IMG/VR virus record: IMGVR_UViG_3300002835_000642
Location: 1-33,316 of that record
Source of the DNA: a virus
Direction: 5' to 3' (one strand)
Length of the DNA stretch: 33,316 nucleotides
Shown: positions 1-33,316 of the stretch, piece after piece
Layout of the letters: each line of letters opens with the position of its first letter
Position numbering within the stretch: the first letter of the stretch is position 1
Program-made: the position numbers and the translations under genes
The notes under the pieces: generated by a model
Told to the model about the DNA's origin: nothing
Databases searched by the model: none
What the model saw: only the letters and a program-made list of their open reading frames with translations

Positions 1-808
1 CTGGCTTGTTTTCATTTGCAGTTCCTTGAACTACATATAAAACTCCAGAAGTTCCTGTTTTGGCTGCTGTATTAACCTGTGTGCTTGGAGCAGCATCCCA
101 TGCTACTACCGCACCATTGGTTGCAGTTGCTTGAATTACACCGCTAGTTGATAGTTGTGCTGCATAAGCATCCATTGCACGAACGTTTACGTATCCCGTT
201 CCCGCATTAGTAACGCTTGTTGCAGTTGCAACATCTACACTAGATGTTAATGTTCCTGCTGTTGCTGAATCTTGTACACGAACGTAAGAGTCTGCTACAG
301 ACAAAACGTTTGTTTTTACAGTTGTTCCAGCATAGATAGTTTTAATATCAATAGTAGAAGTGGTTGAGCCAACCTTCTTCTTTTGTGTTACCGTTACGGT
401 ACCTGCACCATTAACAGTCAACTTAACATTTGTTGGCAGTGTAACTGCTGTTGATGTTGTTGCTGTAAATGTAAACAACTTACCTAGATTAGTAAGTGTT
501 ACTCCAGTAGGGTTTGACCCTGCTGCTGTGTAATCAGTAAATGTAGCAGGACCAGAGATTTCTAACGAAACGTTATCGTCTGCTGTAGAGGCCAAAGTGT
601 CGCTTGTTGTTAATACAACGACCGCATTGACTCCAGATTCTGCCTTAGTTGTGTCTGTTAATACTGTGACCCCACGAGCCCCTGCAGATAGTGAATCAGA
701 TAATACATATCCGTTACTTACTGCTGCTGATGCTTGTGGCATAACAGTAAAAAATGTACTCGCCATCGCTGCAGCGGTAACAAGTGCTATCTTTTTGAAT
801 GAATTCAT
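1..808 (-). CDS. Secreted surface-layer/Ig-like protein, 3' end outside window
   Basis: An open frame of 269 codons runs off the left edge without a stop. The ATG at 808 follows the Shine-Dalgarno AATAGGAGAAA. Residues 1-28 form a textbook Sec signal peptide: MNSFKK positive start, an Ala/Val/Met hydrophobic core, and PQASA before the predicted cut after Ala28. The mature part is rich in Thr, Ala, Ser and Val, has almost no Cys, and shows alternating beta-strand patterns (for example VVVLTTSDTLAS and VKLTVNGAGTVTVTQKKK), as in S-layer proteins, adhesins or bacterial Ig-like repeats. It begins 17 bases after the terminase stop, so it belongs to the packaging operon. A signal peptide would send it through the host membrane, which is unusual for a virion part. 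Possible roles are superinfection exclusion, an envelope decoy, or a virion surface protein. I recognise no specific family. Confidence 0.8.
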   Translation of the reverse strand, partial: MNSFKKIALVTAAAMASTFFTVMPQASAAVSNGYVLSDSLSAGARGVTVLTDTTKAESGVNAVVVLTTSDTLASTADDNVSLEISGPATFTDYTAAGSNPTGVTLTNLGKLFTFTATTSTAVTLPTNVKLTVNGAGTVTVTQKKKVGSTTSTIDIKTIYAGTTVKTNVLSVADSYVRVQDSATAGTLTSSVDVATATSVTNAGTGYVNVRAMDAYAAQLSTSGVIQATATNGAVVAWDAAPSTQVNTAAKTGTSGVLYVVQGTANENKP

Positions 809-825
809 TTTTCTCCTATTTCTTT

Positions 826-2607
826 TTATATTAGATTGAATCTATCTAGATAATCTTTTACGTCATCTGGGATAGGTTTATATTGTATCACGTTGTCTGG
901 TAGGTCGTCAACTTGCTTTGGCCTATCTTTAAACGTATGTACTTCTATTTCTTGATTTACATTTTTAGGCGTAAAACTAATGGCCCCAAAGACCGCTCCG
1001 CATACAGCATCAGAAAGGTCCTTAGATTTTTTACGTGGGTGGTCAACCTTTTTGTCATTAATAATCTTAAGTTCACCCATCTCGTCTAGCAATAAGGGAA
1101 TCATGGGCATAGCAACTCTTTCTTCATATACAAGCATTGCTAGATCTTCATAGTGTTTTTTCCCTACAGATATTGTTTCAGTTTTGATTCCGACAGATTT
1201 TAATTCATTTTGAATATCAAATGATTGCCACCTATCAAAAGAAACCAAGCCTATGTTAAATCCCTGCCTTCTTAGATTAATAATCCAATTTTTTACATCG
1301 CTCAGGTTAACTGGGCCTTCTGTTTTTGGTTCCCACCACGCAACTGCGTCAACAATAACAATTGGAGCAACCTGTTCATAATCTTTTAATACTTGAAGAC
1401 TAACCCATTTATCAACGTGTGCAATTGCTACGGCACACTTGTCATGTTTTTGTGCAAGGTCAGCATGAATATAATATATTTTTTCTGGATCTGGTTGAAA
1501 AGAAGAATCAAATCTTCTTGAACTGTCTACTGGATTTCTTAATGACATGCATTTTTCTAGTTTATCTCTTTGTTTAAAGAATGCATCAGAAGAATATGTT
1601 GGTTTACAGGCAAAGCGCATCATGGCATCACCAAGGTCTGTAAAAAATGAAAGTTTAAAGTCTTCAATATCTCTAGTTGGATTTACTTCCCACGTTGGTT
1701 TTTTTAATGCAAGAATTCCTGGGAATTTATAAGACTTTATATAATCTTCGTCCCAGGTAATTTCAAATGTATTATCTGGATGATCTTCAGGCAGAGTGGG
1801 ATTAATAATAAATTTATGATGTTTTTCAATTACTTCTTTTTCTGCAATAACATCGTCATATCTTTTTGAAATAAAGTCTCCAACATATCTAGGGAATGAA
1901 AGTAATGCAACTTTGCCTAAATCTGGGAAACGAGAATCAACTGATCCACGAAATGCCTTATAAATATTTTCTGCAGTCTTGCCTTGTTCATTTCCAGTTC
2001 CAACTTCTGATGCAAAACCAGAAATTTCATCAAGCACTGCAAGTATTAAGTTCAAACCTTCATGCGATTCTCTTTCTGAATGTCCAGAATAAACCGTAAT
2101 GGACTTATTAAACTCTATACTATCTGCTTTTGCATAAAATTTTCCTGCAAACCAAGGTGATCCTTCAATCTTTGTTTTAAATCCTTTAAAGAAAACATTC
2201 TTAGCCTGTTGAGCATTAATAGCAACGTTAATAATATCAATAGCATCTCCACCTGGCTTACCAAAGTATCTCGCTGGGTCTTTAAGGCATAGGAGTTTGT
2301 ATACTAAATATGCACATCCTACTGTAGAGGTAAAGTCTTTTCCGCTACCCTTGCCAAGTTGTAATATAATTTCATTTTTTGTATATTTGTCATAATAGGC
2401 ACCTCCATCATTTGTCCCCATTAAATCTTCAAGATCTTTTTTATAATAAATTTGGCTCATTGCCTCTACAATGTTATATTGTATTTCTGAAAGTTGTGGC
2501 TGTCCAAGATAGTTTGGTGACTCAACAAATGTCTTTACATCTACTGGTCTTTCTTCAAAAACACTATCTTTTAATACTTCTAAAAAATCATTGAACGTCG
2601 TGGACAA
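826..2607 (-). CDS. terL: Terminase large subunit (packaging ATPase-nuclease)
   Basis: The 593-residue length is usual for TerL, the motor that pumps DNA into the prohead and cuts the concatemer. The N-terminal ATPase has a Walker A-like loop LGKGSGKD (84-91, Lys90) and a Walker B strand LILAVLDE (187-194) with catalytic Glu194. The C-terminal RNase H-like nuclease shows its acidic residues in IHADLA (Asp383), VSFDRW (Asp458) and KDLSDAV (Asp530/Asp533). The frame opens with TTG at 2607; GAGGTG lies 7 bases upstream, so this rare start is credible. It overlaps the small-subunit gene by 20 bases, which suggests translational coupling. Gly-Lys-Gly before the loop is a mild departure from GxxxxGK[ST], with Asp rather than Ser/Thr after the lysine. 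Confidence 0.93.
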   Translation of the reverse strand: MSTTFNDFLEVLKDSVFEERPVDVKTFVESPNYLGQPQLSEIQYNIVEAMSQIYYKKDLEDLMGTNDGGAYYDKYTKNEIILQLGKGSGKDFTSTVGCAYLVYKLLCLKDPARYFGKPGGDAIDIINVAINAQQAKNVFFKGFKTKIEGSPWFAGKFYAKADSIEFNKSITVYSGHSERESHEGLNLILAVLDEISGFASEVGTGNEQGKTAENIYKAFRGSVDSRFPDLGKVALLSFPRYVGDFISKRYDDVIAEKEVIEKHHKFIINPTLPEDHPDNTFEITWDEDYIKSYKFPGILALKKPTWEVNPTRDIEDFKLSFFTDLGDAMMRFACKPTYSSDAFFKQRDKLEKCMSLRNPVDSSRRFDSSFQPDPEKIYYIHADLAQKHDKCAVAIAHVDKWVSLQVLKDYEQVAPIVIVDAVAWWEPKTEGPVNLSDVKNWIINLRRQGFNIGLVSFDRWQSFDIQNELKSVGIKTETISVGKKHYEDLAMLVYEERVAMPMIPLLLDEMGELKIINDKKVDHPRKKSKDLSDAVCGAVFGAISFTPKNVNQEIEVHTFKDRPKQVDDLPDNVIQYKPIPDDVKDYLDRFNLI

Positions 2608-3124
2608 TTGTTAACACCTCATTATCTTTAGCAATGTCAGATAAACGTTTCATAATTTTATCTCTTACCTCTGGATGTTCGCTTGCGATGTCTCGTAAAA
2701 TTTCTACAAGAATCTCTTGACGTCTTTCAATTTCTACCATTTCTTCTGCTAACTCTTTATTTTCTAGCAGTCCCGCCTTTTGAAGCATCTCAATTCTGGC
2801 TTTTTCAATATCCACAACCAGTTTAATCCCTTGAGTTTTTGCAGAAAGATTATTGCCAAGGCTTGCTTCATCAATAACTTCGTATGCTTTTGTAATTAGT
2901 TTTCCATAATGAGCATCCATTGATGCCAATGCTTCTTTTGCTCTTGCACGGATTGCATCATTTGCTGATGCCATCACTTTCCATTCATTTATTAATGCAA
3001 CTACACGCACCCTTGGAATTTCTAATTCTTTTGATATTTTTGTTGGATCATTACCCTTTAGATATTCTTCAACAACCTTATTGACCTGATCTAAATGTTC
3101 TACTAACTCTGCTTCAGTTGACAT
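2588..3124 (-). CDS. terS: Probable terminase small subunit
   Basis: A 178-residue protein directly upstream of, and overlapping, the large terminase. Residues about 25-47 (DPTKISKELEIPRVRVVALI) fit a helix-turn-helix, followed by a long, almost purely helical, charged region (about 60-170) suited to oligomerisation. This is the layout of small terminase subunits, which bind the packaging site and load the large subunit. The ATG at 3124 has GGGAG upstream and overlaps the previous gene by 11 bases. The call rests on the DNA-binding fold and the position next to terL, not on a diagnostic motif; a general DNA-binding regulator is the alternative. Confidence 0.7.
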   Translation of the reverse strand: MSTEAELVEHLDQVNKVVEEYLKGNDPTKISKELEIPRVRVVALINEWKVMASANDAIRARAKEALASMDAHYGKLITKAYEVIDEASLGNNLSAKTQGIKLVVDIEKARIEMLQKAGLLENKELAEEMVEIERRQEILVEILRDIASEHPEVRDKIMKRLSDIAKDNEVLTIVHDVQ

Positions 3125-3917
3125 TTGCGTACTCCCTTATACTCATATTGTAAAGACGATCACACCAAAAAAGATGATAGGATGTTCCTACATGCTCGTT
3201 ATCCCTAGATGTTATTGCAAATCTATCTCTAATTAAACTGTCTGCATGTTTTTTAAAAAAATCTATAAAATCAGTCCTTGGAAAAAACCAAAGTGTTTCT
3301 AAATCCATTTCTGGAAAATTGTAGTCCCATGAGAACATGTATAGTTTAATGTTGTTTGATTTACAATAAAGTTCTAAAAATAACAGATAGTGAAAAGTGT
3401 TAATTTTAAGAACCTCTAAAGATTGTTCGTCCGTGTCTTTTGTATAAGTTCCATGCCTTACTGATCCAGCCTCAAAATCACCAGGATAGTTTAAGAATTT
3501 TCTGGTCTCTTCATTGATTGGAATATAATTTCTGCCTATTTCTGGCAGGCAAATAAAAATTTGATCTGGTTTGCCAAATTTATCTATATACTTAAATATA
3601 TTAGCAACAATTTCTAAACATCCGATTCCTGGCATTGCTAAATTAAAATATCCAGAAACTTTTTTATTTTCTTTTATTCTATTGTATAACTTTTTTGACC
3701 AAACTTCATCTTCTTCTAGGCCAATTCCAAATGTTGTTGAGCATCCAGAAAATAGCAAATGTTCTCCTTCATGATTGCTTTCAAATTCTTCACATCTAAA
3801 GTTTTTAGAATTTAATGTTAGATCGACAAAAGATTGATTTTTAAATAGATGTCCCCACCCATCTAGATCTTTCTTAAATTTGTTAAGAACTAAATGATTC
3901 ATTTTAATTTTGATCAT
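3114..3917 (-). CDS. SGNH/GDSL-hydrolase-like protein
   Basis: The 267-residue protein has the ordered blocks of the SGNH hydrolase fold (esterases, deacetylases, acyl-transfer enzymes). Block I is FSGCSTTFG (56-64) with Ser60 in the nucleophile position of G(D/C)SxTxG. A Gly-containing strand AMPGIG (94-99) fits block II. A strand ending ICLPEIGRN (122-130) is where block III would lie, though its Asn is not at the usual spacing. DNEH (239-242) is the DxxH of block V. The ATG at 3917 is preceded by AAGGA. It sits between a DUF1599-like gene and terS in one overlapping operon. The substrate cannot be read from sequence; cell-wall or capsule deacetylation and virion decoration are both possible. 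Fold call is good, activity uncertain. Confidence 0.62.
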   Translation of the reverse strand: MIKIKMNHLVLNKFKKDLDGWGHLFKNQSFVDLTLNSKNFRCEEFESNHEGEHLLFSGCSTTFGIGLEEDEVWSKKLYNRIKENKKVSGYFNLAMPGIGCLEIVANIFKYIDKFGKPDQIFICLPEIGRNYIPINEETRKFLNYPGDFEAGSVRHGTYTKDTDEQSLEVLKINTFHYLLFLELYCKSNNIKLYMFSWDYNFPEMDLETLWFFPRTDFIDFFKKHADSLIRDRFAITSRDNEHVGTSYHLFWCDRLYNMSIREYANVN

Positions 3918-4242
3918 TTTTTTCCTTGGCTATTTTTAATAATACTAAATATCCGATTAGATCGTCTATGTCGTTGTCACCAACATAGTCAGTTCCTTTC
4001 ATAAGCCTGCTGAGTTTGTCATCAATCCTTACACGTAGTTGTTCTACTGGATCTGATTTACTAAAAATTCTAACTGGATCTAAAGCGGAGTCCCCGTACG
4101 CAATATTTTTTTCAATAAGCATTTGTGCAATTGAATGACAGGTTTGCCAAATATTAATTCCAGACGGAGCGCCTAGGGAATGTAAATATAAATCAGTGCA
4201 TTTAAAATCTCTCACATCTTTATATACTGACTCAAGTTTCAT
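3904..4242 (-). CDS. DUF1599-like (nucleotide-modification-associated) protein
   Basis: The frame extends to 4311, but I place the start at the ATG at 4242 (MKLESVYKD), which has GGAAGGTG upstream and overlaps the preceding small gene by 11 bases; this gives 112 residues. The protein is helical with IAYGDSALDPVRIF, RVRIDDKLSRLMKG and a late DDLIGYLVLLKIA. These are signatures I associate with the phage DUF1599 family, all-helical proteins grouped with nucleotide-modification systems and related in appearance to NTP pyrophosphatases (acidic clusters near DNDIDD). The exact reaction is not established. Nothing next to it is a known base-modification enzyme, although the oxygenase island lies about 2.5 kb upstream in the same direction. 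Confidence 0.68.
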   Translation of the reverse strand: MKLESVYKDVRDFKCTDLYLHSLGAPSGINIWQTCHSIAQMLIEKNIAYGDSALDPVRIFSKSDPVEQLRVRIDDKLSRLMKGTDYVGDNDIDDLIGYLVLLKIAKEKNDQN

Positions 4243-4360
4243 CAGGTTCACCTTCCCAATCAAATACGTCTGGTAAATCTTTAAACGTAGAAATGGCATA
4301 TGTGATTCCAACAGCAGTAACTATTGCTGTTGTTAATAATATCTTTTTAGCCTTACTCAT
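4232..4360 (-). CDS. Small single-pass membrane protein (42 aa)
   Basis: ATG AGT AAG GCT AAA AAG at 4360 opens a 42-codon frame ending in TGA at 4232. MSKAKK is followed by one hydrophobic segment (residues 7-23, ILLTTAIVTAVGITYAI) and an acidic tail ending in DWEGEPDET. It overlaps the preceding HTH gene as ATGA and the next gene by 11 bases; AAGGAAG lies about 9 bases upstream. The shape is that of a small N-in signal-anchor protein. Function is unknown; a host-membrane or lysis-accessory role is only a guess. Confidence 0.65.
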   Translation of the reverse strand: MSKAKKILLTTAIVTAVGITYAISTFKDLPDVFDWEGEPDET

Positions 4361-4512
4361 CTTTTTGACTTCCTTAATCCAAATTTTGCAAGGTATACGT
4401 AAATAGTTTCAACGCTGGTTCCACATTCCTTAGCAATGTCCTGTGGAGACTTTTTATCCATAACATAGCGCTTACGAAGCCAAGTCTCACTTGTATATAG
4501 TTTACCAGTCAT
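4357..4512 (-). CDS. Small helix-turn-helix protein (51 aa)
   Basis: ATG at 4512, TGA at 4357-4359, overlapping the next ATG as ATGA. The protein reads as a compact resolvase/Hin-type helix-turn-helix: KSPQDIAKECGTSVETIYVY (residues 21-40) followed by LAKFGLRKSKR. It has no other domain, so it is probably a DNA-binding regulator or accessory factor. The Shine-Dalgarno is poor (AGGG about 16 bases upstream), so translation may depend on the preceding gene, whose stop lies 4 bases upstream. A promoter-like TTGACA lies across its own start region, which leaves self-regulation open. Confidence 0.68.
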   Translation of the reverse strand: MTGKLYTSETWLRKRYVMDKKSPQDIAKECGTSVETIYVYLAKFGLRKSKR

Positions 4513-4527
4513 AGTATTATTTGTCAA
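4499..4527 (-). promoter_or_regulatory. Possible promoter across the start of the small HTH gene
   Basis: TTGACA (4527-4522), a 17-base spacer and TGG-TAAACT (4504-4499). The -35 box is perfect; the -10 box matches 4 of 6 with an extended TGn. It would start RNA inside the HTH gene and serve the 42-aa gene, DUF1599-like, SGNH and terminase genes. Chance occurrence is possible because it overlaps coding sequence. Confidence 0.35.
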
Positions 4528-4693
4528 CCCTTGTTACTGGATCAAGTCTATCCCAAAACCCTCCTGGGTTTCCTTGATACGCTTGCCCAGTTTCCCGATC
4601 CAAAAGAAGCCATTTAGTTGGAGCCAAGGTTTTAACTGTTAATATAACATTATTTTTTTCTTCTTTAAAAATAAGAGGCTCTCTATTTGTCAT
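4517..4693 (-). CDS. Small conserved-looking protein (58 aa), unknown function
   Basis: ATG at 4693 overlaps the RuvC-like stop as ATGA; TAA at 4517-4519. The sequence has strand-like segments (residues 15-32) and a Gly/Trp-rich end containing GNPGGFWDRLDP. I recognise no family. The four-base overlap with the resolvase gene and the tight join to the HTH gene show that it is a real member of the operon rather than a chance frame. No signal peptide or membrane segment is visible. Confidence 0.6.
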   Translation of the reverse strand: MTNREPLIFKEEKNNVILTVKTLAPTKWLLLDRETGQAYQGNPGGFWDRLDPVTRVDK

Positions 4694-5271
4694 TTAAAAG
4701 CCTTTGTTAAATTATTAATTGCCCAGTATCCTATCCCGCAAGCATCTGCAACATCGTTATCCCTAATATCTTTGTCGTATTGAACGTTAATAAACCTAAT
4801 AGTCTTTTCTTTTCTTATTTCACGCTCTTGTGTTTTATACCACGACTCTGATTTATTTGGGGTCTTACTTCTCATATCTATTTTTTCTTCTTTGCTAAAT
4901 CGTTTATTGCCAATGTAGTTCTGCCAAGTTATAGGCGAAACAGATCCTATTTCTTTAACTCCACATTCCCAAAATGCTGCTAATATTGCTCCCTGAATTA
5001 ATGCTAAATCAGATACTGTTTTTGGGCTATTCATAAAAATAGTATGCTCAATAACAACAACATCGATATCGTATAGATCAAATAGCGCTCTAGTTTTTGC
5101 ATAGGCGTCTCCTATTTTTTCATAAACTGTATTTCCAGCAAAGGTTACTTTTCCTACAAAATCTAATTTTTTATTATCAAAAATAGCAAAGGCAATGCTA
5201 TTTGTGCTTGCATCGACAGCACAAACCTTTTGCCTATTTGCATTCTCAAGATTTATTATTTTTGCTATCAC
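4690..5271 (-). CDS. RuvC-like Holliday junction resolvase
   Basis: An RNase H-fold nuclease of the RuvC type, which resolves four-way DNA junctions and helps clear branched DNA before packaging. Numbering from the longest frame: the first Asp is in VCAVDASTNSIAFAIFD (Asp22), the Glu in VVVIEH (Glu77), and the final acidic pair in NDVADACGIG (Asp175, Asp178). These are the four acidic positions of the family. The frame can open at TTG 5277, but AAAGGA is ideally spaced (7 bases) only for the GTG at 5271, which I choose (193 residues). It overlaps the zinc-finger gene by 26 bases. The usual RuvC length is about 160-175, so this one has a modest insert around 130-160 (rich in Lys/Glu). Confidence 0.85.
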   Translation of the reverse strand: MIAKIINLENANRQKVCAVDASTNSIAFAIFDNKKLDFVGKVTFAGNTVYEKIGDAYAKTRALFDLYDIDVVVIEHTIFMNSPKTVSDLALIQGAILAAFWECGVKEIGSVSPITWQNYIGNKRFSKEEKIDMRSKTPNKSESWYKTQEREIRKEKTIRFINVQYDKDIRDNDVADACGIGYWAINNLTKAFK

Positions 5272-5545
5272 GCACAATTCCTTTAAGTTTTTTTAATGTT
5301 TTTTCAACTTCTTTGTTATTGACTTGACATACATTGCAAAGGCTGTCGTCATTATACATAGATAAAACTATGCCACAGCCTCCAGAACATTTCTTTGGAT
5401 TTAGTTTTCTTTTTTGTCGTTTAACAGAATTATATCTAGAAAATATTTTTTCTTTTGTAGCGTTTTCTCTGCAAAGAACACTACAATAAACCTGATAACT
5501 CACATTAGGTTTAAATTGACTATTGCACCAACTACATTGTTTCAC
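5246..5545 (-). CDS. Two-zinc-ribbon protein upstream of RuvC
   Basis: A 99-residue protein with two Cys clusters. CSWC (4-7) pairs with CSVLC (21-25), and CSGGC (53-57) pairs with CNVC (70-73); each fits a structural zinc site. A Lys/Arg-rich stretch (about 30-52) lies between them and suggests nucleic-acid contact. The start is GTG at 5545 with AGAGGA upstream, overlapping the Cas4-like gene by 14 bases. Its tight coupling to the resolvase gene suggests an accessory DNA-binding role, but no catalytic motif (HNH or similar) is visible. Confidence 0.68.
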   Translation of the reverse strand: MKQCSWCNSQFKPNVSYQVYCSVLCRENATKEKIFSRYNSVKRQKRKLNPKKCSGGCGIVLSMYNDDSLCNVCQVNNKEVEKTLKKLKGIVRDSKNNKS

Positions 5546-6368
5546 TTAATTCCTCTAGAGTTTTTATTTTAATTACACCATCTCCAGCCTCATCGCATGT
5601 TTTTCTAACTGGGCAAGTTTTACATTTTTTAGAATTGCTTCTATAATTTTTAATTGGTAACTGTTTATTTTTCCAAGCAGCAAAAACTTCATCCATCCAG
5701 GCAAAAGTGTTATCAATATATTCTCTATAGGTATCGTTTACTTCAATAGGGAAAAGTAGTAGTTCATGATTATTTTTGTTTTCATAAATAATAATTCCCT
5801 TAGATTTTTTTAATATCTTCATATATATTAATGTCTGAGTAACGTGATCTTTTTTTGGCTTGCCAGCCTTTTTCCTATATTCGAATACCTCATTATTCTG
5901 TGTTTTAATTTCTCCAACAATCTCTTCGCCATTCCAGACAAGCATACAGTCGCCATATCCAAAAATTGGAGGACTTGAATTAACCACTTTAAACTCTGTG
6001 GTATTTTCTATTTCTTTTGTTTTCGGGTTTTCCTTTTGAAATACCTGGGCAATGCCAGAATCTAGCAATGCCTTTTCAATTCTACTATGAGACAAAACTC
6101 CGCTACTCATATTTGCTATGTCATAGGGAGTGCTGTAAGTTTCAAATATTGCGCCTTCAAATGCCAAATACCAATATCTTGGGCAAACACCATTGCCATC
6201 GCTATAAGTTAAGGTTGACGGAGCAAATGTCTTTTTTGTCATAAACTTTGGATCCTGATTTGCAATATACCCGCTGTTAATTTTTTCCGCTATACCAGAA
6301 ACGTCAAACGCTGGTGCTGGTGCGCTGTCTTTTTTAATCATAACCTGCTGTAATAAATTTTTAGTCAT
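5532..6368 (-). CDS. Cas4/RecB-family PD-(D/E)XK exonuclease with 4Fe-4S site
   Basis: A 278-residue nuclease. The PD-(D/E)XK core is visible as His94 (VLSHSRIEKALLD), Asp140 (FGYGDCMLVW) and Glu153-x-Lys155 (VGEIKTQ), with a Gln/Tyr helix (VTQTLIYMKI) behind it. Cys62 (NGVCPRYWYL) plus Cys249, Cys252 and Cys258 (KKCKTCPVRKTC) are the four cysteines that bind an iron-sulphur cluster in Cas4 and AddB-type nucleases. Free-standing Cas4-like exonucleases are common in phages, where they work in recombination rather than CRISPR adaptation, and no CRISPR array or other cas gene is here. The ATG at 6368 has AAAGGAT upstream and its own extended -10 promoter. Confidence 0.85.
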   Translation of the reverse strand: MTKNLLQQVMIKKDSAPAPAFDVSGIAEKINSGYIANQDPKFMTKKTFAPSTLTYSDGNGVCPRYWYLAFEGAIFETYSTPYDIANMSSGVLSHSRIEKALLDSGIAQVFQKENPKTKEIENTTEFKVVNSSPPIFGYGDCMLVWNGEEIVGEIKTQNNEVFEYRKKAGKPKKDHVTQTLIYMKILKKSKGIIIYENKNNHELLLFPIEVNDTYREYIDNTFAWMDEVFAAWKNKQLPIKNYRSNSKKCKTCPVRKTCDEAGDGVIKIKTLEELSETM

Positions 6369-6390
6369 TTTATCCTTTTCTGTTTAATTA

Positions 6391-6399
6391 ATTATATCA
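6391..6399 (-). promoter_or_regulatory. Extended -10 promoter for the Cas4-like gene
   Basis: TGA-TATAAT (6399-6391) in the 35-base gap before the Cas4-like gene: a perfect -10 hexamer with the TGn extension. The expected RNA start near 6384 leaves a short leader that still contains AAAGGA, unlike the leaderless oxygenase promoters. No good -35 box is present at 16-18 bases. Confidence 0.55.
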
Positions 6400-6403
6400 G
6401 TTA

Positions 6404-6709
6404 TCAGCGAGTTATGTATTTGAGTGCTGAGACCAAGTTGTTTACGGATTCTGCTGCTGTGTAGTAGATATTTTTTTTAGCCCTATTGTTTTTATCTACA
6501 TTGGCCATCCAGGTTGCTTTTAAAGAAAGTTTAGCAGCAATAGCCTGAAGCCTTACAATTTCAACAGTTGCCACAGCAATAGGAATGTCTGGCTTTGTAA
6601 TAAGTTTAGCGATCATCTCAAGAGATGTTGTCAATTCTTTATCATCCATGTATTCGGCAATTTCTGCCAATCCATTAATAGATTCAAGTGTTGTCTTTTC
6701 TGGCTCCAT
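6404..6709 (-). CDS. Helical protein of unknown function (101 aa)
   Basis: ATG at 6709 shares a base with the stop of the preceding oxygenase gene (TAATG), so the two are translationally coupled. The 101 residues are almost wholly helical, with amphipathic repeats (LESINGLAEIAEYM, TTSLEMIAKLI, VATVEIVRLQAIAAKLSL) and a basic turn DKNNRAKKN (72-80). No Cys, no membrane segment, no catalytic motif. It could be a small oligomeric DNA-associated or regulatory protein, but I do not recognise the family. Confidence 0.6.
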   Translation of the reverse strand: MEPEKTTLESINGLAEIAEYMDDKELTTSLEMIAKLITKPDIPIAVATVEIVRLQAIAAKLSLKATWMANVDKNNRAKKNIYYTAAESVNNLVSALKYITR

Positions 6710-7365
6710 TATTTATTTCCTTTCAATGCCTCTAGTTGTTCGAAAAACTTTTTTCTATATTCTTTCATTTTTGGCATACTGTTATGCTTTTTGATAATTA
6801 CGTCTCGCTCTTCTTTACTCATTTGTTTTTCAGCATAAGGCTGATGTTCAAATTTATTGGAAAAATGAAATACAATAACTTCGCATCTATCATTTTCTTT
6901 TAATATAATTGGATCTCTCCAATGAATTCTATCTGAAGCCTCGAATACCAAAACCTCATTATCCTGTAATATAAATCCTTCATCTTCAACAACAATTGGC
7001 CAATCAATATTGCTTGACATTTGATAATCAATACTAACTTTTGTATAGTAGTTTTCAACATCAAGGTGTGGTGGAAGATTTGGAGAATTGCCATTTCCAT
7101 ATTTACCAAAGTAGTCCAGATACTGATAATGTGTTAGTTCTAAATCTGGATCATCAACAAATTGTTTTGCTAGTGTTATTAATTTTTCTTCAATGTTTTT
7201 TGGAATAGCAAATTCAATTTGAGATCTTGACATTGACTCAATAACCATTGGAGCGTACCTGCTAGATCCAGGTTCCAACAATCTATTTGTTTCTATTAAA
7301 TCTCTTAATGTTCTTTCTTCTTCTAAAGTAAAGAAATTTTTAAAAATACCACTTTTTGTTTCCAT
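6709..7365 (-). CDS. Fe(II)/2-oxoglutarate oxygenase-like protein A
   Basis: A 218-residue protein of the double-stranded-beta-helix type. Metal ligands are visible as His100-Leu-Asp102 (NLPPHLDVENY) and, 48 residues on, His148 in SDRIHWRDP; Arg150, two residues later, is conserved in the three sister copies and may bind the co-substrate. Typical 2OG oxygenases bind the 2-oxoglutarate carboxylate through an Arg/Lys about ten residues after the distal His; here Arg160 is near that place but is not conserved in the sisters. The target could be a protein, a nucleic acid base or a small molecule. The gene has a consensus promoter ending 6 bases before ATG and no Shine-Dalgarno, which predicts a leaderless mRNA. 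Confidence 0.68.
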   Translation of the reverse strand: METKSGIFKNFFTLEEERTLRDLIETNRLLEPGSSRYAPMVIESMSRSQIEFAIPKNIEEKLITLAKQFVDDPDLELTHYQYLDYFGKYGNGNSPNLPPHLDVENYYTKVSIDYQMSSNIDWPIVVEDEGFILQDNEVLVFEASDRIHWRDPIILKENDRCEVIVFHFSNKFEHQPYAEKQMSKEERDVIIKKHNSMPKMKEYRKKFFEQLEALKGNK

Positions 7366-7371
7366 CTTACT

Positions 7372-7400
7372 ATATTACCACAAAAGTAATTTATTGTCAA
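7372..7400 (-). promoter_or_regulatory. Strong leaderless promoter for oxygenase A
   Basis: TTGACA (7400-7395), exactly 17 bases, then TGG-TAATAT (7380-7372). The -35 box is perfect, the spacer is optimal, and the -10 region is extended. Only AGTAAG separates the -10 box from the ATG at 7365, so transcription should start at or next to the A of the start codon. It occupies the 42-base gap between genes B and A. Confidence 0.75.
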
Positions 7401-7407
7401 TTCTATA

Positions 7408-8010
7408 TCAATTATTATTTAAGAGGCTTTGTATGGTTGTTCTGGCAAAGTTGTTACAAGCAACAACTAATTTTTCCGCAATATCATTTTTATGATTTTC
7501 TTTATAGGATGGTTCACTATCTATTGAAAAATGAGCAAAAATCATTTCAATAAAATCATCATCTTTAAATTCTTTATATTCTCTCCAGTGGATTTGATTG
7601 GTTCCAGAAAAGGTTAGGGCTTCGTTATTTTTTAAAGTAAATGATTTATTATCTACAACAATTGCCCAGTCTATATTTGATCTTACCTGAATATCAATTG
7701 TTACTCTTGGAGTGGAAAATGCATTGTCAAAATGTGGAGTTAATATTGGCATTTCTCCATACTGCTTTGAATATCTTGCAAAAGAAATTTCTTGAAGTTT
7801 AACTGGCTCATCATATATTTCTTTAGCGATATGGTTAATTTTATTTATTACTGACTCTGGCAATTGGCTAAACCATATTTTTTGTGCATAAATTGAGGTA
7901 GTTGAAGTTTTTTCTTTTTGATCTAGATCAATTGTTTGGTATAAGTCTTCTATTTCTTGATTTGTAAAAACATCTTTATACACAGCATTCTTAAGTAATT
8001 TACTTTGCAT
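7408..8010 (-). CDS. Fe(II)/2-oxoglutarate oxygenase-like protein B
   Basis: The frame opens at 8043, but the ATG at 8010 (MQSKLLKNAVYKDVF) aligns with the start of protein A and leaves an 11-base overlap with gene C; this gives 200 residues. Metal ligands: His93-Phe-Asp95 (LTPHFDNAF) and His141 in TNQIHWREYK, 48 residues apart as in A, C and D. Strands DIQVRSNIDWAIVV and EALTFSGTNQ match the sisters closely. It is the only intact copy with no -10 box before the ATG; its translation is probably coupled to gene C. Sequence is closest to A by eye (shared SNIDW). Substrate unknown. Confidence 0.66.
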   Translation of the reverse strand: MQSKLLKNAVYKDVFTNQEIEDLYQTIDLDQKEKTSTTSIYAQKIWFSQLPESVINKINHIAKEIYDEPVKLQEISFARYSKQYGEMPILTPHFDNAFSTPRVTIDIQVRSNIDWAIVVDNKSFTLKNNEALTFSGTNQIHWREYKEFKDDDFIEMIFAHFSIDSEPSYKENHKNDIAEKLVVACNNFARTTIQSLLNNN

Positions 8011-8704
8011 TATCTTTAGTCTTAACTTTAACTTCAGTATCAACTATTTCTGTTTCTATCTTATCGCTGTTTATCCCAGTCTCATGCATCAACACGCTTG
8101 ATCTGGTTCTCATTATTCGATCATGATCTCTTTTTTTATATTTAGGAGGAACATGAGTAAACCAACAAAACATCATATTTATATCTGTGTGTGCTGGTAA
8201 AACCTTTTTTTCTCGCCAGTGCATCTGACTAGTACCAGAAAATACTAAACCTTGTCCATCTTCTAAGTTAAAAGTTTTTCCTTCTACAATAACTCCCCAA
8301 GGTTCGTTTGTTTTTAACTGAACATCTATTAAAAACATATCTACTGGCCTTGTGTCATAATGAGGGAAAAGTTTTACCATGTAATCAAACTCAGGACTAT
8401 ACTTTACTATTGAAATTTGTTCTACTATCATTGGTTCCCCAATAATGTTACTCATTACTCCTGTAAGTTTTTCTTTTATTTTATCACTTGGCTGAAGATC
8501 AACATACACCCCTTGGCCACCCCAAGTTTGAATTTTAATATTCTCTTTTGGATATTCTTCCATTTGCTGAAGAATTTCATCTATTTCTTCTTTAGTTAAT
8601 ATCTGATCAACAACTATAGGGTTAAAGTCGCTATCCCTGACGTGTTCTTGGCTTTCAATTAAAGCCTTGTATTTTGGTAAATGGTCATAGTTAAATGTTG
8701 ACAT
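8000..8704 (-). CDS. Fe(II)/2-oxoglutarate oxygenase-like protein C
   Basis: A 234-residue copy with an N-terminal region (about 24-75) shared with the N-terminal half of D: compare SDFNPIVVDQILTKEEIDEI with QDFDPVLFTDVLPNEELQYI, and TWGGQGVYVDLQ with AYAGLGTLNIQF. Ligands: His115-Tyr-Asp117 (LFPHYDTRPVDM) and His162 in TSQMHWREKK. After the fold comes a charged tail of about 45 residues (TEIVDTEVKVKTKDNAK) absent from A and B. A -10 box of perfect sequence ends 6 bases before the ATG; there is no Shine-Dalgarno. Its last codons overlap gene B. Substrate unknown. Confidence 0.67.
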   Translation of the reverse strand: MSTFNYDHLPKYKALIESQEHVRDSDFNPIVVDQILTKEEIDEILQQMEEYPKENIKIQTWGGQGVYVDLQPSDKIKEKLTGVMSNIIGEPMIVEQISIVKYSPEFDYMVKLFPHYDTRPVDMFLIDVQLKTNEPWGVIVEGKTFNLEDGQGLVFSGTSQMHWREKKVLPAHTDINMMFCWFTHVPPKYKKRDHDRIMRTRSSVLMHETGINSDKIETEIVDTEVKVKTKDNAK

Positions 8705-8706
8705 AA

Positions 8707-9039
8707 TTATATTATACCATTACCCTGGTCTATAGGGCGACTCTGTGGGGTTGTATTTTTTGTGTTTACAAGGTCTTCCAGTATAGATAGTTCTACAATC
8801 GCAAGTCTAACCTTAGAATTTTCTTCCCCTATAGAAACTATCAACGCTGGGTCTTTGTGATTTTTTATAGCATCTGTTGTTATTTTTGCCCAAACGTCTT
8901 TATTTAAAGTAAAAGATTTTTTAACTTCTTTAAAGTCAACGGTAAAGTTTTGCCAGGTTGCATCCCCCTTTTGATTATTTCTTCCAGAGTTTTTATGCTG
9001 CTTGGCCCCAATTCTTTTGCTTTCTGATCTTTCACTCAT
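8707..9039 (-). CDS. Probable PD-(D/E)XK (Hjc-like) endonuclease
   Basis: The frame runs back to 9120, but ATG at 9039 (MSERSESKRIG) has AAGGAC upstream and overlaps the zinc-ribbon gene by 8 bases; the protein is then 110 residues. The order of motifs is that of small archaeal-type Holliday-junction resolvases and related nucleases: an early Glu/Lys helix (SERSESKRIGAK), a glycine-poor SGRNNQKGD loop with the first Asp, then FTVDFKEVKKSFTLNKD where VDFK can serve as (D/E)xK, then WAKITTDA and a strand ALIVSIGE. Function would be cleavage of branched DNA or a specific site. Detection is by pattern only; a catalytically different small DNA-binding protein is possible. Confidence 0.58.
   Translation of the reverse strand: MSERSESKRIGAKQHKNSGRNNQKGDATWQNFTVDFKEVKKSFTLNKDVWAKITTDAIKNHKDPALIVSIGEENSKVRLAIVELSILEDLVNTKNTTPQSRPIDQGNGII
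8711..8719 (-). promoter_or_regulatory. Leaderless extended -10 promoter for oxygenase C
   Basis: TGG-TATAAT (8719-8711), a perfect extended -10 element, then six bases (ATAATT) and ATG at 8704. No -35 box is recognisable at 16-18 bases. The element lies inside the last codons and stop of the preceding nuclease gene. The geometry predicts RNA that starts at the ATG. Confidence 0.65.
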
Positions 9040-9214
9040 TGTTAAAGTCCTTTTTCTTTTTCTTTTTAGGCACAAGCGATACTCTTGATATATGTTTTTT
9101 ACTACACATCCAGGTAGCATCTCCTGTCTCTATCCATAGCCTTAATGAAGAAACTTCTTCTTGGCATGTTTTACATGGCCACTTTCCTGGATAAATAGAG
9201 TATTTATTTTGCAA
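9032..9214 (-). CDS. Small zinc-ribbon protein (60 aa)
   Basis: A 60-residue frame opening with TTG at 9214, five bases after the stop of gene E, and ending in an 8-base overlap with the nuclease gene. CKTC (14-17) and a later CSKKH (37-41) form a plausible zinc site, with SLRLWIETGDATWM between and a Lys-rich end (PKKKKKK, residues 49-55). There is no in-frame ATG before residue 36, which lies inside the zinc region, so TTG is the likely start, with a weak GGA about 10 bases upstream. The tail suggests nucleic-acid binding, possibly as a partner of the nuclease. Confidence 0.62.
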   Translation of the reverse strand: MQNKYSIYPGKWPCKTCQEEVSSLRLWIETGDATWMCSKKHISRVSLVPKKKKKKDFNNE

Positions 9215-9219
9215 AGTTA

Positions 9220-9699
9220 TTAATTTCCATCTTCTATTAAAAAATTAAAAAATAAAACTCTGGCAAAATCTTCCTTGTCTTCTGATAAAACAACTTGGCA
9301 TTGTTGTTTTTTTGGATTAAGCAGTATTCCATCACACTTGGACAATGTTATTATTTCGTTGTCTATCGAGTATTTTACATCTGAGGGGGTTAACTGAATC
9401 ATAAAGGTTAATAAATTATCTTTATTTTTGTCAATGTACCCTGGCATAAATTCTTTTTGAGTATTTGTATGTTTAACAAAATAAACGTCCTTAAATATAG
9501 CCTTGTTTGAATTAATTTGTGTTTTTAGGTGCTGAACAATTTTATTTATTAGTATTCCAGGAACGGTAACATTTTGATTTTGTAGGCTGATCAAGTCATT
9601 AAAACGGTAAAAGTTTACCTCGTCTTTATTTTCTAATATTGACTTGCTTACTGTTTTATTTTTTAATATTATGTCAATATCTAGTAATTCATTGTTCAT
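9220..9699 (-). CDS. Oxygenase-fold protein E with the metal site lost
   Basis: A 159-residue relative of the C-terminal half of D. The match is clear: FKDVYFVKH / FENAYLVKN, LLTFMIQLTPSDVKYSID / LVSLMIQLTDSNCNYLIN, VLFFNFLI / LLFFNFSL. Aligned to the active sisters, the HxD position reads PGYID (86-90) and the distal His region reads NPKKQQCQVVLSE, so both His ligands are gone. It cannot bind iron in the usual way and is probably a structural, regulatory or substrate-binding copy. ATG at 9699 comes six bases after the D stop with no Shine-Dalgarno; an AATAAT box five bases before the ATG is a weak candidate for a leaderless promoter. I name the fold by homology to D, so this depends on that alignment. 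Confidence 0.62.
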   Translation of the reverse strand: MNNELLDIDIILKNKTVSKSILENKDEVNFYRFNDLISLQNQNVTVPGILINKIVQHLKTQINSNKAIFKDVYFVKHTNTQKEFMPGYIDKNKDNLLTFMIQLTPSDVKYSIDNEIITLSKCDGILLNPKKQQCQVVLSEDKEDFARVLFFNFLIEDGN

Positions 9700-9705
9700 A
9701 ATTAA

Positions 9706-10908
9706 TTATTTGTTTTCTATTTTATTATTATCTAGAGAAAAATTAAAGAATAGTAAATCAGAGCCACGGCTATCCTGATCAGAAAAAATAATTTTACAGT
9801 CTTGATACGTTGGAGATAAGGTAAGCGCATAATGTTGTTTTACTATAAATGACTTATCATTAATTAAATAATTGCAGTTACTATCTGTTAACTGTATCAT
9901 TAAACTAACTAACTCTTTGTTAGATTTGTTTTCGTATCCCTTTATTATGTCTTCATCATTTACTAAATTTTTAACTAAATAAGCATTTTCAAATGTAAGG
10001 TCAAATTCAGCGTGGACGTGAGTCATAAATCTAATTACTTTATTTTTGGTTTCTTCTGTAATATCGACAATTTGACTTTCTAAATTATTCATATTGTCTG
10101 GATTATAAAAATCAAAAATATCTTTTCCATTAATTGGAGACCTATACATTGTATTGTGTGTAAGTGGTGTTGAGCCATCTACACTAATTTTTTTAAAATC
10201 AGGGTATTGATCTGCCGAGTCTGATATTCGTATTGTATCCCACCAATCTTTTGTTTTGAGTAAGGGTGGCGCTTCAATTTTTTTAGTAATAAAACTTGAT
10301 CTTATTTTCATTATGTCTGAATTTTCCTTAGACATTGCTCTTGGGCTTTTATGTTGTAGCCAAAAAAATATAAGATCAATCTTTGCATTTTCTTTTAATT
10401 TAATTGGCTCTCTCCAATGAACTCTGCCAGTACCACAAAATAAAATTGCCTCGTTATCTCCAAAGTCGAATCTTTTTCCTTCCATAAACAATCCCCAATT
10501 TTCCGTAGACTGAACATGATAGTCAAACACATACATTTCTACTGGTCGTGCATCATAGTGTGGACCAAACTTTGGGTACCAACCAAAATCTGGGCTATAC
10601 CTAGTGCCACCAACTTCTACAACCTCTAACTCTTCTCCTACTGCATCACTAGCCATTTTTTCAATTTTTTTAATAATACTTTCTCTATTTAAAAATTGAA
10701 TATTTAAAGTTCCTAAGCCAGCGTAAGCCTGAACATTTATGTCTTTTTCTTTTACATTATTAAATTGGTCTTTGATATATTGCAATTCTTCATTTGGCAA
10801 AACATCTGTAAAAAGAACTGGGTCAAAATCTTGGCCATTTATTTTTGGTTGACTTTGAACTAGACGAATATACTCTGGAAACGTTTCTTCATTATAATAC
10901 TCATTCAT
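9706..10908 (-). CDS. Fused protein D: active plus degenerate oxygenase domain
   Basis: A 400-residue protein, about twice the length of A-C. The N-terminal half (1-235) is an intact copy with His117-Tyr-Asp119 (FGPHYDARPVEM) and His164 in TGRVHWREPIKL. A linker (about 235-300) follows. The C-terminal half (about 300-400) repeats the beta-helix in the form seen in E, with no HxD (the position reads KGYENK) and no HWR. It looks like fusion of an active copy with a dead one, or a tandem duplication followed by loss of the site. A perfect TATAAT lies 6 bases before the ATG with no Shine-Dalgarno. The separate gene E immediately after it suggests that the dead domain also exists on its own. Confidence 0.7.
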   Translation of the reverse strand: MNEYYNEETFPEYIRLVQSQPKINGQDFDPVLFTDVLPNEELQYIKDQFNNVKEKDINVQAYAGLGTLNIQFLNRESIIKKIEKMASDAVGEELEVVEVGGTRYSPDFGWYPKFGPHYDARPVEMYVFDYHVQSTENWGLFMEGKRFDFGDNEAILFCGTGRVHWREPIKLKENAKIDLIFFWLQHKSPRAMSKENSDIMKIRSSFITKKIEAPPLLKTKDWWDTIRISDSADQYPDFKKISVDGSTPLTHNTMYRSPINGKDIFDFYNPDNMNNLESQIVDITEETKNKVIRFMTHVHAEFDLTFENAYLVKNLVNDEDIIKGYENKSNKELVSLMIQLTDSNCNYLINDKSFIVKQHYALTLSPTYQDCKIIFSDQDSRGSDLLFFNFSLDNNKIENK

Positions 10909-10914
10909 AATAAG

Positions 10915-10920
10915 ATTATA
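10915..10920 (-). promoter_or_regulatory. Leaderless -10 box for oxygenase D
   Basis: TATAAT (10920-10915), then CTTATT and ATG at 10908, giving the same six-base gap as in A and C. It is within the 35-base gap after recA. The preceding bases (GAG) do not form a TGn extension and no -35 box is seen. The exact spacing shared with the sister genes is the main support. Confidence 0.6.
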
Positions 10921-10943
10921 CTCTATTTATAAAAAATAAAAGA

Positions 10944-11957
10944 CTATGCATTTAGTTTATCCATAATAGACTCTTGAAGATCTAGATCCTCTTTTACACG
11001 ATTAATAAATCCTTCTCTGCCCTGGACTTTTGAGCCATCTGGTAATATATACCAGGCTCCTGTGCGCTCTACTATGCCACTTAATTCAGCAGTATCAATA
11101 AGATCAGCGATGCTGTCAACACCAACTGAGTCACCTCTAAAGTAAAAATCATACTCTCCAGACTGAAACCCTGGACTTGTTTTTGAAAATTGCAAGTCCC
11201 ACCTAATCTTACGACCAACTTTTTCTTCAATTAATTTATCACCTACAGGAATCTTCCCTTTAATTGCTTGATTGTCCGATTCTGAAGAAAATAACTTAAT
11301 AACTGTTGAAGAGTAGAATTTAGTAGCCTGACCGCCAGTAGGCTGCTGGCTAGTATACATAGCAGAAATATTATTACGGCTTTGACTAATAAGAATAAAA
11401 AGAGTTGGCTTAACTTTATTATTAGCATAATTAATCATTTTCCAGGCATTGGAAAAGTCTCTTGATTCTGCTCCAATTTGTTTTGTATTTTCAAGTTGTT
11501 TAAGTTCATCTGAATCTTTTTCAAAATAGATTGCTGGAAGAAGTGATGTAATTGAGTCAACAACAATTAAGTCAACTCCAGCATTCATCAAATTTGTTCC
11601 AATATCTACCATTTCATTTATTGTTCGGCACTGAGAAACAATAAGTTTTGAAGAGTCTACTCCAAGTGACTCAGCCCAAACTTTATCATATGACATTTCT
11701 GCATCAATCCATGCACAAATTTTTCCTTCTTTTTGTGCAAGTGCTACTGTTTGTAAGCATAGGGACGATTTAGCACTTGATTTACTTCCCCATATTAAAA
11801 CTTGGCGTCCATACGGCAAGCCACCATTTAATGCTTTGTTTAACCCATAACTTGGTGTTGCAGCATATTGTGTTGGTGGAATCGTGTCTCCCGACATTAC
11901 GGTCTTTCTTAACTTTGGATTAAGTTGCGCTAATACATCTTCTATGGTCATTGTCAT
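10944..11957 (-). CDS. recA: RecA-type recombinase with variant P-loop
   Basis: A 337-residue strand-exchange ATPase, close to bacterial RecA length. Seen: Walker A region GSKSSAKS (57-64), the catalytic-Glu motif WIDAEMSYD (Glu87), Walker B LIVVDS (130-135), and the long L2-like segment ISQSRNNISAMY...TGGQATKFYSS. The P-loop departs from the standard GPESSGKT: Ala replaces the Gly before Lys63 and Ser replaces the final Thr. ATG at 11957 has AAGGGG 8 bases upstream; a second ATG lies two codons in. It follows dnaE with 21 bases between and is the last replication gene before the oxygenase island. Likely role: homologous recombination in late replication, with the Cas4-like nuclease and resolvase. 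Confidence 0.9.
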   Translation of the reverse strand: MTMTIEDVLAQLNPKLRKTVMSGDTIPPTQYAATPSYGLNKALNGGLPYGRQVLIWGSKSSAKSSLCLQTVALAQKEGKICAWIDAEMSYDKVWAESLGVDSSKLIVSQCRTINEMVDIGTNLMNAGVDLIVVDSITSLLPAIYFEKDSDELKQLENTKQIGAESRDFSNAWKMINYANNKVKPTLFILISQSRNNISAMYTSQQPTGGQATKFYSSTVIKLFSSESDNQAIKGKIPVGDKLIEEKVGRKIRWDLQFSKTSPGFQSGEYDFYFRGDSVGVDSIADLIDTAELSGIVERTGAWYILPDGSKVQGREGFINRVKEDLDLQESIMDKLNA

Positions 11958-11978
11958 TTTTTATTACCCCTTATCACT

Positions 11979-14900
11979 TTAAACTAACACATCCTCTAAT
12001 ATAATTGTTCCATCTTTTGTTTTTCCCAAAACAAACTTATAGGCTTTTCCTTCTTCAATATGCATGTATGCTCTTGCAAAAGATGTTGGAAATACTGTAA
12101 TAGAATGCAAATCCCTTGAAGTATCTGCCAAAGTTAATGATGCCATTTTTTTGCCAGCCTTAGTTGTTCTAGGTTTAAATGCTACCACAAACATTTCTTC
12201 TTCTGTAAAGGGTAATTGTTTATATCCTAAAAATTTAACAAGGGCATTTTGAGAGCCTTTTAATTGATCGACAGGGATAGCAGAAAGAATCCTATTATCA
12301 TTAGCAAGAATGAGATACGTGTTGCCTGCCTCAATAGTTGTCTGTTCTTCATCAAATATACCCACACTTCCTGTTTTATCTAATATTTCTACTCGTGACC
12401 AGCCAGTGCCTCGTTTAATATTTTTTACCATACCCATTAATACATACGATCCCTTTTCCTCAAAGTCCGAAACATCTTGAATAAAGGCATGATAGTGTGA
12501 TGGAAGTACAGTGTTAAACTCAGGCAAATTTAAATACTCATAAAGATTTTCTTTAATTCTTTTATCGTCTCGTGGATTATCCTGAAATGTTAATGCTCCA
12601 ACAGAGTTCATTGCCGTAAGGGCTCTACTATTTACCCCATTGCCTTTTGTAAAAGTAAAAGTTTCAACGTCCTTATATGTTTTAAATGGCCTTGCACTAA
12701 TATATTTATCTGCAATCTTATCTGAAATAAACTTAATTGCTGTTAATCCAAAACGTATACCCTTGCCCTCAATTTCAAAATCTTTTCCAGAGTCATTGAT
12801 GTGTGGCAGTTTAACTGGAATGCCCATTCTCTTGGCCTCAATTAAATACTCTGTTCTGTTGTCTGGACTTTTTTCATTTTTTAATAAAGCAAACATAAAT
12901 TCAATTGGATAGTAATACTTTAACCACGCCGTCCAAAACGAGAGTGTAGAGTAAGCAACCGCATGACTCTTGTTGAACGAGTATCCCGCATGCGCTTCAA
13001 AGTCATGCCATAAATCACGAGCCAAATTGGGGCTAATATAATTAGAAGCACCACTAATAAACTTTTCTTGAAAAACATCAAACTCCCTAGCATTTTTTTT
13101 CTTACCGATAATCTTACGAACCTGATCAGCCTCAGACATTGTCATTCCGCCAAGTTCTACGCAGGCCTGCATAACTTGTTCCTGATATAAAATACATCCG
13201 TACGTATCAGATGTTATTGTTTTTATTTTATCATGAAGATATGTAACCTTTTGTTTACCATGTTTACGTAAAATATAATCTTTTCCAATAGTATTCATTG
13301 CTCCTGGTCTTACTAGAGCGTTTGATGCTGCAAGTTCTGAAAGATTTTTTACACCCATTTTAACAAGAAGGTTGGTGTATGGTGTTGCTTCACACTGGAA
13401 CACCCCTTTTGTATATCCTGCCGAAATCATTTCATAAATATTCTGATCAGTTAAATCAATTTCTAATAAATTAATTTTTATAAAGTGTCTTTTTTCGACC
13501 TCGTCAATTGTATCTTTAATTACACTTAATGTTTTTAAGCCAAGAGCATCAATTTTAATTAAACCAATTTTTTCAGCCTCTTCCATATTAACCGCCACAA
13601 CAGGTATGCGCTCATCGGAACCAGGAGAAGAACGTGTCTCCAGCGGTGCGTACCTAAAAATAGGATCTTTACTAGTGACAACCCCAGCAGCATGAATGCC
13701 AGTACCTCTAATACGTCCACGTAATTGTTCCCCCAATTTTTCTATCTCTGGATATTTTTCTCTAAACCAATGAGTTGTTTTACTCATACAGTATTCATCC
13801 CATGTATCTACTAACTTTAAAACTTTATTAACATCTGACAATGGAACATTCAGTGCTCTTGCAACATCCCTAACAACTCCCTTATCTTTAAATTCTAAGA
13901 AAGTTGTAATTGATGCAACGTGGCGATATTGTCTAACAAGATAATCTTTTACTTCATCACGTCTTGAATCTTGAATGTCCGTATCAATATCTGGAAAGTC
14001 ATTTCTATCTGGGTTAATAAAACGGAAAAACAAAAGTCCGTGTTCGATTGGATCAATGTCTGTAATCCCAAGTAAAAAACAAAGAAGAGACCCTGCAGAA
14101 GAACCACGACCAGGGCCAACCATAATGTCTTCTTTTTTGGCCCAGTTAATCATATTACTAACAACAAGAAAGTATGGGGCAAATTTCTTTTCTCGAATAA
14201 TACTAAGTTCTTCATCTAATCTTTGTTCATATATATCATTCCCAAGCCAATTACTGGTAAGTTTTTTTTCTTCCAAACCAGCAAAGGCTAAATTTGATAA
14301 TTCTTGGTCTGGATTTTTATACTGAACTGGCAATAAATTTAAATGTTCTTTGATGTTATAGTCTTCAATTTTTGCAGCAATCTCTAATGTATTTTCATAT
14401 ATATCTTCTCTATATATATCTTGCTTTAGCATAGCGCTTTTAATTTCATCATATGAAAGTAGATGAATATCAAACTTATTAAAACTCATCATTCTTTCTT
14501 TGCCATACAAATAGTCTAAGCGTCTCATCATATCTTTATGAGTTTTAGATTTTTCATATGTAACGCCTTTTTCTAATTTTGCGTGTGTATTTAAAATTAA
14601 CATAAGTTCTTGAATTTCTTTTTGATCTGTTGTTGAGTGGTGGCAATCTGGGGTAACAACTACTTTAATGTTAAATTCGTCTGCTAAATCAATTAAAGCG
14701 ATATTAATTTGTGCTGGATTGTGGGGCATCACTTCGATATAATAGTCATCATTAAAAACTTTTTTAAACCATTGTATTTTTTCTTTTGCAACTGCATAAT
14801 TTTCTTGATCAACAGCCTTTGCAACTATTCCACTTAGACAGGCAGAGGTAACAATAATTCCCTCTTTATACTTTTCTAATGTCTCAAAGTCAAACCTAGG

Positions 14901-15263
14901 TTTTCTAAAATATCCCTCAGTCCAAGCAATTTCGTTTATCTTGTTTAAATTTTCCAAACCTTTTTCATTCTTAGCCAATAGAACAATGTGATTATAGTTA
15001 TTGTCTAATGGGTCAGTGCGTTCTGCCTTTTCACGACGATCAAACCTATCATTAGTCATATATCCTTCTATGCCAAGAATTGGTTTGATTCCCCTTGATT
15101 TTGCCTCACGAGCAAATTCACGATGGCCTGAAAGCGTTCCGTGGTCTGTGATCGCTAGAGAGGTCATCCCTAGCGCCACAGCACGGTCTAAGTATTCTGC
15201 TGGAGTAGCAACCCCATCCATTAATGAGTAATGTGTATGTACATGCAGTCCAGTGTAACTCAT
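11979..15263 (-). CDS. dnaE: DNA polymerase III alpha subunit (DnaE) with intact PHP domain
   Basis: The frame opens at 15347 but ATG at 15263 (MSYTGLHVHTHYSLMDG) matches the true DnaE N-terminus and lies one base after the previous stop, giving 1094 residues. The PHP domain keeps its metal ligands: His7/His9, Asp40-His41, Glu66, Cys142, Asp206 and His208. The polymerase core shows GPGRGSSAGS (383-392), the catalytic aspartates in FPDIDTDI (425, 427), the later KIDALGL and SFNKSHAVAYS. A C-terminal OB-like domain ends the protein. Replication of the phage would thus use its own polymerase; a complete PHP site, as in actinobacterial DnaE1, could give 3'-5' proofreading. No epsilon subunit or clamp gene is in the window. 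Confidence 0.95.
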   Translation of the reverse strand: MSYTGLHVHTHYSLMDGVATPAEYLDRAVALGMTSLAITDHGTLSGHREFAREAKSRGIKPILGIEGYMTNDRFDRREKAERTDPLDNNYNHIVLLAKNEKGLENLNKINEIAWTEGYFRKPRFDFETLEKYKEGIIVTSACLSGIVAKAVDQENYAVAKEKIQWFKKVFNDDYYIEVMPHNPAQINIALIDLADEFNIKVVVTPDCHHSTTDQKEIQELMLILNTHAKLEKGVTYEKSKTHKDMMRRLDYLYGKERMMSFNKFDIHLLSYDEIKSAMLKQDIYREDIYENTLEIAAKIEDYNIKEHLNLLPVQYKNPDQELSNLAFAGLEEKKLTSNWLGNDIYEQRLDEELSIIREKKFAPYFLVVSNMINWAKKEDIMVGPGRGSSAGSLLCFLLGITDIDPIEHGLLFFRFINPDRNDFPDIDTDIQDSRRDEVKDYLVRQYRHVASITTFLEFKDKGVVRDVARALNVPLSDVNKVLKLVDTWDEYCMSKTTHWFREKYPEIEKLGEQLRGRIRGTGIHAAGVVTSKDPIFRYAPLETRSSPGSDERIPVVAVNMEEAEKIGLIKIDALGLKTLSVIKDTIDEVEKRHFIKINLLEIDLTDQNIYEMISAGYTKGVFQCEATPYTNLLVKMGVKNLSELAASNALVRPGAMNTIGKDYILRKHGKQKVTYLHDKIKTITSDTYGCILYQEQVMQACVELGGMTMSEADQVRKIIGKKKNAREFDVFQEKFISGASNYISPNLARDLWHDFEAHAGYSFNKSHAVAYSTLSFWTAWLKYYYPIEFMFALLKNEKSPDNRTEYLIEAKRMGIPVKLPHINDSGKDFEIEGKGIRFGLTAIKFISDKIADKYISARPFKTYKDVETFTFTKGNGVNSRALTAMNSVGALTFQDNPRDDKRIKENLYEYLNLPEFNTVLPSHYHAFIQDVSDFEEKGSYVLMGMVKNIKRGTGWSRVEILDKTGSVGIFDEEQTTIEAGNTYLILANDNRILSAIPVDQLKGSQNALVKFLGYKQLPFTEEEMFVVAFKPRTTKAGKKMASLTLADTSRDLHSITVFPTSFARAYMHIEEGKAYKFVLGKTKDGTIILEDVLV

Positions 15264-15264
15264 A

Positions 15265-15915
15265 CTACCAATCAGTATTGGTTGATGAGGTTGTTGATGG
15301 TGAATCAAAGCCAAGATAAAATGCCTCTTGCTCTGCATATGGAACACGACGTAGAGCCATTTCTAATGGGTATGGTGCAACACCCTCCCAAGTGAATGGT
15401 TCTTTGTCTGGAGAAGATGGGATCATAGTATAACTAGTTTCTGTACTTTGTCCATTTCTCTTTAATTTCCAAGTTAGGTTTGAGATGCTTCCTGTCTCCA
15501 AGGCATACTCACGAATTGTATTGAATGATGACTGCTTGCTAACACCCATTGACCAAATGGCTACGTATGGTGGCTCAATGCCATCATCTACAAGAACGTT
15601 GCAATAAAAACGAAGGCGTGCTCTCCAGCCAGCCTTTGGATCCTTGCGATGCATTTCTTCTGCCCAGTCACGGCCTTCGCTATCCATGGTGTCTACTGCT
15701 TTTCGCTTATAGTCTTTTGGATTAACGTGTTCTTTTACAACAAGAGCAAGGCCACGATCTGCATTGTAATTTGCAGAGTCTTCGTCTAACTCTTCAATAA
15801 AGCGAATTTTAACTGCTTGTCCGTCAGCAAGTTTTAGCCAGCGAACTTTTGGTGTGTCTGATTTTGGTTTGTCGAGCAGGGCGTTGATATTCTTTAGTCC
15901 CTTAATAACGCTCAT
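15265..15915 (-). CDS. Probable single-stranded DNA-binding protein
   Basis: A 216-residue protein between primase and polymerase. It shows OB-like alternating strands (WLKLADGQAVKIRFI, RARLRFYCNVLVDDG, PPYVAIWSMG, NLTWKLKRNG) and a Ser/Thr-rich C-terminal tail ending in Asp-Trp. Phage gp32-type proteins have this size and sit in this place, coating template DNA at the fork. There is no unique motif, so the call combines fold pattern and context. ATG at 15915 has AAGGAG upstream and is served by its own strong promoter (15945-15974), fitting a protein needed in large amounts. Confidence 0.62.
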   Translation of the reverse strand: MSVIKGLKNINALLDKPKSDTPKVRWLKLADGQAVKIRFIEELDEDSANYNADRGLALVVKEHVNPKDYKRKAVDTMDSEGRDWAEEMHRKDPKAGWRARLRFYCNVLVDDGIEPPYVAIWSMGVSKQSSFNTIREYALETGSISNLTWKLKRNGQSTETSYTMIPSSPDKEPFTWEGVAPYPLEMALRRVPYAEQEAFYLGFDSPSTTSSTNTDW

Positions 15916-15942
15916 ATGTTTTCTCCTTTTGTGTTTGTATAT

Positions 15943-16884
15943 TTATTCTAGCATAGAAGATATGGACTTGTCAAACTGGAACTCAAGATTCCTGATTGCC
16001 TTATCATCCATATCCCCTATATCTTTATATTCTATATTAAGTTGTATAACAGAAACACGAGATTTTAATTTTTCAATTATTCTATCTCTCATGTTTCCTC
16101 CTGCTTCATCGTTATCTGCAATAATAATAATATTATTGAAATATCTTTGAAGCAATTCTATTTGCGTATTTGATACATTTGCACCCAGGGTTGCTACTGC
16201 AGGAAAACCAACCTGGTCTAATCTAATTGCATCAAATGATGACTCAACAACATATACCTTGCTAGATGCCTTCACTCTGTGCAAATTAAAAAGAACTTTA
16301 GATTTTGGCAATCCTGGAGTATTCTTAAATTCTTTTCCTTCTATAGACCTACCAACAAAGCCAACTGGAAGTCCATCTGGAGCGTGCACTGGTATCGTTA
16401 TCATATCTTGTTTTTCTGAATACCCTAAATTAAATTTAACAATAGAATCTCTTGTTATTCTTCTTCTTTCATAATAAGACATTGACCTTGGAGAGTTTAA
16501 TGCCTGATTGTTAAGTCTTTTAATTATCAACTCATCAAAAACCTTATATTCTGGAATATGAACTAATGCTTTATTTACTGCAGTCTCAATATCTATATTT
16601 TGACTTTTGCTAGTAACAAACCTAATAGCCTCAAAATAAGTTCTGTGAGTTATCTCACTAACAAATGATATGAGATCTCTTGTTGTTTGACAAGAAAAAC
16701 ATAGGAATGTTCCTTTAGTTTTAGAAACTTCTCCAGCAGGGGTTCTAAAATTATTATGATATGGGCAAAAAATTATAAAATCTGTATCTAGTTCTTTTTG
16801 AATGTCAATGCCAGATCCCTCTAAAACTCTACGGACTTGATCGTCGGTATAAAGATCATTCGCATATCTTTTATTATTTGACAT
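15943..16884 (-). CDS. dnaG: DNA primase (CHC2 zinc finger plus Toprim)
   Basis: I choose ATG 16884 (MSNNKRYAND), which has GAGG six bases upstream and overlaps the helicase end by 11 bases; this gives 313 residues. The zinc finger is CPYH (Cys40, His43) with CFSC (Cys62, Cys65). Toprim shows Glu214 in YVVESSFDAIRL and Asp257/Asp259 in IIIIADNDEAGG. The linker EYRRITRD-like region and the GFVGRSIEGKEF strand match bacterial DnaG. It makes RNA primers on the template unwound by the adjacent helicase. There is no C-terminal helicase-binding domain of standard length, so contact with the helicase may differ from the bacterial case. Confidence 0.88.
   Translation of the reverse strand: MSNNKRYANDLYTDDQVRRVLEGSGIDIQKELDTDFIIFCPYHNNFRTPAGEVSKTKGTFLCFSCQTTRDLISFVSEITHRTYFEAIRFVTSKSQNIDIETAVNKALVHIPEYKVFDELIIKRLNNQALNSPRSMSYYERRRITRDSIVKFNLGYSEKQDMITIPVHAPDGLPVGFVGRSIEGKEFKNTPGLPKSKVLFNLHRVKASSKVYVVESSFDAIRLDQVGFPAVATLGANVSNTQIELLQRYFNNIIIIADNDEAGGNMRDRIIEKLKSRVSVIQLNIEYKDIGDMDDKAIRNLEFQFDKSISSMLE
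15945..15974 (-). promoter_or_regulatory. Strong promoter for the ssDNA-binding gene
   Basis: TTGACA (15974-15969), an 18-base spacer, then TGC-TAGAAT (15953-15945). The -35 box is perfect and the extended -10 matches 5 of 6. It lies in the last codons of the primase gene. RNA would start near 15938 and keep a leader of about 23 bases with AAGGAG. It would also serve dnaE and recA. Confidence 0.7.
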
Positions 16885-18103
16885 TTGCATCCTCAAAATC
16901 TTTATATCTATAATAGCCTTTGTCAAAATCAACCTGAACTAAAAAGTCTCCCATAAATCCATTACGATTCTTTCTAAAAGCACACTCAATAATATCGCTA
17001 TTAGTTGCCCTACCGAGGGCTAGGACCCAGTCAGCATCGTATGCAATCTGTCTAGACCAAGCAGTTTGTCCAAGTGTTGGGACGGTATTGAGATTAGTAA
17101 CATCATCTGGAGTAGCGGAAGAAATTGCAATGATTGGAACCTCTTCGCTAATAGCCATGAGTTTAAGTTCTCTTGAGAGGTTCTTCATTCGTACCGTTTC
17201 ATTGTCAGATTTTTGGTTTGGAGACATTAGTTGTAAATAATCTACAATAACAAAATCGGGCTTATATTGATCAATCTTTCCACGTACAACAGATGGGTTT
17301 ACTTCTCCACCGCTATCATTTGAAATAATGTGAAACTCTGGCTTTCCAGCAACATGTTTTTTATGCCAAGACTTTAGCATATCTAACTCTATTTCGCCAT
17401 TGCTTATCTTTCTGTGTGACCAAACGCCTTCGCCCATAATAGCAAAGATGCGATTTCTAACTTCAACCTCTGACATCTCAAGACTAATTATAAGTGGTGA
17501 TCGTCCTTGTTTCCATGCTTGAACAGCAAAATAAAGAGCAAGCCAAGATTTGCCAATTCCTGGATATGCTAAAAACACACCAAGTTGTCCTGGCATAATT
17601 CCAGATGGGAGATAGTTGTCAAATCCTGGCAAACCTGTTTTAATTCCAATGCTTCCAGTTTCTCTCATTTTTTGCATTTGTGTATAGTATGCAATAGCAG
17701 ATTCTAAATCTGTTGCATCAATATCTTTAATTGCTGCAGTATTCTTTTTCAATTCAGATGTTTTAGTTATTAATCCGTTAAGGGCATTATCGCCATTACC
17801 ATTCTGAACATCAGATGCAGCAGATCTTAATATATCCTTTAAACTATCATTTAGATATTCTGACTGTAATTCTTCTAAGTGATACTTAGTAGCACCAACA
17901 CCTTCGACAATTTGAAAGTCTCTAAATTTTTCTACAATTAAAGAATATGGAGGAACTGAATTATTTACCTCGTGATATTTTCTAATAAATGCCCACAGGT
18001 CAGTATGAGTTCTTAGTAAGTTTTCTACATTTGCTTGTAACAAAACGTGCATTTGTTTATCGCCTAATAAAGCAGATATTAATTTAGCCTCTGTATTATT
18101 CAC
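16874..18103 (-). CDS. dnaB: DnaB-like replicative helicase
   Basis: A 409-residue hexameric-helicase ATPase of the RecA fold. Walker A AYPGIGKS (179-186, Lys185), a helicase motif 1a-like ISLEMSEVEVRNRI, Walker B PDFVIVDYLQLM (Asp288), and an Arg-finger region around LAISSATPDDVTNLN...AWSRQIAYDADWVLAL. The first 120 residues form the DnaB N-terminal helical domain (short compared with bacterial DnaB, about 450-500 residues). It overlaps the gene before it by 8 bases and the primase after it, so all three are coupled. Role: unwinding at the replication fork. Confidence 0.9.
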   Translation of the reverse strand: MNNTEAKLISALLGDKQMHVLLQANVENLLRTHTDLWAFIRKYHEVNNSVPPYSLIVEKFRDFQIVEGVGATKYHLEELQSEYLNDSLKDILRSAASDVQNGNGDNALNGLITKTSELKKNTAAIKDIDATDLESAIAYYTQMQKMRETGSIGIKTGLPGFDNYLPSGIMPGQLGVFLAYPGIGKSWLALYFAVQAWKQGRSPLIISLEMSEVEVRNRIFAIMGEGVWSHRKISNGEIELDMLKSWHKKHVAGKPEFHIISNDSGGEVNPSVVRGKIDQYKPDFVIVDYLQLMSPNQKSDNETVRMKNLSRELKLMAISEEVPIIAISSATPDDVTNLNTVPTLGQTAWSRQIAYDADWVLALGRATNSDIIECAFRKNRNGFMGDFLVQVDFDKGYYRYKDFEDANVK

Positions 18104-18404
18104 TTAACCATTCCTTTGCTAATCTTCGTCTTTCTAATCTGTCTTGATCATCTTTAATTTTATCTAATTTTGCTTGTAATATTTTCTCACAATTGTACGC
18201 AAAGTAATTCCAAGAAGGGGACATAGAAACATTAAAATAATAATCCAATAGATCATAACATTCTCCAATTCCGTAAGACTCTACAAGGGCATCCGCAGCC
18301 CACTGCTCTACATTTAAGTTTAGCATAGGCTTTTTTTCGTATTTAGCAGTGTGCAATTTGCTATAACGACTTAACAAAGCCATACGCTCTTTGCGTTCAG
18401 CCAT
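18096..18404 (-). CDS. Small protein before helicase, possible helicase loader
   Basis: A 102-residue, mostly helical protein with an aromatic central stretch (ECYDLLDYYFNVSMSPSWNYFAYNC, positions about 48-72) and a long charged C-terminal helix (EKILQAKLDKIKDDQDRLERR). It overlaps the helicase gene by 8 bases and its ATG shares a base with the previous stop (TAATG). Position and size suggest a helicase loader or replication accessory factor, but there is no ATPase motif and I do not recognise a family. Function is inference from context. Confidence 0.6.
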   Translation of the reverse strand: MAERKERMALLSRYSKLHTAKYEKKPMLNLNVEQWAADALVESYGIGECYDLLDYYFNVSMSPSWNYFAYNCEKILQAKLDKIKDDQDRLERRRLAKEWLSE

Positions 18405-18610
18405 TACTCAGAAATTTCTACTTTAGCCTCTTTGATTTTTTCTGCAAGTTTATTTTCAACAAAACTATAAACTCTTTCAAAAGCATCGCTAATATTTTCG
18501 CCTTCTTTGCGATTATCAACAACGCCAAGATCTAATCTTAAAGATTGAAAATTTCCTAAATTTAAAGTATAACCCAGTGTAACATTTATTTTTGTTTCTT
18601 CGTTATTCAT
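18404..18610 (-). CDS. Conserved-looking small protein (68 aa)
   Basis: ATG at 18610 with GGGAG upstream; the stop is joined to the next start by TAATG. A strand pair (TKINVTLGYTLNLGNFQSLRLDLGVVD) is followed by a helix (ISDAFERVYSFVENKLAEKIKEAKVEI). The beta-beta-helix plan and regular placement next to helicase genes suggest a genuine phage protein of unknown role. It is the first gene after the strong promoter at 18688-18716. Confidence 0.65.
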   Translation of the reverse strand: MNNEETKINVTLGYTLNLGNFQSLRLDLGVVDNRKEGENISDAFERVYSFVENKLAEKIKEAKVEISE

Positions 18611-18626
18611 TATTGTCTCCCAACAA

Positions 18627-19172
18627 CTAGTTTATTGATTCGTTCCAGACTGGAATAAATCTTCCATCTTCAGTTTTTGTATAAGTAAGTATACCATCGC
18701 CCATTTTTCTTGTCAACTCTTGTTTTGTTGGCGTCATATTATTTGTTACCAAACCATCTTTCCTTGGTTGCCCAATATGTATACTTGCAAGTATATCACG
18801 GATCTCTTTTATTTGACTTTCAGAGTAGTATGCTCTAATTTGAAAACCACGCTTTCCATTTTCAGAACATCCAAGCGGAGGAGGAATCACTCCTCGTCTT
18901 ATTAGACTTGGCATATACTTTCTATGTCTATTGACAAGTTTAGCAGTTTCTGCTATAGTGTATGCCTTTTCTCTATTTTTTTTAAAGTCTAAGATAAAAC
19001 AAAGTTCAAGTTTATTTTTAATAATATTGTATAGCGCAATTGTTCCGTCTGATCTATTGTAGTGGTGAACTCTGACTAGGTCTTTATTTAAAAACCAAAC
19101 AGCCCTGCTACCTTTAATTATAGATGACTGATTGTACTCTTGGCTTTCAATATTTCCTTTTGAAGTAGCCAT
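18627..19172 (-). CDS. MerR/excisionase-like DNA-binding protein
   Basis: A 181-residue protein. The central part reads as a winged helix-turn-helix of the MerR/excisionase type: AYTIAETAKLVNRHRKYM (70-87) for the HTH and LIRRGVIPPPLG...GKRGFQIRAYYSESQIKEIRDIL for the wing and dimer helix. The N-terminal 65 residues hold strands (WFLNKDLVRVHHYNR, IALYNI). The C-terminal tail is Lys/Arg rich. It could control the neighbouring promoters or take part in replication start. ATG at 19172 has GAGGGAG upstream. Its 3' end contains the promoter for the helicase segment, so this gene and that promoter overlap physically. Confidence 0.68.
   Translation of the reverse strand: MATSKGNIESQEYNQSSIIKGSRAVWFLNKDLVRVHHYNRSDGTIALYNIIKNKLELCFILDFKKNREKAYTIAETAKLVNRHRKYMPSLIRRGVIPPPLGCSENGKRGFQIRAYYSESQIKEIRDILASIHIGQPRKDGLVTNNMTPTKQELTRKMGDGILTYTKTEDGRFIPVWNESIN
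18688..18716 (-). promoter_or_regulatory. Consensus promoter for the helicase-primase segment
   Basis: TTGACA (18716-18711), exactly 17 bases, then TGG-TATACT (18696-18688). The -35 is perfect, the spacer optimal, and the -10 matches 5 of 6 with extended TGn. It lies inside the end of the MerR-like gene. RNA would start near 18681, about 70 bases before the ATG at 18610, leaving room for an operator or leader structure. Confidence 0.75.
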
Positions 19173-19309
19173 GCTCCCTCACTTGACGCTGATGGTGGAT
19201 TATAAAATTTTCTATTTCCACAGGTTAAACAAAAAACTTCTAAATGTTCTGGTCGACTATATTGCCTATCAAGAAACATCCTAGACTTACATCTTGAGCA
19301 TTTAAGCAT
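19118..19309 (-). CDS. Small four-Cys zinc-ribbon protein
   Basis: The frame extends to 19345, but ATG at 19309 shares a base with the preceding stop (TAATG) and starts right before the zinc ribbon, so I prefer it (63 residues). CSRC (4-7) and CLTC (27-30) make a classic two-knuckle site, followed by GNRKFYNPPSASSEGAWL. A helix ends the protein. The 3' end overlaps the MerR-like gene by 55 bases, which is longer than usual and hints that the two frames are held together. Role unknown; nucleic-acid binding is likely. Confidence 0.65.
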   Translation of the reverse strand: MLKCSRCKSRMFLDRQYSRPEHLEVFCLTCGNRKFYNPPSASSEGAWLLQKEILKAKSTISHL

Positions 19310-19752
19310 TAATTGGGAACGCCCACTATAATTAGATTTACCCACAAAGATAAATCTCCAGCGCTTCCAAATCTTACAACTCCCTCAACACGAGAAGTAG
19401 TTACATTTTTTAAAATTACTGAAACATTTTTACCTGCTGGAGTATTACCCACGTTTACTGGAGTTGCTGTGACAATAGGGGCATACTTAAAATTATTAGT
19501 AAAATTATATGAAAAATCTTTTTCTTGTGCAACAGTTACGGTAGCATTATTATATACCTCTACACGACCTGCAACTAAGCCTATCTCAGATGTTTTTAGG
19601 TTAATCTTATCTTGGCTGGTTGTATCAATAGAAGCATAGTTAGAAGTGCTTACAGATACCTGATTGTACAGAGTATTAACTGCATCGGCTAATGAATTTA
19701 TATAGGTCAAATCTAAAGGTTGACCTCTTTCTGGTAGTGGTATTTTTGCCAT
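19309..19752 (-). CDS. Small beta-rich tail-associated protein
   Basis: A 147-residue protein after the tail genes. The N-terminal 45 residues are helical (PLDLTYINSLADAVNTLYNQV), as in trimeric fibre stalk or attachment segments. The rest is beta-rich: VEVYNNATVTVAQEKDFSYNF, APIVTATPVNV, NVSVILKNVTTSRVEGVVRF, SLWVNLIIVGV. The pattern resembles H-type-lectin-like or tail-tip domains of tail proteins. ATG at 19752 has AAGGAG upstream. It may bind the host surface or cap the tail tip; no binding residue can be named. Confidence 0.6.
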   Translation of the reverse strand: MAKIPLPERGQPLDLTYINSLADAVNTLYNQVSVSTSNYASIDTTSQDKINLKTSEIGLVAGRVEVYNNATVTVAQEKDFSYNFTNNFKYAPIVTATPVNVGNTPAGKNVSVILKNVTTSRVEGVVRFGSAGDLSLWVNLIIVGVPN

Positions 19753-19767
19753 TTTTCTCCTTATACT

Positions 19768-19776
19768 ATTATAGCA
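19768..19776 (-). promoter_or_regulatory. Possible extended -10 promoter before small tail gene
   Basis: TGC-TATAAT (19776-19768) partly overlapping the stop of the preceding gene, a perfect extended -10 with no -35 box. The expected RNA start near 19761 would cut into the AAGGAG at 19758-19763, so use in this position is uncertain. Confidence 0.35.
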
Positions 19777-20328
19777 TTACAGGTTTTCTGAAGTGCTAAT
19801 TAAATATGTTGCTGAATCAAATGGACCCTTTATAATAGTTACCTTTTGAATTCTAAATTTAATCTCATCTGGTGCGCCATGTCCGTGTGGATAGGACAGA
19901 GAATGACTAGTTCCAGTTGATTTACCGACCCAAATCCAACTACTTAGTGCAGACCCAGTTTTCCACTGTACATACACGTCAAATTCTGATATTGCTGCTT
20001 GTTGCAATTGTAAAGTTTGCTCTTCTGGTGACGGGTCAGCAATTAATAATGAGGGCATAGTCCAAGAAATAGACGCCGTATGTGCTTGATGATTTATATT
20101 AATGCTGTACGGAATGTTTGTAGCAACAATATTGTTTGGGTCAAATCCAGTCTCATCGCCTGTATTGTTTACGGTAAGTGTAGTAATTGGAGACCAGTGA
20201 GAAAACCTATTTTGATCTTCTGAGATAACCCTATATCTTATATTATAGTCTAGGGTTGTGTTATTTCCAACAGGGCTTGGCAAGTCTGATTTTTTTATTA
20301 TAACCTTCTTTATACCAATATCTGCCAT
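19777..20328 (-). CDS. Fibronectin-III-like tail protein
   Basis: A 183-residue beta protein. The line LDYNIRYRVISEDQNRFSHW resembles the strand with the conserved Tyr/Arg of fibronectin type III modules, and a second module appears in ASISWTMP...EFDVYVQWKTG...SWIWVGKS...KFRIQKV. ATG at 20328 shares a base with the upstream stop (TAATG). Phage tails often carry such modules as spacers or surface contacts. No enzymatic site is visible. Confidence 0.58.
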   Translation of the reverse strand: MADIGIKKVIIKKSDLPSPVGNNTTLDYNIRYRVISEDQNRFSHWSPITTLTVNNTGDETGFDPNNIVATNIPYSININHQAHTASISWTMPSLLIADPSPEEQTLQLQQAAISEFDVYVQWKTGSALSSWIWVGKSTGTSHSLSYPHGHGAPDEIKFRIQKVTIIKGPFDSATYLISTSENL

Positions 20329-21452
20329 TATCCAACACCTATATTAAATTTAAATTCAACATAATTACTAGTGTTGGTTGACTTAATAATAGTTTTTGCT
20401 GTATCGTTTTGAATTACTGAATACCCCACTAATCCGTAGAGTGGGTTTGGAGTATTCAAATTTTCAAATCTTAAAGCATCTAACACTACATAAAAATTAC
20501 TTGACACTGAGCCTGAGTCAACTACTGATGCATAAACGTTAACAGTATCTACCGATGTCCAAGAAAAGGTTAACGACCTGTATAACTGTTGAAGTTGTTT
20601 TGTTACAACGCAGTATCTATTATTTGCAAAATCATGTTGGCCACTGGCTGTTCCATTGTCTATTAAAGTTTCAAACCTAGCAAATTTTCCACTGTCTGTG
20701 CTGTTTGTAAATTCTACAATAATCTTAACTGTATCTGGTACTGATAAAGAATCTCCATCTTTATTTATTACAGAAAATGCAAGACGTAACTCATCTGATG
20801 GAGAGTTTTTTTCAAAATTTACAGACATCCCACTTGTCTTTATATATTCTGGATTAGATCCAACTACAAGGTGTCCAGAGGATGTAGTCATTGTAGAAGA
20901 GTCTCCACGGAGAATAATAATATTATTAAAATACCTACATCTTTCATATCTATCTACTCTATTAGTATTATAAAAAATTCTATTGTCTGCATTAGTTTCA
21001 AAAACCTTGGATGTAGTATCTATAACATTATTAGAAAGTGCAGAATCTAGGGGGACTGTAATTCTTTCAATATCGCTTGCTGCTGAAGGGGTAATATGTT
21101 GCCAATTTTCACCTTGAGAAAAAACAAGAACAGGTCGACTGTCATTTGCAGAAGCGCTTGGATTTGCACCAGCAGAATATATTCCTACCTCAGATATTTC
21201 ATATCTTTCCTCTGTTGGCAACTCTGCAGTTAATACTAATTTAGACTGACCATTTTCTACAACGTATCCCCTCGAACTAATTGGAATACGAAACATTTCA
21301 AAATCAAGATTTTGCTTTTCAGAAAAATCTTCTGGAGTATCCGTAGTGTCTAGGGGTTTAGAGCCACAGCCCAAGGCCATATACGAAGCATATGCTGGTG
21401 TTTGACCCAATAAATATTTTGCAATAATATACTTACCAGTATTAGTTATCAT
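20328..21452 (-). CDS. Tail fibre or baseplate-associated protein
   Basis: A 374-residue protein. The start (MITNTGKYIIAKYLLGQTP) followed by SYMALGCGSKPLDTTDT and a strand GQSKLVLTAELPTEERYEI resembles the N-terminal attachment domain of tail-fibre-like proteins, where the protein joins the baseplate. Later parts are beta-rich and end in a Tyr/Asn-rich region (NPLYGLVGYSVIQNDTAKT). ATG at 21452 overlaps the LysM gene by 4 bases with GGGGTGA upstream. Exact place in the tail is uncertain; receptor contact is the usual job. Confidence 0.6.
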   Translation of the reverse strand: MITNTGKYIIAKYLLGQTPAYASYMALGCGSKPLDTTDTPEDFSEKQNLDFEMFRIPISSRGYVVENGQSKLVLTAELPTEERYEISEVGIYSAGANPSASANDSRPVLVFSQGENWQHITPSAASDIERITVPLDSALSNNVIDTTSKVFETNADNRIFYNTNRVDRYERCRYFNNIIILRGDSSTMTTSSGHLVVGSNPEYIKTSGMSVNFEKNSPSDELRLAFSVINKDGDSLSVPDTVKIIVEFTNSTDSGKFARFETLIDNGTASGQHDFANNRYCVVTKQLQQLYRSLTFSWTSVDTVNVYASVVDSGSVSSNFYVVLDALRFENLNTPNPLYGLVGYSVIQNDTAKTIIKSTNTSNYVEFKFNIGVG

Positions 21453-22294
21453 GATTCTATCACCCCAAGAGTTATACTATATATTGTACCACCTATGCTT
21501 ATTTGAACTTCTAGTCTTTCGTCTATTTCCATATTTACTAGGTCTATCACTACATCTTGAGTAGTGGAGTCAACGTAAATGTTTGATCCAGATGGGCCAG
21601 AGCCGTTGACTGGAATTTTAGAGTCAAGTTTAATGCTAAAGTTAGAAAAATATTTGTCAGATGTGTTCTGTAAGCCAAGTATATTTTTAGAAGAATACTC
21701 CTGATTTAAAAACGTTAAATTTTTAATTAATTGATTAGATACGCTATCTCCACTCACCGTATCATGTCTAATTAGTGATAACAACTCTTGCCCACCAATA
21801 TCTTCAAAAATAAGATCAGTTAATATCTCTACAGGCATTATTGTTGGGTCCCATAGTATATTCTCTGGTGTTGCAGTTTTTATTTTAACTGTGGTTGGGG
21901 GTGGCGGTGGTGGTGGCAATTGCGGTATTGGATTTACAAATGCAGAGTACCCACCAAAATTTCCATTAAAATCATTGCCATCATTGTTATTATTGTTATT
22001 TGGCTGTTCATATTTTCCTGCTGGCTCAATTGGTTGTCCAGGCAGATTTACTTTTGTTCCAGACCAAATCATATTTCCATTTTTGTATTTTGGATCTGAA
22101 GTAAATTTAGGATTTAAATCTTTTAATTCTTTTAAAGATATGCCAGCATCTTTAGCAATTTTGGAAAGGGTATCTCCTTTTTGAACTGTGTATTTTTCTA
22201 TTGACTGTTTTTGTGGTGGTGGGGTTGGAGTAGCGGGAGTATAAGTTTTTGCAGCAGCATGTCTTTCCCAGTTTGCGGAGTCTAAGGCACCCAT
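21449..22294 (-). CDS. Tail protein with extended LysM domain
   Basis: A 281-residue protein. Residues about 34-87 form one LysM domain (YTVQKGDTLSKIAKDAG and NPKFTSDPKYKNGN) with a C-terminal extension IWSGTKVNLPG. A Pro/Asn-rich linker with seven consecutive Pro (PIPQLPPPPPPPTTVK) follows, then a beta-rich region to the end. LysM binds peptidoglycan N-acetylglucosamine chains or, in tail proteins, acts in assembly at the tube end. The same extended LysM is present in the tape measure protein. ATG at 22294 has GGAGGTG upstream and starts 1-2 bases after the hub gene stop. Confidence 0.72.
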   Translation of the reverse strand: MGALDSANWERHAAAKTYTPATPTPPPQKQSIEKYTVQKGDTLSKIAKDAGISLKELKDLNPKFTSDPKYKNGNMIWSGTKVNLPGQPIEPAGKYEQPNNNNNNDGNDFNGNFGGYSAFVNPIPQLPPPPPPPTTVKIKTATPENILWDPTIMPVEILTDLIFEDIGGQELLSLIRHDTVSGDSVSNQLIKNLTFLNQEYSSKNILGLQNTSDKYFSNFSIKLDSKIPVNGSGPSGSNIYVDSTTQDVVIDLVNMEIDERLEVQISIGGTIYSITLGVIES

Positions 22295-22295
22295 A

Positions 22296-25200
22296 TTACA
22301 CCTCCGCCAAATATACTGTCATTTCTGGGCCAGAACTCTTTCTGGAGTATTCAATACTATAAACAACAAACTGTGTATCTGGGCTAGAGACAATATCAAC
22401 ATCATCTTTTACATAGTCAACATTAACAAGGTCTCCAAGTTGAAGTATGGGTAATGAAAATATGTTGGCTCCTACCATTTTTTTAGGCCTCATAGATTTT
22501 TCAATAATCCATCCTAATAAACTTTCTGCATCTGCTGAGGTTTGTATGTATGGAGTTTCTAAAGAAAAACTATTTATGCCATGGTTTAGCCTGCTTTGTT
22601 TAATATAATTATAATCTTTTATGGCAAATAAAGATGATCTAGCCGTAGTATTGTCTAAATTATTTTCTTCTATAAAATTAGACTTTTTATTAAAATAATC
22701 ATCAACTGAAAATGTATATGTAGTGTCTTGAGTAAAAGTTATTCCCTGAATTCTTAAATAATTTCCACTAGTTTCATCTAAGTTTAGAGCAGAGTCAGTT
22801 GCATTAAATACTAAAAATTCTGCACCATAGGAGTCTGCCTGAAATCCAGAAACAACATACCCTTTAATTGTGCTTGGAGTTGGAGAGATTTGTGCATATA
22901 GTGCTGGGAAGGCCTTGTCATATTTAATATCAAAATAAGAAACCTCTCTAAAGATAGAGCCAAATTCATCATAGTATAGATTATATTGTGGTGGCTGAAC
23001 CCCAGAAACTCCTTGTAAATATGTAGACTGAATAACACCGCTAAGTGCATATTTTTTAAAAGAATCATTAGCGTTAATTTTTGTATCTCCGAATATAGCA
23101 GATATTGGCCCCGCTACATCAAAGACTGTATTTTGTGAATAGTTTTTACCTAAAGCATAAATATTTTCAAACATACATTTTGATGATCCTCGTACAAATA
23201 AACACATATTATTGTAGGCTGTTAGTGGCTCTGTATCATCGACAATACCAACCATTTTATTATTTACATATAAGTAAAATTTTCTTGTAGTTCCAATATC
23301 TACATACTCTACAGATAGATCGTATACTGTAGGATTCTCCTCTCCAGCCAATCTATATTGACCAGTAAATCTTCCATCATCTACCAAGATGCTAGACAAA
23401 CCAGACCACATCCTAATTGGAACCGCATTTCCAGAACTATCCTTTTTAATTTTATAAAATACAATATTGTATAAATTGATGTCTGTGGAGCCATCAGGAC
23501 GAATCTTCATATATGACTCTATATTTTTTTCTGTAAGAGCAACAATTTCAAAATAGTATCCGTTATTGGTTTCTGGGTTTACCATAATTCCCATTCCTCC
23601 AGAACCACCGCCAATGTTTGCATTTTGATTAGGCTGTGTAACTGGCAATTGGTAATAGGTTGTGCTGCCAGATGGGGTTTGTAGTCTGTCTTGACTATTT
23701 TCAACTCTTCCAATAATTCTCATTCTTGTGCCAAAATTTTTAAATGAGTTGTTTAATGGTTTATAAACATATGATATAAAATCTAATGGTGACACCCCAG
23801 ACTCAAAAGATGGACCAGACATAACAAGAGCAGAGGACTGAATAGTTCCGCTTTGAGTAGATAGCAAACTGTTTAATTCAGTTTCTGTTGAATAGTTAGT
23901 TGCCATAAAGTTTTTAATTATTCCAGTTCTGGAAGACTTCTTAGCCAAAAGATTGTTTACTCCAGCAGCCCCTTCTGTAAGATTTATAGGATACTCTATT
24001 TCAGAATTAACGTTAAACAACAAACTAGATTTCATGTTGCATCCACGAAGATTTGTATCACTGGTCCAATCAGTTGACAGTCCAGATGTATGCAAAGTTA
24101 TTGGTGTCCCAAATTGCCCTCTGCCGTGCTCAAACACTGGTCCATTTTTTATTCTAGTTTCTCCATCTATGATTTCGTAATATGGGTTGCAAAGGATTCT
24201 AATTAATCCAGTTGGATATATTTTTCCATTAAAAGGCAAATTACTAAAGTAGTCCTGATATTCTTGATTACTAGAGATCCATACATTTCCAGTGCCAGAA
24301 ATATTATACTCAACAGCATCATATCTGATTATTTCCCCGCTAGAATAAAAATACCCTTTATAACGACTTATCCAATATATATTTTCACCAACATCAAAGG
24401 TGTTATTTATTACTGTTCCATTCTCAACAACTGGAGGAGTGTTTGCTAGGTTAGAATTAAGTGGCAATGCAGCCAATAAAAAGTTTGATTGTTTAGACAC
24501 TTTGTCATTAATTGTTTTTGTTGAGTCATCTCCAGAGGCTTCCCAAAGTAATGCTGGCTTATATATCCAGGTTTTTTCTTGATCTACTAATGCACTCTGC
24601 TTTACTGTACCGTATGATCTTTGAATGTATCGTGACGTATAGTTAATTTTCCCATCGTTATATACTTTTTTATCTTGAGACGATATAGAAATGATATTTG
24701 GAAGTTGATCTGTTATTGATTTATTTCTAATTGTACCTACAGTAGACTGGTTATTACTGCCAATTAATTTTAAGTCAGTTGCCCTCTCATTCTGTTCTGG
24801 CATAACATAATTTTTACTCATAATAACAAAATTATTGTATTCATCAAAGAACATAGCAGTCTGAGTTGAGATAGCAAGTTGATTTAAAACCTCGGCTAAA
24901 CTTTGTTCTGGGGCAACAAAAAAATAAGGAATAATTGGGTCTTTTTCTGATCCTAACCTTTTAAAGGTATAATTACTAAACCCAACAGAATCTAAAATTG
25001 TTGATATTGCAAAACTTAAAGATACATCTGTTAATAAAATTCTTGGTGCTGTAATTGACTCAAAATAAAAATAAAAATCACGCAAAGTAATAGAGACGGA
25101 AGATCCATCGTTTCCTGTTTGTGGGAAATTGTCAGAGTACAATGTTTTAATTGGAACAAAATAATTAACGGATAAATCGCCGTTATAGATATTTTCATAA

Positions 25201-26426
25201 AAAACAAACTTAATATTTTTATTTAAATAATTTTTAATTATGCTATTACTGTTATTTTCATTAAAAGCAAAATCTTCATCAAAAATTGTCACATCTCCTG
25301 TAGATGAAAGTAACTGTCCTACAGGAATTGCGCCTTGTGATAAATCTGATAGAGTTTTGTTAATTTTAAAATCAAGTATTTTATTTGACATATTTACAAC
25401 AAGTCTGGGAGATAATTCAATTAAATCAAAAGTTGAATCAAATTTGTTCATAGACATTACTACAATTCTTATTCCATCTATATAGTCAAACTCGTTATAA
25501 AAAAATGTTCCATCTGACTTAGTGGTTTTTAAAGGGTTAGACAGTTCTGTTACAAATGGTGTTGAATAATCGATAACCTCAGAGTTTAAAAACCATTCAT
25601 TATTTGAATAAAATATTTCTAAATATCCATTCGGACCAATAATATCTGAATTATCACTACGCCTAGAGTTTTGATTGATATCTAAAATATCAATCCAGTT
25701 ATTATTTTTTAATACTTGAACTTTAAATCTGTCTGGGGTTGTTTTATTTAAATTTCCATAAAAGGGGTCTTGACGTATTTCTGTGATAGTATTAAAAGAT
25801 CCCTTGTCTGTGTATCCAACGTTGGTTTGCATTTTAATTACAATTCTATTACAAGGAACGCTGTCCTTATAAACAACAAACGGGCAGGCATCGTCTATAT
25901 AGTTAATGTTGTTAACTTTAACCTTAGCAATACCCCTTTCTTTCCCCTCTTCTTTTCTATAAGATGTCCAGTACTTGAAATCGTCATATCTAGAAGACAT
26001 GTAGTACCTTGGAGAATTATTTCCAAAGACTGTATTTGTAGGAAGATATTTATTATTAAAATATGTTGTTTTGTTTATACCAGATCGTGGTCTAAACGGC
26101 TTAAGACAATCCTCTAAAGAATAATATAAAGATCTTTTTTGGTCTTGTGATTTAAAAATTTGCAAAGTGTCATCAATATCATAGGTGTTCTGTATTTGCT
26201 CATATGACAACGTTGCGTCGTTATAATAATTTCCATTATCCTCTTGGTCAAAAGTATTTGGAATGTTTTTATATAAACTTGTTGGCTCGTTTGGTCTGTA
26301 TCGATAGTTGCCTATTGTTTTAATATTTCCTGGTACATTCATATTCCACTCTGATAAAATGACAGATCTCATGAATACATCATTTGACTCTGTTAAATAT
26401 TGGACTAGGTCTCCATTTTGGAACAC
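22296..26426 (-). CDS. Tail hub / tail-tip protein with lectin-like insert
   Basis: A 1376-residue protein, the largest in the tail apart from the tape measure. The start is GTG at 26426 with AGAGG upstream. A Trp/Tyr/Asn-rich beta region (about 150-280) is discoidin-like. Residues about 350-560 resemble the hub fold (FVFYENIYNGDLSVNYFV, SVSITLRDFYFYF, LSFAISTILDSVGF, LNQLAISTQTAMFFDEYNNF), as in gp27-type or prophage tail-endopeptidase-like proteins. Residues about 895-1092 form a concanavalin-like lectin/LamG fold. The last segment (SLPILQLGDLVNVDYV, VVYSIEYSRKSSGPEMTVYLAEV) is typical of the hub C-terminus. Likely role: joins the tube end to the fibres and contacts the host wall. No peptidase site found by eye. 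Confidence 0.72.
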   Translation of the reverse strand: MFQNGDLVQYLTESNDVFMRSVILSEWNMNVPGNIKTIGNYRYRPNEPTSLYKNIPNTFDQEDNGNYYNDATLSYEQIQNTYDIDDTLQIFKSQDQKRSLYYSLEDCLKPFRPRSGINKTTYFNNKYLPTNTVFGNNSPRYYMSSRYDDFKYWTSYRKEEGKERGIAKVKVNNINYIDDACPFVVYKDSVPCNRIVIKMQTNVGYTDKGSFNTITEIRQDPFYGNLNKTTPDRFKVQVLKNNNWIDILDINQNSRRSDNSDIIGPNGYLEIFYSNNEWFLNSEVIDYSTPFVTELSNPLKTTKSDGTFFYNEFDYIDGIRIVVMSMNKFDSTFDLIELSPRLVVNMSNKILDFKINKTLSDLSQGAIPVGQLLSSTGDVTIFDEDFAFNENNSNSIIKNYLNKNIKFVFYENIYNGDLSVNYFVPIKTLYSDNFPQTGNDGSSVSITLRDFYFYFESITAPRILLTDVSLSFAISTILDSVGFSNYTFKRLGSEKDPIIPYFFVAPEQSLAEVLNQLAISTQTAMFFDEYNNFVIMSKNYVMPEQNERATDLKLIGSNNQSTVGTIRNKSITDQLPNIISISSQDKKVYNDGKINYTSRYIQRSYGTVKQSALVDQEKTWIYKPALLWEASGDDSTKTINDKVSKQSNFLLAALPLNSNLANTPPVVENGTVINNTFDVGENIYWISRYKGYFYSSGEIIRYDAVEYNISGTGNVWISSNQEYQDYFSNLPFNGKIYPTGLIRILCNPYYEIIDGETRIKNGPVFEHGRGQFGTPITLHTSGLSTDWTSDTNLRGCNMKSSLLFNVNSEIEYPINLTEGAAGVNNLLAKKSSRTGIIKNFMATNYSTETELNSLLSTQSGTIQSSALVMSGPSFESGVSPLDFISYVYKPLNNSFKNFGTRMRIIGRVENSQDRLQTPSGSTTYYQLPVTQPNQNANIGGGSGGMGIMVNPETNNGYYFEIVALTEKNIESYMKIRPDGSTDINLYNIVFYKIKKDSSGNAVPIRMWSGLSSILVDDGRFTGQYRLAGEENPTVYDLSVEYVDIGTTRKFYLYVNNKMVGIVDDTEPLTAYNNMCLFVRGSSKCMFENIYALGKNYSQNTVFDVAGPISAIFGDTKINANDSFKKYALSGVIQSTYLQGVSGVQPPQYNLYYDEFGSIFREVSYFDIKYDKAFPALYAQISPTPSTIKGYVVSGFQADSYGAEFLVFNATDSALNLDETSGNYLRIQGITFTQDTTYTFSVDDYFNKKSNFIEENNLDNTTARSSLFAIKDYNYIKQSRLNHGINSFSLETPYIQTSADAESLLGWIIEKSMRPKKMVGANIFSLPILQLGDLVNVDYVKDDVDIVSSPDTQFVVYSIEYSRKSSGPEMTVYLAEV

Positions 26427-26427
26427 A

Positions 26428-27030
26428 CTATACCTCTTCTAAAACAACATTAATGTTCCATAAATCTTTTCCATTAAGACCATTTCTCTTAATAACAGAA
26501 TATGAAAAATCTTTAAAATACATCTGAATTACTTGACTATACTTAGTTTGATTGACGTATTGATCGTACGCCAAAAATACCCAGAATGGACCCTGGTTAT
26601 TGTTATACCAATTTAATAAATCTAGCCCACCTGCTCCACCATCGACCGTGTATTGATCTTGACCAGTTATTTCGGTTTGACCAGTTGCATCAAAGTTTGG
26701 ATATTGTTTAAATGATCTAGATGGCAACATTTGCCAAGAAGTAGAGAGTACAACTTTATCAGCAATATTATATGCCCTCATATTTCCATTAATCATTCTT
26801 TGTCTATTTTGAATTCTTTCAGATGCAAATGATAACTCTGATCTATTATGGTCTGATAATATTAAAAAGGTTGCTCTTTCTGATTCTAGGGCATCTTGAA
26901 AGTCTGCTCCTGATTCATAGCCATCTGGATAATAAAATCCATCAACTAGAGTTCCTGAATTTTTAGACCACAGTATTGCTTGCGGGGCACCGTATTTTCT
27001 TCTACCATCTAAATATGCTGAATTGGCCAT
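26428..27030 (-). CDS. Probable distal tail (Dit-like) protein
   Basis: A 200-residue protein between tape measure and hub, the slot normally taken by the distal tail protein that forms the ring linking tube and tip. It ends in strands SQVIQMYFKDFSYSVIKRN and LWNINVVLEEV that resemble tail-tube-like ring folds. ATG at 27030 shares a base with the tape measure stop (TAATG), with GGGGG about 10 bases upstream. Assigned mainly by position and length. Confidence 0.6.
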   Translation of the reverse strand: MANSAYLDGRRKYGAPQAILWSKNSGTLVDGFYYPDGYESGADFQDALESERATFLILSDHNRSELSFASERIQNRQRMINGNMRAYNIADKVVLSTSWQMLPSRSFKQYPNFDATGQTEITGQDQYTVDGGAGGLDLLNWYNNNQGPFWVFLAYDQYVNQTKYSQVIQMYFKDFSYSVIKRNGLNGKDLWNINVVLEEV

Positions 27031-30000
27031 TAGTATTTATTCCCCCTAATTCTTTGTGAATCTACATTTTTAATTTGAGCCATAACTATTCTTGCAATAT
27101 CATTTGGATTTGCAGAAGTGCCGCTAGCATCAACCTTTAAACTATAATTATACACTGAGGTAGAGTTATTATTAATAGAATTAGTGCTCATGGCCATAAG
27201 TTTTGATGATGACATTGGAGACATTGATCCAGGATATTTTGACTCGTTAATAGATGTTAGCAATGGGCCAAACCTTTTTGCTGCATTTTTATTAACTACA
27301 AATTCTCCTGGGGTAAGCATGGTAGGCACTTTATCTAACATGCCATTACCAGCAACTATACCGCCATACATCTTCCCTGGAATATTAACTTTTGTACCGC
27401 TAAAAATTGTCTTTCCACCATTGTATTTTGAATCTTGTGTAAATTTTGGATTGGCTGCAAGAATTGCAGAAACAGTTGTTTTGTTGGCTTTAGCAATACT
27501 AGACAAGGTTTGTCCGCTCTTGACTGTAACGCTTGTAGATGTTTTTTTGGTTGTACCAGTACCAACAACTACGGCAGCGCCCAGATCGGCTCCTGGCCCC
27601 CCGTCAGGACCTGCTCCTACCCCACCTGCGCCACCGCCAGTGGTTAAAAATACGTTTCTAAGATTTTGCAATTCTGCAAATAGATTTCTTGCTTCTGTTT
27701 GTAAATCAACCATAACTGTTTTAAGGGCAGAAGAATCTCCAGTTGCTGCCTTAAGTATATTGTTTAAAAATGTAGCGTTATTAATATTAACTCCTGCTTC
27801 ATTGGCAAGATCAAGAGCCTTTGCAGCATCTCTGATTTGATCAGCAGTCATGCCAAAATATTTAATACTTTCTTTTTGTTGTGTAATAGTATCTTCAATA
27901 ACACCTTTTTGTTTATTTAATGCATCAATTTGCAATTGAATTTGTTTTGCTCCAAGTGATGCAATTGCATTTTCTTTTCCAGTTGAGAGTCCTTGTTGGG
28001 CTGCTTCCATGGATGCGGAGGCTTGTTGTGATCTGGCTTCTTGAATTGCTACGGCTGCTGCTGAAATATCGCCACGACTTAGTGCATCTGCAATTGTTAA
28101 TCTTTGTTTTTCTTGATTAGCAATATTTTCATTAAGTGTTTTTATTGTATTTAATGCACCAATTTGCTTATCAAATTTCTCATTAATTTGATCTTCTTGT
28201 AATTTAATACTATCAAGTTGATTTCCTAAAGCCTTGGTTTGGACATCAATACTTTTTAGTTGGTCTTTATATTGCATATCAATTAAATGTTCTTGTAAAC
28301 TAATAAATGCCTCGGCTTTTTTAAATAAATATTGTTGATATTCTCCAGCGCCTCCACCAACTGCAATTGTTTTTTCTAACTCTTTTTGCTTTTTACCATA
28401 ATCTTTAATAGACGCTACTGCATTTTTCCAGTTGTTACCTAGGAATTTAGTTGCGTTTAATTGTTTTGCTAGGTCTACGTTGGCTGCAATTTCTTGTGCG
28501 GTTGCTGCGTCAACACCTGCTTTACGTAATTCTTTAAATACTTTTGTTTGAGTTTGAAGTTCTTTTGTTTGATCTTTTAGTTTTTGCAAAGCAGATTTTT
28601 CTGTAGAGCCATCTGGAATTACTTTTGTTCCTGCTAAAACTGACTTGGCAATCTTGTTTTGTAGTTCTGTAGCCTTGGCAATTATGGCATCAATTTGTTT
28701 TTCAAAATAACTTCCATCAACTGCACCGCCCATCGCAAGGACGCCGCCTCCATTTAAATAACCTTGAAGAATTGCAACATCAATCTGTGCTCCTAGCATT
28801 GCCGCTTGCAACAGTTTTGTTTTTTTAGTTAAATCATCTGTTTTTGTTGCTGCTATGGAAACTGGATTTTCAAATCCCGCCAACGCTTTGTTCATTAATA
28901 AAATTTGAGTTGCTGCGTCACCTGCTTGAAGTTTTATATTAGTCATTAGCATGGTGAATGATTCATTAAGTTGTACTCCAGAAATTTTTCCTTCTTTTTG
29001 CAATAAACTTAAATTATCTAGCACAGATCTAACAGACATTCCTACATTTTCTAGTGCATCAGAGTATTCTTTAGTTTGAGTTACAACTTCTTTTGTTACA
29101 ACCCCTCTAGATCTTGGATCATACCCAGCGACATATGACTTATTAAGCCCCTTTCCTCCAGCAAATTTAGATAGAGATTCTAGTTTTGGCTTTAGGCCTT
29201 CTAGGATATCTTTGTTTAAAGTGTCAACATTTATTTCTTTAAAGTTTAAATTTATTCCTGTTTTGCCTGCTGCTTCTTGTAAAGATGAAATAATAATTTG
29301 TATTTGTTCCTCTGAATATCCTTGTCCTATTAAATTTTGTATTCTTACTAATAATGCTGTTTTTGCATCTGCAGCATTTAGATTTTTTAAATCTTTGACC
29401 GTTCCTGCATAATCTTTTTTAAATTCATCTGATTCTTTAAATTCATCTATTTTTCCTCCCAGCCCAGGATCCATTTTTGCCGCTTCATCTCGATACGAAT
29501 TATCAATTGCAAGGTTACTCTTTTTAGGTGTTACTCCAAAATATTTTGCTGTAGAGTCAATTTGTTTTTGTGTAATAGTTAATGCATTTCCAAATGCCAA
29601 AACCTTTCTTTGTGCTTCTTCTTGTGCCTTTTGTAGTTTTCTAAAACCTGTAACTAATAATGTCGTAACTCCTATAGCCATTCCAATTGGACCCAAGAAA
29701 TTTTTAACAAATAGGGCACCTCTTGCTAACTGTCCAAACAAACCAGTTTTTGCAAATATACCGTTTCCAGCAATACCCATTCCACCTCTAGCAGCCTTAA
29801 CAGCATTACTTGCTACTGACATTCTTGTTGCAGCAAGTTCTGTTATTTTTGCTTGAGTCAGTAGTTGTGTAACAGACATTAATGCAAATAGCGCTCCAGA
29901 GTACTTCATTACTTGTTGTGATAAATCCCCAATTTTTCCACCCGTCATAGACCCCATAGCAGCCATAGATGTCAGGGCAAAAGTTCCAGACATTAAGGCG

Positions 30001-33000
30001 CTGTTCATTCCTTGTAAATTTCTAGTACTTTGTTTTACCTGCTTGTCTTGTTCTGTACTCGCTCCGCCTAATCCGTATGCTCCAAGCATTCCACCAGTAA
30101 CAGACATGTTGGCTGATAGATCTTTTAGTCGTCTATCATTGTTTCTTCTGATAGATTTATCTATTGCTGATACTGGACCAGTTGTTCCATATGTTAGAAG
30201 TTTATTTCTTTTTGCTTTTTCATATGCCTGTGCATCATCTCTACCATCTTGAGCAGCAAGGCGATGTGGGCTTTGACGATCTTGTGATTGTACATAAATG
30301 TCTTGAAGTCCACCCTGCTCTAAGCCTGAAGAATACGCTGCAGCATATTTTCTTCCAGCAACTATTGCTCCCTTTCTTTCTATTTCTTGTCTTGCTGCCA
30401 TCTGCTTTTCCATGGGGAGTCCTAATGCACGGCCTTCAAGTGGTGCCTGTCCAGAAATAATTCCAAGATTTTCTGGAACAACATGTGCTTTTGTTAAAAC
30501 CCCTGAAGCCTGAATTGGCTGTGTTTTGTTTACAGACGTTAACCTTCCGTCAAATGATCCAGATTTACCCTTTTTGTTACTATATATAGTACTTCTGACA
30601 ACACGGCCAGTGGCAGGATCAACTGTTACGCCAGGAACTCTTGCATATCCTCCAGACATTATGTCTTGTTCTGTTGGGTATGCAAATTTTCTTAATCCTT
30701 CTCCAGCACTACCTATTCTTCCACCTTGTGCCTTCATGGATGCCAATATCTTTTTAATTTCTAATTCTGCTTCTGCAAAAATTTCGCTAATATGTTTTGC
30801 TGGTTTTCCTGCGTCTACTAGACTCTGCTTTGTCGTTCGAAGGGCATCGGTTATTTGCTCTGCATATGGCATTAGTTCCTCAGCCATATCATTAATTACA
30901 GTTTGTGTTAATTTTATGTCACCTTCTACTGCTGCTGAGGCAATAGCAGTGTTTCTTAATGATTGAATAAAGCCCTGCTGATTTATAAAATCTGGATCCA
31001 TTCCAAAACCGCCAGCCTTATTTCCAGGGGCAGACATTGTATATGGAGCAACGAATCTTTGAGTTCCACCCTGCATTGATGGGAATACGCCATCTGCAAA
31101 TCCAGGAATATTATCTGCAATCATTCCCTTGATTAAAGGTCCATACTTTTTAACCATTGGGGCTGGGACTACTGCCTCTCCAGGTGTTAATAATGATGGA
31201 ACGTTATCTTTATTTCCAGATCCTGGAACTATTGCAATACCCTTTGCATATTTCTTTGGTGTTGACATTAATCCTGGGTTATTAACGGCAAATTTAAGAG
31301 CAGCGCCAGTAGCCTGTATATATGAATTTCTTAATTGATCAAGTGCAACTTTTTGTACATTAAAGGTTTGTGTAAGCCTTGCGTGTGATTGATCTAAAGA
31401 ACTTGCAACTGCAGCAGCCTCAATTTGTTCGCTAGTTAAGTATTGAGTTTGCTCTCCCAAAACTTGTGATTGTCCCCCTAGTTTTAGGTAGCCCCCACGA
31501 AGCATTGCAAATAGTTTTAAAATATTTGCCAAACCATTTGCCAGCAAACCAAATGTCATTAAGAGCACTGGGCCAAGGCCACCAACAACAGTTATTAATA
31601 TCGTGATTGCTCTTTTAGATCCATCAGACATATCTTTAAATTTAGAAAGAAGGTTATTTACAGTTTCTAGAATTGGGGTAATTGCTTCTAAAAATGCTTG
31701 CCCAACTGGTATTAATGAAACTTTCAAATCTTCAACTGTTTTCTTAAACTTATTCATAGCGTTGTCAGCGGTAAGCCCTAATTCTTTATCTGCAGTTGAT
31801 GCAAGATCAGACATAGACATTTCTGTCAAATCTAACACACGAGATGCTTGCGTGCCCTCATTAACAATATTAGCAAATAATGTTGATATACGAGAAAACT
31901 GGAACTTTCCAAATAATTGCTCAATTGCTCTAGCACGGTCTAATGGCCTTAATGTGTTTAATGCTTCTGCAACTCCTAGTACAGTATTTCTTAAATCCCC
32001 GCCATTTTTTTCAACAATTGCACGTATATTGATTCCAACTGACGCAAGCATATCTGCTGCTTTTCCACTTGGATTAATAATAGAAGCAAGACCAGATTTT
32101 AGAGCGTTAGCGCCTTCTGCTGCATTAATACCACCTTCTTTCATGGCAGTCATAAAGAATGCTAGGTCTTTAACATCTCCACCTAAAGACTTTACAATTG
32201 GTGCTGCAATTGGAATTGCTGTTGTTACATCGTCAAGAGATAAAACTGTCTGGTTTTCAACAGAGTTGAGGAAGTTAATTGAGTCTGCAAGATCTTTATT
32301 AGAAGTTTGAAATGCATTTTGTAAAGCAATTGTAGTTTCTAATGCTTTTTGTTGATCAATTTGTCCAAGAACAGAAAGTCTTGTCGCTTGCTCTGTTTGT
32401 GCTTGTAAGTCAGCACCTTTAAAACCTGCTGCTGCTGCATCTGCTGCAAGGCCAACTGTTTTAGAAGCGGCAATTCCATACTTTGTATATGAATTTGCTA
32501 AAGCATTTATTCCATCTAGGGCTGCTTGAGTTTCTTCTTTTGGAGTTAACAAATCTCCATAAACTTTTCTAAACTTAAGGGCTGCAGTCTCCATGTCCAT
32601 GAATGCTTTTGCTGCAGTAGATCCAAGCATGGCCAATGGCAAAGTAAAACCAACCATTAACTGACGGCCAGCCCACTGTGTATTTTTACCAAAATTTAAT
32701 AAATTTGTTGACCCTTGCTTTAGTAGTTGATTAAAAAGTTGTTGTTTTTGTGCAGCAAGTTGCATTTTTGTTGCATAGTCATCCATGTTAAGTTGTTTTG
32801 GAGTGATTGCCATTGCTTGCATAGCGCCTTTGGCATCTCTACCCATTTTAATATATTGGGTTTGCATTTTCTTAACACGATCTTCTGCAACCTGTGAGAT
32901 CGTGTCAAACTCTGTTCTAAATAATTTACCAAACGTCCTTGTTGATCCTGCTGCATATCTAAAATATTGCCTTATGCTAAATTTATTTTTTTCTAAAGAA

Positions 33001-33236
33001 TTCGTAAACGCTTCTGTAGATGTTTTAATTGTTCGCATCTCAGCAGAAAATCTGCCCGTTGCATTAATAGCATTGAGCAGATCTGTCTGTAATGTGCGTT
33101 GTGCCAGTGCTGCCTGAGCACTAGACTTTGCTATATTAGTATGGAATAAAGATATCTGTCGTTGTAGAGACTTTAATTCCGAGAGTGCCTGAGAGGAGTC
33201 AATACTGACTTTAATGTTAGCATTAACATCACTCAT
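27030..33236 (-). CDS. Tape measure protein with LysM domain
   Basis: A 2068-residue protein, by far the longest here, as expected for the ruler that sets tail length; at about 0.15 nm per residue it predicts a tail near 310 nm. Long helical coiled stretches dominate (KIQLQIDALNKQKGVIEDTI, YKDQLKSIDVQTKALGNQL). Hydrophobic membrane-like segments lie about 542-580 and 1180-1195. The N-terminal part has the phage-tail domain (AFMDMETAALKFRKVYGD). VPSLLTPGEAVVPAP (about 675) and VPTMLTPGEFVVNKN (about 1970) are a repeated motif known from tape measures. Residues about 1903-1954 are a LysM domain nearly identical in plan to that of the downstream LysM protein. ATG at 33236 has GGGGG upstream. Confidence 0.95.
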   Translation of the reverse strand: MSDVNANIKVSIDSSQALSELKSLQRQISLFHTNIAKSSAQAALAQRTLQTDLLNAINATGRFSAEMRTIKTSTEAFTNSLEKNKFSIRQYFRYAAGSTRTFGKLFRTEFDTISQVAEDRVKKMQTQYIKMGRDAKGAMQAMAITPKQLNMDDYATKMQLAAQKQQLFNQLLKQGSTNLLNFGKNTQWAGRQLMVGFTLPLAMLGSTAAKAFMDMETAALKFRKVYGDLLTPKEETQAALDGINALANSYTKYGIAASKTVGLAADAAAAGFKGADLQAQTEQATRLSVLGQIDQQKALETTIALQNAFQTSNKDLADSINFLNSVENQTVLSLDDVTTAIPIAAPIVKSLGGDVKDLAFFMTAMKEGGINAAEGANALKSGLASIINPSGKAADMLASVGINIRAIVEKNGGDLRNTVLGVAEALNTLRPLDRARAIEQLFGKFQFSRISTLFANIVNEGTQASRVLDLTEMSMSDLASTADKELGLTADNAMNKFKKTVEDLKVSLIPVGQAFLEAITPILETVNNLLSKFKDMSDGSKRAITILITVVGGLGPVLLMTFGLLANGLANILKLFAMLRGGYLKLGGQSQVLGEQTQYLTSEQIEAAAVASSLDQSHARLTQTFNVQKVALDQLRNSYIQATGAALKFAVNNPGLMSTPKKYAKGIAIVPGSGNKDNVPSLLTPGEAVVPAPMVKKYGPLIKGMIADNIPGFADGVFPSMQGGTQRFVAPYTMSAPGNKAGGFGMDPDFINQQGFIQSLRNTAIASAAVEGDIKLTQTVINDMAEELMPYAEQITDALRTTKQSLVDAGKPAKHISEIFAEAELEIKKILASMKAQGGRIGSAGEGLRKFAYPTEQDIMSGGYARVPGVTVDPATGRVVRSTIYSNKKGKSGSFDGRLTSVNKTQPIQASGVLTKAHVVPENLGIISGQAPLEGRALGLPMEKQMAARQEIERKGAIVAGRKYAAAYSSGLEQGGLQDIYVQSQDRQSPHRLAAQDGRDDAQAYEKAKRNKLLTYGTTGPVSAIDKSIRRNNDRRLKDLSANMSVTGGMLGAYGLGGASTEQDKQVKQSTRNLQGMNSALMSGTFALTSMAAMGSMTGGKIGDLSQQVMKYSGALFALMSVTQLLTQAKITELAATRMSVASNAVKAARGGMGIAGNGIFAKTGLFGQLARGALFVKNFLGPIGMAIGVTTLLVTGFRKLQKAQEEAQRKVLAFGNALTITQKQIDSTAKYFGVTPKKSNLAIDNSYRDEAAKMDPGLGGKIDEFKESDEFKKDYAGTVKDLKNLNAADAKTALLVRIQNLIGQGYSEEQIQIIISSLQEAAGKTGINLNFKEINVDTLNKDILEGLKPKLESLSKFAGGKGLNKSYVAGYDPRSRGVVTKEVVTQTKEYSDALENVGMSVRSVLDNLSLLQKEGKISGVQLNESFTMLMTNIKLQAGDAATQILLMNKALAGFENPVSIAATKTDDLTKKTKLLQAAMLGAQIDVAILQGYLNGGGVLAMGGAVDGSYFEKQIDAIIAKATELQNKIAKSVLAGTKVIPDGSTEKSALQKLKDQTKELQTQTKVFKELRKAGVDAATAQEIAANVDLAKQLNATKFLGNNWKNAVASIKDYGKKQKELEKTIAVGGGAGEYQQYLFKKAEAFISLQEHLIDMQYKDQLKSIDVQTKALGNQLDSIKLQEDQINEKFDKQIGALNTIKTLNENIANQEKQRLTIADALSRGDISAAAVAIQEARSQQASASMEAAQQGLSTGKENAIASLGAKQIQLQIDALNKQKGVIEDTITQQKESIKYFGMTADQIRDAAKALDLANEAGVNINNATFLNNILKAATGDSSALKTVMVDLQTEARNLFAELQNLRNVFLTTGGGAGGVGAGPDGGPGADLGAAVVVGTGTTKKTSTSVTVKSGQTLSSIAKANKTTVSAILAANPKFTQDSKYNGGKTIFSGTKVNIPGKMYGGIVAGNGMLDKVPTMLTPGEFVVNKNAAKRFGPLLTSINESKYPGSMSPMSSSKLMAMSTNSINNNSTSVYNYSLKVDASGTSANPNDIARIVMAQIKNVDSQRIRGNKY

Positions 33237-33256
33237 TCATTTCTACCCCCTATTTA

Positions 33257-33316
33257 TTAATTACCAAGCGCAGTATTAAGAAGATTACTTTCTCCTAGAT
33301 TCGTGCCACTTGCTGC
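33257..33316 (-). CDS. Last 19 residues of an upstream gene, partial
   Basis: An open frame enters from the right edge and ends with TAA at 33257-33259, 20 bases before the tape measure start. It codes for AASGTNLGESNLLNTALGN. In siphovirus maps this place usually holds the tail assembly chaperone, often made by a programmed frameshift, but 19 residues are too few to tell, and no frameshift site is inside the window. Confidence 0.5.
   Translation of the reverse strand, partial: AASGTNLGESNLLNTALGN

Follow-up and report, generated by a model that had tools for sequence, protein, structure and literature searches.

A fixed slot in a phage recombination cassette contains an expanded, uncharacterised oxygenase family with pseudoenzyme partners; this arrangement is a real, conserved and unusual feature of the DNA analysed here (the window), a 33,316-base IMG/VR virus record that represents a genome fragment. 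At a probability of roughly 0.62, we consider that tandem Fe(II)-dependent and probably 2-oxoglutarate (2OG)-dependent oxygenases (genes A, B and C and the N-terminal half of gene D), alongside two domains that share the fold but are catalytically dead (gene E and the C-terminal half of gene D), fill an expandable slot. The window carried tailed-phage marker genes, including those for tape measure, tail, terminase, DnaE polymerase, primase, helicase, SSB, RecA, Cas4 and RuvC. An actinobacterial host was predicted because its DnaE shared 53% identity with those of Streptomyces phages and its cassette had the same order as that of Streptomyces phage Coruscant. Pfam, NCBIfam and PADLOC gave no meaningful match when run on the window genes.

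Organization of the Oxygenase Island

All genes of interest were located on the minus strand. The slot was bordered upstream by a RecA/UvsX-like recombinase (10944–11957) and downstream by the highly conserved phrog_9818 protein (6404–6709). Gene D (9706–10908) comprised two domains, an active-type N-terminal domain (10234–10908; HYD from 10560 and HWR from 10419) and a C-terminal pseudoenzyme domain related to gene E (9706–10233). It was followed by gene E (9220–9699), a pseudoenzyme of the oxygenase fold, and by a Holliday-junction-resolvase-like protein (phrog_2002, E 3e-24; 8707–9120), which is a conserved cassette gene and not an oxygenase. The remaining three genes each encoded one active-type domain: gene C (8000–8704; HYD from 8362, HWR from 8221), gene B (7408–8010; HFD from 7734, HWR from 7590) and gene A (6709–7365; HLD from 7068, distal HWR from 6924), the last adjoining the phrog_9818 gene. 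The best start of gene B was the ATG at 8010, which overlaps the 3′ end of gene C. The recombination cassette also contained a Cas4-like exonuclease (5532–6368), a small basic protein with a weak NinG match (5246–5545) and a RuvC-like Holliday junction resolvase (4690–5277). The earlier note had described a tandem island of six related domains; the genes and coordinates agreed with that description and the domains were clustered, but the unrelated resolvase gene lay inside the island.

Homology of the Six Domains

Searches and profiles indicated that the six domains at 6709–10908 are homologous and do not merely resemble each other by chance. A search of the window with gene C recovered D (E 5e-43), B (4e-26) and A (8.5e-10), and the family HMM, which was built in part from these same rows, matched all four with E-values between 9e-56 and 5e-70. 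Gene E and the C-terminal half of D matched each other (E 2e-14), and their profile also matched active B-type proteins, including the copy of B in locus L017 at 8e-7. The first profile-profile comparison of this pair with the active type was collinear and weak (E 0.009).

The HxD…H triad was kept in A, B, C and the N-terminal half of D, where the measured distance from HxD to the distal His was 48, 48, 47 and 47 residues, respectively. It was absent from the other two domains: gene E had GYI at the HxD position and had lost the HWR stretch, and the C-terminal half of D was similar (KGY). Judged from these residues, only A, B, C and the N-terminal half of D appear able to bind Fe in the usual way. 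The six oxygenase-fold domains proposed earlier should thus be read as four putative oxygenases plus two pseudoenzymes, since gene E and the C-terminal half of D lack all three metal ligands. Decay of these two domains into pseudogenes was also considered and was rejected in view of their open frames, the low dN/dS (0.07 for gene E against locus L003) and the recurrence of ligand-less domains in other lineages (D-type proteins of L018, L042 and L046).

Predicted Fold and Active Site

The AlphaFold model of C, built on 65 sequences, had a mean pLDDT of 96. Its top Foldseek matches were PHD2 (E 8e-7) and the chlorella-virus collagen prolyl hydroxylase (1e-6). VIA-align gave Z scores of 14.5 to SnoN (rmsd 3.6, 168 residues aligned) and 13.6 to 3dkq; the matches listed were Fe/2OG-type enzymes or putative ones, and the structural neighbours included small-molecule enzymes and PiuC-type iron-uptake proteins. 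The model of E (pLDDT 87, Z 11.6), built on 19 sequences with active relatives among them, had the same fold. Both models contained the double-stranded beta-helix core of the Fe(II)/2-oxoglutarate oxygenase superfamily, and both had AlkB-family chains among their structural matches. By its model, C is a Fe(II)/2-oxoglutarate oxygenase jelly roll, and the jelly roll with an HxD/H site that had been expected from the sequence was supported. At the sequence level, a profile weakly found the Chlamydomonas prolyl 4-hydroxylase (P4H), with HyD aligned on HyD (E 0.04), and PDB sequence searches with C and with alignments A2 and A3 gave no match. The link to the PF13640 superfamily rests on fold and triad, because a direct comparison of the family profile with canonical phage PF13640 oxygenases gave no alignment.

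Six residues (Y102, H115, D117, W136, H162 and R164 in C numbering) were invariant in the 65-row alignment, which included rows down to 12% identity with C. Most known 2OG oxygenases bind 2OG through an Arg or Lys located about 9–12 positions past the distal His, although other locations exist. In this family, K or R occupied the H+9 to H+12 columns in 5, 1, 0 and 11 of the 65 rows, so that the usual anchor is unconserved, and the sole invariant basic residue was R164, at position H+2 relative to the distal His. This Arg may bind 2OG or the substrate. The active-type domains are likely to use 2OG, a reading for which the support comes from the invariant Arg at H+2. The missing canonical anchor and the pseudoenzyme partners together pose a clear biochemical question.

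No Pfam or NCBIfam 2OG model, P4H-type models included, matched the window genes. The 2OG-FeII_Oxy_3 model (PF13640) and the TET/JBP model (PF12851) had no match in the window genes or the 65 members, and the AlkB-type model PF13532 had none above the cut-off in the same set; weak matches below the cut-off were found in two cyanophage relatives (E 0.02 and 0.003). The only library family that clearly recognised the active-type window genes was phrog_2954 (B 9.5e-8, C 1.7e-5, A 2.5e-4 and, weakly, D 0.017).

PHD2, the viral collagen P4H and the Chlamydomonas P4H share with the island family the jelly roll, the HxD…H motif and an alignable N-terminal region. In contrast to the P4Hs, the window genes had no PF13640 match, and the family had no conserved basic residue at H+9 to H+12 but the invariant Arg at H+2 instead. 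The spacing from HxD to His in P4H and PHD2 is also longer than the 47–48 residues of the island. The PHD-like N-terminal domain of vaccinia C16 (8ag3), another viral protein of the oxygenase fold, was among the structural matches of E, but belongs to a eukaryotic virus.

Copy Number and Turnover in the Slot

The slot had the order RecA-Holliday junction resolvase-[n]-phrog_9818-Cas4-RuvC, where n is the number of oxygenase copies. The stretch between RecA and the phrog_9818 gene contained the oxygenase genes in about 40 of 42 non-redundant loci. Where the phrog_2002 resolvase was called, it preceded the copies or stood among them; then came Cas4, the small basic protein and RuvC. Locus L057 was a clear exception, with copies scattered on both strands. 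Among 61 cassettes chosen by phrog_9818, 31 had no copy, 22 had one, three had two and five had three, and in another set of loci n ranged from 1 to 6; these fractions do not represent population frequencies, because the IMG/VR samples consist of the best-scoring loci for each query. The Stanwilliamsviridae cassette of Coruscant had the same order (DnaE-RecA-Holliday junction resolvase-phrog_9818-like-Cas4-RuvC), but its slot contained no oxygenase.

The two nearest relatives of the window (L003 and L004) had flanking cassette proteins that were 97–100% identical, whereas their island content differed. L003 carried an E-like and a C-like gene instead of D, L004 was without E, and the identity of B or C fell to 80–84%. 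On the RecA tree of 108 rows, presence of the oxygenase switched 11 times by parsimony, and for the empty group the starred branches alone force four switches; many branches of this tree are weak, and recombination of RecA may blur it and inflate the count of gains and losses. The slot underwent repeated gain and loss of oxygenase copies. In the paralogue tree, the A-, B- and C-types each grouped with copies from other phages and not with each other, and the orthologous groups mostly kept one order across phages. By this phylogeny, the paralogue groups appear to be old duplications that were later shuffled.

Against L003 and L004, the dN/dS values of A–D were 0.15–0.4 where orthologues exist; those of most flanking genes were 0.02–0.2, apart from a small number of higher values in short or nearly invariant genes. 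Genes A–E are all constrained by purifying selection, and E is not decaying. Several paralogues under purifying selection, in conserved groups, are consistent with the previous suggestion of parallel enzymes with different targets. The turnover of copies suggested that they serve adaptation to different hosts and not a core task of replication, and the slot suggests a fast-changing enzyme toolkit. Closely similar cassettes with 0, 1, 3 or 6 family domains form a natural experiment, in which the phenotype could be followed as copies are added or taken away.

The 15 related records contained 1–10 family members each. Many of them lay outside the cassette, so the cassette position is no proof of a recombination function, and the tie of the family to recombination is positional and not necessarily functional. 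No relative was found among 84,980 bacterial and archaeal species genomes searched with the A2 pattern, and thus no host origin was found at the sensitivity of this pattern. The members outside the cassette were near genes that, judged by eye from their sequences, resembled glycosyltransferase, SGNH, methyltransferase and 2OG oxygenase genes.

Relation to the Marine Phage ‘Ferrochelatases’

The family phrog_2954, which is named ferrochelatase, recognised 16 of 17 related records. The exception was Coruscant, in whose genome the phrog_2954 search found no oxygenase in the slot or elsewhere. The ‘ferrochelatase’ proteins of cyanophage S-SM1 formed a tandem pair with HTD…HWR. Five more proteins with this label (from four cyanophages and one pelagiphage) kept H, D, W and HWR, and one of them was a fusion with a canonical PF13640 oxygenase domain (E 2e-17). 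The profile of the marine ‘ferrochelatases’ matched the island family at a probability of 97.9 (E 4e-13), and the HxD and HWR motifs of the two lined up. The ferrochelatase models of Pfam (PF00762) and NCBIfam matched none of the window genes, the seven labelled phage proteins or the 16 related records, whereas control genomes were positive. The simplest reading of these sequence comparisons is that the marine phage ‘ferrochelatase’ is itself an oxygenase-fold protein, and the label of phrog_2954 looks wrong.

The phrog_2954 and phrog_3531 proteins of cyanophages and pelagiphages thus belong to the same family as the island, most members of which are recognised by phrog_2954. They differ in being shorter, in falling on other branches and in their setting in myoviruses, beside canonical 2OG oxygenases and usually in one or two copies. 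Phage ferrochelatase has been listed alongside 2OG oxygenases (PMC3037559), and in one pelagiphage group it is reported always to adjoin a 2OG oxygenase (PMC9599517). A limited literature search found no paper that calls it an oxygenase-fold protein. In marine virus ecology it has been interpreted as a gene related to haem or iron (PMC9599517, PMC11561400), and the link proposed here would correct an annotation used in that field.

Several oxygenase genes also stand side by side in S-SM1 (genes 056–061) and Pelagibacter phage Mosig (055–060), and pelagiphage clusters of 2OG oxygenases have already been described (PMC9599517). Those clusters are of mixed families (PF13640 and PF13759 plus the HWR family), whereas the island holds one family in a fixed recombination slot. 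The earlier statement that no standard phage module has this form was therefore too broad as regards oxygenase clusters; for an expandable single-family array in a recombination cassette, no description was found in the literature.

Possible Function and Alternative Explanations

Phage 2OG oxygenases are widespread and are counted as metabolic genes, and we know of no identified substrates for them. In the reading preferred here, each active copy would bind Fe(II) through HxD…H, use 2OG and O2, and hydroxylate a substrate of its own while being expressed in the replication phase. The pseudo-domains would serve as binding, scaffold or regulatory partners, one of which D fuses to an active domain. 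The active copies are most likely substrate-specialised hydroxylases, probably of proteins. Protein hydroxylation is the leading guess because the closest folds include prolyl hydroxylases; this guess draws on the fold neighbours and on the acidic pI of the proteins (5.0–5.7 in the window, family median 5.3), and a protein substrate is accordingly put forward tentatively. A nucleic acid or nucleotide is a less likely substrate, and a small molecule a slightly less likely one still. More speculatively, the slot might be a gene-accordion hotspot for counter-defence or host modification, in which a virus-specific oxygenase family with the Arg at H+2 as a non-standard co-substrate anchor, hidden in marine phages as ‘ferrochelatase’, gains, loses and swaps copies and pseudoenzymes as a set within a recombination operon.

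The position of the genes between RecA/Holliday junction resolvase and Cas4/RuvC would also fit enzymes that act on DNA, either by JBP/TET-like base oxidation without a precursor pathway or by AlkB-like dealkylation, for nuclease protection or for repair at the time of recombination. The AlkB-family chains among the matches of C and E and the weak PF13532 hits of two cyanophage relatives point in the same direction, and rapid turnover would suit counter-defence. Nevertheless, this explanation is unlikely: the proteins are strongly acidic, half of the otherwise similar cassettes carry no copy, and the cyanophage relatives sit away from recombination genes. Moreover, no C5 methylase (PF00145, 15 records), thymidylate synthase/hydroxymethylase or N4/N6 methylase was found in the 15–16 related records, which may be incomplete. 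A neighbouring gene (3904–4311) had earlier been called DUF1599-like and taken as a lead to base modification. PF07659 had no match to it or elsewhere in the window, its sole match was phrog_1485, a family of unknown function, and it was rejected as evidence. DNA base modification is not supported, although a direct JBP-like or AlkB-like activity keeps a small probability.

Oxygenases that mainly consume 2OG, or alter the host's metabolism of small molecules or iron, would have a precedent in the role in nitrogen sensing proposed for cyanophage 2OG oxygenases (PMC3037559), and would agree with the small-molecule enzymes and PiuC-type proteins among the structural neighbours. A sink for 2OG needs neither four to six deeply diverged paralogues in separate orthologous groups nor pseudo-domains, however, and the cassette has no neighbouring metabolic genes, which makes a metabolic role improbable. 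It is more improbable still that the domains are jelly rolls with a structural or binding role, HxD and HWR having no part in catalysis. Two of the six domains are retained without ligands and the canonical 2OG anchor is missing, as such jelly rolls would allow; but the H, D and H of the triad, like Y, W and R, were invariant in 65 of 65 rows, and the closest solved folds were Fe/2OG enzymes.

Cyanophage and pelagiphage proteins annotated as ferrochelatase (L114, 2238-3354; L115-L119) carried the HxD...HWR motif and could be aligned to the oxygenase family of the window, and none of them was matched by ferrochelatase models. In the related locus L057, a 43.5-kb contig, seven members of this family were dispersed over both strands, and no RecA cassette genes were found in the stretch of the contig that was read.

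Two distinct Holliday-junction-resolvase-type proteins (4690-5277 and 8707-9120) were encoded in the one recombination cassette of the window. The gene at 3114-3917, called SGNH-hydrolase-like by eye, is a putative second variable slot, because its identity was 97% to the near relative L004 and dropped to 67% in the other, L003, whereas its neighbours exceeded 95% throughout.

The incomplete gene at 2-808 follows that of the terminase. One of its relatives from the same cluster begins with a signal-peptide-like sequence, which suggests that the product is secreted or located at the surface. The tape measure protein (27030-33236) contained a LysM/endolysin-like segment around residues 1890-1955; further downstream, at 21449-22294, another gene encodes a LysM-type protein of its own.
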